Shown piece by piece: positions 1-64,000 of a stretch of DNA of 64,000 nucleotides. A program made the position numbers and the translations under genes. Every line of letters starts with the position of its first letter. The stretch's first letter is position 1. Source of the stretch: Pseudomonas sp. DG56-2 (GTDB lineage Bacteria; Pseudomonadota; Gammaproteobacteria; Pseudomonadales; Pseudomonadaceae); contig NZ_CP032311.1 in NCBI RefSeq assembly GCF_004803755.1, forward strand, positions 2,806,501 to 2,870,500, given 5' to 3'. The notes beneath the pieces were generated by a model. It saw only the letters and a program-made list of their open reading frames with translations, had not been told where the DNA came from and did not search any database.

Positions 1-122
1 CAAAAGCCTTCGAGGTTGGCGGCACAGTGACCTCGCCCGGCAAGGCTCAGGTCTGGGCGGGTAACGAAGAAGGCAGCGCCCAGTTGGGTGACGTCGAGTT
101 CACTGAAGGAGCCAGCGCATGA
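1..122 (+). CDS. C-terminal end of a protein cut by the window edge (possibly MaoC-type acyl-CoA hydratase)
   Basis: An open frame (codons starting at base 3) runs in from the left edge and stops with TGA at 120-122. About 39 residues are visible, including a stretch reading VWAGNEEGSAQLGDVEF. The stop overlaps the start of the next gene (ATG at 119) as ATGA, so the two are translationally coupled. The segment fits the C-terminal strand of MaoC-like hotdog hydratases, which often sit beside CitE-like lyases. Too little is visible to be sure, so the family is inference and only the partial frame is observed. Confidence 0.55.
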   Translation, partial: KAFEVGGTVTSPGKAQVWAGNEEGSAQLGDVEFTEGASA

Positions 123-943
123 GTAATTCAGTTGTTCGTAGCGCCCTGTTTGTACCGGCTACCCGCCCCGAGCGCATCCTCAAAGCACTGGCGAGCGGTG
201 CCGACCGGGTGATTGTCGACCTGGAGGATGCCGTTGAAGAAAGCCTCAAGGAGCAAGCCCGTGACAACCTCGAGCAGTTTCTCTGTGCTCAGCCGGATGT
301 GACGGTGCTGGTGCGCATCAACGCCCCCGAGCATTGGGCGCATGCAGCGGATCTGGCTCTGTGTAGACGTTTCGCCGGTGTCATCGGCATTGTGTTGCCA
401 AAAGCGGAAAGTCACGATCAGGTACAGGCGGTACATGCTACCGGCAAACCGGTATGGCCAATCATCGAAAGCGCCCGAGGCCTGGCGGAGCTTGCGCGCA
501 TTGCCCAGGCGCCGGGCGTCGAACGCCTGTGCTTCGGCAGCCTGGATCTGGGGCTTGACCTTAACCTGCGTCAAAGCAGCCCCGCAGCCGAACAAATACT
601 GACTCAGGCCCGCTATGCAGTATTGCTGCAGACCCGAGTCGCCGATCTGTCGCCAGCGCTGGATGGCGTGCACCCGGATATCAGCGACAGCAACGGCCTG
701 CGCGACAGCGTCGGCTTTGCTCACGACATGGGTTTTGGCGGCGCCTTGTGCATTCATCCGAGCCAGGTTGCGGTCATACATGCAGCGCTGCACCCCAGCC
801 GTGAAGAGCTGGAGTGGGCAAGACGGGTAATCGACGCGACGGCAACCGGGGGTGGGGTTTTCGTGCTTGACGGCCAGATGATCGATGCCCCCGTGATCGG
901 TCGCGCGCGGTCGATCCTGCTACGGGCCGAGAAGCCTTCGTGA
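119..943 (+). CDS. HpcH/HpaI aldolase / citrate lyase beta-like CoA-ester lyase
   Basis: This 274-aa protein has the CitE-like TIM-barrel layout. It starts with RSALFVPATRPERI, followed by VDLEDAVEE (acidic Mg/CoA-ester site), VRINAPEH, a PKAE strand, PIIESARGL, GSLDLGLDLN and, near the end, GALCIHPSQV. Members of this family cleave or form beta-hydroxyacyl-CoA thioesters such as citramalyl-, malyl- or 3-hydroxyacyl-CoA, releasing acetyl-CoA plus a keto acid in the cytoplasm. A ribosome site AAGGAG lies 7 bases before ATG. It is coupled to the upstream gene by ATGA and is followed 22 bp later by a TetR gene, then an MmgE/PrpD gene. This points to a short-chain dicarboxylate or branched-acid CoA pathway. 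The exact substrate cannot be read from sequence. Confidence 0.85.
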   Translation: MSNSVVRSALFVPATRPERILKALASGADRVIVDLEDAVEESLKEQARDNLEQFLCAQPDVTVLVRINAPEHWAHAADLALCRRFAGVIGIVLPKAESHDQVQAVHATGKPVWPIIESARGLAELARIAQAPGVERLCFGSLDLGLDLNLRQSSPAAEQILTQARYAVLLQTRVADLSPALDGVHPDISDSNGLRDSVGFAHDMGFGGALCIHPSQVAVIHAALHPSREELEWARRVIDATATGGGVFVLDGQMIDAPVIGRARSILLRAEKPS

Positions 944-965
944 ATCGTGCGTTGGGGAGAGCGTA

Positions 966-1598
966 ATGCCTAGAGTTGCCCAGCTTGCGAGCACGCCACA
1001 GTGCGCAGACTTCATTCTTGAAGCGGCCCGGCATTTACTGGCCGAGGTCGGTTACGGCGCAATGTCCATGCGCCAATTGGCTACTCGGGCCGGCCTGTTG
1101 CCGGGTAGCCTTTACCACCATGTTGCAGGCAAGCAAGAGGTCTTGCTGCATGTGCTGACAGACATGCTCGAAACGCGCGATGCCGCGTGGCGCAAGCATT
1201 CGCGGCGCGCCGGCACACTCGGCGAATTGCGCAGCTTTATCGGCTTTTTGCTGAAATGGCAGGCTGCGCATCCCGATGAAATGAAAGTGCTCGCACATGA
1301 ATATCGCCATCTCGACCTGCACTCGCAGCGTTGGCTGGAACAGCGGACCCACAGTTTGCCGGCGCATCTGCAGGGCCTGTTGCAGCGCGGTCGCCTGGAG
1401 GGGCTTTTCGCCGATATCGACGCTGCGTTTGCGACAAGCGCGATTCTGGCCTTGATTGGCAGTGCCACGGGGTTGCAGCACAGCCCTGAACCCTGGACGC
1501 CCGCCCGCCTGGAAACACACTACTACCACATGATCTCGCGCCTTCTCGATGTCAGGCCTGACTGCAGGTCATCGAGCAAGAAGCGCGTCACCGAATAA
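966..1598 (+). CDS. TetR family transcriptional regulator
   Basis: A 210-aa protein with an N-terminal helix-turn-helix at about residues 15-65. Visible landmarks are FILEAARHLLAEVGY, then MRQLATRAGLLPGSLYHH and the family-typical K-E-V-L-L continuation. The rest is an all-helical ligand domain of the usual size. GGGGAGAGCGTA precedes the ATG. It lies in the same direction between the CitE-like lyase and the MmgE/PrpD gene, so it is probably the local repressor of this operon, possibly responding to an acyl-CoA or acid intermediate. The ligand is unknown. Confidence 0.88.
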   Translation: MPRVAQLASTPQCADFILEAARHLLAEVGYGAMSMRQLATRAGLLPGSLYHHVAGKQEVLLHVLTDMLETRDAAWRKHSRRAGTLGELRSFIGFLLKWQAAHPDEMKVLAHEYRHLDLHSQRWLEQRTHSLPAHLQGLLQRGRLEGLFADIDAAFATSAILALIGSATGLQHSPEPWTPARLETHYYHMISRLLDVRPDCRSSSKKRVTE

Positions 1599-1617
1599 CA
1601 ATAAGCGAGGACTGACA

Positions 1618-3018
1618 ATGACTTCCAGCAACCCTGTACTGAACGCTGTTTGTGACGACTCGGATGTCAACCATACCTGTGAACTGGCCGCGTTTTTGGC
1701 GCGCCTTTCTTATGCCGACCTTCCCGACGCGGTGCTGGCGCGCACCGAGGACTTGTTCCTGGATTGGTTAGGCTCGGCGTTGGCCAGCCAGGGCGCGCAC
1801 CCGATTCCGTTGTTTGAGCGCTACGCGGCGAAAATGGGGCCGACCTCCGGGCCTGCAACTATTCTAGTAAGCGGCCAACGCAGCTCCGCCTACTTTGCCG
1901 CTCTGGTCAATGCTGCCTCCTCGCATCTGGTCGAGCAGGATGACCTGCACAACAGCTCCGTTCTCCACCCGGCTACCGTGGTATTCCCCGCCGTGCTTGC
2001 TGCGGCCCAGGACTTGGGCAAGAGCGGCCAGGCGTTACTTCTTGCAGCTGTCGCCGGCTATGAGGCAGGCATCAGAATCGGTGAGTTTCTGGGGCGCTCG
2101 CACTATCGCATCTTCCATACCACGGCAACGGTCGGTACCCTCGCCGCTGCGGTGGCCGTCGGCAAACTGATGGAGTTCGACCAAGAGGCCTTTATCAACC
2201 TGCTGGGCAGCGCGGGCACCCAGGCCGCCGGGCTCTGGGCATTCCTGCGCGACGCAGCCGATTCCAAGCAGTTGCACACGGCCAAGGCAGCTGCCGACGG
2301 GCTGCTGGCGGCCTACCTCACCGCAGACGGCCTGACCGGTGCTCGCGATATCCTTGAAGGTGAGCAAGGCATGGCGGCCGGGATGTCCAGCGATGCGCGC
2401 CCAGCCTGTTTGTCTGACCGACTCGGCAGCCGTTGGGCGCTGCTGGAAACCTCTTTCAAGTTCCATGCCTCTTGCCGCCATACCCACCCGGCTGCAGACG
2501 CACTGCTGCTGTTGATGCAGCGCGAAGGCCTCACCCACCAGCACATTGCCCGGGTGGTGACGCGCGTGCACCAAGGTGCTATCGATGTTCTGGGCCGAGT
2601 CAGCGTGCCGCAAACCGTGCACCAGGCCAAATTTTCCATGGGCACCGTGCTGGGCCTGCTCGCCGTGCATGGCAAAGCGGGACTGACCGAGTTTGATGAA
2701 CTGGCGCTGACCGACTCAGCAGTCGCTGCGTTACGCGACAAAGTCAGTATGGAGCTGGACGCCGAAGTCGACAGTGCATACCCGCAGCGCTGGCTGGGCC
2801 GGGTTGAGGTACAGACTACCGACGGACGTGTGCTGCGTGCGGCGATCGACTCACCCAAAGGTGACCCCGACAATACACTGAGCCGCGAGGCGCTGGAAGA
2901 CAAGTTCCGCCGCTTGCTGGCCTACGCCGGTGCGCTGAATGCCGATCAGGCTAACGTACTGATCCAGCGGGTATGGGGGTTGCGTCAGGCGCCAAGCCTA
3001 AACAACTTGATGGACTGA
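1618..3018 (+). CDS. MmgE/PrpD family protein
   Basis: A 466-aa member of the MmgE/PrpD family, which includes 2-methylcitrate dehydratase and cis-aconitate decarboxylase. Landmarks are DLFLDWLGSALAS near the N-terminus, SSHLVEQDDLHNSSVLHP, AGYEAGIRIGEFLGRSHY, FHTTATVGTLAAA, and the FKFHASCRHTHPAADA segment in the second domain. An upstream in-frame ATG exists at 1549, but it lies inside the TetR gene. The start at 1618 has GCGAGG as ribosome site and is preferred. The tract AATAACAATAA at 1594-1604 (AAnAAnAA, the Hfq/Crc motif) is immediately upstream, suggesting catabolite repression. The probable role is dehydration or decarboxylation of a tricarboxylic/branched acid feeding the CitE-like lyase. 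The substrate is not determined. Confidence 0.85.
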   Translation: MTSSNPVLNAVCDDSDVNHTCELAAFLARLSYADLPDAVLARTEDLFLDWLGSALASQGAHPIPLFERYAAKMGPTSGPATILVSGQRSSAYFAALVNAASSHLVEQDDLHNSSVLHPATVVFPAVLAAAQDLGKSGQALLLAAVAGYEAGIRIGEFLGRSHYRIFHTTATVGTLAAAVAVGKLMEFDQEAFINLLGSAGTQAAGLWAFLRDAADSKQLHTAKAAADGLLAAYLTADGLTGARDILEGEQGMAAGMSSDARPACLSDRLGSRWALLETSFKFHASCRHTHPAADALLLLMQREGLTHQHIARVVTRVHQGAIDVLGRVSVPQTVHQAKFSMGTVLGLLAVHGKAGLTEFDELALTDSAVAALRDKVSMELDAEVDSAYPQRWLGRVEVQTTDGRVLRAAIDSPKGDPDNTLSREALEDKFRRLLAYAGALNADQANVLIQRVWGLRQAPSLNNLMD

Positions 3019-3052
3019 CTCGCGGCCTTGCAAGACACACGTGATCGCCAAC

Positions 3053-3080
3053 AGGGGGTGAGCGTCAAGCTGCGCCCCCT
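3053..3080. terminator. Weak bidirectional hairpin between convergent genes
   Basis: AGGGGG (3053-3058) pairs with CCCCCT (3075-3080), with an inner AGC/GCT pairing. It lies between the end of the MmgE/PrpD gene and the end of the leftward membrane-protein gene. No long T-run follows, so termination strength is uncertain. Confidence 0.4.
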
Positions 3081-3093
3081 CGCACAATGGCAC

Positions 3094-3693
3094 TTATGCC
3101 AGCTGGATATAGACCGAGTAACTGCCCAAAAGCACCCAGAAGCCAAGAAAGATCCACGGCGTACGCAGTGAAAAAAGCAGTGATTTGCGATGGCCCGCAC
3201 GGGAGGTTTCCGCCTCACAGAACAAGGGTGACTCGTCATACACCAACCCCATCATTGGCTCGCTGCGCAAAAGGTGGCTCTGCTTCAACTGCCAGTGATC
3301 AATGATGCGGTAGGCGTCGCGAATGCCCGGCCAGGCATTCAGCGAACTCAGTACACCCAGCAATGCGAGAAACGCCGGTACGACCAGGGTGAACATCTCA
3401 CCCCACCCCTGGTTCAGGTTGCCCATCGACGACACAAACGCAATGACCAGAAAAGACTGAGCAGCCAGGTACGCATCTGTGCGGTTGGCCAGAATACTGG
3501 TCTCGTACTGAATTTCCTTGCGGTAGAAATCCAGGCGCTCCTTCGGCGAGCCGAACATCCGCGCATTGTGCTCACTGATCTCTTCCTCAGGGGTTGTCGG
3601 CGTAATGATTCGTGGCACTCGCATGCTCCTGGAAGTGTTCAAGGCCTTACGTGGATGACTGCTATAGAACCACTGGCTCAAAGAAAATTTCAT
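3094..3693 (-). CDS. Hypothetical inner-membrane protein with two transmembrane helices
   Basis: A 199-aa protein that I cannot assign to a named function. A charged N-terminal half (EEEISEHNARMFGSPKERLDFYRKEI) precedes two closely spaced hydrophobic segments around residues 78-110, then a soluble stretch, then a final membrane helix (RTPWIFLGFWVLLGSYSVYI) at the C-terminus. The 3693 ATG has no clear ribosome site. An alternative ATG at 3624 follows AGGAG by only one base, so the start is uncertain. The gene is convergent with the MmgE/PrpD gene and looks unconnected to the catabolic genes around it. Confidence 0.6.
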   Translation of the reverse strand: MKFSLSQWFYSSHPRKALNTSRSMRVPRIITPTTPEEEISEHNARMFGSPKERLDFYRKEIQYETSILANRTDAYLAAQSFLVIAFVSSMGNLNQGWGEMFTLVVPAFLALLGVLSSLNAWPGIRDAYRIIDHWQLKQSHLLRSEPMMGLVYDESPLFCEAETSRAGHRKSLLFSLRTPWIFLGFWVLLGSYSVYIQLA

Positions 3694-3915
3694 CGGATCG
3701 TTGCGAATACATGCGGCTCGGGTTCGAACCCAAAGATGAATATAAAAAAGATGGCAGTGCTGCGCTGTGGTCAGCGCCTATCGAACGAAAGGAGCAGCAC
3801 CTGCCGAGCTGCCGTTCAACGCAACAGGGGACTTTGCCGAGCGCTCACACATCAGTTGAACCTGGCGCCATTAGATACAGCTCCGTACACTCGGCCCCTT
3901 CGCTAGGGGAATGAA
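3694..3915. other. Intergenic stretch without a recognisable gene
   Basis: It holds a 12-bp perfect palindrome GGGTTCGAACCC (3720-3731) that resembles a tRNA T-arm loop. No anticodon arm, D-arm or acceptor pairing can be found around it. The rest is unremarkable and would contain the promoters for the leftward membrane-protein gene and the rightward miniprotein. Confidence 0.4.
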
Positions 3916-4095
3916 ATGAACAAGCTGATTTTACCGATCGCCATCTTTACCAGCGTGATACTCGTAGGAAAGGTTTGCGAGCATTACGAAATGAACTCGA
4001 CATTGAAGATTGGCTTGCTCTGCCTGGTAGCGGCAGGCGTTCAGATTGGTATCAGTCGATACCAGCGTTCACGCCAGGCCAAAACGAACCGTTGA
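3916..4095 (+). CDS. 59-aa small membrane protein
   Basis: A short frame of 59 codons starting ATGAACAAGCTG and ending TGA at 4093-4095. The protein has a hydrophobic N-terminal helix (LILPIAIFTSVILVG), a short polar turn with a Cys-His pair (VCEHYE), a second hydrophobic helix (IGLLCLVAAGVQIGI) and a basic tail (SRYQRSRQAKTNR). This is the layout of a small two-helix membrane protein with the positive end in the cytoplasm. AGGGGA lies just upstream of the start. I do not recognise a family. It could be a chance frame, but the hydrophobic-polar pattern and the ribosome site argue that it is real. Confidence 0.5.
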   Translation: MNKLILPIAIFTSVILVGKVCEHYEMNSTLKIGLLCLVAAGVQIGISRYQRSRQAKTNR

Positions 4096-4183
4096 TCAAC
4101 GCCGGGCGCCACCGCTTCCGCTAACACCCTCCTTGCCGGCCCTGCCTTCAGCATAATGCGTAAATCCATAGCCCTCCCCGGCT

Positions 4184-4193
4184 ATGGATCCAT
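4184..4193. promoter_or_regulatory. VanR-like operator, distal copy (ATGGATCCAT)
   Basis: Perfect 10-bp palindrome 97 bp upstream of an identical one that overlaps the vanA promoter. The core TGGATCCA is the same as in the ATTGGATCCAAT operator described for the GntR-type VanR of Caulobacter. Assignment to the VanR gene at 6372-7085 is inference. Confidence 0.6.
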
Positions 4194-4206
4194 TAAGACC
4201 TCTCCG

Positions 4207-4223
4207 CCGTTCGATTATCGCCC
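4207..4223 (+). promoter_or_regulatory. PcaR-like box upstream of vanA
   Basis: CCGTTCGATTATCGCCC. It differs at one base out of 17 from the copy at 15736-15752. It resembles the 15-bp box GTTCGATAATCGCAC that I recall for the IclR-type regulator PcaR of P. putida. It lies about 30 bp upstream of the putative -35, a normal activator position. Confidence 0.5.
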
Positions 4224-4252
4224 AGAAAGGCGGGATAACTCACTGCAATCTG

Positions 4253-4282
4253 TTGACGCCCTCTCCACAAAGCACATTTAAT
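4253..4282 (+). promoter_or_regulatory. Putative vanA promoter
   Basis: TTGACG at 4253-4258 and TTTAAT at 4277-4282 are separated by 18 bp, a reasonable sigma-70 promoter. The -10 lies inside the proximal VanR-like palindrome, which is what a repressor-controlled promoter should look like. The prediction is by eye only. Confidence 0.45.
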
Positions 4283-4295
4283 GGATCCATTAAAT
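4276..4295. promoter_or_regulatory. VanR-like operator, proximal copy, 20-bp perfect palindrome
   Basis: ATTTAATGGATCCATTAAAT reads identically on both strands and contains the ATGGATCCAT core at 4281-4290. It overlaps the predicted -10 of vanA. A Hfq/Crc-like tract AATAACAACAA (4293-4303) follows directly in the leader, before the ribosome site GGAG of vanA. Confidence 0.65.
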
Positions 4296-4322
4296 AACAA
4301 CAATGCTGACCGGAGAGCCTCC

Positions 4323-5390
4323 ATGTACCCCAAGAACACTTGGTATGTCGCCTGCACCGCTGACGAAATTGCTGAAAAGCCATTAGGTCGGCAAATTTGC
4401 GGTGAGCGCATCGTTCTCTATCGAGGCCAGGCGAGCCGCGTCGCTGCGGTAGAAGATTTTTGTCCGCATCGCGGTGCGCCGTTGTCGCTGGGTTATGTCG
4501 AGAACGGCAATCTGGTGTGCGGCTACCACGGCCTGGTGATGGGTTGCGACGGCAAAACAGTCGAGATGCCCGGGCAAAGGGTGCGTGGCTTTCCGTGCAA
4601 CAAGACCTTTGCCGTGGTCGAACGCTATGGCTTTGTCTGGGTCTGGCCCGGTGATCAGGCGCTGGCAGATGAGGGCCTGATCCCGCATTTAGAGTGGGCC
4701 GTGAGTGATGAGTGGGCCTACGGTGGCGGGCTGTTCCACATCGGCTGCGATTATCGACTGATGATCGACAACCTGATGGATTTGACCCACGAAACCTATG
4801 TTCACGCCTCCAGCATCGGCCAGAAGGAAATCGACGAAGCCCCTCCGGTGACGACGGTCAACGGTAACGAGGTGGTTACAGCCCGACACATGGAGAACAT
4901 CATGGCCCCGCCGTTCTGGCGTATGGCCCTGCGCGGCAATGGCCTGGCCGACGATGTGCCAGTGGATCGCTGGCAGATCTGCCGCTTCACCCCACCCAGC
5001 CATGTGCTGATCGAAGTGGGCGTCGCCCATGCGGGCAAAGGTGGCTACCACGCCGATGTGCAGCACAAGGCATCGAGTATCGTCGTCGACTTCATTACCC
5101 CCGAAACCGATACCTCTATCTGGTACTTCTGGGGCATGGCGCGCAATTTCGCCGCACAGGACACCGCTCTGACCGCGAGCATCCGCGAGGGCCAAGGCAA
5201 GATTTTCAGCGAAGACCTGGAGATGCTCGAGCGTCAGCAACGCAACCTGCTCGACAACCCGCAGCGTAACCTGCTCAAGCTCAATATCGATGCCGGCGGC
5301 GTGCAGTCGCGCAAGATCCTCGATCAGTTGATCGCCCAGGAGCGCGCACCCGAGGCGCAATTGATTGCCAGCAGCGCCACACCGGCCTGA
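4323..5390 (+). CDS. vanA: Vanillate O-demethylase oxygenase subunit
   Basis: A 355-aa Rieske non-heme iron oxygenase that converts vanillate to protocatechuate plus formaldehyde, with electrons from VanB. The Rieske [2Fe-2S] ligands are C47-P-H49 and C66-x2-H69. The mononuclear iron motif is D153-L-T-H156 followed by H161 (MDLTHETYVHAS). The N-terminus MYPKNTWYVACT and the overall length match P. putida VanA closely. An in-frame ATG at 4281 lies inside the operator palindrome. The start at 4323 has GGAG 7 bases upstream and is chosen. It is followed 24 bp later by vanB. The upstream region carries two VanR-like operators, a PcaR-like box and a Crc-type A-rich tract, so repression by VanR, input from protocatechuate metabolism and catabolite repression are all plausible. 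Confidence 0.96.
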   Translation: MYPKNTWYVACTADEIAEKPLGRQICGERIVLYRGQASRVAAVEDFCPHRGAPLSLGYVENGNLVCGYHGLVMGCDGKTVEMPGQRVRGFPCNKTFAVVERYGFVWVWPGDQALADEGLIPHLEWAVSDEWAYGGGLFHIGCDYRLMIDNLMDLTHETYVHASSIGQKEIDEAPPVTTVNGNEVVTARHMENIMAPPFWRMALRGNGLADDVPVDRWQICRFTPPSHVLIEVGVAHAGKGGYHADVQHKASSIVVDFITPETDTSIWYFWGMARNFAAQDTALTASIREGQGKIFSEDLEMLERQQRNLLDNPQRNLLKLNIDAGGVQSRKILDQLIAQERAPEAQLIASSATPA

Positions 5391-5414
5391 GCCACTTACT
5401 CCCAAGGAGCGAAC

Positions 5415-6365
5415 ATGATCGATGTCGTGGTGGTATCCCGTAACAACGAAGCGCAAGACATCTGCAGCTATGAACTGGCGGCTGTCGATGGCAGCCCGTT
5501 GCCGCCGTTCAGCGCCGGCGCGCACATTGATGTGCATTTGCCCGACGGCCTGATCCGTCAGTATTCCCTGTGCAACCATCCCGAGGAACGCCATCGCTAC
5601 CTGATTGGCGTACTCAAGGACCCCGCCTCACGAGGCGGATCGCGCAGCCTGCATGAACACATCCACTGTGGTACACAACTGCGTATCAGCGAACCACGCA
5701 ACCTGTTTGCGCTGGCCCACGGCGCCCGGCGCAGCCTGCTGTTTGCCGGCGGCATCGGCATCACCCCGATTCTGTGCATGGCTGAGCGTCTGGCTCACAT
5801 CGGCGCGGACTTTGAATTGCACTACTGCGCCCGCTCCAGCGAGCGCGCAGCCTTTGTCGAACGGATCCGTACCGCAGCGTTTGCCGACCGCCTGTTCCTG
5901 CACCTCGACGAACAACCCGAAACCGCCATGGACACCAGTAAGGTCCTGGCCAACCCCCAGGACGACCTCCATCTGTACGTATGCGGACCCGGTGGTTTCA
6001 TGCAGCATGTGCTCGACAGCGCCAAGGCGCAGGGTTGGCAGGACAGTTGTCTGCACCGCGAATATTTTGCCGCCGCGCCGGTGGACACCGACAACGACGG
6101 CAGCTTTTCAGTGCAGGTAGGCAGCACCGGCCAGGTCTTCGAGGTTCCCGCCGACCAGACGGTGGTGCAGGTGTTGGAGCGACACGGCATCGCGATCGCC
6201 ATGTCTTGCGAGCAAGGTATTTGTGGCACCTGCCTGACCCGGGTGCTCGATGGCGTACCGGAGCATCGCGACCTATTCCTGACTGAAGAAGAACAGGCGC
6301 TGAACGATCAGTTCACGCCTTGCTGCTCGCGCGCTAAAACACCTTTGCTGGTGCTCGATATCTGA
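5415..6365 (+). CDS. vanB: Vanillate O-demethylase reductase subunit
   Basis: A 316-aa class IA oxygenase reductase. It has an N-terminal flavin-binding domain (RQYSLCN near residue 40), a NAD-binding domain (LLFAGGIGITPILCMAE; YVCGPGGFM) and a C-terminal plant-type ferredoxin domain. The four cluster cysteines are in SCEQGICGTC plus the final CC pair near residue 303. It passes electrons from NADH to the Rieske centre of VanA. AAGGAGCGAAC precedes the ATG. It is in operon with vanA and ends 6 bp from the end of the convergent vanR. Confidence 0.96.
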   Translation: MIDVVVVSRNNEAQDICSYELAAVDGSPLPPFSAGAHIDVHLPDGLIRQYSLCNHPEERHRYLIGVLKDPASRGGSRSLHEHIHCGTQLRISEPRNLFALAHGARRSLLFAGGIGITPILCMAERLAHIGADFELHYCARSSERAAFVERIRTAAFADRLFLHLDEQPETAMDTSKVLANPQDDLHLYVCGPGGFMQHVLDSAKAQGWQDSCLHREYFAAAPVDTDNDGSFSVQVGSTGQVFEVPADQTVVQVLERHGIAIAMSCEQGICGTCLTRVLDGVPEHRDLFLTEEEQALNDQFTPCCSRAKTPLLVLDI

Positions 6366-6371
6366 ACGACG

Positions 6372-7085
6372 TCACGACGAGGGCAGGATCACCTTCATGC
6401 GCTCGTCGGTCGTTGCCGCGCCGAAGGTTTCGGCATAGCGCAAGGTGGCATTGGCATGCTCGCGCATGATTGCCTCGGCACGCGCGCCCTGGCCGTTGAC
6501 CAATGCGTCGAACACCGAGTGATGTTGCATGTGCGCGTAGTTGAAGCGCCGGTACTCGCGCGCCAGGTCATGGCGGTCGACGGCTAGCGCGGTGACCGAG
6601 GCGAACGGCAGGTGGTCGTTGCGGGCCAGCGCATCGGCAATTGCCGGGTTGTGGCTGCCTTCGACGATGACCTGGTGAAAGCGCATGTTGAGGTCATGAT
6701 AGGCCTCGAGGTCTTCCTCGGTGACAAAGCCCTTTGCAAACAATTGATCGCCTTCGTGCAGGCAGCGCTGCAGGGTTTCTCGTGCCGCCTGCGACAAACC
6801 GCGCTCAGCGGTCTGGCGTGCAGCCAGGCCTTCGAGCACACCGCGCACCTCGACGGCCCCGGCAATATCGTCGGCACTGACCGAGCGTACCTGAAACCCC
6901 CGCCCGCCGAAGCGCACCAACAGCCCTTCCTGCTCCAGGGTGCGAAACGCCATGCGCACCGGCATGCGTGAAACCCCGAACAATTCGGCGGTAGGGATTT
7001 CCATCAAACGTGCACCGGCCGCCAACTCGCCCGAAGCAATCATTTTGCGCAACGCAATCAGTACCAATTGACCGGGCTTACTCAT
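6372..7085 (-). CDS. vanR: GntR/FCD-family repressor, probable VanR
   Basis: A 237-aa regulator with an N-terminal winged helix-turn-helix (AELFGVSRMPVRMAFRTLEQEGLL, shown over about residues 33-56) and an all-helical FCD ligand domain with conserved acidic and histidine residues (LEAYHDLNMRFH; HMQHHSVFDAL). The ATG at 7085 follows GGAAG. A GTG at 7100 is an alternative. It is convergent with vanAB and is the last gene of the leftward run from the decarboxylase through the porin. In Pseudomonas the vanillate repressor next to vanAB belongs to this family. Its expected targets are the ATGGATCCAT palindromes at 4184, 4281, 15601 and 15780. The effector is probably vanillate (known for the family, not shown here). 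Confidence 0.85.
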   Translation of the reverse strand: MSKPGQLVLIALRKMIASGELAAGARLMEIPTAELFGVSRMPVRMAFRTLEQEGLLVRFGGRGFQVRSVSADDIAGAVEVRGVLEGLAARQTAERGLSQAARETLQRCLHEGDQLFAKGFVTEEDLEAYHDLNMRFHQVIVEGSHNPAIADALARNDHLPFASVTALAVDRHDLAREYRRFNYAHMQHHSVFDALVNGQGARAEAIMREHANATLRYAETFGAATTDERMKVILPSS

Positions 7086-7199
7086 CCAGGCGACTTCCAC
7101 AACACATGGACCGTCATACTACCTTAAGGTGAGCAGCGTGGCAGCGGCCTCGTTACCGTCAAGACCGCTGCTCGGTGCACTGGGTGTTTCAGCCCTTGC

Positions 7200-8453
7200 C
7201 TAGAACGACAACGGGTAACTGACGATCAAGCGGGTCTGGTCAAAATCGCTATTGAAGCTGCGCCGGTTGGTGGCGTTGTTCACGCGGATGCTCAGGCGCT
7301 GAAAGGTCCCACTCTGGATGGTGTAGCCCACCTCGGTGTCGCGCTCCCATTCCTTGCCGTTGCTGCCCGCCGCCGTGGTCGCGTTTTCGCCATGTCCATA
7401 ACGCACCATGGCCAGTAATCCGGGAATGCCCATGGCGGCGAAGTTGTAGTCGTAGCGCACCTGCCAGGAGCGCTCGTCGGCATTGCTGAAATTGCCGTTG
7501 AACATGTCGTTGCCCAGGGTCCGTCCACTGCTGCCGTACACCGACATCCACTGACTGTCGCCGCTGACTTTCTGCAACCCCAAATACAGCGTGTGGCCGC
7601 CGGTAGCGGCCGACAGCAAGGCATAACCAGTACGGCTCTGGATGTCGCCGATACGTGCCTGGCCATCGTCCTTGTCGATAAAGTAGCCCAGGTTGGCACC
7701 CAGTACCCAGTCGCCCACCGGCTGCTTGTGCAGCAGGTTGAAGTAGCTCTGCTGATAAATGTCTTCGAGCTGCGAATGCCACACGCCGACCAGCGTACGC
7801 TGCTCGTTGAAGCGATACTCGGCACCGGCGTAGTTGAAGCCGTCGGAGGTCACCCCAGGCGCGGCCCAGGCCGACAGGTCCTGCATGTCCGATGAGTTGC
7901 GCAAGCTTACTTCGCGGTACTGGCCAGCCTGCAGACTAAGGCCTTCGATCTCCCGCGAATCGAGCATCGCGCCGCGAAAGGTCTGTGGCAGCAAGCGGCC
8001 ATCGTCGTAGCGCAACAGCGGGATGTCCGGCAACAATTCACCGACCTTGAGTTCGGTGGCCGAGATACGCATTTTCGCTGCCACGCCAGCGCGACCGTAG
8101 TCATCTGCCGCTCGACCATCGTCATGCACTGGCAGTAGTTCCGAGCCGCTGGTGTCTCGGCTGCTGTCTAGCTTCATGCCAAACATGGCGATGCCATCGA
8201 GGCCAAAGCCGACAACCCCCGGGGTGTAGCCTGAGGCGAACTTGAGGATAAAACCCTGGGCCCACTCGTCGACCTTGCTTTTAGCCGCCCCCGGATCACG
8301 AAAATCGCGGTTGAAGTAATAGTTACGCAGCAGCAGGTCGGTCTTGGCATCCTCGAAAAAGCCGCCGTCCTCGGCCCAGGCCGGCAGGCTCGCGCCCAGG
8401 ATCAAGGAGGCGGTGGCAACCGCGCGCGACAAAGTGCAGGGAGTGTGGATCAT
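7200..8453 (-). CDS. OprD-family outer-membrane porin (vanillate-island copy)
   Basis: A 417-aa outer-membrane beta-barrel protein with a signal peptide (about residues 1-27, ending LPAWA), mature start EDGGFFEDAKTDLLLRNYYF, and a terminal phenylalanine (SYPLSF) typical of BAM substrates. The OprD family forms 18-stranded substrate-specific channels for carboxylates. The true start is the ATG at 8453. The frame remains open further upstream but without a signal peptide. GGAG lies upstream, with an AACAATAA tract between it and the ATG, a Hfq/Crc-type motif that would block translation directly. It is placed between the aldehyde dehydrogenase and vanR and probably admits vanillate or related aromatic acids. 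Confidence 0.9.
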   Translation of the reverse strand: MIHTPCTLSRAVATASLILGASLPAWAEDGGFFEDAKTDLLLRNYYFNRDFRDPGAAKSKVDEWAQGFILKFASGYTPGVVGFGLDGIAMFGMKLDSSRDTSGSELLPVHDDGRAADDYGRAGVAAKMRISATELKVGELLPDIPLLRYDDGRLLPQTFRGAMLDSREIEGLSLQAGQYREVSLRNSSDMQDLSAWAAPGVTSDGFNYAGAEYRFNEQRTLVGVWHSQLEDIYQQSYFNLLHKQPVGDWVLGANLGYFIDKDDGQARIGDIQSRTGYALLSAATGGHTLYLGLQKVSGDSQWMSVYGSSGRTLGNDMFNGNFSNADERSWQVRYDYNFAAMGIPGLLAMVRYGHGENATTAAGSNGKEWERDTEVGYTIQSGTFQRLSIRVNNATNRRSFNSDFDQTRLIVSYPLSF

Positions 8454-8535
8454 TATTATTGTTCTCCGCTTTTCATGGGCACAGCCGCTCCCCGACAGGC
8501 CGTTCAGGGCCCGTCCATCAGTGGCTGCGTTAAAT

Positions 8536-8551
8536 CCCGGCAAACGCCGGG
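8536..8551 (-). terminator. GC-rich hairpin in the dehydrogenase-porin gap
   Basis: CCCGGC-AAAC-GCCGGG, a perfect 6-bp stem. On the minus strand it is followed by ATTTAAC, a very short T-run. It could partly terminate or protect the upstream message in the 120-bp gap between the aldehyde dehydrogenase and porin genes. Confidence 0.4.
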
Positions 8552-8573
8552 CAGTACTCAGTGACTCAAGGCA

Positions 8574-10049
8574 TCAGAAGGGATACTGGCGCGGCGAATG
8601 CTGGACGCTGATCCAGTGATCACGGGTGAACTCGTCAATCGCCCAATCGCCGTTGAAGCGTCCAAGCCCCGAGTTTTTCTCACCGCCAAAGGGCGCGTTG
8701 GCCTCATCATTCACCGGGATGTCGTTGATATGCGTCATGCCCGCCCGTACTTGCCGGGCAAAGCACACCGCGCGTTCCAGATTGGCACTGAACACCGCGC
8801 TGGAGAGCCCGAACTCGCTGGCGTTGGCCAACTCCAGGGCATGCGCTTGATCGCGTGCGCGGATAAGCCCTACTAGAGGTCCGAAGATTTCATTACGGGC
8901 CAGGTCCATGTCGATCGTGACTTCGCCGTACACGTGCGGCGCCAGCAGATTGCCGTCCACCCCGCCTTCGTACAGCGGTTCGGCACCTTCGTGACGCGCC
9001 AAGGCGATCTTTTCCTGCAAACCCTGCAGTTGGCGGGAATTGATCACCGGGCCGATCACCGTGTCTTGCGCGTTGGGGTCGCCGACCGCAAGGCCTTTGA
9101 CCCGCTCGACGAAACGTTCGGCAAAGGCGTCGTACAGGCTGTTGTCGACGATAATGCGGTTGACCGCCATGCAGATCTGCCCCTGGTGCAGAAACTTGCC
9201 GAACACCGCAGCGTTCACTGCCTGTTCAAGGTCAGCGTCATCGAGCACCACGAATGGGCTGTTGCCGCCCAACTCCAGCGCAACGTGCTTGAGGTGCTCA
9301 CCGCCGCTGGCGATTCGGCCGATGCCGCGCCCCACCGGGGTGGAGCCGGTGAAGGTGATCAATGAGGGCAGCTCATGCTCGACGAAGGCATCGCCAATCT
9401 TGCTGCCAGCTCCTACCACCACGCTGAGCACGCCCGCAGGCAATCCCGCTTCTTCAAAGATCCGCGCCAGCAGCAAGCCGCCGCACACCGGGGTGTCACT
9501 GGCGGGCTTGACCACCACAGCGTTACCGAGTGCCAAAGCCGGTGCAATCGAGCGCTGGGTCAGGTGCAGCGGGAAGTTCCACGGGCTGATCACCCCTACC
9601 ACGCCAAGCGCGCTGCGGTACACCCGGCTCTCTTTGCCTGGGACATTGGACTCGACAATACGCCCGTGCACCCGCGCCGGGAACGACGCCGACTCCAGCG
9701 CAATGGCCCGCGCCGCCCCCCATTCCAGCTGGGCCTTGAGGCGAGTGCTGCCCGACTCGCGGATGATCCAGTCGATGATTTCGTCTCGGCGCCGGTCAAA
9801 CACCGCCACCACTTCATGCAGCACCGCGGCGCGCGCCGCCGGGCCCAGCGCGGCCCAGTGCGGCTGCACCCGCCCGGCTTCGCGGTAGGCAGCATCGAGG
9901 TCATCGCGGTTGGCCTGCGGGATCTCCAGTAGCAGCGCATCATTATACGGATTGGTGACTCGCAGGCTTTTACCCGCAGCGCCAGTGCGCCACTGGCCCG
10001 CGATCGGTTGCAGGTGCAGGTCGCTGTAATGAGGGCACGTTTCGGTCAT
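8574..10049 (-). CDS. NAD(P)-dependent aromatic aldehyde dehydrogenase (benzaldehyde/vanillin type)
   Basis: A 491-aa ALDH-superfamily enzyme. Landmarks are [31 protein letters not shown] (given here in parts: [19 protein letters not shown]), [12 protein letters not shown], the general-base glutamate in LELGGNSP and the nucleophile in HQGQICM. It oxidises an aromatic aldehyde to the acid. The start at 10049 has AAGGAG upstream. A start at 10079 would give ten extra residues without a good ribosome site. It is 26 bp downstream of an aromatic-acid carrier and in operon with a benzoylformate decarboxylase. Its likely substrate is therefore the aldehyde that decarboxylase makes (benzaldehyde, or a ring-substituted form such as vanillin). 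It is longer than, and unlike, the class-3 MdlD of the P. putida mandelate pathway. A second, more typical Vdh lies at 20807-22255. Confidence 0.88.
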
Positions 10050-10075
10050 GGGAGGCTCCTTGGACAAGATAAGGG

Positions 10076-11416
10076 TCATGCAGTCGGCTTGCTGGCCGTT
10101 TCAGGCTCGCAAGCCTGCCGCGGCGCACGCACCTGGATAAAGACAATGGCCAGCGCGCCGATTACGCCCGGCAGGGCAAACGCGAGAAAGTTCTGTTGGA
10201 ACGGCAGGTCCAGCGACAACAGGCTGCCGCCGAGCATGGGGCCTGCGATGGCGCCCAGCCGGCCGATACCGGCAGCCCAACCGACTCCGGTGGAGCGGAT
10301 ATGCGCAGGGTAGGCAATCGAGGCGTAGGCATGGATAACCGCCAGGGTGCCAATGGTCGTGGCACCGGCAATCAACAGCAGCAGGTTAAGTACTAGCGGG
10401 CCGGGCTTGAAGCCCAGTGCCGCCAACGACAGTGCCGCGAGCACAAAGAACAACGCCAGGGTGCGTTGCACGCCCAGCTTGTCGGCAAGCCAGCCGCCAA
10501 ACAATGCGCCGACGGTGGCGCCGATGTTCAGGGTCACCAGGAATGCCAGGCTCGAACCCAGTGGGTAGCCCCCGTGTGCCATCAGCTTGGGCAACCAGGT
10601 GTTAAGCCCATAGCTCATCAGCATGCACATGGCGAATGCTACCCACAGCAGCAGCGTCGCCAGGGCCTGGCCTTTGCTGAACAACTGCGGCAGGCGTGCG
10701 CCCCGTACGTGCTTGTCATTGTCTGGCAGGCGCAACTCGGTGCCAGGACGAAAGCCTGGGTCAACCTTGACCAGCAACTGATCAAGCTCGGCGCGGCGTC
10801 CCTTGAGTTCGAGAAACGCGGCTGATTCCGGCAAGTAACGCAGCATGAACGGCACCGCGAGTACCGGCAGCACCGCCACGTAAAACACCGTCTGCCAGCC
10901 CCACTGCGGGATCACCGCAATCGCCAGCAGGGCCGAGAGCACGGCGCCCACCGAATAGAAGCTCGACATCACGGTAATCATGGTACTGCGCCGACCTTGC
11001 GGAGCGAACTCACTGATCAGGTTCACCGCGCTGGGCACCAGCGCCCCTAGTGCCAGGCCGGTGATCAGGCGACAGGCCCCCAGCTCGATCGGTGTCTGCG
11101 CATGGCCGGTCATGAACGCCGCAAGGCTGGCCAGCAACGTGGTGACGATAATCAGTTTGCGACGGCCAAAGCGGTCAGCCAGTGGCGCCAACAAGGTACC
11201 ACCAAAGAGCATGCCGAACAGCGCACAGCTACCCAGGGTGCCGGCCTCTATGGCGGAGAGCTGCCACTCCTGCATCAGGCGTGGTACCACCGAGCCGTAG
11301 ATCACCATGTCGTAGCCATCGAATAGCATGATGAAACAGCCCCACATCAGAATCAGCAGATGGGTGCGATTGAAGGGTGCAGCGTCGATCACTTCACTGA
11401 CAGAAGTCGTTTTCAT
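10076..11416 (-). CDS. Aromatic acid:H+ symporter family MFS carrier (BenK-like)
   Basis: A 446-aa protein with 12 predicted membrane segments. The N-terminus [28 protein letters not shown] carries the DGYD-type motif of the AAHS family (quoted as [10 protein letters not shown]). The loop LADRFGRRK is the MFS signature. It imports a benzoate-like acid with protons. The frame also allows a GTG at 11422, but the ATG at 11416 after AAGAGG is preferred. AATAAAAACAA lies just upstream (Hfq/Crc-type). It sits between the decarboxylase and the aldehyde dehydrogenase, so the cargo is probably an arylglyoxylate or a benzoate/vanillate analogue. Confidence 0.9.
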
Positions 11417-11480
11417 AGCCACCTCTTGTTTTTATTGTGGACATAGGCGCGCCCGCAAAGCCGCGGTTACACAAGCCTTG

Positions 11481-13088
<1,608 letters not shown>

Positions 13089-13132
13089 TTAGAATGTGGG
13101 TTACTTTTGCAGCCACCAGTAGATTGATCAAA

Positions 13133-13151
13133 TTGATACTATCTCTATCAA
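13133..13151. promoter_or_regulatory. LysR-type binding site in the divergent mdlC-lysR promoter
   Basis: A perfect inverted repeat TTGATA-N7-TATCAA in the 126-bp divergent intergenic region. It has the T-N11-A form of LysR boxes and is preceded by another small palindrome, TTGATCAA (13124-13131). It is the natural target of the adjacent regulator. Confidence 0.6.
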
Positions 13152-13193
13152 AAATAAAACCTATCTATATTTCAGCGCGTGCATCGAGACCCC

Positions 13194-14090
13194 ATGAGCA
13201 ACTTCGACCTGAACCTGATCCGCACCTTCGTCGTCCTCTTCGAGGCCCGTAGCGTGACCCTCGCCGCCGAGCGCCTGTTCGTCACCCAACCCTCGGTCAG
13301 CTATGGCCTGGCACGCTTGCGCGAACTGTTTGACGACCCGCTGTTCAGCCGTACCCGCGACGGCATCCAGCCGACCTTTGTCGCCGAACAGCTGTACACC
13401 ACGTTGCGCGACTCGCTGACCCGCATCGAAAGCGCCGTGCAGAGCACGCGCCAGTTCGACCCCAGCAGCACCGAACGCCGGTTTCGCATCGCCCTTTCCG
13501 ACCTTGGCGAAATGGGCTTCTTGCCGCTGATCCTGGCGCGTCTCAACCGCGAAGCGCCTCACGCTGAAGTGGAAGTACTGCCCCTGCAGGTGGACCAGGT
13601 CGGCGACTGGCTGGCCAGCGGCAAGATCGACGCGGCCATCTGCCGCCCAGCCGTGGCCGGGACCCGTAGCCAGGTGCTGATGCACGAGCGTTATGTGTGC
13701 CTACTGAGCCTCGACCATCCACGCATCAACCAAGCGCTGAGCCTTGAGCAATTCACTGCCGAGCGTCATATCACCGTTACCCGTACCACCGGCCACGGCA
13801 GCGTCGAGGACGTGTTGACGGCCATGAACGTGCAGCGCCGGATCAGCCTGCAGGTGCCGCACTTCTCGGTACTGCCGAAAATCCTCCCCGGCACCGACCT
13901 GCTTGCGGTACTGCCGGCGCAGATCGCCCGCTTGTTCATCCAGGAAGGCGGCATGAAGATGCTCGAGCTGCCGTTCCAGGTGCCCGCGTTCACGGTGTCA
14001 CTGCACTGGCATCCCAACAGCGACAGTGCCGCAGCCCTGCAATGGTTCTGCGCCACCGTCGCCGAGGCGATCATCGACGGTCAGGCCTAG
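13194..14090 (+). CDS. LysR family transcriptional regulator
   Basis: A 298-aa LysR-type regulator. The N-terminal helix-turn-helix is MSNFDLNLIRTFVVLFEARS then VTLAAERLFVTQPSVSYGLARLRELFDDPLF (quoted in parts). The rest is a periplasmic-binding-protein-like effector domain. The NxDLNLxxxF start and SVSYGLxRLR recognition helix are typical of the NodD/NahR/LinR group, which sense aromatic compounds. The ATG at 13194 is preferred to one at 13179. It is divergent from the decarboxylase gene with a clear T-N11-A site between them, so it probably activates the mdlC-carrier-dehydrogenase-porin run with an arylglyoxylate or aldehyde as effector. Its stop overlaps that of the convergent MFS gene by 3 bases. 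Confidence 0.9.
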   Translation: MSNFDLNLIRTFVVLFEARSVTLAAERLFVTQPSVSYGLARLRELFDDPLFSRTRDGIQPTFVAEQLYTTLRDSLTRIESAVQSTRQFDPSSTERRFRIALSDLGEMGFLPLILARLNREAPHAEVEVLPLQVDQVGDWLASGKIDAAICRPAVAGTRSQVLMHERYVCLLSLDHPRINQALSLEQFTAERHITVTRTTGHGSVEDVLTAMNVQRRISLQVPHFSVLPKILPGTDLLAVLPAQIARLFIQEGGMKMLELPFQVPAFTVSLHWHPNSDSAAALQWFCATVAEAIIDGQA

Positions 14091-15418
14091 GCGCCGGCCA
14101 TCACTGGCTGCGCCGGGGTGCGTGCTGGCTTGAGCAACAACAGGCAACCGGCGGCCAGCACAAAGACACTGGCGAACACCCCATATAGGTGCAGTGGTTG
14201 CCAGCCGCCATCAAGCAGTACCCCGGCCACGATCGGCGACAGGATCGCGCCGATCCGCCCGATGCCGATGCCCCAGCCCACCCCGGTGGCGCGCACCGAG
14301 GTGTCGTAGACCACCGGCGACAGCGCATACAGCCCGGCCACGCAACCGTTGGAGAACAACCCGATCAACAGGCCGAGCCCTAGCAGCGTGCTCACTGATG
14401 AACCACTGCCGACAAACAGCACCAGCAGCCCGGCGGTAATCAGCATGAACAACGCCAGCACCCGCACCAGCGGCCAGCGCGAAGAAAGCCCGCCGATCAG
14501 CGCCGCGCCAACGATCCCGCCGACACTGAGCAACACCCCGCCGGTAATGCCTTGCTCGGCCGACAAACCTGCGGCGACAAGCAGCTTGGGTGTCCAGCTC
14601 ATCACGAAGTAGAAGCCGAACATCACCAGGAAGAACAACAACCAGATCAGTAAGGTGGTGCGGCGCAGAGCCGGGGTCAGCAACTGGCGGAACCCGGTAG
14701 CAGCACCCGCCACGCTTGCCTGGGCTGCCGGCAAATGCGTCAGTGCAGGCTGGCCCAGGCGCACGGCCAGGCGATTGACCCGCGCCAGGGCATTGGCTGG
14801 GCGGCGCGCCAGCAAGAAATCCAGGGATTCGGGTAGCCACAGCAGTACCAGGGGAATCACCAGCAAGGTGACAATGCCGCCAAACAGGAACACCGAGCGC
14901 CACCCCCAATGCCCTAGCAGCCATACCGCCAGCAGACCACCCAGGGTTGCGCCAAGGGCGTAACCGGTAGACTGCAGGCTGACTGCCAGGCCACGCCAGC
15001 GCTTACTGGCGTATTCGCTGGCGATCACGTTACTGCTGGCCAGAATGCCGCCGATACCTAGCCCCGTGAGCCCGCGCAACAGTGCCAATTGCAGGGGCGT
15101 CTGGCTTAACGCCGAGAGCAGCATGCCGGCACCTGAAAGCGCCAGGCACAATAGAATCAGCGGGCGCCGGCCAATGCGATCGGCCCAGGGCGCGATGAAC
15201 AGCGAGCCTGCCGCCATGCCGAACAACCCGGCGCTGAGCAGCAGCCCGATCTGCGCCCCGCTCAAGCCCCACTCGGCAGAAACCGATGCCGCAGTGAAGG
15301 CCATCACCAACACATCGAAGCCATCGATCATGTTCAAGAGAATGCATATGCCGATGGCCAGGCATTGGAAACTGCCCATTGGACCGTGGTCGACCCGATG
15401 CTTGAGGTCAATGTTCAT
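14087..15418 (-). CDS. AAHS-type MFS carrier, probably vanillate/protocatechuate (VanK-like)
   Basis: A 443-aa carrier with 12 hydrophobic segments. It has the membrane-1 motif NMIDGFDVLVMAF, the loop WADRIGRRPL and the central motif RGLTGLGIGG of the AAHS family. The start is the ATG at 15418, where the protein begins MNIDLKHRVDHGPMG. A longer frame from 15472 lacks a ribosome site. Translation seems coupled to a 35-codon leader frame whose TGA overlaps this ATG. The gene has a long upstream region with two ATGGATCCAT palindromes and a PcaR-like box, the same combination as vanA. I infer that it imports vanillate, protocatechuate or a related acid and is controlled together with vanAB. It shares no obvious identity with the PcaK N-terminus. 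Confidence 0.85.
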   Translation of the reverse strand: MNIDLKHRVDHGPMGSFQCLAIGICILLNMIDGFDVLVMAFTAASVSAEWGLSGAQIGLLLSAGLFGMAAGSLFIAPWADRIGRRPLILLCLALSGAGMLLSALSQTPLQLALLRGLTGLGIGGILASSNVIASEYASKRWRGLAVSLQSTGYALGATLGGLLAVWLLGHWGWRSVFLFGGIVTLLVIPLVLLWLPESLDFLLARRPANALARVNRLAVRLGQPALTHLPAAQASVAGAATGFRQLLTPALRRTTLLIWLLFFLVMFGFYFVMSWTPKLLVAAGLSAEQGITGGVLLSVGGIVGAALIGGLSSRWPLVRVLALFMLITAGLLVLFVGSGSSVSTLLGLGLLIGLFSNGCVAGLYALSPVVYDTSVRATGVGWGIGIGRIGAILSPIVAGVLLDGGWQPLHLYGVFASVFVLAAGCLLLLKPARTPAQPVMAGA

Positions 15419-15522
15419 AGCGTCACCTGCCGGCCGGCGGCCACCAGCGTGAAGAGACGTGAGCACACACAAAGCGAGCGGCGCGACCCCTGGCAGGTGC
15501 GCACCCTTGGTAAGCCATTCAT
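15415..15522 (-). CDS. 35-codon putative leader peptide coupled to the MFS gene
   Basis: On the minus strand an ATG at 15522 follows AAAAAAGGTTCGGTC and opens a 35-codon frame ending in TGA at 15417-15415. This overlaps the carrier start as ATGA. The peptide begins MNGLPRVRTCQGSRR and is Arg/Val rich. The carrier has only a weak ribosome site (AGGTGA) of its own, so translation of the leader could deliver ribosomes to it. A chance open frame cannot be excluded. Confidence 0.35.
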   Translation of the reverse strand: MNGLPRVRTCQGSRRSLCVCSRLFTLVAAGRQVTL

Positions 15523-15557
15523 GACCGAACCTTTTTTGTAATTGTTATCGCCTACGT

Positions 15558-15573
15558 TCGGGAGGGCTCCCGA
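15558..15573 (-). promoter_or_regulatory. Hairpin in the untranslated leader of the MFS gene
   Basis: TCGGGAG-GG-CTCCCGA, a perfect 7-bp stem between the proximal VanR-like site and the leader frame. The loop is too tight to be ideal. It could be an RNA stabiliser or attenuator element. Confidence 0.3.
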
Positions 15574-15600
15574 CGCTGCCAGGGGCTAATCAATCAAATA

Positions 15601-15610
15601 ATGGATCCAT
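15601..15610. promoter_or_regulatory. VanR-like operator, MFS-proximal copy
   Basis: ATGGATCCAT, identical to the two copies upstream of vanA. It lies 182 bp upstream of the MFS start and 179 bp from its partner at 15780. Confidence 0.6.
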
Positions 15611-15735
15611 AAACAACGGGGCCTAGTTGCTGACGCTGAGTCTTTCGCTGGGTTTTCTTGTCTATATGCGCAAAGATTTTTAATATTTATTCATATATTT
15701 CAATGCTTTAGTTTGCATAATTAAACTAAATAATA

Positions 15736-15752
15736 CCGTTCGATAATCGCCC
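15736..15752 (+). promoter_or_regulatory. PcaR-like box upstream of the MFS gene
   Basis: CCGTTCGATAATCGCCC, 16 of 17 bases identical to 4207-4223. A partial inverted copy, GGCGATAATC, sits at 15791-15800 next to the distal ATGGATCCAT. The surrounding DNA (15660-15750) is AT-rich, unlike the coding sequence nearby. Confidence 0.5.
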
Positions 15753-15779
15753 ATGTTCACCTGCGAACTTACGGGCTCA

Positions 15780-15789
15780 ATGGATCCAT
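15780..15789. promoter_or_regulatory. VanR-like operator, MFS-distal copy
   Basis: ATGGATCCAT again. It lies 51 bp past the end of the acyl-CoA dehydrogenase gene, so it belongs to the leftward MFS gene rather than to the ferulate operon, which ends here. Confidence 0.6.
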
Positions 15790-15840
15790 AGGCGATAATC
15801 TCACCCGATATTCCACGAGCGGATTGGCCCTTGCTTACTT

Positions 15841-17607
15841 CTATGTCTGTGAGCCGATGAATGCCAGGGATGCCTGTGCTGCCTGTACGGCTGCCAGTTG
15901 ACTATCAAATGCCGGCAGCAGGTAATCGAAGACAAAGTCGGCACTCTCCAGCTTTTCCTTACGCTGCGGGTTGCCAGGCTCCAGCGCCATCGCACAACGT
16001 GCCGCCCGTGCCCAGGCAAATGCCAGCAACGCAGTGGCGCACAGTTGGAGAAAATCGGCCGCAGCGCGATACGGGTACTCAGTGTCGTATGCTGCAACCC
16101 TTTGCACGTCCGTCAACGTTGCCTGAAGTGCAGTACATACCTGAAGCAACCTACCGGCATAGCGCTTAGCACCCTCGTCAACCAAACCTGCAACTGCCTC
16201 CTCTCGCAGTTCATCGAGCAGCAAGCCAAACGCTTTGCCGCCATCGCCCAGTATTTTGCGCAGCAGTAGGTCATTGGCCTGAATTTCGTTGCTGCCCTCG
16301 TAGATCATGGCAATGCGGCTGTCGCGCAGGGTCTGTTCGATGGCGAACTCCTCTGTGTAGCCATAGCCACCGAACACCTGCAGCGCCTTGCTGGCCAGGG
16401 TAAAGCCCTGCTCGGTAAAGCTTGCCTTGATAATCGGTGTCAGCAGTTGCGCCAGTTGCTTGGCCCGCTGCCTTTGCTCGGGCTGCGCGGCGGCATCGGC
16501 CAGGTCCAGCCAGTGTGCGACCCAGTAGCCAATCGCGCGCATGCCCTGGCTGCGCACGCGTAATTCCAGCAGTACCCTGCGCATGGCCGGATGCAGATGA
16601 ATCGGGTCGGCGGCGCTGGCAAGGATGCTATCCGGGCGCTTCGGCGCGCGCATTTGTCGGCGCTCCAAAGCATAGTCACGAGCGCTTTGCCAGGCGGCCT
16701 CTGCGTGCCCCAGCCCCTGCAGGCCAACGTGCAGCCGCGCCGAGTTCATCATCACAAACATCGCCGCCAAACCGCGATGAGCCTCACCGATCAACCAGCC
16801 TTGCGCCTGCTCGAAGCGCAAGGCGCAGGTAGCGCTGCCTTTGATGCCCATCTTGTGTTCGATACCGTCGCAGTACACACCATTGCGTTCACCCTGCTCC
16901 AGCCACTTGGGCACCAGCATCAGAGAAATACCCCGACTGCCAACGGGTGCCTCGGGTAGCCGCACCAGTACCAGGTGGAGAATGTCGTGAGTCAGGTCGT
17001 GCTCACCGCCGGAGATGAACAGCTTGCTGCCGGTGATGCTGTAGCTGCCGTCGGTACGGGGAAGCGCAGCGCAGCGCAACAAGCCGACATCGCTGCCGGC
17101 CTGGGGCTCGGTCAGGCACATGCACGGCAGCACTTCTCCGCTGACGATGCCTGGCAGGTATAGCGCTTGCAACCATTGCGGTGCATGGTGCTTGAGGCAC
17201 AGGTAGGCGCCATGGGCAATGCCGGTGTACATGGCCCAGGCATGGTTGCAGGCGTAGAGCATCTCTTGCAGCGCGGCATCGAGCACTTGAGGCAAGCCCT
17301 GCCCGCCCCAGGCCGGGTCACAGGCCAGCGCGGGCCAGCCGCCATCGACATAAGCCCGGTAGGCGGCAGCGAAGCCGTCGGGCGTGCGAACCCCGCCGTC
17401 GGCATAATGGCACCCCTGGCGGTCACCTGAGGTGTTGATTGGTGCCAGTACTTGCGTGCAAAACCGCCCCGCCTCTTCCAGTACCTGACGGGCCAGATCT
17501 GTGTCCAAATCCTGGAATGTCGGCATCTGCTGCCAGGTAGCAGGCGCCTGCAACCAGTGTTCGAGGACAAACTGAATATCGTCCAATGGGGCCTTGTAGT
17601 GATGCAT
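15841..17607 (-). CDS. Acyl-CoA dehydrogenase of the ferulate operon
   Basis: A 588-aa FAD enzyme with the long C-terminal extension seen in the aryl/acyl-CoA dehydrogenases of ferulate clusters. Landmarks are CLTEPQAGSDVG (FAD/substrate), GSKLFISGGEHDLT, LQVFGGYGYTEEF and the catalytic-glutamate segment IYEGSNEIQ. It is the last gene of the leftward operon, 24 bp after a thiolase. In P. putida the equivalent gene lies in the same place. Together with the thiolase it could carry out a beta-oxidative branch for phenylpropenoyl- or phenylpropanoyl-CoA esters, since the Fcs-Ech-Vdh route does not need it. Its substrate is not proven. Confidence 0.9.
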   Translation of the reverse strand: MHHYKAPLDDIQFVLEHWLQAPATWQQMPTFQDLDTDLARQVLEEAGRFCTQVLAPINTSGDRQGCHYADGGVRTPDGFAAAYRAYVDGGWPALACDPAWGGQGLPQVLDAALQEMLYACNHAWAMYTGIAHGAYLCLKHHAPQWLQALYLPGIVSGEVLPCMCLTEPQAGSDVGLLRCAALPRTDGSYSITGSKLFISGGEHDLTHDILHLVLVRLPEAPVGSRGISLMLVPKWLEQGERNGVYCDGIEHKMGIKGSATCALRFEQAQGWLIGEAHRGLAAMFVMMNSARLHVGLQGLGHAEAAWQSARDYALERRQMRAPKRPDSILASAADPIHLHPAMRRVLLELRVRSQGMRAIGYWVAHWLDLADAAAQPEQRQRAKQLAQLLTPIIKASFTEQGFTLASKALQVFGGYGYTEEFAIEQTLRDSRIAMIYEGSNEIQANDLLLRKILGDGGKAFGLLLDELREEAVAGLVDEGAKRYAGRLLQVCTALQATLTDVQRVAAYDTEYPYRAAADFLQLCATALLAFAWARAARCAMALEPGNPQRKEKLESADFVFDYLLPAFDSQLAAVQAAQASLAFIGSQT

Positions 17608-17631
17608 GCCTATCCTCTACGACAAGGGTTG

Positions 17632-18873
17632 TCAATCCGCGTAATGCGGGTTCTCGATCAGCAACGCCATGCCCTGGCCGCCACCGATACAGGCAGCGGC
17701 AATCCCATAACGCAGGTTGCCTGCACGCAGTTGCCGGGCCAGGGTGTGCACCAGGCGCAGACCCGTTGCTGCCAACGGATGGCCCAGGGCGATGGCGCCG
17801 CCGTGCGGGTTCAAGCGTTCGGGATCGAGTTCCAATGCATGGGAGACGGCCAGCACTTGGGCAGCCTGGGCTTCGTTGATCTCGAAGCGATCGATCTCAT
17901 CCAGATGCAGGCCACTGCGCTGCAGTAGCAGTTCAATGGCCGGAACGGGACCGATGCCCATGGTGTGGGGCGCCACGCCGACGGCCGTGGCCATCAACAT
18001 GCGCGCCAAAGGCGGTCGGCTGCATCCCGAGTACCGGCACACCAGCGCTGCAGCTGCACCATCGACGACTGCGCAACTGTTGCCAGCGGTTTGCACGCCG
18101 CCCGCGTGCACCGCTGCAAGTCGTGACAGTGCGCTGGCATCGCTGGCGCGAGGGTGAGTGTCTTTACCCACCTGCTCCACCCCGCGTGGCAACTTGATGG
18201 CGCGCGCATGGTAGTGCTCGGGGGCGAAGGTTTCGTTATGTACTGCGACAATTTCTTCATCAAACCAGCCCTGCGTCTGGGCCATCAGCGCACGTTGATG
18301 ACTGCGCAAGGCATAGGCATCGACGTCTTCGCGCGCCAGGCCGTACTGGCGGGCAAGATTCTCTGCCGTTGCGATCATGTCCAGGCCTGCCGCAGGATCG
18401 TAAAGGGCTTCCCAGAGAAAATCCTTGAACGATACCGGCGCACCGAGCTTGAAACCACCCCGATGGTCATACGCAGCAATTGGATTTCGTGACATCGACT
18501 CGCTGCCAACGCACAAGGCCAGCTCCACCCCGAGCGTCAACTGCTCACCGGCCTGGCGCAACAGCTCGAGTCCGGTGCCGCATATGCGTTGCACTGCCAG
18601 TGCTGGCACCGCCTTGGGCACCCCGCTGTACAATCCGATGTGGCGCGGCAGCATATAGGCATCAAAGCTGGCCTGAGCCATGCTGCCCGCCAGCACGCTA
18701 TCCACTGTCTGCGAGTCCACTCCCGAACGTGCAATCACCTCACGCGCGACCTTGATCCCAAGATCGATGGGCGAAACACCGGCGAGCGCCGCGCCCAGGT
18801 CAGACCACGGCGTGCGCACCATCTCGATGATGGCGGCATCCTCAAATACGCTGCACAGCCCGGCAAGCTTCAT
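17632..18873 (-). CDS. Beta-ketothiolase (acetyl-CoA acetyltransferase family)
   Basis: A 413-aa thiolase. The acyl-enzyme cysteine lies in QRICGTGLE, the first histidine motif in NPHGGAIALGHPLAATG, and the second cysteine in AACIGGGQG. The start overlaps the end of fcs as ATGA, and the gene is followed by the acyl-CoA dehydrogenase, giving a coupled operon. It would thiolytically split a 3-keto-3-arylpropionyl-CoA to an aroyl-CoA plus acetyl-CoA, the alternative CoA-dependent beta-oxidation route for ferulate (inference from context). Confidence 0.9.
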   Translation of the reverse strand: MKLAGLCSVFEDAAIIEMVRTPWSDLGAALAGVSPIDLGIKVAREVIARSGVDSQTVDSVLAGSMAQASFDAYMLPRHIGLYSGVPKAVPALAVQRICGTGLELLRQAGEQLTLGVELALCVGSESMSRNPIAAYDHRGGFKLGAPVSFKDFLWEALYDPAAGLDMIATAENLARQYGLAREDVDAYALRSHQRALMAQTQGWFDEEIVAVHNETFAPEHYHARAIKLPRGVEQVGKDTHPRASDASALSRLAAVHAGGVQTAGNSCAVVDGAAAALVCRYSGCSRPPLARMLMATAVGVAPHTMGIGPVPAIELLLQRSGLHLDEIDRFEINEAQAAQVLAVSHALELDPERLNPHGGAIALGHPLAATGLRLVHTLARQLRAGNLRYGIAAACIGGGQGMALLIENPHYAD

Positions 18874-20753
18874 GATGTGTGCACCGCATGCAACATGGCC
18901 GGGTCTTCGCCGCGATACAACGCCTCCACCCTCGCCGCCCGCCGCTGCAAGACCGCACGCTGGTTGATCGAGCCCTTGTCGGTGATTTCGCCCTGGTCAA
19001 TCGAAGGCGATTCCTCCAACAACACCAGCCATTCGATTCGACTGGCGTTGCCTTGGGCGTCAATGTTCAAGCGCTGCAGCCAGCCGGCAAACCAATCACG
19101 CACCGCAGCGCTCGCCAACACTTGGGCATCGGTAGCATGCGGGTCGAGCCCGGCCAGTTGGCGACATTCGGGTAGGCGGGCAAACACCAGAATGCCCAGG
19201 CAGGCACGGTCCGGTGCGGCCACCACGATGTCCTGCACATAGGGCGAGCCTTCGAGCACGGCGCGGTTACGCAGAGGGCCGACACTGACAAACACCCCCG
19301 ACGACAGCTTGAAGTCTTCGGCTATGCGGCCGTCGAACATCAGTCCAAATTGGCTGTTGCCAGGATCGGCAAGCTTCAGCGCATCACCCGAGCAGTAGTA
19401 GCCTTCAGCATCGAACACCTCGGCGGTCTGCTGCTCGGCGCGCCAGTAGCCGGGCATGATATGCGGCCCGCGAAAGCGCCCTTCGAGCTTGTCACCCACC
19501 GGCACCAGCTTTACTTCGCACCCAGGCGCCGGCAGGCCGATGTAGCCGGCCATCGACAACGGCCCGGTGGTGAAGGTGCATGAAGGTGCAGCCTCGGTCA
19601 TGCCCAGGCCCGCCATCATGCGGATACGCTCGCCACAGTGCTGTTCGGCGACGCTGTCCAGGCGATCCCAGATGTTTTGCGAAAGGCCAGCAGCGGCGAA
19701 GAAGAACAGCGAGATGCGCGCAAAAAATCGCTCGCGCAACTCCGCGTCCTGTTCCAGCGCCTTGACCAGCTCTTCCCAGCCCTTGGGCACGGTCAGGTAG
19801 GCAGTGGGTGAAACCTCCTTGAGGTTACGCAGTGTTTCGGCGAACCCCTGAGCTGTCGGCTTGCCATTGTCCAGGTAGAAGCTGCCGCCGTTGTACAGGA
19901 CGATACCTAGGTTATGGCTACCGCCAAAGGTATGATTCCACGGCAGCCAGTCCACCAGTACTGGCGGCTCTTGCCCGAACACGGGAAAAGTCTGCAGCAA
20001 CATCTGCTGATTGGCACAGAGCATGCGCTGGGTTGTCACCACCGCCTTGGGCAGCTTGGTGGAGCCAGAGGTGAACAGGAACTTGGCGATGGTGTCCGGG
20101 CCGGTCTCGGCAAACGCGGCATCGGCGGCAGCAAGGTCGGGATCGCTGAGCAAGTCATTGAAGGCGATCCGCGTGCGCCCGGACACAGTCCCGCGAACAG
20201 TGATCAACGGCACATCGACGCTCAACACCGCCTCGATGGCCCGGGCGAAGGGCGCAGCATCATTGACGAAGACCAGTCCCGGCTGCAGCACTTCACATAC
20301 ATGACGCAGCTTGGCGAAATCCTGTGACAGCAACGCGTAGGCGGGCGATACCGGGCAATATGGAATGCCTGCGTACATCGCCCCCAAGGCTACCTGCAGG
20401 TGTTCTATATCGTTGCCCGACAGTATCGCCAGCGGGCGCTGCGCCGAAAGGCCGAAGCCAAGCAGGTTCGCGGCGATGGCACGGACACGCTCAAGCATCT
20501 GCGTGTAGCTGACTTCTCGCCAGGCGCCGCGCTCGTCACGCGCGGCAATAAAGGTGTGGTGCGGTTTTTCCCGGGCCCAGTGCTGCAAGCGCTCCAGCAG
20601 CCGGTCCGGCAAAGGTGCGAGTGACTCCTTGGCGCGCATGCGTAGGATGCCGTCTACTTCACTGACCTCGACTTCGGGATGGCCGATGCAAACCTTGCGG
20701 TAGCGCGGCGCTCTTAGGCTGTCGCTCGGGCGGGGGCTGATTGCGGTTTTCAC
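18870..20753 (-). CDS. fcs: Feruloyl-CoA synthetase
   Basis: A 627-aa ANL-superfamily adenylating enzyme. The phosphate-binding loop is FLFTSGSTKLPKAV, followed by LPWNHTFGGSHN, the adenylate motif GLGMTEAAPS, and a hinge around YYCSGDALKL and FDGRIAEDFKL. It activates ferulate, p-coumarate or caffeate to the CoA thioester with ATP. The start codon is GTG, with AAGGAG eight bases upstream. Immediately before that is AACAATAACAA (20766-20776), a strong AAnAAnAA Hfq/Crc tract overlapping the ribosome site. It sits between vdh and the thiolase, as in P. putida. Confidence 0.95.
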   Translation of the reverse strand: MKTAISPRPSDSLRAPRYRKVCIGHPEVEVSEVDGILRMRAKESLAPLPDRLLERLQHWAREKPHHTFIAARDERGAWREVSYTQMLERVRAIAANLLGFGLSAQRPLAILSGNDIEHLQVALGAMYAGIPYCPVSPAYALLSQDFAKLRHVCEVLQPGLVFVNDAAPFARAIEAVLSVDVPLITVRGTVSGRTRIAFNDLLSDPDLAAADAAFAETGPDTIAKFLFTSGSTKLPKAVVTTQRMLCANQQMLLQTFPVFGQEPPVLVDWLPWNHTFGGSHNLGIVLYNGGSFYLDNGKPTAQGFAETLRNLKEVSPTAYLTVPKGWEELVKALEQDAELRERFFARISLFFFAAAGLSQNIWDRLDSVAEQHCGERIRMMAGLGMTEAAPSCTFTTGPLSMAGYIGLPAPGCEVKLVPVGDKLEGRFRGPHIMPGYWRAEQQTAEVFDAEGYYCSGDALKLADPGNSQFGLMFDGRIAEDFKLSSGVFVSVGPLRNRAVLEGSPYVQDIVVAAPDRACLGILVFARLPECRQLAGLDPHATDAQVLASAAVRDWFAGWLQRLNIDAQGNASRIEWLVLLEESPSIDQGEITDKGSINQRAVLQRRAARVEALYRGEDPAMLHAVHTS

Positions 20754-20806
20754 GCAGGGTGCTCCTTGTTATTGTTTTTACATTCAACGGCCGCAAGGCC
20801 TGCCGA

Positions 20807-22255
20807 TCAAATGGGGTAATGGCGGGGGCCATGCTGCAAAGTGATCCAACGCAGTTGAGTGAAGTGCTCGATGGCCGCCCGGCCGCCGAAGCTGCCGTAA
20901 CCGCTGGCCTTCACCCCGCCAAATGGCATGTGCGCCTCATCGTGGACGGTCGGCCCGTTGATGTGGCAAATCCCCGTCTCCAGCCGCTGGGCCAACACCA
21001 GCGCCCGCGCGGTATCACGGCTGAAAATCGCTGCCGACAGACCGAACTCGGAGTCGTTGGCCATTGCCAGCAGCGCCTCGTCGCCCTCGGCGCGCAGCAC
21101 CACCGCCACCGGACCAAAAGATTCTTCCCGATACAGACGCATGCTCGCATCGACGCCATCGAGCAAAGTCGGTTGCAGGATGCTGCCATCCAGTTGCCCA
21201 CCACACACCAAGCGCGCGCCCTTGCCCAGCGCATCATCGATCAGCGCTTTGATACGCCCGCCGGCACCGGTATCGATCAGTGAACCCAGTACCGAAGCAG
21301 GGTCAGACGGATCGCCCGCGCGCAGGCGCGACACCTTGCCAGCAAGTTTCTCGACAAATTGATCGGCAATCCGGCTGTCGACCACCAAACGCTCGGTAGA
21401 CATGCAGATCTGTCCCTGATTGAAGTAGGCCCCAAAGGCCGCCGCTTCGACAGCAGCGTCCAAGTCGGCATCTTCAAGTACCAGCAGCGGGGCCTTGCCG
21501 CCCAACTCCAGCAACGCAGGCTTTAAATGGCGCGCCGCCAGTTCACCGACAATTCGTCCGACGTGGGTGGAACCGGTGAAGTTGACCCGTCGCACCGCTG
21601 GGTTGGCAATCAGACGCTCGACAATAGCGGGGGCATCGTGCGGGGCGTTGCTGATGACATTCACTACGCCGTCACCCAGCCCCGCATCCTGCAGCACCTG
21701 ACCGATCAGTTGGTGAACGGCCGAGCTCAGTTCCGAGGCCTTGAGTACCACGGTATTGCCGCAAGCCAGCGGCATAGCGATTGCGCGGGTGGCCAGAATG
21801 ACCGGGGCGTTCCACGGCGCAATGCCAAGCACCACACCGCACGGTGCGCGCACGGCCATGGCGAAACTGCCAGGCACATCGGAGGGGATCACCTCCCCGC
21901 AGATCTGTGTGGTCATCGCTGCCGCTTCGCGCAGCATGCCGGCGGCCAGGCGCACATTGAAGGCGTACCAGTTGGGCATGGCCCCTGTTTCGCCGGCGGC
22001 ATCGATAAATTCACTGCTGCGCGCCTGGAGCAACTCGGCCGCCCTAAGCAAACGCGTACGTCGCTCGTTGGGGCTCAGTGCCGACCAGCTTGGAAATGCC
22101 GCCTTGGCCGCTGCCACCGCAGCGTCGGCATCGTCGAGAGTGGCAGCGGCAACCTGCGAAACCACCTCACCACTGAGCGGGTTTCGCCGTTCGAACGTAT
22201 TTCCATCGCTGGCAGGGCGCGACCGCCCGCCAATCAGCAACGGCACCTGTAACAT
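20807..22255 (-). CDS. vdh: Vanillin dehydrogenase
   Basis: A 482-aa NAD-dependent aldehyde dehydrogenase, the length of P. putida Vdh, beginning MLQVPLLIGGRS. Landmarks are GIAPWNAPVILATRAIAMPL (start of the Rossmann region), FTGSTHVGRIVGE, the general base in LELGGKAPL and the nucleophile in NQGQICMS. It oxidises vanillin (also 4-hydroxybenzaldehyde and protocatechualdehyde) to the acid. Two ATGs compete: 22261 abuts the AGAGGA ribosome site, while 22255 is spaced correctly and is chosen. It lies between ech and fcs in the leftward operon and supplies vanillate to VanAB. Confidence 0.95.
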   Translation of the reverse strand: MLQVPLLIGGRSRPASDGNTFERRNPLSGEVVSQVAAATLDDADAAVAAAKAAFPSWSALSPNERRTRLLRAAELLQARSSEFIDAAGETGAMPNWYAFNVRLAAGMLREAAAMTTQICGEVIPSDVPGSFAMAVRAPCGVVLGIAPWNAPVILATRAIAMPLACGNTVVLKASELSSAVHQLIGQVLQDAGLGDGVVNVISNAPHDAPAIVERLIANPAVRRVNFTGSTHVGRIVGELAARHLKPALLELGGKAPLLVLEDADLDAAVEAAAFGAYFNQGQICMSTERLVVDSRIADQFVEKLAGKVSRLRAGDPSDPASVLGSLIDTGAGGRIKALIDDALGKGARLVCGGQLDGSILQPTLLDGVDASMRLYREESFGPVAVVLRAEGDEALLAMANDSEFGLSAAIFSRDTARALVLAQRLETGICHINGPTVHDEAHMPFGGVKASGYGSFGGRAAIEHFTQLRWITLQHGPRHYPI

Positions 22256-22346
22256 CGTCATTCCTCTTTATTTTCGTTGTCAGGAATCTTCGCCATGGGC
22301 TGAAACAAGCAGGCTGCGCCGTGAGCTATCTACGCAGCCGCTGCGA

Positions 22347-23177
22347 TCAGCGCTTGTAGGCTTGCAGGCCCGGCTTGATGCTCTTGTCGTCGAGGAACTG
22401 CTTCATGCCTTGCTCGCGACCGCCTTCGCTATCGAGCAGGCGCGACTGATCGAGCTTGGCGTACAGGTAGTCTTCGTTCTGCTCCCAGGTCAGTTCGCGG
22501 CAGCGCTTGAAGCCGTGCTTGGCTGCGCGCAGTACTACCGGGTTCTTCTCCAGCAGGTTCTGCGCCAGGGCTACCGTGGTTTCGCGCAATTGCGCCAGCG
22601 GCACGCTTTCATTTACCAGGCCCATCTGCGCAGCCTTCTGCCCGTCAAAGGTTTTGCCGGTCATGATGTAGTAAAGCGACTGACGATGCCCGACCGTATC
22701 GGCCATCGCCTTGCTGACCAGGTTGCCCGGTGGAATGCCCCAGTTGATTTCCGACAAGCCAAAGGTTGCCTCGTCGGCGCAGATGGCCAGGTCGCACGCC
22801 ACCAGCGGACTGAAACCGCCACCGAAGCACCAGCCGTTGACCATGGCGATGGTTGGCTTGGCATACATGCGCAGCAACTTCCATTGCCATTGCGACGCTT
22901 CACGGCGAATTTTTTCCTGAAGGATTTCCGGGCCGGCATCGACCTCACGGAAATACTCCTTGAGGTCCATCCCCGCGGTCCAGGATTCACCGGCACCGGT
23001 AATGACCAGGACACCGGCTTCGGCGTCCTGCTCCAGCACTTCCAGTACCTCGACCATCTCGCGGTTAAGGGTCGGGCTCATGGCGTTGCGCTTTTGCGGA
23101 CGATTGAGAATGACCCAGGCGATGCCCGACTCTAGTTCAACCTTGACGGTGCTCCAACGGCCTTCGTATTTGCTCAT
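22347..23177 (-). CDS. ech: Feruloyl-CoA hydratase/lyase (enoyl-CoA hydratase/aldolase)
   Basis: A 276-aa crotonase-fold enzyme, beginning MSKYEGRWSTVKVELE as in P. putida Ech. The catalytic set known from the P. fluorescens hydroxycinnamoyl-CoA hydratase-lyase is present in register: M70, Y75, G120, S123, E143 and G151. It hydrates feruloyl-CoA and cleaves the product to vanillin plus acetyl-CoA. The start is at 23177, 12 codons inside the longest frame, as the extra residues are not part of the family. AACAACAA (23189-23196) lies just upstream. It is the first gene of the leftward operon and is preceded by the MarR-type operator region shared with the divergent regulator. Confidence 0.96.
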   Translation of the reverse strand: MSKYEGRWSTVKVELESGIAWVILNRPQKRNAMSPTLNREMVEVLEVLEQDAEAGVLVITGAGESWTAGMDLKEYFREVDAGPEILQEKIRREASQWQWKLLRMYAKPTIAMVNGWCFGGGFSPLVACDLAICADEATFGLSEINWGIPPGNLVSKAMADTVGHRQSLYYIMTGKTFDGQKAAQMGLVNESVPLAQLRETTVALAQNLLEKNPVVLRAAKHGFKRCRELTWEQNEDYLYAKLDQSRLLDSEGGREQGMKQFLDDKSIKPGLQAYKR

Positions 23178-23229
23178 GGTCTCTGCTCTTGTTGTTCGAT
23201 GGACGATGTGCAAAAGCTAACCTCGCAAT

Positions 23230-23267
23230 ATAGTTATGTCAATTAACTATTATTAAAATTAACTATT
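23230..23267. promoter_or_regulatory. MarR-type operator and promoter between ech and the MarR gene
   Basis: An imperfect 21-bp palindrome has arms ATAGTTA (23230-23236) and TAACTAT (23244-23250). AATTAACTATT occurs at 23241-23251 and again at 23257-23267, 16 bp on. On the minus strand the palindrome contains TTGACA followed 17 bp later by TAGCTT, a credible ech promoter. A repressor here would block it. The neighbouring MarR protein is the obvious candidate. Confidence 0.6.
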
Positions 23268-23370
23268 TCTTGGCTCGCTCGCGAAGCCTTGATGTATCAA
23301 GGCGCTAGCCATGGCCTGCCTATCGAGGCAAACTAGGTAATATTCTTATCGACTCAAGGAAGCCCGCCTA

Positions 23371-23850
23371 ATGGCAAGATCCGCCCAAAGCACTGCCGCC
23401 GCGCCCGAGGCTGACGTTCCGGCAGCGGCGCTGGACGCATCACTGGAGAACCTGATCGGTTATGCCTTGCGCCGTGCCCAGCTCAAGTGCTTCCAGAATT
23501 TGATCGGCAAGCTCTCGGCCCATGACCTGCGCCCGGCGCAGTTCTCGGCCCTTGCGATCATTGATCAGACGCCAGGGCTTATGCAGGCGGATCTCGCCCG
23601 CGCCCTGGCGATCGAACCGCCTCAGGTGGTGCCGTTGCTGAACAAGTTGGAGGAGCGCGCACTGGCAGTGCGCATCCGCTGCAAGCCAGACAAACGCTCC
23701 TATGGCATTTTCCTCAGCAAAAACGGCGAGAGCTTACTCAAGGAACTCAAGCAAATTGCCGCCGACAGCGATCTGGAGGCAACTGCGGCCCTGGACGATA
23801 ACGAACGGGCCGAGTTACTCAGGTTACTGAAAAAGGTGTATCAGGACTGA
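23371..23850 (+). CDS. ferR: MarR family repressor of hydroxycinnamate catabolism (FerR-like)
   Basis: A 159-aa winged-helix MarR regulator. It has an Ala-rich N-terminus, dimerisation helices (LENLIGYALRRAQ), a DNA-recognition region (GLMQADLARALAIEPPQVVPLLNKLEERALA, quoted over about residues 72-102) and a wing (KPDKRSYGIFLSKNG). It is divergent from ech, in the position of the MarR-type ferulate regulators of Pseudomonas, which release DNA on binding the hydroxycinnamoyl-CoA. The symbol is given by position and family. AAGGAAG lies upstream of the ATG. It ends 5 bp from the convergent porin gene. Confidence 0.85.
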   Translation: MARSAQSTAAAPEADVPAAALDASLENLIGYALRRAQLKCFQNLIGKLSAHDLRPAQFSALAIIDQTPGLMQADLARALAIEPPQVVPLLNKLEERALAVRIRCKPDKRSYGIFLSKNGESLLKELKQIAADSDLEATAALDDNERAELLRLLKKVYQD

Positions 23851-23855
23851 GGCGC

Positions 23856-25178
23856 TTACCAGATAGGCAGGCTGTAGATCAGCTGGAAACGGGTCTGGTT
23901 TTCATCCCTGAACGCCGTCCCTGTCGGAAAGTCATTGCGGTAGATGGATTTGCGCGCCAATAGCCCGAGGTTTTTCAACGGTCCACTCTGGATCACGTAG
24001 CCCAGTTCCAGCTGCATTTCGCGCTCCTTGCGCCCATCAGCATTAAAGGCGGCCAGCTCGATATGGTCGCCGCGTACATAGCGCAGACGCCCTTTCAGAC
24101 CGACCAGGCCGACGGCGGTGAAGTCATAGTCGTAGATAGCCTGCCAGGTTCGTTCACGGGCGTTGAGAAAGTCCGAACTCATGGTCAGCTCACTCATGCC
24201 CATCAGTTCAGTGCCGCCGATATAGGGTGTGGCAGTATCGCCACTGGCATGCATATAGCCGATGCCCAGGCGATGGCCGCCAAGACGATAACTGAACAAG
24301 GCCGACAGGTTGCGATTATCGACTTCTCCGGCCAGCCCCCGCCCCTCTTCACGACTGAAAAAACTACGCAGGTCCGCCGTCAGGGAGCCAGGGCCCATGC
24401 GCTGCTCATACAACGCCGCCAGGGTGTCCTGCTGGTAGAGATCATCCACTTCGGCATGGTAGAGGCGTACACCCAGTGCCGAAGTGATTTGATAATCACC
24501 CCCTGCATAAGCCAGGTGCGATGAGGTCGCCGCACCGTTGAAGCGTCGGTTGGGCGAAGCGATGCTCATGCGCTCGTAGCTGGTCGAGTCACGCTTGTTG
24601 ACCCGGTCAATGTAGCCGGTATTCAGCACCAGACCAGCGAAATCCGATGAAGACAGTGTGGTGCCGCGGAACGTCTGCGGCAGCAGTCGCGAGGGGCTGG
24701 CGAAAGCAAAGGGCAGAAAAATCGACACATCACCACTTTTGACGATGGTTTTGCGCCAACGCATCTTCGCCGTGAGCGCCAGGCGCGAATAGTCATCTGC
24801 AGCTTCGCCATCGGACTTTGAAACTGGCAGCAGTTCGGTGCCACTGCGTGATGGTGCCGAATCCAGCTTGATCCCCATCAGGCCGCGGGCATCGAAACCA
24901 AATCCTACTGGCCCTTCGCTGTATCCCGATTCTAGATTGAGGATGAATCCCTGTGCCCATTCGCGGGCCGCTTGCTTGGCGCCATCGTCCTTATAGTCGC
25001 GGTCCAGGTAGTAATTGCGCAGGGTTAGCGTGGCATGGCTGTCTTCCAGCACACCCTGGGCCAGGGCCTGGTTGCTGCTCAGCGCGATGGCCAACCCTAA
25101 AAGCGTTGGCCTTGTTGCCAAGTGCAGCGTTGACGCAATGCGGGTGTCACGAACGCGATCATGCATGGCGGTATCCAT
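23856..25178 (-). CDS. OprD-family outer-membrane porin (ferulate-island copy)
   Basis: A 440-aa beta-barrel porin with an N-terminal signal sequence (LLGLAIALSSNQALAQ) after a longer basic leader. The mature start GVLEDSHATLTLRNYYLDRDY is clearly related to the other porin here (DLLLRNYYFNRDF). The C-terminus is aromatic (SLPIW). The start is uncertain: 25178 follows ACAAGAA, while ATG 25166 is four codons further in. AACAACAACAA (25182-25192) just upstream is a Hfq/Crc-type tract. It is likely to admit hydroxycinnamates. It shares its 291-bp upstream region with a divergent MFS carrier, and both probably answer to the MarR and PcaR-like sites found there. Confidence 0.87.
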   Translation of the reverse strand: MDTAMHDRVRDTRIASTLHLATRPTLLGLAIALSSNQALAQGVLEDSHATLTLRNYYLDRDYKDDGAKQAAREWAQGFILNLESGYSEGPVGFGFDARGLMGIKLDSAPSRSGTELLPVSKSDGEAADDYSRLALTAKMRWRKTIVKSGDVSIFLPFAFASPSRLLPQTFRGTTLSSSDFAGLVLNTGYIDRVNKRDSTSYERMSIASPNRRFNGAATSSHLAYAGGDYQITSALGVRLYHAEVDDLYQQDTLAALYEQRMGPGSLTADLRSFFSREEGRGLAGEVDNRNLSALFSYRLGGHRLGIGYMHASGDTATPYIGGTELMGMSELTMSSDFLNARERTWQAIYDYDFTAVGLVGLKGRLRYVRGDHIELAAFNADGRKEREMQLELGYVIQSGPLKNLGLLARKSIYRNDFPTGTAFRDENQTRFQLIYSLPIW

Positions 25179-25272
25179 TTCTTGTTGTTGTTTTCGGCAA
25201 TTGCGCAGCGCCTTGGACGCCCCGCGATGCGCAGAATGGAAAGCCACCTTCTCCTAGTCAACCAAAAGTGTC

Positions 25273-25285
25273 CGATAATCGAACG
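25273..25285 (-). promoter_or_regulatory. PcaR-like box upstream of the second porin
   Basis: On the minus strand this reads CGTTCGATTATCG, identical over 13 bases to the vanA copy at 4208-4220. It lies about 95 bp upstream of the porin start, in the same orientation relative to the gene as at vanA. Confidence 0.45.
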
Positions 25286-25293
25286 TTATCTTT

Positions 25294-25304
25294 ATTAACT
25301 ATTT
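25294..25304. promoter_or_regulatory. MarR-like half-site ATTAACTATTT
   Basis: Matches the repeated half-site AATTAACTATT of the ech operator at 10 of 11 bases. It lies in the porin-MFS divergent region. Confidence 0.4.
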
Positions 25305-25393
25305 ATCATGAAATTCATTTGTAGATGTCTAACTCGCTGATCAATCTGACGTTTTACCCTTCTTTCAGGCCAGGTAAAAAACCACTGCCAAAC

Positions 25394-25411
25394 TAGTTAT
25401 ATTTGTTAATC
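25394..25411. promoter_or_regulatory. MarR-like operator upstream of the MFS gene
   Basis: TAGTTATATTTGTTAATC resembles the ech operator arm TAGTTATGTCAATTAAC (conserved TAGTTAT, then TTAA). It is about 60 bp upstream of the MFS start. An AACAACAA tract (25444-25451) follows in the leader. Confidence 0.4.
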
Positions 25412-25469
25412 TTATTCGCACGCCGGAACAGCTGGCGGATCAGAACAACAAAAAACGAGGCTCGTGCCA

Positions 25470-26675
25470 ATGAACACTTCAACGCGTCGATCGACGCTTA
25501 CCATTGCCCTTTGCTTTATCGTCGCCCTGATCGAAGGGTTCGACCTGCAGTCAGCCGGTACCGCAGCCGCCGGCTTACGCCAGAATTTCGACCTGGACCC
25601 GCGTATGTTGGGGTGGGTATTCAGTGCCAGCATCATAGGCCTGTTACCCGGGGCTTTCTTTGGTGGGTGGCTGGCCGATCGCGTCGGTCGCAAGAAGGTG
25701 CTGGTGGCGGCGGTGATCCTGTTCGGGGTGTTTTCGTTGTGGACGGCCTATGTCGACAGCTACCCGCAGTTACTGCTGGCACGGTTGATGACCGGCCTGG
25801 GCCTGGGCGCTGCCCTGCCTAACTTGATTGCCCTGTGCGCCGAAGCGGTCAGCGAACAACGGCGCAGCACCGCGATCAGCATCATGTATGCCGGTGTGCC
25901 GCTTGGTGGTGCGCTGGCGGCAGTCGTGGCTATGTTTTCCCATGACCACTGGCAGATCACGTTCATCATTGGCGGTCTGGCGCCATTGTTTGCGGTGCCG
26001 CTGATGTTGCTACTGCTGCCTGAGTCCATGGCGTTTGAACGCGGCGGCCGAACCGCCCTGCGTGTCTCCACCAGCACGGCACTGTTCGGTGAAAGGCGTG
26101 CGGGATCGACCCTGGCATTGTGGCTGAGTTACTTCTTCACCCTCACCGTCATGTACATGCTGCTCAACTGGTTGCCTTCGCTGTTGATCGGCCAAGGTTT
26201 CAGCAAGCCGGATGCCGGCATGGTACAGATGCTATTCAACATTGGCGGCGCGCTGGGTTCGTTGCTCGGTGGCGTTCTGCTGGACCGCTGCAACCCATTC
26301 AAAGTGGTGCTATGCATCTATGCCGGGTTGCTCGCGGCCTTGGCCGGGCTGGGCCTGTCGATAGGCTTGACAGCGATGGCGATGGCGGGTTTCGCCGCCG
26401 GGTTGTTCGTGATGGCCGCACAGCTGGTGTTGTATGCGCTTGCGCCGCCGCTGTATCCGGTCGCCGTGCGCGCCACTGGAGTCGGCGCGGCAGTAGCGAT
26501 CGGTCGACTGGGTTCAGTCAGCGGGCCGCTGGCGGCCGGGCAGATTCTGGCGACTGGGGCGGGCACCGCTGGTGTATTGCTGGCAGCGTCGCCAGGCCTG
26601 GTGATCGCAGCGTTGGCAGTCATGCATGTGCTGCGCAAGGACGTGACCGCCGAGCAGGTGCCTCTGCAGGGCTGA
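25470..26675 (+). CDS. MFS carrier, probably hydroxycinnamate uptake (MhpT-like)
   Basis: A 401-aa AAHS/MhpT-type carrier with 12 hydrophobic segments. Landmarks are ALIEGFDLQSAG (membrane-1 acidic motif), WLADRVGRKKV and RLMTGLGLGAALPNLIAL. The start is the ATG at 25470. A GTG six bases earlier is too close to the GAGG ribosome site. It is divergent from the second porin and adjacent to the ferulate operon. The P. putida counterpart next to its ferulate cluster is regarded as a hydroxycinnamate importer, so ferulate or coumarate is the likely cargo (by context). Confidence 0.9.
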   Translation: MNTSTRRSTLTIALCFIVALIEGFDLQSAGTAAAGLRQNFDLDPRMLGWVFSASIIGLLPGAFFGGWLADRVGRKKVLVAAVILFGVFSLWTAYVDSYPQLLLARLMTGLGLGAALPNLIALCAEAVSEQRRSTAISIMYAGVPLGGALAAVVAMFSHDHWQITFIIGGLAPLFAVPLMLLLLPESMAFERGGRTALRVSTSTALFGERRAGSTLALWLSYFFTLTVMYMLLNWLPSLLIGQGFSKPDAGMVQMLFNIGGALGSLLGGVLLDRCNPFKVVLCIYAGLLAALAGLGLSIGLTAMAMAGFAAGLFVMAAQLVLYALAPPLYPVAVRATGVGAAVAIGRLGSVSGPLAAGQILATGAGTAGVLLAASPGLVIAALAVMHVLRKDVTAEQVPLQG

Positions 26676-26689
26676 CGCAGGGGCAGATA

Positions 26690-26718
26690 TGCCGGAGTCG
26701 GCAATGCGGGCTCCGGCA
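26690..26718. terminator. Bidirectional terminator between the MFS gene and hipA
   Basis: TGCCGGAG (26690-26697) pairs perfectly with CTCCGGCA (26711-26718) around a 13-base loop, in the 63-bp gap between two convergent gene ends. Confidence 0.65.
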
Positions 26719-26738
26719 CTTCATTCACTTGCAGGCGA

Positions 26739-28043
26739 TCAAATCCCTTCGCTCAGATACAACCGGTGTACGTCACCAATGCGCTTGCTGGCTGTAGCGT
26801 TAACGCCGGCCACTTGAGCGAAATGCGGCCATTGCCGGACAGCTTCGACGACATCACGGATGATCTGCTTGGCGTCCATGCCGCGCACTTGGTTTGCCAC
26901 GCTGAGCAAATCTTCAAGGGTGAAGTCATCACGCTTGCCATTGATGCTCATTTGGTGAGTGTCGACCCAGAAGCTACCGGGCAGGTACGAATAGGAAACG
27001 TCGTAGGCTGGAGTCAGGTACCAGCTTCCGTCGGTGTCCATCATGAAGGCGGTATTCTTGGTGTGGTCGTCCTGGTTGCGGGCCACCACATTGAAGACCA
27101 TACGGCGATAGAATTCCTCGGCCCCATCGCGGGAAACGCCAAGCGCGCGCAGTACGGCGAATGCTTCGGCGTAAGAATATTGGCCGGGCTTGCGGAAATC
27201 TGCATGGTCCATCGCGCACAGCGTGGCAACGTGGATTTTCTCGCCATCGGCGGTACGGTCGAATCGCTTGGTCATGAAGTGCGCCCGACCACCCTCCTCC
27301 AACAACCGGCATTCGGTCATGGTGATACCCGCGGCCTTGGCCATGAGGTGATAGGCGTATTCGATCCGCCCATAGCCTTGCGAGTCAGCCAGGACTTTCG
27401 AATCCTTGGCGACATCGAATTTCAACAGCCAGTACTCGAATCCCGCTGGCGCCGGTACCTGGCCCGAGCGGATCTCACCCGCCGCGTTCAGGGCAATGAC
27501 GGCTTTTGCCCGCGCGCCACCGGCACTGGTGCCAACCTGAATGAGGTGCTGCAGGGCAACGTCATCGACAGAGGGGTCGTGCGCAGTCAGCCTTTCGGCC
27601 AGCGATCCGCGTTCCGACAATACTTCGCTGGCCAGGCGCACGAGTGCATCGATCTGGATGCTCTCACCCTTGTTCTGCTCTGCAGCCAGTGCCGGCCGAT
27701 ACTCCAATGCACCCATACCGCGTGTCCCTTGGTACAGGAGGCGTTCCACCGGAGAGAAAGTGACCTTGTCGCGCCCTTGTTGAGCCAGCCAGGCGTCGAT
27801 CAGCGCGTTACCGAAGTCATCCGGCAGCGAGTCGGCAAGGATTGAAGGCAAGCCCTTGAAGGTTTCCCGGTCCAGCCCCTGGAACACATAGGTGTAGTCC
27901 TCGCGTAAAGGCATGTGGATCGGTGAAATCTGCAATCCAGTCCTGACAAACTCAGGGGTATATTCGAATTCCGCAATCTGGGTGTCAGCGTTCCAGTTGA
28001 GTGCACCCACGTACACATCCCACAGGTAGATTCGAGCAATCAC
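26739..28043 (-). CDS. hipA: HipA-type serine/threonine kinase toxin
   Basis: A 434-aa HipA-family toxin. It has an N-terminal subdomain 1 with FKGLPSILADSLPDDFGNAL, a glycine-rich nucleotide loop (QVGTSAGGARAKAV), the conserved FMTKRFDR strand, the catalytic loop NVVARNQDDHTKN (N323-H327) and the metal-binding LTPAYDVSYSY. Known members phosphorylate glutamyl-tRNA synthetase or other proteins and arrest growth. The start is GTG and overlaps the end of hipB as GTGA. All kinase motifs look intact, so the toxin is probably functional and held by HipB. Confidence 0.93.
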   Translation of the reverse strand: MIARIYLWDVYVGALNWNADTQIAEFEYTPEFVRTGLQISPIHMPLREDYTYVFQGLDRETFKGLPSILADSLPDDFGNALIDAWLAQQGRDKVTFSPVERLLYQGTRGMGALEYRPALAAEQNKGESIQIDALVRLASEVLSERGSLAERLTAHDPSVDDVALQHLIQVGTSAGGARAKAVIALNAAGEIRSGQVPAPAGFEYWLLKFDVAKDSKVLADSQGYGRIEYAYHLMAKAAGITMTECRLLEEGGRAHFMTKRFDRTADGEKIHVATLCAMDHADFRKPGQYSYAEAFAVLRALGVSRDGAEEFYRRMVFNVVARNQDDHTKNTAFMMDTDGSWYLTPAYDVSYSYLPGSFWVDTHQMSINGKRDDFTLEDLLSVANQVRGMDAKQIIRDVVEAVRQWPHFAQVAGVNATASKRIGDVHRLYLSEGI

Positions 28044-28432
28044 CAGCTACTGTCCTTTTTCGTATGGGTGCCACCAATGAGCGTCGGCTTGCCGATTGGG
28101 GTAGTTGCAGTCGGCTTTAATGAAGACTCGGCAGACGTCGCTCGCGCGGCCCGCAGTCGTCGCTTACCGTGCATTTTGGCTAACTGCAGTGGGCTTGACC
28201 TGACCTCCTCGATCAACGTCGCCAAGCGCCCCAACTCACCCAGTACGCGGAGCACTGCAATAACGTTCACTAACGTGCCTTTTCCTGCAGTGATTTTGCG
28301 GTACGTCTCACGCGAGATGCCGGCTTCGTGCGCAACGATGTCCTGGCCCAGATTTCGTTTCAAGCGAATGGCTTCGATGCGTTGGCCAATTTCACCGGCG
28401 ATCGCTTCATCAGTCATCGATTCTGTTCGCAT
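28040..28432 (-). CDS. hipB: HipB-type antitoxin / autorepressor
   Basis: A 130-aa protein with a Xre/Cro-type helix-turn-helix at about residues 13-66 (RIEAIRLKRNLGQDIVAHEAG, quoted in part, then ISRETYRKITAGKG). The C-terminal tail is long, basic and Ser/Thr-rich. It neutralises HipA and represses the operon. A start at 28453 is possible, but 28432 leaves a degenerate copy of the operator (28436-28451) outside the gene and has AGG four bases upstream, so it is preferred. Confidence 0.85.
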   Translation of the reverse strand: MRTESMTDEAIAGEIGQRIEAIRLKRNLGQDIVAHEAGISRETYRKITAGKGTLVNVIAVLRVLGELGRLATLIEEVRSSPLQLAKMHGKRRLRAARATSAESSLKPTATTPIGKPTLIGGTHTKKDSSW

Positions 28433-28435
28433 AAT

Positions 28436-28593
28436 GCCTATATTCCTATGCAAAGAAGGCCTTTCGGCCGAGCTACGCCTAGAATTATAGGCTTTATATG
28501 AGCGCTATTAAAAGGTTTCTGAAAAGACAGAGTAACGCCTAGATTTTTAGGCGCAGAGCAAATTTACGTCTATTAACGCCTAATTTTATTGGC
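28436..28593. promoter_or_regulatory. Array of hipBA operators (GCCTA-N6-TAGGC type)
   Basis: There are three palindromes on one pattern: GCCTAGAATTATAGGC at 28477-28492, GCCTAGATTTTTAGGC at 28537-28552 and GCCTAATTTTATTGGC at 28578-28593. A degenerate fourth, GCCTATATTCCTATGC, lies at 28436-28451 next to the hipB start. Centre-to-centre distances are 41, 60 and 41 bp. The region is strikingly AT-rich. The array is a natural multi-site target for HipB or the HipAB complex. Confidence 0.7.
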
Positions 28594-28639
28594 GCTGCAT
28601 GAATAAATGCACATCTAGCGAAGACGACTGAGACGGAGA

Positions 28640-30325
28640 TTAACTGGCTATATACACAATGATCGGGCCACACACGGCCAACAACACGTTGGAAATCGCG
28701 TAGCACACGGTAAAGCCAATCACTGGCGTGTTGCTCCCGGATTGTTCGATGATTTTGTTCATCGACGCCGCTTCAGTCTGCGCCCCGGCCAATGCACCAA
28801 ACAGCACCATGGGGTGCAATCGCAGCACATAGCGTCCGAAATACAGCGAAACAAGCGGCGGCAACAACGTCACCACGATTCCTGAAATCAGCAGCGCCAG
28901 GCCCTCGTTCTGCATGGCGGCGATTGCCGGTGGGCCTGCCAGCAAGCCGACGACTGCGCCGAATGCGGTGAGACCAAACTCGGAAAACGCCCACTGGGCA
29001 GCCGGCGGTAAGCTGCCGAATTCCGGATGACGCGAGTTGTACCAGCCGATCAGCAGTGCAACCAACAGCACCCCGCCACCCACGCCCAGTTCAATGGGGA
29101 TCATGCCGATATGCGTCGATAGCATACCCAGCAGCGCGCCCACCACCATGCCCAAGCCGTGGACGGCAATATCGGTTTTATAGCTGCGCTCGCGAATTCG
29201 TCCCAACTGTTCGGCCAGGGCGACAACACTGGCCGTACGCCCGGTGAGCGAGATCACATCACCTTTGTGCAGCACGGTATTGGGCAGCAGCGGCAAGTCC
29301 AGGTTTTGCCGGGTGATCGAATTGATGAAGCAGCCCATACGCTCAGAGCCCGTTAGCCGGGATTTGATCTCATGCACGGTCTTGCCAGCCAATGACCTGT
29401 TGGTCAGCACTATCTCGGCAGTACGGGTAGGAAACGACAACGCTTCGGGGTGGTCCAGCTCGGCGCCCAGCCATCCACTCAAATACCCGACGTCTTCGCG
29501 CAGGGCATAGATACCGACGATATCGCCCAACTGCAATTGCATCGCCGAGTCGCGCTCATGCACCACCCCTGCGCGCACTACCCGTTCGATGCTCATGCTC
29601 GGATGCTGGCGTTCCAATTCATGGATGGATAAGCCTAGTGTACTGGGTTCAGTCAAAGAGTGGGCGCGCACCACGATGCGCGTATAGGGGATGCTGATGA
29701 TCTCTTCCTGGCTGGCGATGCCCAGCTCCAGCTCCAGCTCCCGCGCCGAGGCGCGCAGGTCCACGCCCAACAATTTCGGGGCGATGCTGCCGACAAACAC
29801 CACCAACCCCACTGTGCCGAACACATAGGTAATGGCATAGGCAATTGCCATATGGCTGTACAACTGGTTCTTCGCCGCCTCATCCAACCCCAGTTGCGCA
29901 ATGGCACTACTGGCCGTACCCATGATCGCCGTGTCAGTCAGGGCGCCTGCACCCAAGCCGGCGGTAAAGCCGGCATCGAAGTTGTAGATTTTGTTCATCA
30001 GCAAAATCGCGCCCAGAGCGGTGCTGCAAAGCACCACCGAAAAAAGCACCAGTTTAAGACTGCCACGGTTCAGGCAACCGAAAAACTCCGGGCCACTTTT
30101 GAAGCCAACGGCATAAATGAACAGCACAAAGAACACTGATTTGAGTTCGTGGGGCACCTCCAGGCCGACCTGGCCGATCACCAGCCCCATCAGCAGCGCA
30201 CCGGCCACCGAACCCAGATGAAAGCTGCCAATTTGGATACGGCCGACCAGTACACCCAAGCCAATGGCCAGGAATACCGCGATCTCGGGGTTGGAACGCA
30301 AGGCATGCAGCACGAATTCGGTCAT
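28640..30325 (-). CDS. AspT/YbjL-family (AAEx) membrane transporter with RCK domains
   Basis: A 561-aa inner-membrane protein with two blocks of about five hydrophobic helices each (residues 15-180 and 385-560). The blocks carry the paired motifs GLGAGALTDTAIMG and FGALAGAQTEAASM. Between them are two cytoplasmic TrkA-C/RCK-type domains (about 205-380). This is the architecture of the aspartate:alanine exchanger family, and the substrate here is unknown. The start overlaps the end of the upstream MscS-like gene as ATGA, so the two are co-translated. Confidence 0.88.
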   Translation of the reverse strand: MTEFVLHALRSNPEIAVFLAIGLGVLVGRIQIGSFHLGSVAGALLMGLVIGQVGLEVPHELKSVFFVLFIYAVGFKSGPEFFGCLNRGSLKLVLFSVVLCSTALGAILLMNKIYNFDAGFTAGLGAGALTDTAIMGTASSAIAQLGLDEAAKNQLYSHMAIAYAITYVFGTVGLVVFVGSIAPKLLGVDLRASARELELELGIASQEEIISIPYTRIVVRAHSLTEPSTLGLSIHELERQHPSMSIERVVRAGVVHERDSAMQLQLGDIVGIYALREDVGYLSGWLGAELDHPEALSFPTRTAEIVLTNRSLAGKTVHEIKSRLTGSERMGCFINSITRQNLDLPLLPNTVLHKGDVISLTGRTASVVALAEQLGRIRERSYKTDIAVHGLGMVVGALLGMLSTHIGMIPIELGVGGGVLLVALLIGWYNSRHPEFGSLPPAAQWAFSEFGLTAFGAVVGLLAGPPAIAAMQNEGLALLISGIVVTLLPPLVSLYFGRYVLRLHPMVLFGALAGAQTEAASMNKIIEQSGSNTPVIGFTVCYAISNVLLAVCGPIIVYIAS

Positions 30326-31950
30326 TGCGCGTCTCCCTGGTCATGTGGCGCCTGCGCGGGCGCGGCATACCAGCCCTCCTTGGGCACGCGTTTTTCATGT
30401 TCCGGATCGCCCAGGTAGTGCGGCGACATGATCTGCACGCCGTACTCGTTGAACACATCCTGCACATTGGCATGCAGTAACGACAGCAACTCGGCACGTG
30501 GTCGCGGCTCGCTCGGCACTGCCTGGGCGACCAGGCGGTACTCGGGATAGAAGTCCGAAAGCGCGGTTTGAAATACCTGCGGCCGCGGCGTCTGCAGAAT
30601 ACCGGCTGTGCGGCTTGCCGCCTCCAGCAGCATGGCCTCGACCTGGCGCCAGGGTGTGTCGTAGCCAATGGTGACAACCGTGTCCACCACATAACCAGCG
30701 CCCTGCACCACTCGCGAGTAGTTTTTCGTCACCGTGCCGGTAATCATCGAGTTAGGCAGGGTCAACACCTCCCCCAACCCGGTGCGAATACTGGTGGTGA
30801 ACATGCCCAACTCGGTCACCGTGCCCTCATGCTCGCCAATTTTGACGAACTCGCCGGGGCGCAAGGTGCGGGTATAAGTCAAGATCAGACCGGCTGCCGC
30901 CTGGCCAACCACGCTCGAAGCCCCCAGCGAGATCATTAAGCCGATCAACACCGACAGACCTTTGAACGCATCAGTACCGGCACCGGGCAGGTAGGGGTAC
31001 GCCATCGCCAGGGCAAACAGCCAGATCGCCAGGGCCGTCAGGCGCATCGTCGGGTGCAGGGTTTCTTCGTTGAGCCAGGAAATCGTGCCGGGACGCGCCA
31101 GCCGCTCAAGAATGCGTTTGCTGAAGGCGCTGGCCCCACGTGCGATGAAAAAGATCATCAGCGCAATCACCAGCCCCGGAATCGCGCTGACGATGGCATC
31201 CAGCAGATATCCCGCCAGGTTCAGCAGGTAGTTATCAAGGCTCTCACCCCAAGGTCGGGTGTAGGGAAAACGCCGCAACACGAAGGTCAACCATTCATAC
31301 GTGAGCAGCAGCACCACAATCCAGTACAGCAACGCCAACAAGCGCCTGAACACGGGAAACAGATTGCTGGTATCGAACAGGGGCGTTTGGCCAACCTTCA
31401 GTACATCATGATGGCGACGAATTTTCTTCGGCAGCCACGACAACAGCTTGCGCTGTATATACGCAGCAAGGCGCAACAAGGCAAGGTACAGCAAGGTAGC
31501 AACCACACTGAAGCCGCCTGCGACCAGCAAAAATCGTACGCTGCGCGCCTGCTGTGATTCAGTCACAACCGTCTCGAGGCGCTTGGCAGCCTCAGTGGCA
31601 GCCTCGGCAACACTGATATCGGCGTCAGTATCCTTGGGTGTGACAATGAACGCTCGACGCTCACCGAGCAGCACCAGATAGCTGTCCTGGATGGCATCGA
31701 TCCTGATGTCGAGATCTTCGGTACCGCCAATCATCTCGTTGATCACGGCTTCGGCACGTTGCATGCGAACCTTCGGGGTTTCGCCGAGCAAGGTGGCGCG
31801 AAAGGTCAGGATGCTGCGATTGAACACTTTCAGTTCGGCAGCCGGCGCGGTAACGACTGCAGTTTCCTGATCAGCGTAAGCGGGCTGGTAAAACGTCATC
31901 CACAGCAGTACAGCCGCCCCAAGGCACCCGCGTTTTACCCACTTTTCCAT
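30322..31950 (-). CDS. MscS-family mechanosensitive channel with periplasmic N-terminal domain
   Basis: A 542-aa protein. It has a signal or first membrane helix (GCLGAAVLLWMTFYQPAYA), a periplasmic region of about 120 residues, several membrane helices, the pore-lining helix (LSVLIGLMISLGASSVVGQAAAGLI, quoted over about 25 positions as IGLMISLGASSVVGQ) and the MscS beta domain (GEFVKIGEHEGTVTELGMFTT). ATG 31950 follows GGAGCGAAGGCC. The longer frame adds residues that are not membrane-like. It is followed by the overlapping AspT-like gene, suggesting a joint role in osmotic or solute efflux control. Confidence 0.9.
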   Translation of the reverse strand: MEKWVKRGCLGAAVLLWMTFYQPAYADQETAVVTAPAAELKVFNRSILTFRATLLGETPKVRMQRAEAVINEMIGGTEDLDIRIDAIQDSYLVLLGERRAFIVTPKDTDADISVAEAATEAAKRLETVVTESQQARSVRFLLVAGGFSVVATLLYLALLRLAAYIQRKLLSWLPKKIRRHHDVLKVGQTPLFDTSNLFPVFRRLLALLYWIVVLLLTYEWLTFVLRRFPYTRPWGESLDNYLLNLAGYLLDAIVSAIPGLVIALMIFFIARGASAFSKRILERLARPGTISWLNEETLHPTMRLTALAIWLFALAMAYPYLPGAGTDAFKGLSVLIGLMISLGASSVVGQAAAGLILTYTRTLRPGEFVKIGEHEGTVTELGMFTTSIRTGLGEVLTLPNSMITGTVTKNYSRVVQGAGYVVDTVVTIGYDTPWRQVEAMLLEAASRTAGILQTPRPQVFQTALSDFYPEYRLVAQAVPSEPRPRAELLSLLHANVQDVFNEYGVQIMSPHYLGDPEHEKRVPKEGWYAAPAQAPHDQGDAQ

Positions 31951-32269
31951 GGCCTTCGCTCCGGTTGAACATCGCCACCTCCCACGCACCCCCGTGGTAA
32001 GCGGCAAGGTCAGAATAGACCGCGTTCTGCCCTCCTACCTCCGGCGCGATCAATACTCTGCACGCATGGGCTTGCTGGCCGTCCAGACCGGCTGAAAGGC
32101 GCCTGGAGCGCATCCGTCAGGCAAATCACAGAATGTTTAAAATGCGTCTAGTCTGATTTTGTTGAGAATTATTCGACGGCCCGAAGGAATAACCGGCTGT
32201 CGCCAGCATCAGCGCTGCTCCCGTTGCCGACGGCCCGCCTTCGCAAGGAGCTTTCGTATTGAGGTGGAC
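31951..32269. other. Divergent promoter region of mscS-like and giant-protein genes
   Basis: 319 bp with no gene. A plausible -10, TTTAAAAT, lies at 32136-32143 on the plus strand with no good -35. The last 30 bp before the giant gene contain the ribosome sites AAGGAG and GAGG. I see no strong palindrome. No transcription activator gene is adjacent. Confidence 0.4.
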
Positions 32270-35200
32270 ATGACGACCCGACTCCGTACTGCAATTCCAG
32301 CCGCATTCAAACCGCAACGCCAAGCCCTGGCGCTTGAGCCGCGAATACTGTTTGACGGGGCAGCGGCGGCAGCGACCGCGGATCAGCACCAGCAGGATGC
32401 CGGCGATACAGGCAAGAGCGACACGGCGCACGCCACGCCGTCCGACGCTCGCAGCGAGCCCGGCCAGCAACCGTCTGCGGCGCGTCACCTGTTAGTGCTC
32501 GACAGCCGTATCGAAGGCCGCGAGCAACTCGCCGCCAATCTGCCGGACAACGTTGACGTGCTGGTGGTGGAGGCTAATCAGGATGGACTGGCCGCGATTT
32601 CCAGCGCCCTGGCCAAGCTGGGCCAAGTCGACTCGATTCAAATTCTATCCCATGGTGCCGCCGGCGAGTTCACCCTGGGCAGCACCACCCTGACTGCCGA
32701 GAATGTTGGGCAATACGCGCAACCGTTGAGTCAATGGAGCCAGTCCCTGAACGAAGGCGCCGACATCCAGCTCTACGGCTGCAAGGTGGGCGAAGGCAAG
32801 GATGGGCGTACCCTGGTGGATGAACTGGCGCGCTGGACCGGCGCAGACGTGGGCGCCTCTGACGACAACACCGGTAGCGCTAAAGCGGGTGGCGATTGGA
32901 GCCTGGAAATCAGCAATGGCTTGATCGATAAGTCTATCGCGCTCTCCAGCGCGGCCATGAGCAGCTACGAGCGGTTGCTGGCTGCAGGTCCAAGCACTGG
33001 ATTGTCCGGTGGTGCCGACGTCTTGTTGGGTGAGAACTTCACCTTCACGGTGACCTTCAGCAACAGCACTACCGATGCCGGTTATGCACCCTTTATCGAT
33101 TTATTCTTCCCCGCCACCGGCAAGGATGGCGCCGGCGCAGAAATTGATGACGGTATCACCTTCAGTTCCGCCAGCTACCTGGGCCAGACGCTGACCGCCC
33201 ACGTATTGACCTTCGATGCCAATGGCCAGGCCAGCCATCCCTTGGCCGTCGGCACCGATGGCAAGCCCCTGATCATAAACGCAGCCGACTTTGGAATGCG
33301 CGCGGGTGATCAGATGGTAGTCCTCGAACTGCCGTTCTCCAGCGTCAGCCAGGGCCAGCCGCCGATTGCCATTCAAGTGACCGCGACCTTAAGCAACCTG
33401 GCAGACACCGACTTCTCCTTCTCAGGCTCCACCCCTGACCTGACCATTCGTGCACGCAGTGGCTTTCAGTATGGCAACGATTCACTTAATAACCCGGCCA
33501 CTGACCCGAGTATTCTTGAGCCTTCGGCCAACGCCGACAGCTACGTCGTGCACCCAACCGTCATTACGGTTGATCAGACGGTCAGCACACCGGAAGGTGA
33601 AACTGCCACCGGCCCGAACTTCGTTCGCACGCTGTCTGGCACCATTACCCCAGCCGACTCGCAGACCTTGACCAACGTGGTGATCACCCAGCCGGTGCCA
33701 GACAATGTCATTGTCAAAGGCATCACCCCGGCTGCCGGAGGCACAGTTGTATCCATAACCCTCTACGATGGTCGTGTGATTACCGACCCGGCCTTGATTC
33801 GGGTAACGCTCGCGCGCAATAACGACAGTAACCTTGGCAACGACGTGTACCTTCGCGAATTCAGCGTGCGGTACCCGACGATCAGTGGCCCGACGAGCAC
33901 GAGCGTGCAGTTTTTTGTGCCCGATGAAGATGCCGATGGCGTTCCCGTCCTCAACCCGGTCACCGGCAATGATGTTGCCATCGTTTTCGATGGCCCTACT
34001 GCTACCGGCGACTGGGTGCCGTTGGATCCGCGCGACGCTGCGGGTGGGCAAATCGAGTTCAGTGGCACTGGGCAGGATGTCAGCTTTATTGCCAAGTCGA
34101 TTACCTTGCAAAAGGAGGTCACGGTCGCGATTGACGGTGGCACCGCCGGGGTAAGCCCGGGTGACACCCTCAGCTACCGCCTCAACATCGCCCTCTCCGA
34201 CTATTTTGCCTTTGGCAAAACCTTCCTCGGTAATGGCAGCTTCGTGGTTGCCGACAGCCTCGGTGATGGCCAAACCCTTGTGCCGGGCACGGCCACCTTG
34301 ACCCTCACGGTCAACGGCATCACTCAGACCATCACCCTGATCAGCAGCGCTGTGGTGAATGCGGACGGTACGACGTCCATGCAGTTCGACGTTGCCGGCT
34401 CTATCAGCAATGCCTTTGCCGTACGTAACTGGCTCAATGGCGACCTGGCCTTCGACGATGTACTGCAAGGCGCGACCCTGGCGGTGATCAGCTACCAGGC
34501 GCGAATCGGACAGAGCTATACACCGCCGAGCGGCAACCCTCATCCTGAAATCAACGAAGGCGATCCGCTCGGCAACAACGCCACCGTTACCGCCACGGTA
34601 CTGCTCGACCCTCTAAACCTCAGCGGCGACAACCAGAGCGACAGCTCCACTACCACCACCACCATCCCCACCAGCCAGGTTGAAATCAATCTGGCCGATC
34701 GCAACGGTGGTGGCGCGCCGGCACCTGGCACCGAGTTGCGCCCTGGTGACCGTGTCACTTTCCGCATCAGCTACGATTTGATCACCGGCGACTACGAAAA
34801 CTTCAAGCTCACGGCATACCTGCCTCTGCCGCTATTCGACCTCAGCGGCCTGGACCTCAACACCATCTGGCGCCTGGCGACAGACAACACCAATCCAAAT
34901 ACTCCAACGTCCATTACCCTCGGGCCAGGCAACTCGCTGGTGTTCACCTTCGCCGACTATGTGAACAGCGGGGTCGAAGGCAGCCGTATTTCGATCGACT
35001 TCACCCTGACCGTCAGTGACCAGCCGTTCGCCGACCAACGCGCCTTCAACGTGCTGGGCGAATCCAGTCAGACCCGGACGCTGGATAAAAGCGCTCTGGT
35101 AACCACCGATGACGTTACCTTGATCGCCTCGGTCGCTGAACCTGTGCTCAACATCAGCCATGGCGTAGTCTCCAGCAGCCATGGCACGGTATCGGGTACA

Positions 35201-38200
35201 ACCGGTAGCTGGACGTTACCGGGCACCGCTGGCACGCCGTTCGCCGGCAGTATCACCGATATCAGCGCGGTCAATGGCAATGTCAGCGGCATCGACGCCA
35301 GCGATCGCCTGCGCCTGGCCACCGCCATCGAGAACTCCGGTGGTGGCAGTGCATTCGATGTGCGCACCAGCATCACGCTGCCGCCGGGGCTGTCCTTTGT
35401 CGGTGGCAGCCTGTCTGCCGCCAACTTGCAAATCTATCGTGGCGACGGCACACGGCTCATCGCTGGCACGCACTACACCGTAATCAACGCCACCAACACT
35501 ATTACCTTCATCGACGGTGCTGGGGTCGGCGGGCTACTGGCCGGGCGCCCCGGCAGTGCTGCCGACAGCAGCGGTGCCAACGTGGTGGTCATCACTTACG
35601 AGGTCAATGTCAGCGCCACCATCGCCGCCAGCTCTACGCTGCAAACCAGCGCCCAACTGCTCGGTTACGCCAGTGTCGAAGGTGGACAGAACTTCGTTGG
35701 CTCTACACCATTGAGCGACATTGCCGGCCAGCAGGTCGCTGCCCCGACCATCAGTAAGAACTATGCTGGCGGCAGTCTCGACAATAGCGACTCCAGCGCC
35801 ACCCACACCACCGGCTCAAACCTGGTGGTCGGTGAAAGCATGCTTTACGACATCGTCGTGACCTTGCCTGAAGGGACTACCCAAAACCTGCGTATCGATG
35901 ATCTGATACCGCCCGGCATGCGTCTGGACACCAGTTTCGAGGGGCGAGGCTATCTGGTGATCACCAGCGCTGGTGGCTTATTGGCGCAAAATTTTGCCGG
36001 TACAGTCACGATCGGCAGCTTGAGTGCACCCTCCGGCACCCTGGGCGCTGACGGTGCCGATGCGCGCTTCGTCTTTACAGTGTCCAGCGCCACCGGTGAC
36101 AACAACACCGGCAACAACAGTTTCGTCATTCGTCTGCGCCTGGTTGCCAGTAACGTCATAGCCAACCAGACCAGCGCAGTCAGGCAAAACGACGCCACCC
36201 TCAACTACCGCGATCCCGACGGTGATACGCCAAATGGCACTACCGCAGTCAGCCGCGACGTGGCAGTGACCGGCGCCAAGCCCACCATCACCATTCAGGA
36301 ACCAACCCTGCAACTCAACCAGCAACTGGTCACCCCGCCAGGGCTGGGTTTCGACCAAGGTGACAAGGTCGAATACCACATCACCCTCAGCAACGGTACT
36401 GCGTCGAGCGACAATAACGCCTTCGATATTAACTTCAGCAGCGAACTGCCCACTGAACTGGACGGTTTGACCTTGATCAGTGCGATTTACACGGTCAATG
36501 GCGTGAGCACCGATATCACTGGCAGTTTTACCCTCGACCCTACAGGTCGCACGCTGATCAACACCGGCAATGTCGATATCGCCAAAGGCGGCACCGTGGT
36601 CTTGCGCGTTTCCGGGGTGGTCAATGCCACCGGCGCGTCGGTGGCGCAGTTCGACAACCTGGCGCAAGTACGCTGGACCAGCCTTGACGGTACGGTTGCC
36701 GGTGAACGAACCGGCAACGACGGTACACTCAACAGCGGCGTACTCAATGATTACCGCCGTGACAGCGTGCTCATCATTCCGGTGGCGCAAGGCATAAAGT
36801 TCTCGCGCGTCGGCGGACTTACCGACACCGCAGCCCCCAACCCGACCAACGCTCTGGAAGAAAAGGTCGCAGTCGGAGAAGTGATTCGCTACCGGGCGAC
36901 CGTATTGGTGCCTGAAGGTAACAACCCCAACTACCAGTTGGTGATTACCCTGGGTCGTGGCCTGACCCTGGGCGATTTGAGCACCCTGCGTATCGGCTTC
37001 GTCTCCGATGGTGGCCTGGTCACCAGCCTGAATGACCTGATCACCAGCGGCACGTTGCAGATTCTTGGCAACGAGGACAGTCCAGAGGCCCAATACATCA
37101 CCCCGGATCTCTCCGGCGCAGCGCCGACCGGCGTGCTCAACCCGATTTATGTCCAACTTGGCACCGATGCCAACGGCAATCAGATCGTTACCCTAAATTT
37201 GGGTAACATCACCAACGGCGCGCATGGCGCGGGTGACGATGGCAACGATGATGACCTTGAGGGCATCGTCGTCGAGTTCAATGCCCGGGTCAGCAACATT
37301 GTCGAGAACCAGACCGGCGTGGCCCTCGACGCCATTGTTCAAGACCGTGTCAACGGCAACCTGCGGGCAACCAGTGATGTGCTGCGCGAGCGCATCGTCG
37401 AGTCCAGTTTCAGCGAGTTCAACAAGCAGGTCACCGACTTTACACCCAACCCTGCCGGCACCACGGGCAACGCCACGGTCACCGTCAATTTCACCGCCAG
37501 CGGCGGCTTGCCAGCCTATGACGTGCACCTGAGCGACGGTTTCCCGACCGGCAGCAACTACAACCTGATCAGCGTTACCATCGGCGGCACCCTCTATGGT
37601 CCGGGCAACCTGCCCGCGGGCGTGACCTTCAGCTCCACAGGTGGGCTGAGCGTTGATATCGCTCGAATCGACATAGGTACGCGGGTCAGCGTGGTGTATT
37701 CAGTCGACGTTCCCAATGGCACGACTATCGCCAATACCGACGCCAACCTGAGCTGGAGCAGCCTGCCCGAAACGTTCACCAGTTGGGGCGGTACCACGGT
37801 TGGCGCCGACGGCAGCGCATCGGGCGAGCGTAACGGAACAGACGGTCCCGGTGCGGACGCTACAACCTTGAACAACTATGTCCTGCGCGAAGGTGCCGGG
37901 CTGGGCATCATCAGCGGCACCCTCTGGAACGACACCGGCACCGCCGCCTCTTCACCCAATGACGTAGCCCCGGACGCAGACCCTGTTCCCGGCACCCCAG
38001 CCTACGAGCTGGCAATTGCCAACCAGACCATCAAGCTGATCTGGGCAGGCGTTGACGGAGTCTTCGGCAATGGCGACGACAAGACCTTCAGCACCACCAC
38101 CGACAGCAATGGCCGCTTTATCTTCGGTGTTCTGCCCTCTGGTTTGTACCGTGTAGACGCACCGACCACCGTCAACAGCATCAGCCAGTTTGGCGAGCTG

Positions 38201-41200
38201 CGCATCCGCATCGATACCGACGGCAGCACCCTCGGCCAGGTCCGCGTGACCTTGGGTGAAGGGAGTGCCCAGCAAGCCAACTCCGGCTATGTCGAGGTCA
38301 ACGACGCACCGGTCAACACCCTGCCCGGCTCTCAGTCTGGAAATGAGGACGCCCCACTGGCAATCCCCGGTATCAGCGTCAGCGACGTCGATGCCGAGCG
38401 CAACCCGAACGTCAACGGCCGGGCCATTCAGGTGACGCTGACGGTGACTCACGGCACCCTGTCGCTCACCGGTGCTGCCACCGGGGTGACCGTAAGCGGC
38501 ACGGGCACCACGGCTTTGGTGCTGTTGGGACGGATTGCCGACATCAACGCGGCGTTGGCCAGCCTGAGCTATTTGGGCAACCTGAACTTCAATGGCGTCG
38601 ACTCCCTTCAGGTTCAAACCACCGATTTAGGCAACTATGGCGATTTCGATGGCAACGGCATTCCCGGGCAACCGACCGACGCGCGCACCGACACCGACTT
38701 GCTGGTGATCAACCTCGATCCAGTCAACGATGCGCCCATTGCCAATCCAGACACTGCCACCGCCGTAGAGGCCGGCGGCACCAACAACCAGCTGGACGGT
38801 ATCGACCCACGTGGCAACCTGCTGGATAACGACACCGATGTCGATATCGCCACCAACGGTGATGTGCTCAATGTGATTTCGGTGACATCCCCACTGGGTG
38901 TTACCCGGGCGCTTACTGGCATTGATGTGATAGAGATTGCCGGGCGTTACGGCAAGTTGGTGCTGTCGGCCAATGGCGCTTATGAGTACATCATCGACAA
39001 CAACAATGCCCAGGTTCAAGCACTGCGCCTGGCCGGCGACCAACTGACCGAAGTGTTCAGCTATACCATTGCCGATATCGGCCTGGGTGGCCCGCCGCTG
39101 CAGTCCACTTCGAGCTTGACCGTGGTGATTCAAGGCACCAATGATGCACCGGTTGGAAACGCCGATTCGGCCACTGCCATTGAAAAAGGGGGGGTTGGTA
39201 ACACCGATGTCGGCAAGCCTAACGATACCCCGCCCAGCAACTTCCCTATTCCTGGCACCGATGCCAGCGGCAATGTGCTGGACAACGATAATGATGTGGA
39301 CGGCGGCGAAAAGCCGACAGACCCGATCGACTATGGCGAAACCATCCGTGTTTCCGGTATTCGCGCCACACCGGAAATCTCCCCTGCGCCACTGACCACT
39401 GTGCCGGCCAACGGCAGTGTCAGCCTCGCGGGAACCTACGGGACCTTGACCATCGCTTCCGATGGTACCTATAGCTATGTCATCGACAACAGCAATACCG
39501 CCGTACAACGCCTCGGGCCCAATGACAGCCTGACCGAAGTGTTCAGCTATCAAGTAACAGATGCCTTGGGCCTCAATGACTTGGCTGAACTGCGCATCAC
39601 GGTCAAGGGCAACTTTGACAATCCACTCGCCAGCGACGATGCAGCCCAGGCGCAGGCAGGTTCTGACTCTACCAATGAAAGTAACCCCAGCGGCAACGTC
39701 ATTCAGTTCCCCAGCCGCCCGGGCAACACCGGCCCAGGTGGCACTGGCATAGACGCCGACGTCGACGCGGCGGACCGGCCCAATACCGTGTTGCAGGTCA
39801 ATGGCATTCGCAGTGGCATCGAGGCCGTCAATGGCATCGAACCGAGCAATGGCGCGCTGACGCCAGTCACCAGCGGACCGGTTTCCATCGCGGCGGTTTA
39901 CGCCCGAGACAGCACGGGGGTGCCTATTGCCGTCGTTGCGGGCGACAACTTTGGCATGCTGACCATCAATCCCGATGGTTCCTTCACCTTCGACGTCAAC
40001 AGCAACAACGCCGCGATTATCGCCCTACCCCGTGGGGTGTCGATGGAAGTGGTTTTTACCTATCAGGTTGTCGACTCGGCTGGACTGACCGACACCGCGC
40101 AACTGGTGATTGTGGTCACCGGTGCCAACAATCCACCTCATGCACAGGACACCGTAGTGCTGGCCACTGAAGCGGGCGGCGCCGGTAACGGCACACCAGG
40201 CCTTGACCCCGGCGTTCCGCCCGCGCCAATTCGGCAAGTTACCTTTGCCGACCCTGATGGCGATCCAATCAGCGTGACGGGTATACGCACAGGGCTGCAA
40301 AATGCAACCGACGGCACTGTCGGGGTGGTTGGCGACCCGCTGAACGGCAGATTCGGTACCCTGACCATTCAGCCCGACGGCACCTACACCTATGTGATCG
40401 ACAACAACAATTCTGAAGTCCAGGCGCTGCGCGGGATCGACGATTTGCTGGTGGAAGTCTTCACTTATCGGGTCACCGATTCCGACGGCGAATTCGACGA
40501 CGCCCAGATCGTCATCGTTATCCGAGGCCAGAACGATAACCCGGTTGCTGGCAATGACTCGGCAACCGCCGTAGAAGCCGGCGGGGTCAACAACAGCAGT
40601 GGCGGCGTCGACCCCACCGGTAACGTATTGACCAATGATAACGACGTCGATGGCGGTGTCGGCGACCCGACCGACTACGGCGAAACCAGCAGCGTGGCCT
40701 CGGTACGCACCGGCGCCACCGAGGGCGCTGGCAATGCCGGCACGCTGGGGAGCGAATTGCGCGGTACCTACGGCTGGCTGACCCTCAATGCCGATGGCAG
40801 CTACAGCTATCGCCTGGACAACAGCATGGCGGCCGTGCAAGCCCTGCGACCCGGCAACACACTGACTGATGCCTTCAACTACCACGTTATCGATACTGCA
40901 GGCGCTACCGATATAGCAGTGTTGAACATCACCATCCAGGGCAGCAACGACGCACCTGTCGCCAACCCCGACAGTGCATTGGCGGTCGAGGCTGGCGGCT
41001 TGAACAACGCCACCCCTGGCAGTAACCCCAGTGGCAACGTGCTCAGCAATGACACTGATGTCGACCAATTTGGCGAAAAACTGACAGTCACTGCGATTCG
41101 TCAAGGGCCCAACGCCGGCAGCGTCGGTAGTAGTTTTGCCGGCCAGTACGGCAGTCTGACCTTGAACGCCGATGGCAGCTACACCTATCTGGTCGACAAC

Positions 41201-43762
41201 AATAATCCACAGGTGCAAGCGCTGCGCACTGCCGGCGACACTGTCAGTGAATTTTTCACCTACACCATCCGTGACCTTTCGGGCGCGCTCAGCGCCGCCA
41301 ATCTGACCATCACGATCCGCGGCCAGAACGACAATCCGGTCGCGGTCAACGATACCGCCATTGCTGTCGAAGCCGGTGGCACCAATAACGGCACCGCAGG
41401 CCTCAACCCCACTGGAAACCTGTTAAGCAATGACACTGACGTCGATGCGGCTGACAGCAAGACCGTCAATGGCATTCGCGCGGGCAGCGAAGCGGCTGGT
41501 GGCACCTTCACAGCGGTCACCGGTCCTCAGACCATCACCGGGATCTACGGCACCTTGACGGTGTTTGCCAACGGCGATTATCGCTATCAAGTCAACAACG
41601 CACTGGCTGCCGTCCAGGCCCTGAAACCGGGCGATACCCTTCAGGAGGTGTTCACCTATCGCATGCGCGACACCGCCGGGGCCGAGGACATCGCCCAGTT
41701 CAGCCTGACCATTCAAGGCGCGTGGGATGCCCCGGTGGCCCGAGACAACGTCAATCTTGCCGTGGCCGATAATGGCGATGGCCTGACCATCAACCCCAGC
41801 GGCAATGTGCTGCCTAACGACAGCGATGTTGACCAAGGCGATGTACTTACAGTGACCGGCATTCGTACCGGTCCGGAAAGTGGCACGGGGGTGGCCGGCA
41901 CGGTTGGCAATGTGTTGATCGGCCAATATGGCACACTGGTAATCAATGCCGACGGCAGCTACACCTACCACGTCGACAGCTCCAACCCGGCCGTTCTGGC
42001 GTTGGATTTGCTGCAGACAGTGGTCGATAAATTCACCTACCAAGTGACCGACCGAGGCGGTCTCACCGACCTCGCGCAACTGTCGATCATCGTCATCGGA
42101 CGCAATGATGTGCCCGATGGCATTGATGATGCTGCCACTGCTGTCGAGGCAGGCGGATTGAACAATGCGACGCCTGGCTTCAACCCCAGCGGCAATGTGC
42201 TCAGCAACGACATCGACCTTGAAAACGATGTATTGACAGTCTCGGCAATCCGAACCGGCAGTGAAACCGGTACAGGCACCGATGGCACGGTAGGCACCAC
42301 CCTCCGTGGGCTGTATGGCGACCTGGTGATGAACGCAGACGGCAGTTGGACCTACACCGTCGACAACAGCCTGGCAGCGGTGCAAGCGCTGCGCACCAGT
42401 GGCCAGGTACTGGTAGATGTATTCACCTATACAGTGGTCGACCCTCACCAGGCCGATGACACTGCACAGCTGACCATCACCATAGACGGTCGCAACGACA
42501 CGCCAATTGCCGTCGACGACAACAGCATCGCTGTCGAGGCGGGAGGTGTGAGCAATGGCAAACCCGGTGTAGACCCACGCGGTAATGTGCTGGACAACGA
42601 CACCGACGTCGACAGCAGCGCCTTGGGTGAAACCCGCCAAGTGCTATCGGTGACCAGTGAAACCGGTAACACCGCCCTCGCCGGCCAGACCATCGCCGGG
42701 CGCTACGGCCACCTGCTGCTCAATGCCGACGGCAGCTACCAGTACGTTTTGGACAACAACAATCCAATCGTGCAGGCCCTGCGCACGGCAGGTGAAACCC
42801 TGCGTGAAGTGTTTACTTACCGCATGCACGACACTGCCGGGGCCGAGTCGCAGGCGCGGCTCAATATCCTCATTCAAGGCGCCAACGACAGTCCGCTTGC
42901 CCGCGACGACAGCAACGTCGCCAGCGACCAGACCACAGCGCCGCAAAGCTCCGGTAAAGTCCTGCCCAATGACAGCGATGTCGACGGCGGCGACCAATTG
43001 AGCGTCAGCGCCATTCGTACCGGTGCTGAAACCGGCACCGGCACCCATGGGGTGCTCGGCCAACCGCTGGCCGGTCGCTACGGCACACTGGTGATAAACG
43101 CCGATGGCAGCTACACCTACACCATCGACATGAGCAATCCGCAAGTACTGGCCGCCGCCGGGCTGGGTCAAGTGCTCCAGGATGTCTTCACCTACACCCT
43201 TGTCGATCGAGCCGGCGCCACGGACCTTGCCCAGTTGACCATTTCGCTAGACATCACCGCCCCGTTCATCCCGGCCCCCGCCGGCCCGTTCTTCGGCCGC
43301 GATGCAGTGGACCCGCTGCACAACTTGCCGCTGCCCGATGTACAGCCGGCAGTGTTCGTCGGTCCCGTGGTTGAAGCGCAAAGCCGCGCGCTCGAGCTTT
43401 CCAGCTGGCAGGCCGACGGCAGCAACTTGAGCTATGGCCTGATCCCTGAAATTCGTAGCGAAACCCTGAACCAGCGCCTGGGCCTGGAACAAGGTCAGTT
43501 CGTTGCCAAGGCCGTGCACAACAGCAGTCGCGAAAGCAGCCTGGACATGGCCTGGATTCTCGGCCGCCAGTCACGCATCAACCTCAGCGCCGATGGCCTG
43601 CTGCCTGACCCTTCGGTTTTTGCCACCGACGCTGCGCACATGAACAAGGGCGATGCCCAGTTGCCACCGCCTTCCGAAGCCCGAATTGCCTCCGGTTTTC
43701 GCGCCCAACTGCGTGAAGCGGCCGAGCGCCTGCGGGCAATGGACAACGGTACCCGCGAATAA
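32270..43762 (+). CDS. 3830-aa secreted giant protein: LEPR-XLL, DUF4347, DUF11-like and VCBS-type repeats
   Basis: The ATG at 32270 follows GAGG. The protein opens MTTRLRTAIPAAFKPQRQAL. From residue 22 it carries LEPRILFDGAAAA, the LEPR-XLL motif of giant extracellular proteins. A DUF4347 domain covers about residues 72-240 (LLVLDSRIEG, ILSHGAAGEFTLG, QLYGCKVGEG). About 240-1880 is a series of DUF11/D2-like beta domains. About 1880-1970 is an SdrD-B-like domain (GTLWNDTG to FGVLPSGLYRVDAPTT). A cadherin/tandem-95-like unit follows, then eleven VCBS-type repeats from about 2150 to 3662. The last 168 residues are distinct and low in glycine: I see no RTX nonapeptides, LPXTG or autotransporter barrel. 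Cysteine is almost absent. It is probably a surface adhesin or matrix protein exported by the next four genes (inference from order). Confidence 0.88.
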   Translation: MTTRLRTAIPAAFKPQRQALALEPRILFDGAAAAATADQHQQDAGDTGKSDTAHATPSDARSEPGQQPSAARHLLVLDSRIEGREQLAANLPDNVDVLVVEANQDGLAAISSALAKLGQVDSIQILSHGAAGEFTLGSTTLTAENVGQYAQPLSQWSQSLNEGADIQLYGCKVGEGKDGRTLVDELARWTGADVGASDDNTGSAKAGGDWSLEISNGLIDKSIALSSAAMSSYERLLAAGPSTGLSGGADVLLGENFTFTVTFSNSTTDAGYAPFIDLFFPATGKDGAGAEIDDGITFSSASYLGQTLTAHVLTFDANGQASHPLAVGTDGKPLIINAADFGMRAGDQMVVLELPFSSVSQGQPPIAIQVTATLSNLADTDFSFSGSTPDLTIRARSGFQYGNDSLNNPATDPSILEPSANADSYVVHPTVITVDQTVSTPEGETATGPNFVRTLSGTITPADSQTLTNVVITQPVPDNVIVKGITPAAGGTVVSITLYDGRVITDPALIRVTLARNNDSNLGNDVYLREFSVRYPTISGPTSTSVQFFVPDEDADGVPVLNPVTGNDVAIVFDGPTATGDWVPLDPRDAAGGQIEFSGTGQDVSFIAKSITLQKEVTVAIDGGTAGVSPGDTLSYRLNIALSDYFAFGKTFLGNGSFVVADSLGDGQTLVPGTATLTLTVNGITQTITLISSAVVNADGTTSMQFDVAGSISNAFAVRNWLNGDLAFDDVLQGATLAVISYQARIGQSYTPPSGNPHPEINEGDPLGNNATVTATVLLDPLNLSGDNQSDSSTTTTTIPTSQVEINLADRNGGGAPAPGTELRPGDRVTFRISYDLITGDYENFKLTAYLPLPLFDLSGLDLNTIWRLATDNTNPNTPTSITLGPGNSLVFTFADYVNSGVEGSRISIDFTLTVSDQPFADQRAFNVLGESSQTRTLDKSALVTTDDVTLIASVAEPVLNISHGVVSSSHGTVSGTTGSWTLPGTAGTPFAGSITDISAVNGNVSGIDASDRLRLATAIENSGGGSAFDVRTSITLPPGLSFVGGSLSAANLQIYRGDGTRLIAGTHYTVINATNTITFIDGAGVGGLLAGRPGSAADSSGANVVVITYEVNVSATIAASSTLQTSAQLLGYASVEGGQNFVGSTPLSDIAGQQVAAPTISKNYAGGSLDNSDSSATHTTGSNLVVGESMLYDIVVTLPEGTTQNLRIDDLIPPGMRLDTSFEGRGYLVITSAGGLLAQNFAGTVTIGSLSAPSGTLGADGADARFVFTVSSATGDNNTGNNSFVIRLRLVASNVIANQTSAVRQNDATLNYRDPDGDTPNGTTAVSRDVAVTGAKPTITIQEPTLQLNQQLVTPPGLGFDQGDKVEYHITLSNGTASSDNNAFDINFSSELPTELDGLTLISAIYTVNGVSTDITGSFTLDPTGRTLINTGNVDIAKGGTVVLRVSGVVNATGASVAQFDNLAQVRWTSLDGTVAGERTGNDGTLNSGVLNDYRRDSVLIIPVAQGIKFSRVGGLTDTAAPNPTNALEEKVAVGEVIRYRATVLVPEGNNPNYQLVITLGRGLTLGDLSTLRIGFVSDGGLVTSLNDLITSGTLQILGNEDSPEAQYITPDLSGAAPTGVLNPIYVQLGTDANGNQIVTLNLGNITNGAHGAGDDGNDDDLEGIVVEFNARVSNIVENQTGVALDAIVQDRVNGNLRATSDVLRERIVESSFSEFNKQVTDFTPNPAGTTGNATVTVNFTASGGLPAYDVHLSDGFPTGSNYNLISVTIGGTLYGPGNLPAGVTFSSTGGLSVDIARIDIGTRVSVVYSVDVPNGTTIANTDANLSWSSLPETFTSWGGTTVGADGSASGERNGTDGPGADATTLNNYVLREGAGLGIISGTLWNDTGTAASSPNDVAPDADPVPGTPAYELAIANQTIKLIWAGVDGVFGNGDDKTFSTTTDSNGRFIFGVLPSGLYRVDAPTTVNSISQFGELRIRIDTDGSTLGQVRVTLGEGSAQQANSGYVEVNDAPVNTLPGSQSGNEDAPLAIPGISVSDVDAERNPNVNGRAIQVTLTVTHGTLSLTGAATGVTVSGTGTTALVLLGRIADINAALASLSYLGNLNFNGVDSLQVQTTDLGNYGDFDGNGIPGQPTDARTDTDLLVINLDPVNDAPIANPDTATAVEAGGTNNQLDGIDPRGNLLDNDTDVDIATNGDVLNVISVTSPLGVTRALTGIDVIEIAGRYGKLVLSANGAYEYIIDNNNAQVQALRLAGDQLTEVFSYTIADIGLGGPPLQSTSSLTVVIQGTNDAPVGNADSATAIEKGGVGNTDVGKPNDTPPSNFPIPGTDASGNVLDNDNDVDGGEKPTDPIDYGETIRVSGIRATPEISPAPLTTVPANGSVSLAGTYGTLTIASDGTYSYVIDNSNTAVQRLGPNDSLTEVFSYQVTDALGLNDLAELRITVKGNFDNPLASDDAAQAQAGSDSTNESNPSGNVIQFPSRPGNTGPGGTGIDADVDAADRPNTVLQVNGIRSGIEAVNGIEPSNGALTPVTSGPVSIAAVYARDSTGVPIAVVAGDNFGMLTINPDGSFTFDVNSNNAAIIALPRGVSMEVVFTYQVVDSAGLTDTAQLVIVVTGANNPPHAQDTVVLATEAGGAGNGTPGLDPGVPPAPIRQVTFADPDGDPISVTGIRTGLQNATDGTVGVVGDPLNGRFGTLTIQPDGTYTYVIDNNNSEVQALRGIDDLLVEVFTYRVTDSDGEFDDAQIVIVIRGQNDNPVAGNDSATAVEAGGVNNSSGGVDPTGNVLTNDNDVDGGVGDPTDYGETSSVASVRTGATEGAGNAGTLGSELRGTYGWLTLNADGSYSYRLDNSMAAVQALRPGNTLTDAFNYHVIDTAGATDIAVLNITIQGSNDAPVANPDSALAVEAGGLNNATPGSNPSGNVLSNDTDVDQFGEKLTVTAIRQGPNAGSVGSSFAGQYGSLTLNADGSYTYLVDNNNPQVQALRTAGDTVSEFFTYTIRDLSGALSAANLTITIRGQNDNPVAVNDTAIAVEAGGTNNGTAGLNPTGNLLSNDTDVDAADSKTVNGIRAGSEAAGGTFTAVTGPQTITGIYGTLTVFANGDYRYQVNNALAAVQALKPGDTLQEVFTYRMRDTAGAEDIAQFSLTIQGAWDAPVARDNVNLAVADNGDGLTINPSGNVLPNDSDVDQGDVLTVTGIRTGPESGTGVAGTVGNVLIGQYGTLVINADGSYTYHVDSSNPAVLALDLLQTVVDKFTYQVTDRGGLTDLAQLSIIVIGRNDVPDGIDDAATAVEAGGLNNATPGFNPSGNVLSNDIDLENDVLTVSAIRTGSETGTGTDGTVGTTLRGLYGDLVMNADGSWTYTVDNSLAAVQALRTSGQVLVDVFTYTVVDPHQADDTAQLTITIDGRNDTPIAVDDNSIAVEAGGVSNGKPGVDPRGNVLDNDTDVDSSALGETRQVLSVTSETGNTALAGQTIAGRYGHLLLNADGSYQYVLDNNNPIVQALRTAGETLREVFTYRMHDTAGAESQARLNILIQGANDSPLARDDSNVASDQTTAPQSSGKVLPNDSDVDGGDQLSVSAIRTGAETGTGTHGVLGQPLAGRYGTLVINADGSYTYTIDMSNPQVLAAAGLGQVLQDVFTYTLVDRAGATDLAQLTISLDITAPFIPAPAGPFFGRDAVDPLHNLPLPDVQPAVFVGPVVEAQSRALELSSWQADGSNLSYGLIPEIRSETLNQRLGLEQGQFVAKAVHNSSRESSLDMAWILGRQSRINLSADGLLPDPSVFATDAAHMNKGDAQLPPPSEARIASGFRAQLREAAERLRAMDNGTRE
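38727..43255 (+). repeat. Eleven tandem VCBS-type repeats inside the giant gene
   Basis: Each unit of about 375-516 bp starts with an N-D-x-P motif, continues with a D-x-A-x-AVEAGG segment and GN-LxNDTDVD, and ends with YGTLTLNADGSYTY-x-VDN, VQAL and VFTY-x-V-x-D. Unit starts lie near 38727, 39137, 39608, 40124, 40529, 40942, 41324, 41719, 42101, 42491 and 42880. Units 5-11 are the most alike (375-413 bp). Units 3 and 4 carry insertions. Similarity at DNA level is visible (for example GCCGATGGCAGCTACA), so copy number may vary by recombination. Confidence 0.85.
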
Positions 43763-43782
43763 GCAAGGACCAAGGACAGACC

Positions 43783-45312
43783 ATGCCAAAACTGCCTCAG
43801 ACATTGTTCAGTACGGCCATTGCTTCCACCTTTTTGCTCGCCGCCTGTTCTGCGACCAAGCCTGTGGAATACACCGAGGATGAAACCCGGCAACGGATCA
43901 TTCAGGACCAGGCGCAGATGTATGCAAACCAGGAGCCGGTAACCACACCCATCACCTTCTACGAGGCCGCTGCACGCGCCCTCAAGTACAACCTTGATTA
44001 CCGCCTGAAACTGATGGAAGGCGCACTGGCCAGCGACCTGCGCGACGTGTCCAGCCACGAAATGCTGCCGCGCCTGGTAGCTTCGGCCGGGTACGCGGGG
44101 CGTAACAATGATTCCGGTGGTACCTCCATCGGTATCGAAGACCGCGAACAGAGCTTGCGTGCATCGACGTCTGAAGAGCGCTACCGGCAAATCTACGGGC
44201 TCGGTTTGAGTTGGAGCCTGTTGGACTTCGGCGTGGCCTATTACCGCACCCAGCAGAAAACCGACCAGATCCTCATGGCCGAAGAGCGCCGCCGCAAGGT
44301 GGCACAGAATGTTCTGCAAGACGTACGCAATGCTTACTGGCGGGCCCTCAGCGCGCAGCGGTTGATGCCGCAGGTGGACCGCTTGCTGGTACGCACCCAT
44401 CAGGCGCTGCTTTCAGCACGTCAAGCCGAGACCAAGGGCCTGCTGCCGCGCCAGGAGGTATTGTCGTACCAGCGCGCGCTGCTCGATTCCATCTATCTGT
44501 TGACTGTGCGCCGCCAGGATCTGGAGTTTGCCCGCGCCGAGTTGTCGGCACTGATGTCGCTGCCACCCGGTTCTCGGTTGATCCTGGCTGATCAGGTCGA
44601 GCCAACCCTGCCGGAGGTGTCCCAGGACATCAACAAGCTCGAATTGCTGTCGTTGAACCACCGTCCCGAGATCATGGAAGAGTGGTACCGCAAGCGGGTC
44701 AACGAGAACGACCTGAAGATCGCCAAGACTCAACTGTGGCCGAACGTGAGCCTGGACTTCGGTTACAAGTACGACTCCAACAAATACCTCTATAACAACG
44801 ACTGGAACGAGACCGGCCTGCAAGTCTCGATGAACCTGTTGCGCCTGTTGCAGTTACCTTCGCTCAATCGCGCCGCCGAGTCGCAGAGCAAAACCGATGA
44901 CATGCGCCGGGTGGCGTTATCGATGGCGATCCTCACTCAAGTACGGGTGGGCACCTTGCGCTACCAACTGGCACGCCAGGAAGTTGAATTTGCCGATCAA
45001 AGTCTGCGCGTCGATCAGAGTTTACTGAGCTACGCTGAAGCTGCACGCACCACTGCCTATGGCTCGGAGCTGGAAGTGATACGTGCCGAAGGTCGCTACC
45101 TGCTCTCGCGCTACCAGCGTGAGGCGGCTTATTCCAGCGCCCAGGCGGCGTGGGGACGGTTGTACAACTCGGTCGGCCTGGACACGCTACCCCAACAGAT
45201 CGAACAACACAGCATCAAAACCCTGGCGCAGGAAATCCAGCGCACCGTGGAAAATCAGGAACGCAGCAACCTTCTGGCCATGCAAGGAACGCCGAATGCC
45301 ATACAGCCTTGA
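43783..45312 (+). CDS. TolC-family outer-membrane factor lipoprotein
   Basis: A 509-aa outer-membrane efflux-type protein with a lipobox LLAAC (acylated Cys22). It has long amphipathic coiled-coil helices (TEDETRQRIIQDQAQMYA; RRRKVAQNVLQDVRNAYWRA) in the two-fold TolC pattern. It would form the outer-membrane exit duct. The gene starts 20 bp after the giant-protein gene, and its end overlaps the next adaptor gene by 17 bp, indicating one transcript. The sequence resembles secretion-type TolC proteins. The specific partner is inferred from the operon. Confidence 0.87.
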   Translation: MPKLPQTLFSTAIASTFLLAACSATKPVEYTEDETRQRIIQDQAQMYANQEPVTTPITFYEAAARALKYNLDYRLKLMEGALASDLRDVSSHEMLPRLVASAGYAGRNNDSGGTSIGIEDREQSLRASTSEERYRQIYGLGLSWSLLDFGVAYYRTQQKTDQILMAEERRRKVAQNVLQDVRNAYWRALSAQRLMPQVDRLLVRTHQALLSARQAETKGLLPRQEVLSYQRALLDSIYLLTVRRQDLEFARAELSALMSLPPGSRLILADQVEPTLPEVSQDINKLELLSLNHRPEIMEEWYRKRVNENDLKIAKTQLWPNVSLDFGYKYDSNKYLYNNDWNETGLQVSMNLLRLLQLPSLNRAAESQSKTDDMRRVALSMAILTQVRVGTLRYQLARQEVEFADQSLRVDQSLLSYAEAARTTAYGSELEVIRAEGRYLLSRYQREAAYSSAQAAWGRLYNSVGLDTLPQQIEQHSIKTLAQEIQRTVENQERSNLLAMQGTPNAIQP

Positions 45313-46063
45313 GCGCAGTCTGCTCGCAGTACTCCTGTCCTTGATTCTCAGCCCTGCAGTAGCCGATGAAACGGCACCACTGCCCAGCAGCAACGAGCCG
45401 AGTACGATTCGCGTGTTGCTGGTTGCCGGGCTTGAAACCACCCTCTCCAGCCAGATGGCCGGCACCCTTGGCGAGTTCAAGGCAGCGCTCGGCCAACATG
45501 TTGCCAAGGATGCGGTGTTGGCGCGCTTTGACTGCGCCGAAGCCCAGGCGCGCTCGCGAGTCGCTGCCGCCGAACTGACCATGGCCCGGCAAAACCTCGA
45601 AGCCAAACGCAACCTGCGCAAGCTCGACGCTGTGGGCGACCTAGAAGTGAATATGGCCAACACTGAAGTGCAGAAGGCCGATGGTGCACGCGCCATGGCG
45701 CAGGCCCAGAGCGGCTACTGCGTGGTACAGGCGCCTTTTGCCGGGCGCGTGGCCAAAGTGCATGCCAAACCTTTCCAAACCGTAGCCGCAGGCACACCGC
45801 TGTTTGACCTGGTCAGCGATGGCGCACTCAAGGTGCGCTTGAATGTGCCGTCCAGCCTGTTGCCTCAGCTCAAGGCAAACCAGGCGCTTGAGGTGAGCAT
45901 TCTGGAAACTGGCAAAGCCTACCCAGCGCATGTCAGCGCCATCAACGCACGGGTAGACGCCGTTGCCCAAACCGTGGAGTTGGAGGCACGCCTGGACGCC
46001 GCACACCCGGACCTTATCGCTGGCATGAGCGGCACCGCACGCTTCCCTGGCGCCAATGACTGA
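45296..46063 (+). CDS. Small periplasmic HlyD/RND-type adaptor protein
   Basis: A 255-aa protein with a cleavable signal (MPYSLERSLLAVLLSLILSP, cleavage near AVADE). A split biotinyl-lipoyl domain (LGQHVAKDAVLARFDCAEA and VVQAPFAGRVAKVHAKPFQ) is separated by a short helical hairpin (about residues 80-130), then a beta-barrel domain. It lacks a membrane anchor and is short for an adaptor. The ATG at 45296 follows AAGGAACGCCGA. The start lies inside the end of the TolC-like gene, and its own end overlaps the next gene by 8 bp. It probably bridges the inner-membrane components to the TolC-like duct. Confidence 0.82.
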   Translation: MPYSLERSLLAVLLSLILSPAVADETAPLPSSNEPSTIRVLLVAGLETTLSSQMAGTLGEFKAALGQHVAKDAVLARFDCAEAQARSRVAAAELTMARQNLEAKRNLRKLDAVGDLEVNMANTEVQKADGARAMAQAQSGYCVVQAPFAGRVAKVHAKPFQTVAAGTPLFDLVSDGALKVRLNVPSSLLPQLKANQALEVSILETGKAYPAHVSAINARVDAVAQTVELEARLDAAHPDLIAGMSGTARFPGAND

Positions 46064-47396
46064 GCCGCTACCGCACCCGCAGCTGCTGTTGGCGATCGCA
46101 GCCCTGCGTGACAAAGCCCTGGCTGCCGACTCGTTGAATGCGCTGGGATTCTCCATCGCCAACGATCCCTATCCCCTGCTGCAGTACCACCAGGCCCTGG
46201 TCTTCCAGCAGCAAGGGCAGATCCTCGAACTGTTGTGCGTATCGGGCCTGGCCCGACCGACTGAAGACTCGCCTTACCTGGTGTGGCTGCAACGTGCCGT
46301 ACGCTGGGTTGCCAGCCAAGTGCAAGACAACAAGCCGCTGTGGCTTGCGCGTGATGCCGTTACCCCAACGCCTGACATCGAAGAAGGTTGGGCCGAGTGG
46401 TGGCCTGCAGGGCTGTGGTGTATCCCGTTGCTGGACCGCGAGGGTGAGCGTTTAGGCCTGGTGCTGTTTCTCTTGGACAATCCACCCACGCCTGCGCTTG
46501 AACCTCTGTTCGACGGCCTGTGGCTTACGTGGGCGCATTGCTGGGCGGGCTTTGGCAAAAAACGCCGGCTATCGCGCTGGCGGCCGAGCAAACGCCAATT
46601 GTTGCTGGGCCTGGCAGTAGCGGTGGCTTTGTTACTGGTCCCGGTTCGGCAAACTGCCTTGGCTCCTGCTGAAATCGTCTCGCGCCAAGCGATGATCATC
46701 AGCTCACCCATCGATGGTGTGATTCAGGGCATGCAGGTGCGTCCCAATCAGAGCGTAGAGAAAGACACGCTGTTGTTCAGCCTGGATGAAACCACCCTCA
46801 ACAGCCGTGCCGATGTTCTGAGCAAGGAAGTCGCCGTAGCCGATGCCGAGTTGGCGGCGGCCAGCCAGCGGGCGTTTGACAACCCGCAAAGCAAAAGCGA
46901 GCTGACCCTGTTGAATGGCCGAGTGCAGCAGCGCCGGGCGGAGCTGGCGGCAGTCAAGGCGCAACTGCGGCGCACCCAGGTTCGCGCACCCCGGGCAGGC
47001 GTGGCGGTCTACAGCGATCCCAACGATTGGCTGGGCAAGCCGGTGTCCACTGGCGAGCGAATCCTGTTGATTGCCGAGCCCAAGCAACCGGCGATGCTTA
47101 TCCAGTTACCGGTGGCCGATGCCATCGCCTTGGAGCCCGGCGCCGAAGTGACCTTGTTCCTCACCGCCTACCCGCTGACCCCACTCAACGGCAAAGTTCT
47201 CGAGACCAGCTACCAGGCACGCGCCAATGAAGAAGGCGTGGTGGCGTACCGCTTGCTCGCCAGCATCGACGGCAAACCTGAACACGCGCGACTTGGCCTG
47301 CACGGCACCGCCCGCTTGTACGGGGAACGCGTGGTGCTGGGTTATTACCTGCTGCGTCGGCCTTTCGCCGCGCTGCGGGCCTGGAGCGGCATGTGA
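46056..47396 (+). CDS. Inner-membrane GAF-like / HlyD adaptor fusion
   Basis: A 446-aa protein in three parts. The first is a soluble N-terminal region (about residues 1-165) with GAF-like character (HQALVFQQQGQILELLCVSG; WCIPLLDREGERLGLVLFLL). Next is one membrane helix at about 181-200 (LLLGLAVAVALLLVPV). The last is a periplasmic HlyD-type region with split lipoyl halves (ISSPIDGVIQGMQVRPNQSV and VRAPRAGVAVYSDPNDWLG) flanking a coiled coil. A cytoplasmic sensor-like domain joined to a periplasmic adaptor could couple export to a signal. The GAF assignment is by sequence character only. Overlaps at both ends (8 and 4 bp) show tight translational coupling. Confidence 0.78.
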   Translation: MTEPLPHPQLLLAIAALRDKALAADSLNALGFSIANDPYPLLQYHQALVFQQQGQILELLCVSGLARPTEDSPYLVWLQRAVRWVASQVQDNKPLWLARDAVTPTPDIEEGWAEWWPAGLWCIPLLDREGERLGLVLFLLDNPPTPALEPLFDGLWLTWAHCWAGFGKKRRLSRWRPSKRQLLLGLAVAVALLLVPVRQTALAPAEIVSRQAMIISSPIDGVIQGMQVRPNQSVEKDTLLFSLDETTLNSRADVLSKEVAVADAELAAASQRAFDNPQSKSELTLLNGRVQQRRAELAAVKAQLRRTQVRAPRAGVAVYSDPNDWLGKPVSTGERILLIAEPKQPAMLIQLPVADAIALEPGAEVTLFLTAYPLTPLNGKVLETSYQARANEEGVVAYRLLASIDGKPEHARLGLHGTARLYGERVVLGYYLLRRPFAALRAWSGM

Positions 47397-49495
47397 TTGG
47401 CGTCGACCCGGCGCAACTGCCGTCGCAGCCACTGCGCGAAGACCTGCGCCTGCTGGAAACCGCCCCGGACAGCAGCGGCGAACCGGCCTGGGTGATTCAG
47501 GACACAGTGGTCAACCGCTTCTACCGCATCGGCTGGCTGGAGTTTGAGTGCCTGTTGCGCTGGGACCGCACACCGAACGACATTTGCCAGGCCATTCACG
47601 CAGAAACCCCGCTGCGTCCGGACGTGGAGCAAATCGTGGAGTTTCGCCAGTTTCTGGAGCACCACCAACTGGTCCGCCCCGGCCGCGAGGCCCTCGCCCG
47701 CCTGGTGGCGCGCAGCAAGGACAATGCCTGGCTGAGCTGGAGCTGGTGGCTGCATCACTACCTGTTTTTCCGCATACCGCTGCTGCGCCCACAGCATCAC
47801 CTGCAGTGGCTGGCAGAGAAACTCGACTGGCTGTTCAAACCGCTGACCGCGGTGCTGATCGTGTTGCTGGGCTTGACCGGCGTACTGTTGGTGCTGCAAC
47901 AGTGGGATACCTTTACCTCGGCGGTGGTGGAGTCGTTTTCAGCTTCAGGCCTGGTCAGTTTTGCCATTGCTCTGGCGCTGGCCAAGACCCTGCATGAGCT
48001 GGGGCACGCGTTGGTCGCCACCCGCCTGGGCCTGCGCGTGGGTCATATGGGCATCGCCTTTGTGGTCATGTGGCCAATGCTCTACACCGACACGGGCGAA
48101 AGCTGGAAGCTGCGCAGTTCCAGGCAGCGCCTGGCCATTGCCTCCGCGGGCATCCTAACCGAGCTGGCCTTGGCCGGGCTTGCCACGTTGGGCTGGGCGT
48201 TGTCCGATCCTGGCCCATTGCGCAATGCCCTGCTGTACCTGGCAACCACCAGTTGGGTGCTGTCGCTGGCACTCAACGCAAGCCCGTTCATGCGCTTTGA
48301 TGGCTATTTCATTCTTTCTGACTTGCTCGACTTCCCCAATTTGCACGAGCGCTCCTCGGCCTTGGCCCGAGTCACCCTGCGCCGTGTACTGCTGGGCTTG
48401 AATGAGGAATGGCCGGAACACTTTCACCCCGCTAAACGACGAGCGCTGGTGACCTTTGCCATAGTGACCTGGGTGTACCGCTTGGTACTTTTCCTGGGCA
48501 TCGCCGTGGCGGTTTACCTGCTGTTCTTCAAGCTGCTGGGTATTTTTCTGTTCGCCGTGGAGTTGGCGTGGTTCATCGTCATGCCGGTATGGCGCGAGCT
48601 CAAATACTGGTGGAAGCATCGTGAAGGGGTAAACACCGGCCACCGGCGTGCCTGGTGGGCAATCGGCGCGCTGATCGTATTGCTGCTGGCGGTACCCTGG
48701 CGCTCGCAGGTTCAGGCCTTGGGTGTGGCCCGGGCCGAACATCAACTGCGGGTGTTCGCCCCTTACCCTGCACGTTTGCAGGCCTTGCATCGCGCTGGCC
48801 ACGTCGCCGCCGGTACCGCTCTGGTCACCCTCGAAGAACCTGATATTGCCTCGCGTCTTTCGACCACCGAGGCCAGTGTCAAAAGTTATCAGGCTCGCCT
48901 CGGCGGCCTGATTGCCGACCCTTCTGGTGCCGACCAGGCCATCGCCACCCGCCAGCGCCTGGACGTCCAGTTCGAAGAAGCGCGCGCAGCACGGTCGGAA
49001 ATTGCCCGGCTGACGTTGCAAGCCCCGTTCGAAGGTCAATGGCTCGACCTGGACCCTAACTGGCAAACCGGGCAATGGGTCAGCAGTCGCGAACCCATCG
49101 GCATCCTGGTCGACCCACGGCATTGGCAGGTTGACGCCTACGTCGACCAGGATGAAGTGCAGCGTCTTGTAGCGGGCGGCGCGGTGCGCTTTTACCCCGA
49201 AGGACAACCAACCCCCATCACTGGCAGCGTGCTCGCTATCGGCAGTACACGCGTCAGTCAACTGCACCACGAAATGCTCGCCTCGCGTTTCGGCGGACCG
49301 CTGACGGTCGCCAGCCGGGGCAAGGAACTATTGCCGACGCCGCCACTGTTCCATGTGTTGATCAAACTCGATGGTGCGCCAACCACCTTGCGCGAAACCC
49401 GCGGTCGGCTGCAGATCGCTGGTGAACGTCGCAGTTTGCTAGGCCAAGGATTTATCCATGTGGCGGCAGTGTTGCTGCGAGAGAGTGGGTTTTAA
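47393..49495 (+). CDS. Site-2 protease (M50)-like membrane protein fused to HlyD adaptor
   Basis: A 700-aa protein starting at GTG inside the previous stop (ATGTGA). Residues 1-105 form a soluble, winged-helix/PqqD-like region. Residues 150-410 are polytopic, with a zinc-protease motif H201-E-L-G-H205 (TLHELGHALVATR) and the second motif F302-D-G-Y-F306 of M50 proteases. A further membrane helix at about 423-440 (AIGALIVLLLAVPW) leads to a periplasmic lipoyl/HlyD domain (QALHRAGHVAAGTALVTLEE; LTLQAPFEGQWLDLDPNWQ). The catalytic motifs are intact. It may process or energise export of the giant protein. The operon has no ABC ATPase. The stop codon lies in a long inverted repeat that may end the transcript. 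Confidence 0.83.
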   Translation: MIGVDPAQLPSQPLREDLRLLETAPDSSGEPAWVIQDTVVNRFYRIGWLEFECLLRWDRTPNDICQAIHAETPLRPDVEQIVEFRQFLEHHQLVRPGREALARLVARSKDNAWLSWSWWLHHYLFFRIPLLRPQHHLQWLAEKLDWLFKPLTAVLIVLLGLTGVLLVLQQWDTFTSAVVESFSASGLVSFAIALALAKTLHELGHALVATRLGLRVGHMGIAFVVMWPMLYTDTGESWKLRSSRQRLAIASAGILTELALAGLATLGWALSDPGPLRNALLYLATTSWVLSLALNASPFMRFDGYFILSDLLDFPNLHERSSALARVTLRRVLLGLNEEWPEHFHPAKRRALVTFAIVTWVYRLVLFLGIAVAVYLLFFKLLGIFLFAVELAWFIVMPVWRELKYWWKHREGVNTGHRRAWWAIGALIVLLLAVPWRSQVQALGVARAEHQLRVFAPYPARLQALHRAGHVAAGTALVTLEEPDIASRLSTTEASVKSYQARLGGLIADPSGADQAIATRQRLDVQFEEARAARSEIARLTLQAPFEGQWLDLDPNWQTGQWVSSREPIGILVDPRHWQVDAYVDQDEVQRLVAGGAVRFYPEGQPTPITGSVLAIGSTRVSQLHHEMLASRFGGPLTVASRGKELLPTPPLFHVLIKLDGAPTTLRETRGRLQIAGERRSLLGQGFIHVAAVLLRESGF

Positions 49496-49512
49496 CATCG
49501 TGTTAAAACCCA
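49486..49512 (+). terminator. AT-rich inverted repeat overlapping the stop codon of the export operon
   Basis: TGGGTTTTAACA-TCG-TGTTAAAACCCA: 12 perfect base pairs around a 3-base loop, with the stop TAA inside the left arm (49493-49495). No T-run follows. It is a terminator or an RNA end-protecting hairpin. Confidence 0.55.
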
Positions 49513-49877
49513 TATTCAATCAACATCAAAATGCCACCAATCATCTAATCATTTCAGTGCTTCCATCACACTTGGGTTACCGAACGGTTAATTATCCTCT
49601 CGATACGAAAACAATAGCGTCACCATCACACTACAGCGCCCAAGTTTAAGTAGCCAATTTTCACCAATAGTAGGAAATCTCATCCATCACATTAAACGAT
49701 TCAGGGGTTGAGAGACGCCGACATTTTCGCCTAAACCGCCGACTTTGTAGGCACGATCTGACAGATAAAGTAGCAAGTTGTTCATTTAAAAGTTGCTGCG
49801 CGACAGAAACCTTCTACGTTTATCTAAGCGCGCGTACAGCTTTGATAGTGCCTTTCCCGACCAGCAGGAGCATAGCG
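49513..49877. other. 365-bp intergenic region, AT-richer than the neighbours
   Basis: I see no gene here. It must contain the promoter of the alkylsulfatase gene. A frame of 63 codons (49458-49649) overlaps the previous gene end and looks random. No convincing operator palindrome was found. Confidence 0.4.
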
Positions 49878-51896
49878 ATGAGTTTGGAGATAACGTCTGG
49901 GCATTTTTTTTCCAGTAGTTCGAAAGCTCGCAGAGTAGCGGGTATGACATGTTCACTGGTCGTCGCCATCGCGCTAGCGACCCAAGCAATGGCCGCAGAG
50001 CAACCAAAAGCCGCGACTGAGGCCACGAAAGCTGCGAATAACGCCTTACTCAAAGAACTCCCGTTCAATGACAAGACATCCTTCGAGTTGGCCCACAAAG
50101 GCTTTATTGCCCCATTACCTTCAGAGGTCATCAAGGGCAAGGCCGGTAATGTAATCTGGGACCCGGCCAAATACGCCTTCATCAAAGAAGGCGAAGTAGC
50201 GCCGGATACCACCAACCCAAGCCTGTGGCGCCAATCACAACTGATCAACATCTCGGGCCTGTTCGAAGTTACCGATGGTATCTATCAGGTGCGTAACTAC
50301 GATCTGTCGAACATGACCATCGTCGAAGGCAAGGAAGGCATCACCATCTTCGACCCGTTGATTTCCAGCGAAACCGCCAAGGCGGCACTTGACCTGTACT
50401 TCAAGCACCGTCCAAAGAAACCGGTAGTCGCGGTGATCTATACCCACAGCCATGTTGACCACTATGGCGGTGTGCGCGGGGTAATCAACGAAGACGACGT
50501 CAAGGCTGGCAAGGTCAAAGTTTATGCACCCAAGGGCTTCCTCGAACATGCGGTAGCCGAGAACGTCATGGCCGGTACTGCCATGAGCCGTCGGGCCAGC
50601 TACATGTACGGGAACCTGCTGCCGCCGAATGAAACGGGTCAGTTGGGTGCAGGCCTGGGTACCACCACCTCTGCCGGTACCGTGACCCTCATACCGCCGA
50701 CCGACATCATCGAAAAAACCGGCGAGACCCGCGTTATCGATGGCTTGACCTATGAATTCCTCTACGCGCCGGGCAGCGAGGCGCCGGCGGAGATGCTGTA
50801 TTACATCAAGGAGAAAAAGGCCCTGAACACGGCCGAAGACTCTACCCATACCTTGCACAATACCTACTCGCTACGTGGCGCGAAAATCCGCGAACCACTG
50901 CCATGGTCCAAATACCTCAACGAAGCGTTGAAGATGTGGGGCGATGATGTCCAGGTGATGTACGCCATGCACCACTGGCCGGTCTGGGGCAACAAGGAAG
51001 TAAAGGATCAGTTGTCCTCGCAACGTGACATGTACCGCTACATCAACGACGAAACCCTGCGTCTGGCCAACAAGGGTTACACCATGACCGAAATCGCCGA
51101 GCAGGTAAAACTGCCCAAGTCGATTGCCAACCGCTTTTCCAACCGTGGCTACTACGGTTCGCTGAATCACAACGTCAAAGCAACCTATGTCCTGCACCTG
51201 GGCTGGTTCATCGGTAACCCGGCCACATTGTGGGAATTGCCGCCTGAAGAAGAAGCCAAGCGTTTCGTCGACATGATGGGTGGTGCCGATACCGTACTGA
51301 AGAAGGCCAAGGAGTACTACGACAAGGGTGACTTCCGTTGGGTGGCCTCGGTGGTAAACAACGTGGTGTTTGCCGAGCCAGGCAATCAAGCGGCGAAAAA
51401 CCTGCAGGCCGATGCCTTGGAACAACTGGGCTATCAGGCTGAGAGTGGTCCATGGCGCAACTTCTACCTGACCGGCGCCCAGGAACTTCGCAACGGCGTG
51501 CAGAAATTGCCAACTCCGGACACTGCAAGCCCGGACACGGTGAAGGCGATGGACCTGGACCTGTTCTTCGATTACCTGGCGATGCGCCTGAAAGGGCCCG
51601 AAGTCGAAGGCAAGCACATCACGCTCAATCTCGACTTCACCGATCTGAAGCAGAAGTACACGCTGGAGATGGTCAACGGTGTACTCAACCATACCGAGGG
51701 CATGCAATCGAAGGACGCAGACGCCACCATCACCCTGACCCGCGACACGCTTAACAATCTGATGCTCAAGCAAACCACGCTCAAAGACGCAAAGGGTTCG
51801 GGGGATATCAAGGTTGAAGGTAACGAAGGCAAGCTGGAGGAGTTGATGAGCTACATGGACAACTTCGACTTCTGGTTCAACATCGTCACGCCATAA
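49878..51896 (+). CDS. Alkyl/aryl-sulfatase of the SdsA1 (metallo-beta-lactamase) family
   Basis: A 672-aa zinc enzyme. It has a signal sequence (VAGMTCSLVVAIALATQAMAA), a metallo-beta-lactamase domain with T-H190-S-H192-V-D194-H195 binding two zincs and the second ligand set in the AEDSTHTLHNTY segment. A helical dimerisation region follows (about 390-530), then a C-terminal SCP2-like sterol-carrier domain (EVEGKHITLNLDF on). SdsA1-type enzymes hydrolyse primary alkyl sulfates such as dodecyl sulfate in the periplasm to alcohol plus sulfate. ATG 49878 follows AGGAG by seven bases. It is followed by a DUF3313 lipoprotein and a FadL-type channel, which fits uptake and use of long-chain substrates. 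Confidence 0.93.
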   Translation: MSLEITSGHFFSSSSKARRVAGMTCSLVVAIALATQAMAAEQPKAATEATKAANNALLKELPFNDKTSFELAHKGFIAPLPSEVIKGKAGNVIWDPAKYAFIKEGEVAPDTTNPSLWRQSQLINISGLFEVTDGIYQVRNYDLSNMTIVEGKEGITIFDPLISSETAKAALDLYFKHRPKKPVVAVIYTHSHVDHYGGVRGVINEDDVKAGKVKVYAPKGFLEHAVAENVMAGTAMSRRASYMYGNLLPPNETGQLGAGLGTTTSAGTVTLIPPTDIIEKTGETRVIDGLTYEFLYAPGSEAPAEMLYYIKEKKALNTAEDSTHTLHNTYSLRGAKIREPLPWSKYLNEALKMWGDDVQVMYAMHHWPVWGNKEVKDQLSSQRDMYRYINDETLRLANKGYTMTEIAEQVKLPKSIANRFSNRGYYGSLNHNVKATYVLHLGWFIGNPATLWELPPEEEAKRFVDMMGGADTVLKKAKEYYDKGDFRWVASVVNNVVFAEPGNQAAKNLQADALEQLGYQAESGPWRNFYLTGAQELRNGVQKLPTPDTASPDTVKAMDLDLFFDYLAMRLKGPEVEGKHITLNLDFTDLKQKYTLEMVNGVLNHTEGMQSKDADATITLTRDTLNNLMLKQTTLKDAKGSGDIKVEGNEGKLEELMSYMDNFDFWFNIVTP

Positions 51897-52005
51897 CGCG
51901 TCAACCTTGGGAGATGGCGGCAACTGGAAGGCAGCCGCCCTCTCCCCTGGTCGCTCAAAGTTGCCGTTTCAGGCTTCAACCAGTCAGTTAATTCGGAGCG
52001 TTACC

Positions 52006-52680
52006 ATGCAGGCCAAATCACTTGCTGCAGCGTTGTGTGTGTGTTCTTTGGCGCTCTCAGGTTGCGCCAGTAAATATGTTGAACCCGACCAGTATTCCGG
52101 TTTTCTCAAGGACTACAGTGCCTTGAAGGAAGAAAAGTCACCGTCTGGTGCAGCGGTTATGCGCTGGATCGAACCAGGTTTGAACGTGAACAAGTTCAGC
52201 AGCGTTTATGTCGAGCCAAGCCAGCTTTATCCCAAACCTCAAGCCACTGAAAAAATTCCTGACTCGACCCTCCAAGGCATCACCCAATACTACAATCAGG
52301 CCCTACAAACACAATTCTCCAAAGTCCTGCCGCTGGCCAAAGGCCCAGGGCCGGGTGTATTGATCGTGCGCCCCGCGATCACGGCGGTATCTGCCAAGAC
52401 CAAAGGGCTGCGCCCATACGAAGTGATCCCGATCGCACTGGTGGCTGCAGGCGTCAGTGCTGCAACCGGTATTCGAGACCAAGACACCAGCCTGTCGACT
52501 GAAGCCCAGTTCCTCGATGCCAGCAACAACAAGGTCGTTGCCCAAGTGGTACGCAAGGGCGCTGGGGCCGATCTGGACAACTCCGACCAAGTGATGACTG
52601 CCAAGGATGCCAGGGCGGTGCTCGATGGCTGGGCGATCGACATCGTCAAATCGTTCGAGCAACTCAAGAGCAAACACTAA
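52006..52680 (+). CDS. DUF3313-family lipoprotein
   Basis: A 224-aa outer-membrane lipoprotein with lipobox LALSGC (acyl Cys20), followed by DQYSGFLKDYSALKE, a DUF3313 hallmark, and a conserved central strand (FSSVYVEPSQLYP). Function is not known for the family. GGAG lies 7 bases before the ATG. It lies between the alkylsulfatase and FadL-type genes in the same direction, so an envelope role in handling surfactant-like substrates is possible. Confidence 0.82.
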   Translation: MQAKSLAAALCVCSLALSGCASKYVEPDQYSGFLKDYSALKEEKSPSGAAVMRWIEPGLNVNKFSSVYVEPSQLYPKPQATEKIPDSTLQGITQYYNQALQTQFSKVLPLAKGPGPGVLIVRPAITAVSAKTKGLRPYEVIPIALVAAGVSAATGIRDQDTSLSTEAQFLDASNNKVVAQVVRKGAGADLDNSDQVMTAKDARAVLDGWAIDIVKSFEQLKSKH

Positions 52681-52749
52681 GACATGGCCCAACGACCTGC
52701 CGACGTCAGCGGCAGGTCGAATTCAATGGATTGACCATGAGGAGGCTTA

Positions 52750-54051
52750 ATGAAGTCAGCCACGTGTGATCTCGACCATGGTGTGCGCCTTACAGGCCTG
52801 GCGTTGAGCTTATGTCTGCTGAGCAGCGAAGCAGGGGCTGGAGGCATTCTTATCTACGAGGCAGGCCAGGAGAGCAATGGCCTCGCCAATGCCGGTTCTG
52901 CTGCGCTGGCAACCGACCCCAGCGTGTTGATGAGCAACCCTGCGGGCCTCACCGAGTTGCAGGGCACCCAGATCAGCGCCAACGCGCAGGTGATCCTCGG
53001 TGACATGCGTTTCTCTCGCGACAGTCGCAACCAGTTCGACGGTAACGAAGGCGGCAACGCGCTCCAGTACCTGCCCGGCGCCAGCCTGTTCATAAGCCAC
53101 CAGATCGATGAACGCTCGGCAATCGGCTTTGGCATGTACGGCAATTTTGGCCTGGCATTGGATTACGATGATGACTGGGCCGGCCGCTACTTCAACCAGG
53201 AGGCGGCGATTATTGGCGTGTCATTGCAACCGACGCTGGCTTACAAGTTTACCGATGACCTGTCCATCGGTATTGGCCCGCGGATCATGGTCGCCTACTA
53301 CCGTAACGAGATGGCCATCAACAACAACCTGCTGGGGCTGCTGGATCGCCCCGATGGCCAGCTTGAGTACAAGGACACCGACGTCGGCACCGGGGTCAAC
53401 GTGGGGCTGTTGTACAAACTGAGCGAGCGCACCCAGATTGGCTTCGCCTATACCAGCAAGATCGACCTGGAATTCAAGGACAAGCCTGATGTGGACAAGG
53501 TCGACAACCTTATCCTCAATGGCGCACTTGGCCGCTTGGGTACCGACTCGCTGGAGCTGGATATGGCGGTGCCGCAAACCGCGCTGTTCAGTATCGCCCA
53601 CGACCTCAATGCTCAATGGAAGCTATTGGGCAGTCTCGGCTGGCAGGACTGGAGCGAATTCGGCAACATCGGCGTCGAAGTGGATGCCGATGCCCTGGGC
53701 GCCAGTCGCACTGTCGATCGCGAGTACAAAGACACCTGGCATGCCTCTGTCGGTACGCAGTACCAGATCAATCCGCGCCTGCGCTTGAGTTTGGGCCTTG
53801 GTTACGACAGTTCTGCGGTGGACGACAAAGACCGCACGGTCGACAACCCTATGGGCGAAGCCTGGCGGTTGGCGACTGGGGTCAACTACCAGATTGACCA
53901 GGGCCTGGACTTACACGCCGCGTACACACTGGTCTGGCTTGGTGACATGGACGTGGAGCAAACCAAGGCGCGTTCAGGTACCACATTGTCTGGCACTTAT
54001 CGCAATGCCGCCCTGCACATTCTCGGTGCCGGGGCTACTTGGCGATTCTAA
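52750..54051 (+). CDS. FadL/OmpP1/TodX-family outer-membrane channel for hydrophobic compounds
   Basis: A 433-aa outer-membrane beta-barrel with a signal peptide ending near SSEAGAGGILI, the conserved early motif AGSAALATDPSVLMSNPAGLT (quoted as DPSVLMSNPAG), many amphipathic strands and a terminal phenylalanine (GATWRF). The family moves long-chain fatty acids or aromatic hydrocarbons across the outer membrane by lateral diffusion. GAGGAGG precedes the ATG. With the alkylsulfatase just upstream, alkyl sulfates or the released fatty alcohols are plausible cargo. Confidence 0.9.
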   Translation: MKSATCDLDHGVRLTGLALSLCLLSSEAGAGGILIYEAGQESNGLANAGSAALATDPSVLMSNPAGLTELQGTQISANAQVILGDMRFSRDSRNQFDGNEGGNALQYLPGASLFISHQIDERSAIGFGMYGNFGLALDYDDDWAGRYFNQEAAIIGVSLQPTLAYKFTDDLSIGIGPRIMVAYYRNEMAINNNLLGLLDRPDGQLEYKDTDVGTGVNVGLLYKLSERTQIGFAYTSKIDLEFKDKPDVDKVDNLILNGALGRLGTDSLELDMAVPQTALFSIAHDLNAQWKLLGSLGWQDWSEFGNIGVEVDADALGASRTVDREYKDTWHASVGTQYQINPRLRLSLGLGYDSSAVDDKDRTVDNPMGEAWRLATGVNYQIDQGLDLHAAYTLVWLGDMDVEQTKARSGTTLSGTYRNAALHILGAGATWRF

Positions 54052-54087
54052 CGCTGACCCTCGTTACACTAGCGTGCAGGAGGCCTC

Positions 54088-54687
54088 ATGTTCAGTTTCA
54101 TCAAGACCACGATTGCCGGCGGGCTGCTGCTTATTCTGCCGTTGGTATTGATATTCGTCCTTATCGAAAAGGCCATTCACCTGCTCAGCGGTCCCGTACA
54201 GAAAGTGGTTCCACTGTTCAGTGGCTTCAGCGTTGCCGGGGTTACCTCAGTGACCCTGGCCACGGTGATACTCCTGGCGCTGTTTTGCTTTCTCGCCGGG
54301 TTGCTGGCCAAAACAGCAATAGCAACGCGGACACTCGACACACTTGAAACCCGGCTGCTTGGCAACCTACCGGGTTACCAACTGCTCAAAGACGCTACCG
54401 CACGCTTCGCCGGCCTGGACGACATCGAAGGTGCCAAAGTCGGAATGATCAGCGAGGGCGAGGGATATCGTTTTGGTCTGGTGCTGGAAAGTCGCGGTGA
54501 TTGGCTGCTGATCTACTTGCCTGATGGAGGCCCTGCCGGCGGAACGGCGGGTGAAGTCCGTGCGATCCCAAACTCAGAGGTGCGCCTTACCGACATTCCC
54601 TGGTTGTCGCTGATTGCCTGCCTGCGCCGCGGAGGCAGAGGCACCCTGGAGCTGGCAGCGACCATCCTGGAGGAGGATAAAAGGTAG
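54088..54687 (+). CDS. DUF502-family membrane protein
   Basis: A 199-aa protein with two membrane helices (TIAGGLLLILPLVLIFVLIE and ATVILLALFCFLAGLLAKTA) and a soluble C-terminal domain (LPDGGPAGGTAGEVRAIPNS region). The family is widespread and of unknown function. AGGAGG lies 6 bases before the ATG. It is 36 bp after the FadL-type gene, so probably co-transcribed. Confidence 0.85.
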   Translation: MFSFIKTTIAGGLLLILPLVLIFVLIEKAIHLLSGPVQKVVPLFSGFSVAGVTSVTLATVILLALFCFLAGLLAKTAIATRTLDTLETRLLGNLPGYQLLKDATARFAGLDDIEGAKVGMISEGEGYRFGLVLESRGDWLLIYLPDGGPAGGTAGEVRAIPNSEVRLTDIPWLSLIACLRRGGRGTLELAATILEEDKR

Positions 54688-54695
54688 GCGACGGA

Positions 54696-54716
54696 CGCCT
54701 GACTACCCACCAGGCG
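54696..54716. terminator. Bidirectional hairpin between convergent genes
   Basis: CGCCTG (54696-54701) and CAGGCG (54711-54716) around a 9-base loop, exactly in the 31-bp gap between the DUF502 gene and the leftward kinase-like gene. It is followed by CTTC rather than a T-run. Confidence 0.5.
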
Positions 54717-54718
54717 CT

Positions 54719-55327
54719 TCAAAACAGCCTGTAGATCTCAGAAACCACCTGCATCGTTGCGTCTTCGATTGTCCCTTCATTACGGCATAGCGCCCAGCCG
54801 TGATCGCGAACGGCGCATTCAAACGCCTCGGTACAAGCGACCTGTTCTTCCAGGCTATGAATCACCGTACTGCCCAGGCCCCGTGATCGCGCTGCCGCCC
54901 TCGCCCACGACACTTCAGGAGCCGTAACAACCCCCACGTGCAGGTCAGGCACTCGCACATTTCGCGCAAGGTTCAGTTGCAGAATCTGTGCAAACGGCAG
55001 TAATCGGCGAAACGCGGCATCGGACGGGTACCAGCGGTCGATCAGGATGATGCTGTCCTGCGGCTGTTTGGGCAGTACTTGCTGGGAAATCCAGCGACGA
55101 CTATCGGCAAAGCGCTCACAGACTTCCAGCTCCAGGTCCTGACTGGGATTTCTCACAAGTTTGTTGACCCGTGCCATTGTTTCACCGCGAAAGGGATCGC
55201 TTTTTTTCTCGCACAGTCTGATCACTTTCTTATTGTCGGCCCGCAGTGCTTGGGTTACGGCTTCCAGCAGCGTGGTTTTGCCGGTTCCCTTGGGCCCATC
55301 CAGCGAAATAAACAGCGTGCGACTCAT
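54719..55327 (-). CDS. Thymidylate-kinase-like P-loop protein
   Basis: A 202-aa P-loop protein with Walker A GPKGTGKTT at residues 11-19, an acidic strand ILIDRWYPSDAA typical of dTMP kinase DRY-type motifs, and a lid-like region ARAAARSRGLG. It is not the housekeeping dTMP kinase by context: it is alone, and its substrate-binding segment looks divergent. A nucleotide or nucleoside kinase role is likely, but the substrate cannot be assigned. No strong ribosome site precedes the ATG. Confidence 0.75.
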   Translation of the reverse strand: MSRTLFISLDGPKGTGKTTLLEAVTQALRADNKKVIRLCEKKSDPFRGETMARVNKLVRNPSQDLELEVCERFADSRRWISQQVLPKQPQDSIILIDRWYPSDAAFRRLLPFAQILQLNLARNVRVPDLHVGVVTAPEVSWARAAARSRGLGSTVIHSLEEQVACTEAFECAVRDHGWALCRNEGTIEDATMQVVSEIYRLF

Positions 55328-55455
55328 TGGACAGATAACGATTGATAGTCGGTTTGACCACGGCTCAAATCAGGTAACAACATCGTGTTTCCTCGTAGAT
55401 AGTGACCGGCATTCTATCCTTGTCTCTGGCTTACGCGTTTCAAAATAACAAGCGC

Positions 55456-58023
55456 CTAACCAGAGGACTCGGTCGCGGTGTTCGCCCGTTGGCGACGCAT
55501 TATCTGCACAAGTACATCGTTGTCCACCGGGCGACTGAGTAGAAAGCCCTGAACTTCATGGCATTGATCATCGTTGAGCAAGGCCAGTTGTTCGGCCGTC
55601 TCCACGCCTTCGGCAGTCACCGTCATGCCCATGGCGTTGCCAAGGTTAATGATCGCCTGGACCACGCTGCGATCACTAGCGCTCTTGCCCAATGACTGAA
55701 CGAAGCGCTTGTCGATCTTGATGCTGTCGAAGGGGTAAGTCCGCAGGTAACCCAGGGAAGAATAGCCGGTACCAAAATCATCCATATTCAGCCTGACACC
55801 CAGCTCTTTCAGCGAGTTCATGGTCTGCAAGGCACCTTCGACATCATTGAGCATGACATTCTCAGTAATTTCCAACTCCAGGCGGTGGGCCGGAAGGCCG
55901 GTGTGCCGCAAGGCTTCGGCGACATCATGAACCACGTCGCTGCGACTGAACTGGGCTGGCGACATGTTCACCGAGACCATGATCTCCAGCGGCCAGGCCT
56001 TGGCCTTGGTGCAGGCTTCGCGTATGACCCAGTTGCCCAGCAGGACAATCAGTTCCGACTCCTCGGCCAAGGCGATGAAGCGATCAGGGGGCAACAGGCC
56101 CAGGCGCGGGTGTCGCCAGCGCACCAGCGCTTCCACCGAGGCAACGGTTACGCCATCGACCTTGAAGCGCGGCTGATAGTGCAGCACAAGCTCATCGCGG
56201 CCAATGCCCTCCAGCAACTCGTGCTCAAGCGTGCGCTTTTCCACCAGGGCGGCGTTCATCTGCGTGGAGAAGTAGCGCCAGGTGTGCTTGCCTGCACGCT
56301 TGGCGCTGTACAAGGCCAGGTCGGCGTAGCGAATCAAGTCACTCGGCGTACCCGGATACTCAGCCGAGAGCACCACGCCCAGGCTGACGCCGACCTGAAC
56401 CGACTGGCCCTCCGCTAAAATTGGGTTTTGCAGGGTTTCCACCACGCGGGCGCAAAACCGATCCATCTCTTCGTGCTGGCCTGGTCGGGTCAAGACGATG
56501 ATGAACTCGTCGCCTCCCAAGCGCGCTACCAGATCGCTGTCTCGAGTAACCTGGCCGAGGCGTCTTGCCACCTCAACCAGTACGGCGTCACCGGCCGAAT
56601 GGCCAAGGCTGTCGTTGATTGGCTTGAAGTTGTCCAGGTCGAGCATGATCACCGCCAAGGCGTGCGGCAAGGCTCCCTGCTCGCCCAGTTCGAGAAAACG
56701 AAAAAGTTTGTTGCGGTTTGGCAAACCGGTAAGCGCGTCATGCAACGAAAGGTGTTGGATCTGCGCATGGGCCGCCACTTCATCGGTGATATCGCTGCAA
56801 GTGCCGCGAAAACCGGTACACCGGGCGTGATCAACAATCGCCCGTGCCGCAATTCGGCAGATACGCTGCTGGCCGAGTTGATCATGGTACTGGCAGCGCA
56901 GGCTGCCCGACGCCTGGCTCGCGGCCAAGCCGTGCAGCCAGTTTTCGATATGGGCGGTGTCGCAGTCGAGCAACTGCGTAATGGGTCGCTGCAACCAGGC
57001 ATCAATTGGGTGCCCGGTAAGCTCGGCGAAGCGCGCCGAGAGGTAGGTCAGATGCAACTGCGCATCGGTCTCCCAAATCCAGTCGGAGGACGCCTCGGCC
57101 ACGGCGCGAAAACGCTCTTCGCTGGTTTCCAGTGCGTCTTTGGACACGGCCAGTTGCCGGTGGCTTCGGTCCATGCCGGCGCTCGCGCGTATGCCATAGC
57201 GGGCCAGTACCGCGACCAGAAAGCCTATCAGCACCACGGCCAGCGCCAGCGCTGGAACCACAGTGGCAATCAGCTCGCGTCCCGGTTGGGCAATGGTCCA
57301 TGAAAGTTCATCGCCGCTGCCTTCCAGCGGCAGTGCGCCTTTTGCCTGGCTTGCGCTGCCAGCGGCGCCAACGCCCAGGCCGTCCAGACCGGCACTGCGC
57401 CCCAGGGGCTCGAGCACACTCGCTTCGAGCACCCGCACAAACACCAGCACCGCACTGGGCGCAGGTAGATGGTGAGGTAGTGATGGAGGCTGGATGACTG
57501 CGGCGGTGAACATCGCCGGTTGGTCGCGAAACTGCATGTAGCCGGCGGTTGCTTGCTGGTTTGCCGCAACTTGTCGAGCCTGGCTGAGGATCTTGCCTGC
57601 ATCATCGCTGTAGTGTTCGAAGCCCTGACTGCTTAACTGGCCATCCACCATGGCATAGCCGGTGCGCTGATCATCCAGAACGAAAACACCCGCATAGCCG
57701 TCGGTGGTGTAGAGCGTCGGTCCGACATTGTCAGCCTCGTAGGCCCAGCGCGCATCCGCCTCGCGGCCAAGATGATCATAGGCTGACTGCCAGATGGCAT
57801 GAGTGAGCAAATAGCTACGCTCGCTCTTCTGTAACTGGGCCATCGCCGATTCAGCATGAAATCGACTTTGCGCTACCTCGCGCTGATCGAGCGAATCGGC
57901 GATGCGATAAAACGACACCAGCCCAAGTGTCAGGATCACCATCAACAAGCCGCAAAACGCCAATATCAGGTGTCGAACGACTTGGTTGCGTGTTGACAGG
58001 CCATTGCCGGGAAGAGCATCCAT
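55456..58023 (-). CDS. Membrane GGDEF/EAL cyclic-di-GMP enzyme with CHASE4-like and PAS domains
   Basis: An 855-aa protein. It has a membrane helix at about 18-40 (HLILAFCGLLMVILTLGLVS), a periplasmic CHASE4-like sensor (about 45-240, with SYLLTHAIWQSAYDH), a second helix near 255-275, a PAS domain (FRAVAEASSDWIWETD), an intact GGDEF at 503-507 (ARLGGDEFIIV) and an EAL domain with the intact signature at 631-633 (VEALVRWRHP) and DDFGTGYSSLGYL. Both motifs look catalytically competent, so the protein could make or degrade c-di-GMP depending on its sensor. It may influence surface adhesins such as the giant protein of this window, but no linkage beyond proximity is visible. Confidence 0.93.
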   Translation of the reverse strand: MDALPGNGLSTRNQVVRHLILAFCGLLMVILTLGLVSFYRIADSLDQREVAQSRFHAESAMAQLQKSERSYLLTHAIWQSAYDHLGREADARWAYEADNVGPTLYTTDGYAGVFVLDDQRTGYAMVDGQLSSQGFEHYSDDAGKILSQARQVAANQQATAGYMQFRDQPAMFTAAVIQPPSLPHHLPAPSAVLVFVRVLEASVLEPLGRSAGLDGLGVGAAGSASQAKGALPLEGSGDELSWTIAQPGRELIATVVPALALAVVLIGFLVAVLARYGIRASAGMDRSHRQLAVSKDALETSEERFRAVAEASSDWIWETDAQLHLTYLSARFAELTGHPIDAWLQRPITQLLDCDTAHIENWLHGLAASQASGSLRCQYHDQLGQQRICRIAARAIVDHARCTGFRGTCSDITDEVAAHAQIQHLSLHDALTGLPNRNKLFRFLELGEQGALPHALAVIMLDLDNFKPINDSLGHSAGDAVLVEVARRLGQVTRDSDLVARLGGDEFIIVLTRPGQHEEMDRFCARVVETLQNPILAEGQSVQVGVSLGVVLSAEYPGTPSDLIRYADLALYSAKRAGKHTWRYFSTQMNAALVEKRTLEHELLEGIGRDELVLHYQPRFKVDGVTVASVEALVRWRHPRLGLLPPDRFIALAEESELIVLLGNWVIREACTKAKAWPLEIMVSVNMSPAQFSRSDVVHDVAEALRHTGLPAHRLELEITENVMLNDVEGALQTMNSLKELGVRLNMDDFGTGYSSLGYLRTYPFDSIKIDKRFVQSLGKSASDRSVVQAIINLGNAMGMTVTAEGVETAEQLALLNDDQCHEVQGFLLSRPVDNDVLVQIMRRQRANTATESSG

Positions 58024-58119
58024 TTATTCACCGTAAGCCAGGGTTCCTGAAAATTGACTGCCAAGAAACACGGCACAGTCGCAAGAACCGATGGCCGGCC
58101 CCGGCAGTTCCGCTCGTAT

Positions 58120-58344
58120 TCAGCGTCGGGCTTTATCCTCGACTTCGGCGAGATTGCGCTCTATCTCGCGGGTTTCTTCTTCCTTCTCCTTGATCGATGT
58201 CGGTGTGATCACTTTGTCCACCGCCTCGGTGTCCGGATCGGGATGCTCAAGCACCGGTCGGCGAACCTGCCCACCTTGCTGAGCTTCTTCTGAAGAAAGT
58301 GGCCGAGGCACCTTGTCGTCGTGCTTGGGATCGTTGGGGGTCAT
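58120..58344 (-). CDS. 74-aa charged hypothetical protein
   Basis: A small acidic and basic protein (MTPNDPKHDDKVPRPLSSEE, then a coiled-coil-like tail with EKEEETREIERNLAEVED). It has no membrane segment, is probably soluble, and is likely disordered. The ATG at 58344 follows AGGAG by six bases, which supports a real gene. I recognise no function. Confidence 0.6.
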   Translation of the reverse strand: MTPNDPKHDDKVPRPLSSEEAQQGGQVRRPVLEHPDPDTEAVDKVITPTSIKEKEEETREIERNLAEVEDKARR

Positions 58345-58513
58345 GGTGTGCTCCTGTCGCAACGGTGTGTTTTCAGAAGAACCCGCTGGGCCGGGAAAGT
58401 TTGATCGGATTACGTGTGCGCTCGCCGAGATTGTTCATCCTTCCGTCCAACTGGGTTGAACCCTGGCCTCAATCGCCCCCTCTATCGCAAAACAACAGCA
58501 TGGAGATACGGCC

Positions 58514-58966
58514 GTGATCGATCCAGCCACCGGTATGAAGCCCGGCCAGCGCTACACCATCGAGAGCCGCGAGCGCGCACCTCAGTTCCCCGGTTTTTTT
58601 CTCGACGCAAAGTACTACCTCGGCCCAGAACTGCTGACCGCCATAGGTTGGATGGAAGGCCAAGGGTTTCTTTACGACGACATCGATCCTCAAGGGCAGC
58701 CGGTGTATCCCGACCGTATCGCCGGCACGATCGAGGACCTCAACTTGACCCTGGCAGACGGCACTCAACTGAAGCTTGAGCAAGTGCACCAGGAAGCTCG
58801 GCTCGACACACTGGAGGCGGGTAACCAAACTACCTATGAGTCACCTCGCCCGCTGTCCGTGCGCAAAAGCTCGGTGCCGAAGGCCTGCCTGGTAGGCGGT
58901 GCGCTACTGATCGCGGGGCTTTTATATACGCTGGATCGTAAATCTCGTGGCAAGCGCTTGCGCTAG
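58514..58966 (+). CDS. Hypothetical protein with C-terminal membrane anchor
   Basis: A 150-aa protein that starts at GTG after GGAGATACGGCC. A soluble beta-rich segment (FPGFFLDAKYYLGPELL; YPDRIAGTIEDLNLTL) occupies residues 1-120. A single membrane helix (ACLVGGALLIAGLLYTL) and a basic tail (DRKSRGKRLR) place the domain probably outside the cytoplasm with the tail inside, or the reverse if there is no signal. I do not recognise the family. Confidence 0.55.
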   Translation: MIDPATGMKPGQRYTIESRERAPQFPGFFLDAKYYLGPELLTAIGWMEGQGFLYDDIDPQGQPVYPDRIAGTIEDLNLTLADGTQLKLEQVHQEARLDTLEAGNQTTYESPRPLSVRKSSVPKACLVGGALLIAGLLYTLDRKSRGKRLR

Positions 58967-59046
58967 AGGAATGAGCCGGTGGTACTGCGCTGACATGGGG
59001 GCGACCTGTACAGCACCGTTAGTAGCGGTACGGAGTAGCGAACTAA

Positions 59047-59076
59047 AGCACTGGAGTACATTTGTACTCCAATGCT
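59047..59076. terminator. Long hairpin between convergent genes
   Basis: AGCA then TGGAGTACA (59052-59060) pairs with TGTACTCCA (59063-59071) and TGCT, with a single C-A mismatch: 13 pairs in all around a 2-base loop. It lies between the end of the 150-aa protein gene and the end of the TonB receptor gene. It could terminate transcription in both directions. Confidence 0.5.
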
Positions 59077-59113
59077 GTTTGCACCCATCACGCACACTTT
59101 CCAGCGCGGGAAA

Positions 59114-61561
59114 CTACCACTGATGCGTATAGCTCGCCGTCAACACCGTCCCCGGTGCAGGCAAGTGACTGGTGTTATTGCTGCTGCGCATCAGTTGGCT
59201 GTAGAGCGGGTAGTAATCTCGATTGAACAGGTTCTGCAAACCGACGCTGACCTGATCGTCTGCGCTCAGTTGGTACTGGCTGATCACGTCCACGGTGGTG
59301 TAGCTGTCGACCTGGCGGCGGCCGAAGCTGGCGACGCCGTTCAAACGGTAGTCTTCACTGTCGAAGTAGGTGGCCTGTACCCGGTTGCTCCAGTCTTCGT
59401 TCGGTTTGAACTGCAGGTAGGCAGTCAGCTTGAGCGGCGGGATGCGGTAGCCGGTCATGTCCTGCCAGTCACCACCGTCCGGCTGCTCCCTGCCCTTCAT
59501 CCAGGTGAAGGTGCCGCCTGCACCCCAGCGCTCATCAATGGTCAGCCAGTCGGCGCTACCTTCCACGCCGTAGATGCGCTCTTTGGTACGGGTGAGGATC
59601 AGGCCGTTGTTGAAGCTTTGTACGTCTCCAAGCTTGGAGGTGGTGTAGAACACCGCCAGCGACGCCAGCGTCTGTTCGCCGACGGCGCCACGCCAGCCCA
59701 GTTCGTAATTGTTGGTTTTGACAGGCTCCAGGTTCGAGGCGTCGATGTCGAACCCGCGCCGAGCGTTACGCAACTGCACCCCAATGTCGGGCAATTGGAA
59801 GCCTTGGCTGAACGCTGCATAGACTTCCTGCCCGGCCACCGGTGAGTAGGTCACGCTGAAGTTGGACAACACCGAGTCGTAATGAACCTCCCCGCCCTGA
59901 ACCGTGGCCGGTTGGGCTGCTGTGGACTCCGACAGTGGAATGAAATCATCGTACTCGGCAGTGGCGTATTCGTAACGTACACCACCTTCCATCGACCATT
60001 GATCGTTGAACTTGTGCTGCAGTTGGGCAAAACCACCGAGACTGCGGGTGGTCAGGTCGGGCATGTAGGTCAGCTTGCCAATCTTGTCGAACACTCGGCC
60101 ACCGCTGGCGTCGTACGCCTGTGGATCGAAGATGTCGATGGGCATGTCGCTGCGTTCCTGGTTGAAGTCAGCGCCCCACAACAACTCGGTATCGCCCTGC
60201 TCACCCAGCGGTGTGCGCAAGGTCACGCGGCTGCCGAACACCTCGCTGTTTTGCATCACCTGATCGACATTGCGCCCACGGGTGGCCACGGCCCGGGCGT
60301 CGAAAGGTGTGAAGCGGGTGAAGTAGTCGCGGTAGTACAGCTGGGCATTGAGCGAGCCGCCGAGAATATCGGTGTGGCCGTATTCAAGGTTCAACAAAGT
60401 GTTCTTGATCTGGTTCTGCTCGTCCAGCGACAAGCCGGACAACGGCCGCGCCGGGACCGTGCCCGCAGGCAAGCGGGCCACGGATGGATCGGAGGTATAG
60501 TCGGTGTTCTGGTCAGCGTTGTAGTGGCTGGCCGACAGCTGAATGCGCTGCACATCATCGATGCGCAAACCCAATTTGCCACCGATGTTGTAGGTGTTGG
60601 AATCGAACAGATCACCCTGGCTCGGCTCCGGTGCAATGCGGTGCCCCTTGGCGTCATAGGACGCGCCAATGTGCCGGGCGCCGAAGTCCAGGGCATAATC
60701 GACCTGGCCCTGGGAGCCTGACAGGTGATGCTGCAACTGACCGCCAAGGCCGTCACTGTCCAGCTGGCTCAGGGGCGATACAGCACTGAGCGTCGTCTGT
60801 GCACGCGGCTCTCCTCCGGCTGGGCGGGTAGTGATGGAAATAATCCCGCCGGTGGCCCCCGCACCGTAGATAGCGCTGCTGCCACGGATCACTTCGATGC
60901 GCTCGATCAGGGCCGGGTCGATGTTTGCCAGGTTGCGTGAGGAGTCGCGGTTGGTATTGAGCGGTACGCCGTCGACCAGCACCAGCATCGTCCGTCCGCG
61001 CAGAGTTTGACCGTAATCGGTGATGGTCCGGCTGGAGTCGGACATGCCGGGAATACTTTTGGCCAGCAAGGTCGCCAGGCCATCGGAGCCTTGGCGAAGT
61101 TGCTCAAGCTGCTCGCGCTCGATGACATTGACTTGTCGGGCTTGAGGCACCAGGTCGCTGTTGAGCCGCGACGAGCTGATTTCGAGGCTCGCCAGCTCCA
61201 CCGCGGCGGCTTCGGCAGTGGAAGACTGGGGTGCCTGTGCAGGCGTGCCCGGCAACACCAGATAGGTGTGTTCGTCACGCTCCTGCGCGGTCAACCCGCT
61301 CTTGCCCAGCAGACGATCAAGCGCCTCCTGCAAGGTGTAGCGGCCTTGCAGTGCAGGCGCTTGCTTGCCAGCGGTGATGTCGCTGGCGAACAGAATCTGT
61401 GCCGACGACTGCCGGGCCACGGCATTCAGGGATTTCTCCAGCGATGCGGCTGGAATATCAAAATCGACCGGTGCCGACTGCGCCAACGACCATTGGCTGA
61501 GCAGCAAGCTGCTGGCCAGCAAAGACAGGCGCACAGGCGCACGCAGGAGGGGCTGACTCAC
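59114..61561 (-). CDS. TonB-dependent siderophore receptor with signalling (STN) domain
   Basis: An 815-aa outer-membrane receptor. It has a signal peptide (LSLLASSLLLSQWSLAQS), an STN/secretin-TonB signalling domain (residues about 30-110; VDFDIPAASLEKSLNAVARQ and QEALDRLLGKSGL), a plug domain (MLVLVDGVPLNTNRDSS; IERIEVIRGSSAIYGAGATGG), a 22-strand barrel and a final SYTHQW. The STN domain means that ligand binding is signalled to FecR. The start is uncertain. GTG at 61561 has GGAG nine bases upstream and is chosen over a GTG at 61576. It is the last gene of the fecI-fecR-receptor set. The ferric ligand is unknown. Confidence 0.92.
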   Translation of the reverse strand: MSQPLLRAPVRLSLLASSLLLSQWSLAQSAPVDFDIPAASLEKSLNAVARQSSAQILFASDITAGKQAPALQGRYTLQEALDRLLGKSGLTAQERDEHTYLVLPGTPAQAPQSSTAEAAAVELASLEISSSRLNSDLVPQARQVNVIEREQLEQLRQGSDGLATLLAKSIPGMSDSSRTITDYGQTLRGRTMLVLVDGVPLNTNRDSSRNLANIDPALIERIEVIRGSSAIYGAGATGGIISITTRPAGGEPRAQTTLSAVSPLSQLDSDGLGGQLQHHLSGSQGQVDYALDFGARHIGASYDAKGHRIAPEPSQGDLFDSNTYNIGGKLGLRIDDVQRIQLSASHYNADQNTDYTSDPSVARLPAGTVPARPLSGLSLDEQNQIKNTLLNLEYGHTDILGGSLNAQLYYRDYFTRFTPFDARAVATRGRNVDQVMQNSEVFGSRVTLRTPLGEQGDTELLWGADFNQERSDMPIDIFDPQAYDASGGRVFDKIGKLTYMPDLTTRSLGGFAQLQHKFNDQWSMEGGVRYEYATAEYDDFIPLSESTAAQPATVQGGEVHYDSVLSNFSVTYSPVAGQEVYAAFSQGFQLPDIGVQLRNARRGFDIDASNLEPVKTNNYELGWRGAVGEQTLASLAVFYTTSKLGDVQSFNNGLILTRTKERIYGVEGSADWLTIDERWGAGGTFTWMKGREQPDGGDWQDMTGYRIPPLKLTAYLQFKPNEDWSNRVQATYFDSEDYRLNGVASFGRRQVDSYTTVDVISQYQLSADDQVSVGLQNLFNRDYYPLYSQLMRSSNNTSHLPAPGTVLTASYTHQW

Positions 61562-61637
61562 GTTGTTATTCTCCACGGATTAAGTTTGCATGGAGATAGC
61601 CGCCAGCAGCGCCACGCAACCCTACCCCGGTCGACGA

Positions 61638-62480
61638 TTATTTTTTTGTGTCGCGGGATTTGATCAGCACCGCTCCATCGGCTGCGTTGGAAACAGTCAC
61701 CGGCAAGATGCCCGGCAACAGTGCCAGCAAGCGCTCGACATGATCGCTATCAAACACACCGGAAACCGGTAATCGCGCCAGGTGCTGGTTCATGAGCACG
61801 ATGGGCTGAGGGTGATAGCGCTGGAGCGTGGCAATGACGTCGGCCAGCGGTGTGCTTTCAAACACCAGGCGGCTGTCTTTCCAGGCGCTGACATCATCGA
61901 CGTTGACCTGCAGCACCTGTCCGGCAATACCGTTGCGAACGCGCAATTGCTGGCCCGGCTCGAGCCGCGCCACGGCATCGTTGGCGGTGCCGCGAACGGC
62001 TACCTTGCCTTCGAGCACAGTGACCTGCACATCCTGTTCGTTTCGATTGACGTTGAACCGGGTACCCACCACACGCACCATTGCCGACCCCGCATCGATC
62101 AGAAACGGGCGGTACACCCTCGGCGAAACCTCAAACAGCGCCTGGCCTTTCTCCAACACCACCTGACGACTGCGCAGGTGCCAACTGACCGTCATTTGAC
62201 TGTCGCTGTCGAGCAAGACTGTACTGCCATCGGCCAACTGCAGGGGTTGACGCTGGCCGACCAGGCTGACGACATGTTGGCTCTGGTACGCAGGATCGAG
62301 CCAAACCAACCCGGTAACGATTGCCAACAACACCAGGCCCGCCACTTTTGCAGTGGCGCGCTTGTTCTTCGGCGGAGTGGGTGCAGGCAGCGGAAAACGC
62401 GCCTTGAGGGCATCCCGATAACGGGCGATAGCCTCGTCTTCCTGGCTGAAATCCTTGGCATTGCGCGGAGTACGGCTCAT
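61638..62480 (-). CDS. FecR-type anti-sigma regulator
   Basis: A 280-aa inner-membrane protein with a cytoplasmic N-terminal anti-sigma segment (SQEDEAIARYRDALKA), one membrane helix at about 40-58 (VAGLVLLAIVTGLVWL) and a periplasmic FecR domain (GQRQPLQLADGSTVLLDSDS; VRVVGTRFNVN; LEPGQQL). The start overlaps the end of the sigma gene as ATGA, and GAGG lies before it. It receives the signal from the receptor STN domain and controls FecI. Confidence 0.92.
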   Translation of the reverse strand: MSRTPRNAKDFSQEDEAIARYRDALKARFPLPAPTPPKNKRATAKVAGLVLLAIVTGLVWLDPAYQSQHVVSLVGQRQPLQLADGSTVLLDSDSQMTVSWHLRSRQVVLEKGQALFEVSPRVYRPFLIDAGSAMVRVVGTRFNVNRNEQDVQVTVLEGKVAVRGTANDAVARLEPGQQLRVRNGIAGQVLQVNVDDVSAWKDSRLVFESTPLADVIATLQRYHPQPIVLMNQHLARLPVSGVFDSDHVERLLALLPGILPVTVSNAADGAVLIKSRDTKK

Positions 62481-62998
62481 GACAATACCTCGGCACCCAG
62501 ATGTTCGCGGCAAGCGCTCATGCCCTGGCGCAGGTGCTTTTCTACGGTTTTCAGGGAAATGCCCATGCGCTTGGCAACTTCAGCCTGCGGCAGTTCGTAC
62601 ACTTTGTGCATGACGAAGACCATCTGGCAACGCGGCGGTAGCGCGGCAATTGCCGCAGTCAACAACTCCAACGCCCTGGCGCTTTCAACATGGCGCTGCT
62701 GGCTCGGTGCAGTGCTGGCCACTTCCGGCAGCTCTGGAACCGCCACCACCCAGGCTTCGCGCCGACGATCACTGCGATAGCGAGTACTGGCCGTGTCATG
62801 GGCGATTTTGCGCAGTAATGCCAAGGGCGTGCGCACACCTTGTTTTTCATCCCCTTCGAGCAACTGCACACACACATCGTGGACAACCTCGCGGGCAAAG
62901 ACCCGTTCGCCAAAACGGCGGCGAACATGCTCCACCAACTCGTCGTAATGCCGAACCAAGGTGGCCAGGAGGGTGAGTTTAGGCGGTTCGGCTTGCAC
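62477..62998 (-). CDS. FecI-type ECF sigma factor
   Basis: A 173-aa extracytoplasmic-function sigma factor. Region 2 carries VRRRFGERVFAREVVHDVC. Region 4 is a helix-turn-helix (RCQMVFVMHKVYELPQAEVA and KRMGISLKTVEKHL). The start is GTG, with AGG seven to eight bases before it. It should transcribe the receptor gene under iron limitation when the cognate ferric ligand is present. The gene is divergent from a two-component regulator. Confidence 0.92.
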   Translation of the reverse strand: MQAEPPKLTLLATLVRHYDELVEHVRRRFGERVFAREVVHDVCVQLLEGDEKQGVRTPLALLRKIAHDTASTRYRSDRRREAWVVAVPELPEVASTAPSQQRHVESARALELLTAAIAALPPRCQMVFVMHKVYELPQAEVAKRMGISLKTVEKHLRQGMSACREHLGAEVLS

Positions 62999-63052
62999 GA
63001 TGACCTACGCGAATAAATACGGATGCCAGGGAGGTAGGCGCGGCCCGTAGTA

Positions 63053-63173
63053 TAAATGCGAATACTTTACATTTAAAGCAATTCTGCTTTGACGAGTGTT
63101 GAAAAGGACTTAGTCGTCGACATTGCCATCACCCCACCGGCAGTGAGACCATTCGTATTTGTAATCAATTCTC
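63053..63173. promoter_or_regulatory. Possible Fur sites in the fecI / response-regulator divergent region
   Basis: An inverted repeat TAAATG-N11-CATTTA spans 63053-63075, near the fecI side. A Fur-box-like stretch GTATTTGTAATCAATTCTC lies at 63155-63173, next to the response-regulator start. Both are degenerate relative to the known Fur consensus. The assignment rests on their position between iron-related and signalling genes. Confidence 0.3.
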
Positions 63174-63188
63174 ATCAAGGACTGTTCC

Positions 63189-63881
63189 GTGTCCCCCAAC
63201 CTGCTTCTCGCTGAAGACGATCCGCGCCTGCGCCACGACCTGGAGCAACACTTCCAGGGTCGAGGCTTTACCGTCACCGCGTGCGAGAACGGCACCCTGG
63301 CCCTGGACGCGCTGCGCCAAGGTGGTTTTGATTTGCTGTTGTTGGACATCATGATGCCCGGTGTCGATGGCCTCAGCCTGTTGGACGAACTGCGTCGCCA
63401 TCAGGTTGTACCTGTCATGTTGATGTCGGCGTTGGGTGCCGAGCAGGACCGGATCAGTGGCTTCACTCGCGGTGCCGACGATTATCTGCCCAAACCCTTC
63501 AGCCTTGCCGAGCTCGATGCCCGCGTCGATGCATTGTTACGCCGTGTGGCCCTCGACCGCCGCCACGCCGAGGCCCCAAGCGACGATGAGTTGACCCTCG
63601 ATCAGTACGCCCAGGATGTTGTTCACCAAGGTCGCAGCGCCGGCCTGACCGGCTCCGAATATCGCTTGCTGGCGACCTTGCGTGCCCACCCTGGCGAAGC
63701 CCTGAGCAAAGCCTTCCTTTATCAGACAGTGCTCCACCGCGCCTTCACTCGCCTGGATCGTGGCCTCGACGTGCATGTGTGCAACCTGCGGCGCAAGCTC
63801 GCGCAAATTGGAGCACAACACTTGCAGATCCAGGCAGTGCGCAACCAGGGCTACATCTTGGTAGAAACGGAAGCGCGCTGA
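63189..63881 (+). CDS. OmpR-family two-component response regulator
   Basis: A 230-aa regulator. Its receiver domain has the acidic pocket EDD (residues 9-11), phospho-acceptor D53 (LLLLDIMMPG) and K102 (YLPKPFS). Its winged-helix output domain (GLTGSEYRLLATLRAHPGEALSK; LDVHVCNLRRKL) binds DNA. The start is GTG with AAGGA seven bases upstream. The stop shares one base with the start of the following kinase gene. The stimulus is unknown. Its position next to fecI suggests metal or envelope sensing. Confidence 0.93.
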   Translation: MSPNLLLAEDDPRLRHDLEQHFQGRGFTVTACENGTLALDALRQGGFDLLLLDIMMPGVDGLSLLDELRRHQVVPVMLMSALGAEQDRISGFTRGADDYLPKPFSLAELDARVDALLRRVALDRRHAEAPSDDELTLDQYAQDVVHQGRSAGLTGSEYRLLATLRAHPGEALSKAFLYQTVLHRAFTRLDRGLDVHVCNLRRKLAQIGAQHLQIQAVRNQGYILVETEAR

Positions 63882-64000
63882 TGCGTCGTCATCCTCTGCT
63901 GTGGAAATTGGCCCTGCTACAAGTCGGCTTTTGCCTGCTGCTCACCTGGCTGATCTGGACCTGGGGTTTGTCGGTAGAACGCAGCACCTACTTCCTCAGT
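63881..64000 (+). CDS. Sensor histidine kinase, N-terminal fragment cut by the window end
   Basis: The ATG overlaps the response-regulator stop by one base. The first 40 residues (MRRHPLLWKLALLQVGFCLL then LTWLIWTWGLSVERSTYFLS) show a short basic start and a membrane helix, as expected for the kinase partner of the regulator just upstream. Catalytic domains lie outside the window. Confidence 0.75.
   Translation, partial: MRRHPLLWKLALLQVGFCLLLTWLIWTWGLSVERSTYFLS

Follow-up and report, generated by a model that had tools for sequence, protein, structure and literature searches.

A stretch of 64,000 nucleotides from Pseudomonas sp. DG56-2 (the window) carries a five-gene cassette. Our comparisons support it as a dedicated export set that lacks an ABC gene and stays together with a giant protein as one unit, its hallmark being an M50 protease joined to an HlyD-type adaptor (M50-HlyD). 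The original prediction, which had described a giant protein followed by a TolC-like lipoprotein, a small adaptor, a GAF-like domain joined to HlyD (GAF-HlyD) and M50-HlyD, was confirmed in its gene order, and no ABC gene is present within the five-gene set. The cassette contains the following features:

32270..43762, + strand: giant LEPR-XLL/DUF4347/VCBS protein of 3,830 aa, the proposed cargo
32333..32362, + strand: LEPRILFDGA tag, residues 22-31 of the giant, proposed address or leader (LEPR-8K match)
32489..32980, + strand: DUF4347 domain, residues 74-237 of the giant
40916..41188, + strand: best of 11 Cadherin_4 stretches, residues 2883-2973 of the giant
43160..43759, + strand: final 200 residues of the giant
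43783..45312, + strand: TolC/OEP-type outer-membrane lipoprotein of 509 aa, with the lipobox LAAC read from the sequence
45296..46063, + strand: small periplasmic adaptor (RND_mfp type) with a signal peptide; the start codon is our reading
46056..47396, + strand: GAF-HlyD protein of 446 aa
46062..46568, + strand: GAF fold (model), residues 3-171 of GAF-HlyD, followed by a hydrophobic helix at residues 179-194
47393..49495, + strand: RRE-like/M50/HlyD fusion of 700 aa (M50-HlyD)
47420..47680, + strand: RRE/PqqD-like domain (predicted fold), residues 10-96 of M50-HlyD
47993..48007, + strand: HELGH zinc site of the site-2 protease, residues 201-205
48296..48310, + strand: FDGYF, residues 302-306
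48632..49465, + strand: HlyD/MFP part of the M50 protein, residues 414-691

The complete five-gene set was found in 70 of 80 named loci, and a stretch resembling the last 200 residues of the giant in 74 of them, in five of which it lies on a downstream giant with a weaker match. The co-occurrence check proposed at the outset revealed no regular linkage to an ABC gene, such a gene being near the cassette in 8 of the 80 named loci, always beyond it and never within. Across the phylum, 1 of 20 loci has one, on the opposite strand and outside the set; the idea of a dedicated export set lacking its own ABC gene thus held up. Two parts of a type I system, an HlyD-type adaptor and a TolC-type channel, are both encoded in the cassette, the small adaptor scoring 114 bits against TIGR01730 (cut-off 94.9), while the GAF domain of GAF-HlyD was recognised by its predicted fold, with a Pfam match in a class II homologue only.

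M50-HlyD and the giant travel together across genomes. The M50-HlyD counts are lower bounds, as one scan scored three candidates per genome and listed its matches in shortened form; another scored seven. Among 148 genomes of the family, M50-HlyD and DUF4347 occurred together in 55, M50-HlyD alone in 7, DUF4347 alone in 1 and neither in 85 (p=1.5e-31), and 69 of 75 DUF4347 places lie within 30 kb of M50-HlyD. Across the phylum (349 genomes), M50-HlyD and the LEPR-XLL tag were both present in 69, M50-HlyD alone in 18, the tag alone in 13 and neither in 249 (p=2.9e-42); 12 of the 13 tag-positive genomes without M50-HlyD are weak tag matches, and 39 of 40 strong-tag genomes have M50-HlyD. Counted per genus, the corresponding table reads 41/3/5/135 (both, single, single, neither) for 184 genera (p=9.5e-32). 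Counting the M50-HlyD listed, only 21 of 44 strong-tag giants share a contig with one at a distance of 65 kb or less. Merely supportive is a subset of five genomes, including G107 with three contigs, where 7 of 8 strong-tag places, one of them a 316-aa frame, lie within 65 kb of M50-HlyD against 0.5 expected.

By hydropathy no classical Sec signal peptide was found on the giant, and the claim that RTX repeats and an ATPase are missing at the locus proved correct, with a single GGxGxD in the giant. Its last 200 residues matched no NCBIfam model, type I C-terminal models included, and over the full protein neither a type I C-terminal model nor the LapA retention module NF033682 was matched at E<=0.1; ahead of residue 486 we found no [TPAS]AAG, which we take to be the cleavage-site motif of LapA-type retention modules. 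What the giant does bear is the LEPR-XLL tag, as found on some of the largest bacterial proteins. N-terminal pieces scored 17.9-20.2 bits with NF012209 (cut-off 17), a model not among the matches listed for the full-length query. The consensus LExRxxFDGA was present in 30/30 DUF4347 loci examined (best 30 of 75 matches), and relative G258, without DUF4347, keeps the tag LEQRFVFDGA on its giant. The tag is probably the address label of the giant. In the open-licence literature, two papers mention LEPR-XLL in passing and we found none assigning it a function. In DUF4347, SHG and YGC stand in register in all 30 loci examined, suggesting from sequence a His/Cys protease-like site; searching solved structures by sequence with DUF4347 yielded no match. 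PMC12322963 lists a Burkholderia thailandensis DUF4347 protein as increased in stationary phase.

M50-HlyD begins with a domain (residues 10-96) predicted to adopt a PqqD-like winged-helix fold, the mean pLDDT of the model being 71.6. The Pfam and NCBIfam PqqD models did not match this domain of the window at E<=10, and Foldseek with its model returned adaptors alone among the first 50 matches listed; in a class II homologue (L278:9015-11159), PqqD PF05402 matches with 28.8 bits (cut-off 23.4). Neither this domain nor the LEPR tag as a probable address label had figured in the original prediction. As expected of a site-2 protease, HExxH and a downstream Asp lie within membrane helices; HExxH is present in 91 of 92 sequences, H201, E202, H205 and D303 are invariant across 12 diverse sequences, and D303 is by analogy the probable third zinc ligand.

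The M50-HlyD proteins fall into two classes, the window belonging to class I. In the sister class (class II), a gene for a SecA-like ATPase stands beside M50-HlyD, SecA_DEAD being recognised in 4/4 class II neighbours scanned; the SecA-like gene occurs in 23 of the 349 genomes, all 23 of which also have a strong tag and M50-HlyD. No SecA-like gene was found in the stretches examined for 29 class I tree rows, nor a SecA-like frame in the window, and the genome has one SecA. Tag type and M50 class agree in 12 of the 13 strong-tag loci whose contig also carries M50-HlyD at 65 kb or less (30 loci examined). This is the systematic count; in hand-assembled loci, which include five class I loci and one class II locus outside the tree, the tag type agrees in 20/20 class I and 9/10 class II cases. 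L263 is discordant: its tag is of class II, whereas the M50-HlyD 24 kb away belongs to class I. The earlier suggestion that the ABC protein is replaced or an ATPase borrowed from elsewhere was partly supported, borrowing having gained a candidate in the SecA-like ATPase of the sister class. The original prediction knew of no characterised example; a precedent exists, since Kamneva, Poudel and Ward described secondary SecA_DEAD/Peptidase_M50-HlyD/GAF-HlyD loci of Gram-negative bacteria in 2015 (PMC4452313), Methylobacterium extorquens AM1 being one bacterium with a class II locus. In the portion available, that paper calls their biological role completely unknown and gives no substrate; PqqD, LEPR, cadherin and Pseudomonas were not found in its main text.

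Taken together, we consider it slightly better than an even bet that the cassette is a dedicated exporter of LEPR giants, in which the RRE reads the tag, the protease trims it and a SecA-type motor drives export, with recognition, cleavage and motor being inferred parts of the model. The giant has neither an ordinary Sec signal peptide nor an RTX-type tail and carries the N-terminal LExRxxFDGA tag. The cytosolic RRE/PqqD-like domain heading M50-HlyD would bind this tag in the way that RREs recognise the leaders of RiPPs, for which the fold, the co-occurrence and the matching of tag and class argue; the site-2 protease, with its active-site residues intact, may then trim the tag at the inner membrane. 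Judged from their families, the three HlyD-type adaptors and the TolC lipoprotein would form the conduit through periplasm and outer membrane. A SecA-type push would come in class II from the dedicated, genetically linked SecA-like ATPase and in the class of the window possibly from housekeeping SecA, which is the weakest step; the lack of a SecA-like gene in class I, together with the single SecA of the genome, counts against the model. Speculatively, the GAF domain might gate the assembly. The broader reading, to which we would give not quite an even chance, is a distinct Gram-negative pathway for giant proteins in RiPP style, in which a PqqD/RRE-protease-adaptor protein reads LEPR-XLL, tag types match machines and a SecA-type motor, dedicated or recruited, takes the place of an ABC protein.

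Rather unlikely is that in class I the membrane part of M50-HlyD forms an inner-membrane pore needing no ATPase, with either the proton gradient or folding outside as its power source. Site-2 proteases are not known to act as protein channels, which counts against it, and the homologous sister class retains its SecA-like motor; the SecA-like gene missing from the class I stretches would fit a pore, which Kamneva et al. proposed for the M50 protein (PMC4452313).

We give still less credence to the giant being a type I substrate pumped by an unlinked LapB/LssB-type ABC protein, with the cassette supplying only adaptors and TolC. The genome-wide ABC search, covering the LssB-type family TIGR03375, revealed two such genes here and a match in 58 of 62 M50-positive family genomes, and the giant scores 446 bits (curated cut-off 180) with the BapA/Bap/LapF large-adhesin model NF045619 via 11 repeat stretches, the best spanning profile positions 111-222 of 458; members of this model are presumably type I cargo. 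However, each of the two ABC genes of the genome lies beside OEP and HlyD genes and a giant of its own. Both of these giants match the LapA retention module and one has a C-terminal domain of type I; L212, an ABC-linked giant, matches the type I C-terminal and the BapA/Bap/LapF models. Furthermore, a TIGR03375 match at 1e-100 was missing in 4 of the 62 genomes (seven candidates per genome scored), and among the 40 genomes with a strong tag, 22 score above the curated threshold and six are without any match (up to 21 candidates scored). A Vibrio giant with a LEPR-XLL start and RTX/serralysin ends, published in PMC10868602 (available text), favours the type I route and fits less well with a dedicated exporter.

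It is improbable that the cassette merely processes or releases the giant, which would exit via Sec and be cut or anchored by the M50 complex: the protease residues are conserved and the SecA link of class II agrees with Sec export, but adaptors and a TolC gene are conserved alongside M50-HlyD, and hydropathy shows no classical signal peptide on the giant. That the genes form an unrelated pump for efflux or peptide export, simply adjoining the giant, is very improbable, for although the M50 part has a below-cut-off similarity to daptide and epipeptide proteases and relatives L165 and L166 have M50-HlyD with no giant seen in the 12-15 kb examined, the joint occurrence across 349 genomes and 184 genera speaks against it, as does the tag-class matching. 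Because of the Vibrio LEPR-RTX giant, the BapA/LapF match and the discordant L263, the exporter and RiPP-style readings lose slight weight, as does processing, and the type I route gains.

If the dedicated exporter is real, the LEPR-XLL tag gains a function, the SecA_DEAD loci of 2015 gain a substrate and peptide-leader recognition serves proteins far larger than RiPP precursors; joining the tag to the SecA_DEAD/M50/GAF-HlyD locus makes both testable with simple mutants.

A term search of reviews of tripartite systems (PMC4446572 and the available part of PMC8277102) found no M50 or GAF fusions. With LapA-like type I systems (LapEBC) the window shares a Gram-negative giant with VCBS-type repeats, an HlyD-type adaptor and a TolC-type channel, the BapA/Bap/LapF repeat match being a further likeness to their cargo; it differs in having no ABC gene, LapA retention module or type I C-terminal match, and in bearing the LEPR tag instead. 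The mfpABC of Vibrio, considered as a relative, was set aside by its listing description alone. Gram-positive accessory Sec (SecA2) exports large serine-rich adhesins and, like class II, links a second SecA to giant proteins, whereas class II is Gram-negative, its SecA-like protein of ~660 aa is linked to HlyD and M50 genes, and the class of the window has no such gene. The loci of Kamneva et al., in the part of PMC4452313 available, likewise encode M50-HlyD, GAF-HlyD and a further HlyD protein together and no ABC gene, some with an OEP, whereas the window has no SecA-like gene and adds its own TolC and the LEPR/DUF4347 giant. Residues 10-96 of M50-HlyD share their predicted fold with RiPP RRE/PqqD proteins such as lasso peptide B1 and TbiB1 with leader peptides (6jx3, 5v1u, 5v1v); here, in contrast, the proposed partner is a protein of 3,830 aa, and the domain shares its polypeptide with a membrane protease and an adaptor.

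The window lies on a complete 5.82-Mb chromosome (G000:C1:2806501-2870500), and its M50-HlyD shares 88-89% identity with that of Pseudomonas alkylphenolica, which places the host in Pseudomonas. Gene calls and domain searches confirmed the tight five-gene set of the original prediction, in which the giant is followed on the same strand by a TolC-type lipoprotein, a small HlyD-like adaptor, GAF-HlyD and M50-HlyD, with a 20-nt gap and then overlaps of 17, 8 and 4 nt. The giant contains DUF4347 and 11 Cadherin_4/VCBS stretches; LEPR-8K scored over the cut-off when N-terminal pieces were the query and was absent from the matches listed for the full-length query. A single GGxGxD is present, no [TPAS]AAG occurs upstream of residue 486, and the top 12-residue hydropathy of the first 80 residues is 1.44, that of the small adaptor's signal peptide being 2.57. 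DUF4347 (window positions 32489-32980) shows SHG and YGC in register in 30/30 loci examined. Judging by its sequence, this domain may be a caspase-like cysteine protease, processing the giant once exported. Antisense to the giant, long open frames (33482-43171, minus strand) are probably a by-product of base composition. Beyond the cassette, the window reveals:

49842-51896, alkyl sulfatase with a metallo-beta-lactamase fold plus dimerisation and C-terminal domains, next gene downstream of the cassette
52750-54051, FadL-type porin
55456-58023, minus strand, CHASE4-PAS-GGDEF-EAL protein, about 6 kb from the cassette and a possible c-di-GMP input to the adhesin system

Searching species genomes with M50-HlyD as sole query unveiled 160 relatives. 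Among the best 80 of these 160 loci, which were retained, GAF-HlyD was recognised in 80/80, the small adaptor in 79/80, and TolC and the giant in 74/80 each; all five families, whose co-occurrence the original prediction had raised, were found together in 70/80, and at the sequence level the five genes form a conserved unit. The giant is located downstream of M50-HlyD in five loci (L055, L058, L060, L066 and L074). Using a profile built from the two LssB-type ABCs of the own genome, an ABC gene was detected near the set in 8/80 best loci, each time outside the cassette, and in 1/20 phylum-wide 20-kb loci, which agrees with the proposed export set lacking an ABC transporter. In a class-wide sample, this M50-HlyD type was displayed by 11/229 genomes, including the window's own. 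The M50-HlyD relatives of loci L165 (G116:C188) and L166 (G194:C98) showed neither a giant nor a recognised GAF-HlyD within the 12-15 kb examined and possibly serve other cargo. Locus L089 (G193:C143) carries the sole M50-HlyD frame of 92 without HExxH, its profile match spanning just positions 4-503.

In the family sample of 148 genomes (M50-HlyD threshold E<=1e-60), M50-HlyD was present in 62 and DUF4347 in 56, with both in 55, M50-HlyD alone in 7, DUF4347 alone in 1 (a weak match) and neither in 85 (p=1.5e-31); 69/75 DUF4347 places have an M50-HlyD no more than 30 kb away. LExRxxFDGA stands directly upstream of DUF4347 in 30/30 of the best 30 of 75 DUF4347 loci, and in G258, which has M50-HlyD and no DUF4347, the giant in the cassette starts with LEQRFVFDGA. 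Therefore, as far as these sequences indicate, the N-terminal LEPR tag is more constant than DUF4347. Phylum-wide, 349 genomes (M50-HlyD profile A3, E<=1e-40; LEPR-8K, E<=0.05; strong tag, E<=1e-3) displayed M50-HlyD in 87 and LEPR-8K in 82, both in 69, one alone in 18 and 13, respectively, and neither in 249 (p=2.9e-42), while at genus level (n=184) both occurred in 41, one alone in 3 and 5, and neither in 135 (p=9.5e-32). M50-HlyD was present in 39/40 strong-tag genomes. For strong tags with a frame of at least 1,000 aa, 21/44 have a listed M50-HlyD within 65 kb on the same contig; most strong tags without such linkage come from many-contig genomes, and in G107 the two are 648 kb apart.

The machines fall into two classes, class I, to which the window belongs, without and class II with a SecA-like ATPase gene. 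Class II giants, often of 8,000-15,000 aa, carry LEPRxLLSAD-like tags, and the usual gene order is giant, GAF-HlyD, PqqD-M50-HlyD, SecA-like ATPase (about 660 aa) and adaptor. All 4/4 class II ATPases scanned matched SecA_DEAD; a wing/scaffold domain was absent from the matches listed for these four. At a threshold excluding housekeeping SecA, a SecA-like gene was found in 23/349 genomes, 23/23 of which also carry M50-HlyD and a strong tag. Of the 40 rows in an M50-HlyD tree, the nine linked to a SecA-like gene all group within a clade of 11; the second clade (29 rows, including the window) has none within the stretches examined, and support for this split is 100/100. From 30 strong-tag loci, 13 had a classed M50-HlyD within 65 kb on the same contig, and tag wording agreed with its class in 12/13 (10 class II, 2 class I), the discordant locus being L263, whose frame is short and lies at the end of its contig; in hand-assembled loci the tag matched in 20/20 class I and 9/10 class II cases. 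Tag wording thus tracks the M50-HlyD class, which is indirect evidence that tag and machine recognise each other. Contig 1 of G379 holds both classes, an M50-HlyD beside a SecA-like gene and a separate class I M50-HlyD (sites near 1436458 and 2682767), the class I protein coming with a LEPRLMYDAA tag and a DUF4347-like giant.

According to our main reading, a PqqD/RRE-like domain of M50-HlyD would read the tag and a SecA-type motor would drive export. Against it, the giant could be a type I-like cargo despite its tag, as its repeats score over the cut-off of the BapA/Bap/LapF large-adhesin model, which an ABC-linked giant of the same genome (L212) likewise matches. In addition, LEPR-XLL at the N-terminus together with RTX and serralysin domains at the C-terminus is described for a giant of about 8,000 aa from Vibrio (PMC10868602), and therefore tag and type I-like ends can coexist in one protein. 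The own genome has two LssB-type ABCs, each adjoined by OEP and HlyD genes:

C1:138000-157999 (L211), LapA-like giant locus with OEP, ABC and HlyD genes
C1:4305000-4324999 (L212), LapA-like giant locus with OEP, ABC and HlyD genes

ABC-type giant export thus runs beside the window set in the same genome. Each ABC-linked giant carries a LapA retention module and one of the two also a type I C-terminal domain; the window giant matches neither model. An LssB-type ABC seems not to be required, because a match is absent in 4/62 M50-HlyD-positive family genomes and, among 40 strong-tag genomes (22 with a match over the cut-off), in 6. Returning to the SecA-type motor, the own genome has one SecA and no SecA-like frame was found within the 64-kb window; by analogy with the class II SecA-like ATPase, housekeeping SecA would be the preferred class I motor, this being the weakest step of the proposal.

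Secondary SecA_DEAD proteins encoded together with M50, GAF and HlyD proteins have been reported by Kamneva et al. 2015 (PMC4452313), who, in the portion of their text available, already remarked on the missing ABC, proposed SecA as the ATPase and M50 as the pore, and described the wider role as "completely unknown". Compared with the available text of Kamneva et al. 2015, the new elements are LEPR giants as proposed cargo, an RRE-like domain, a class without a SecA-like gene and the match of tag and class. In the open-licence literature, no paper was found making these links.
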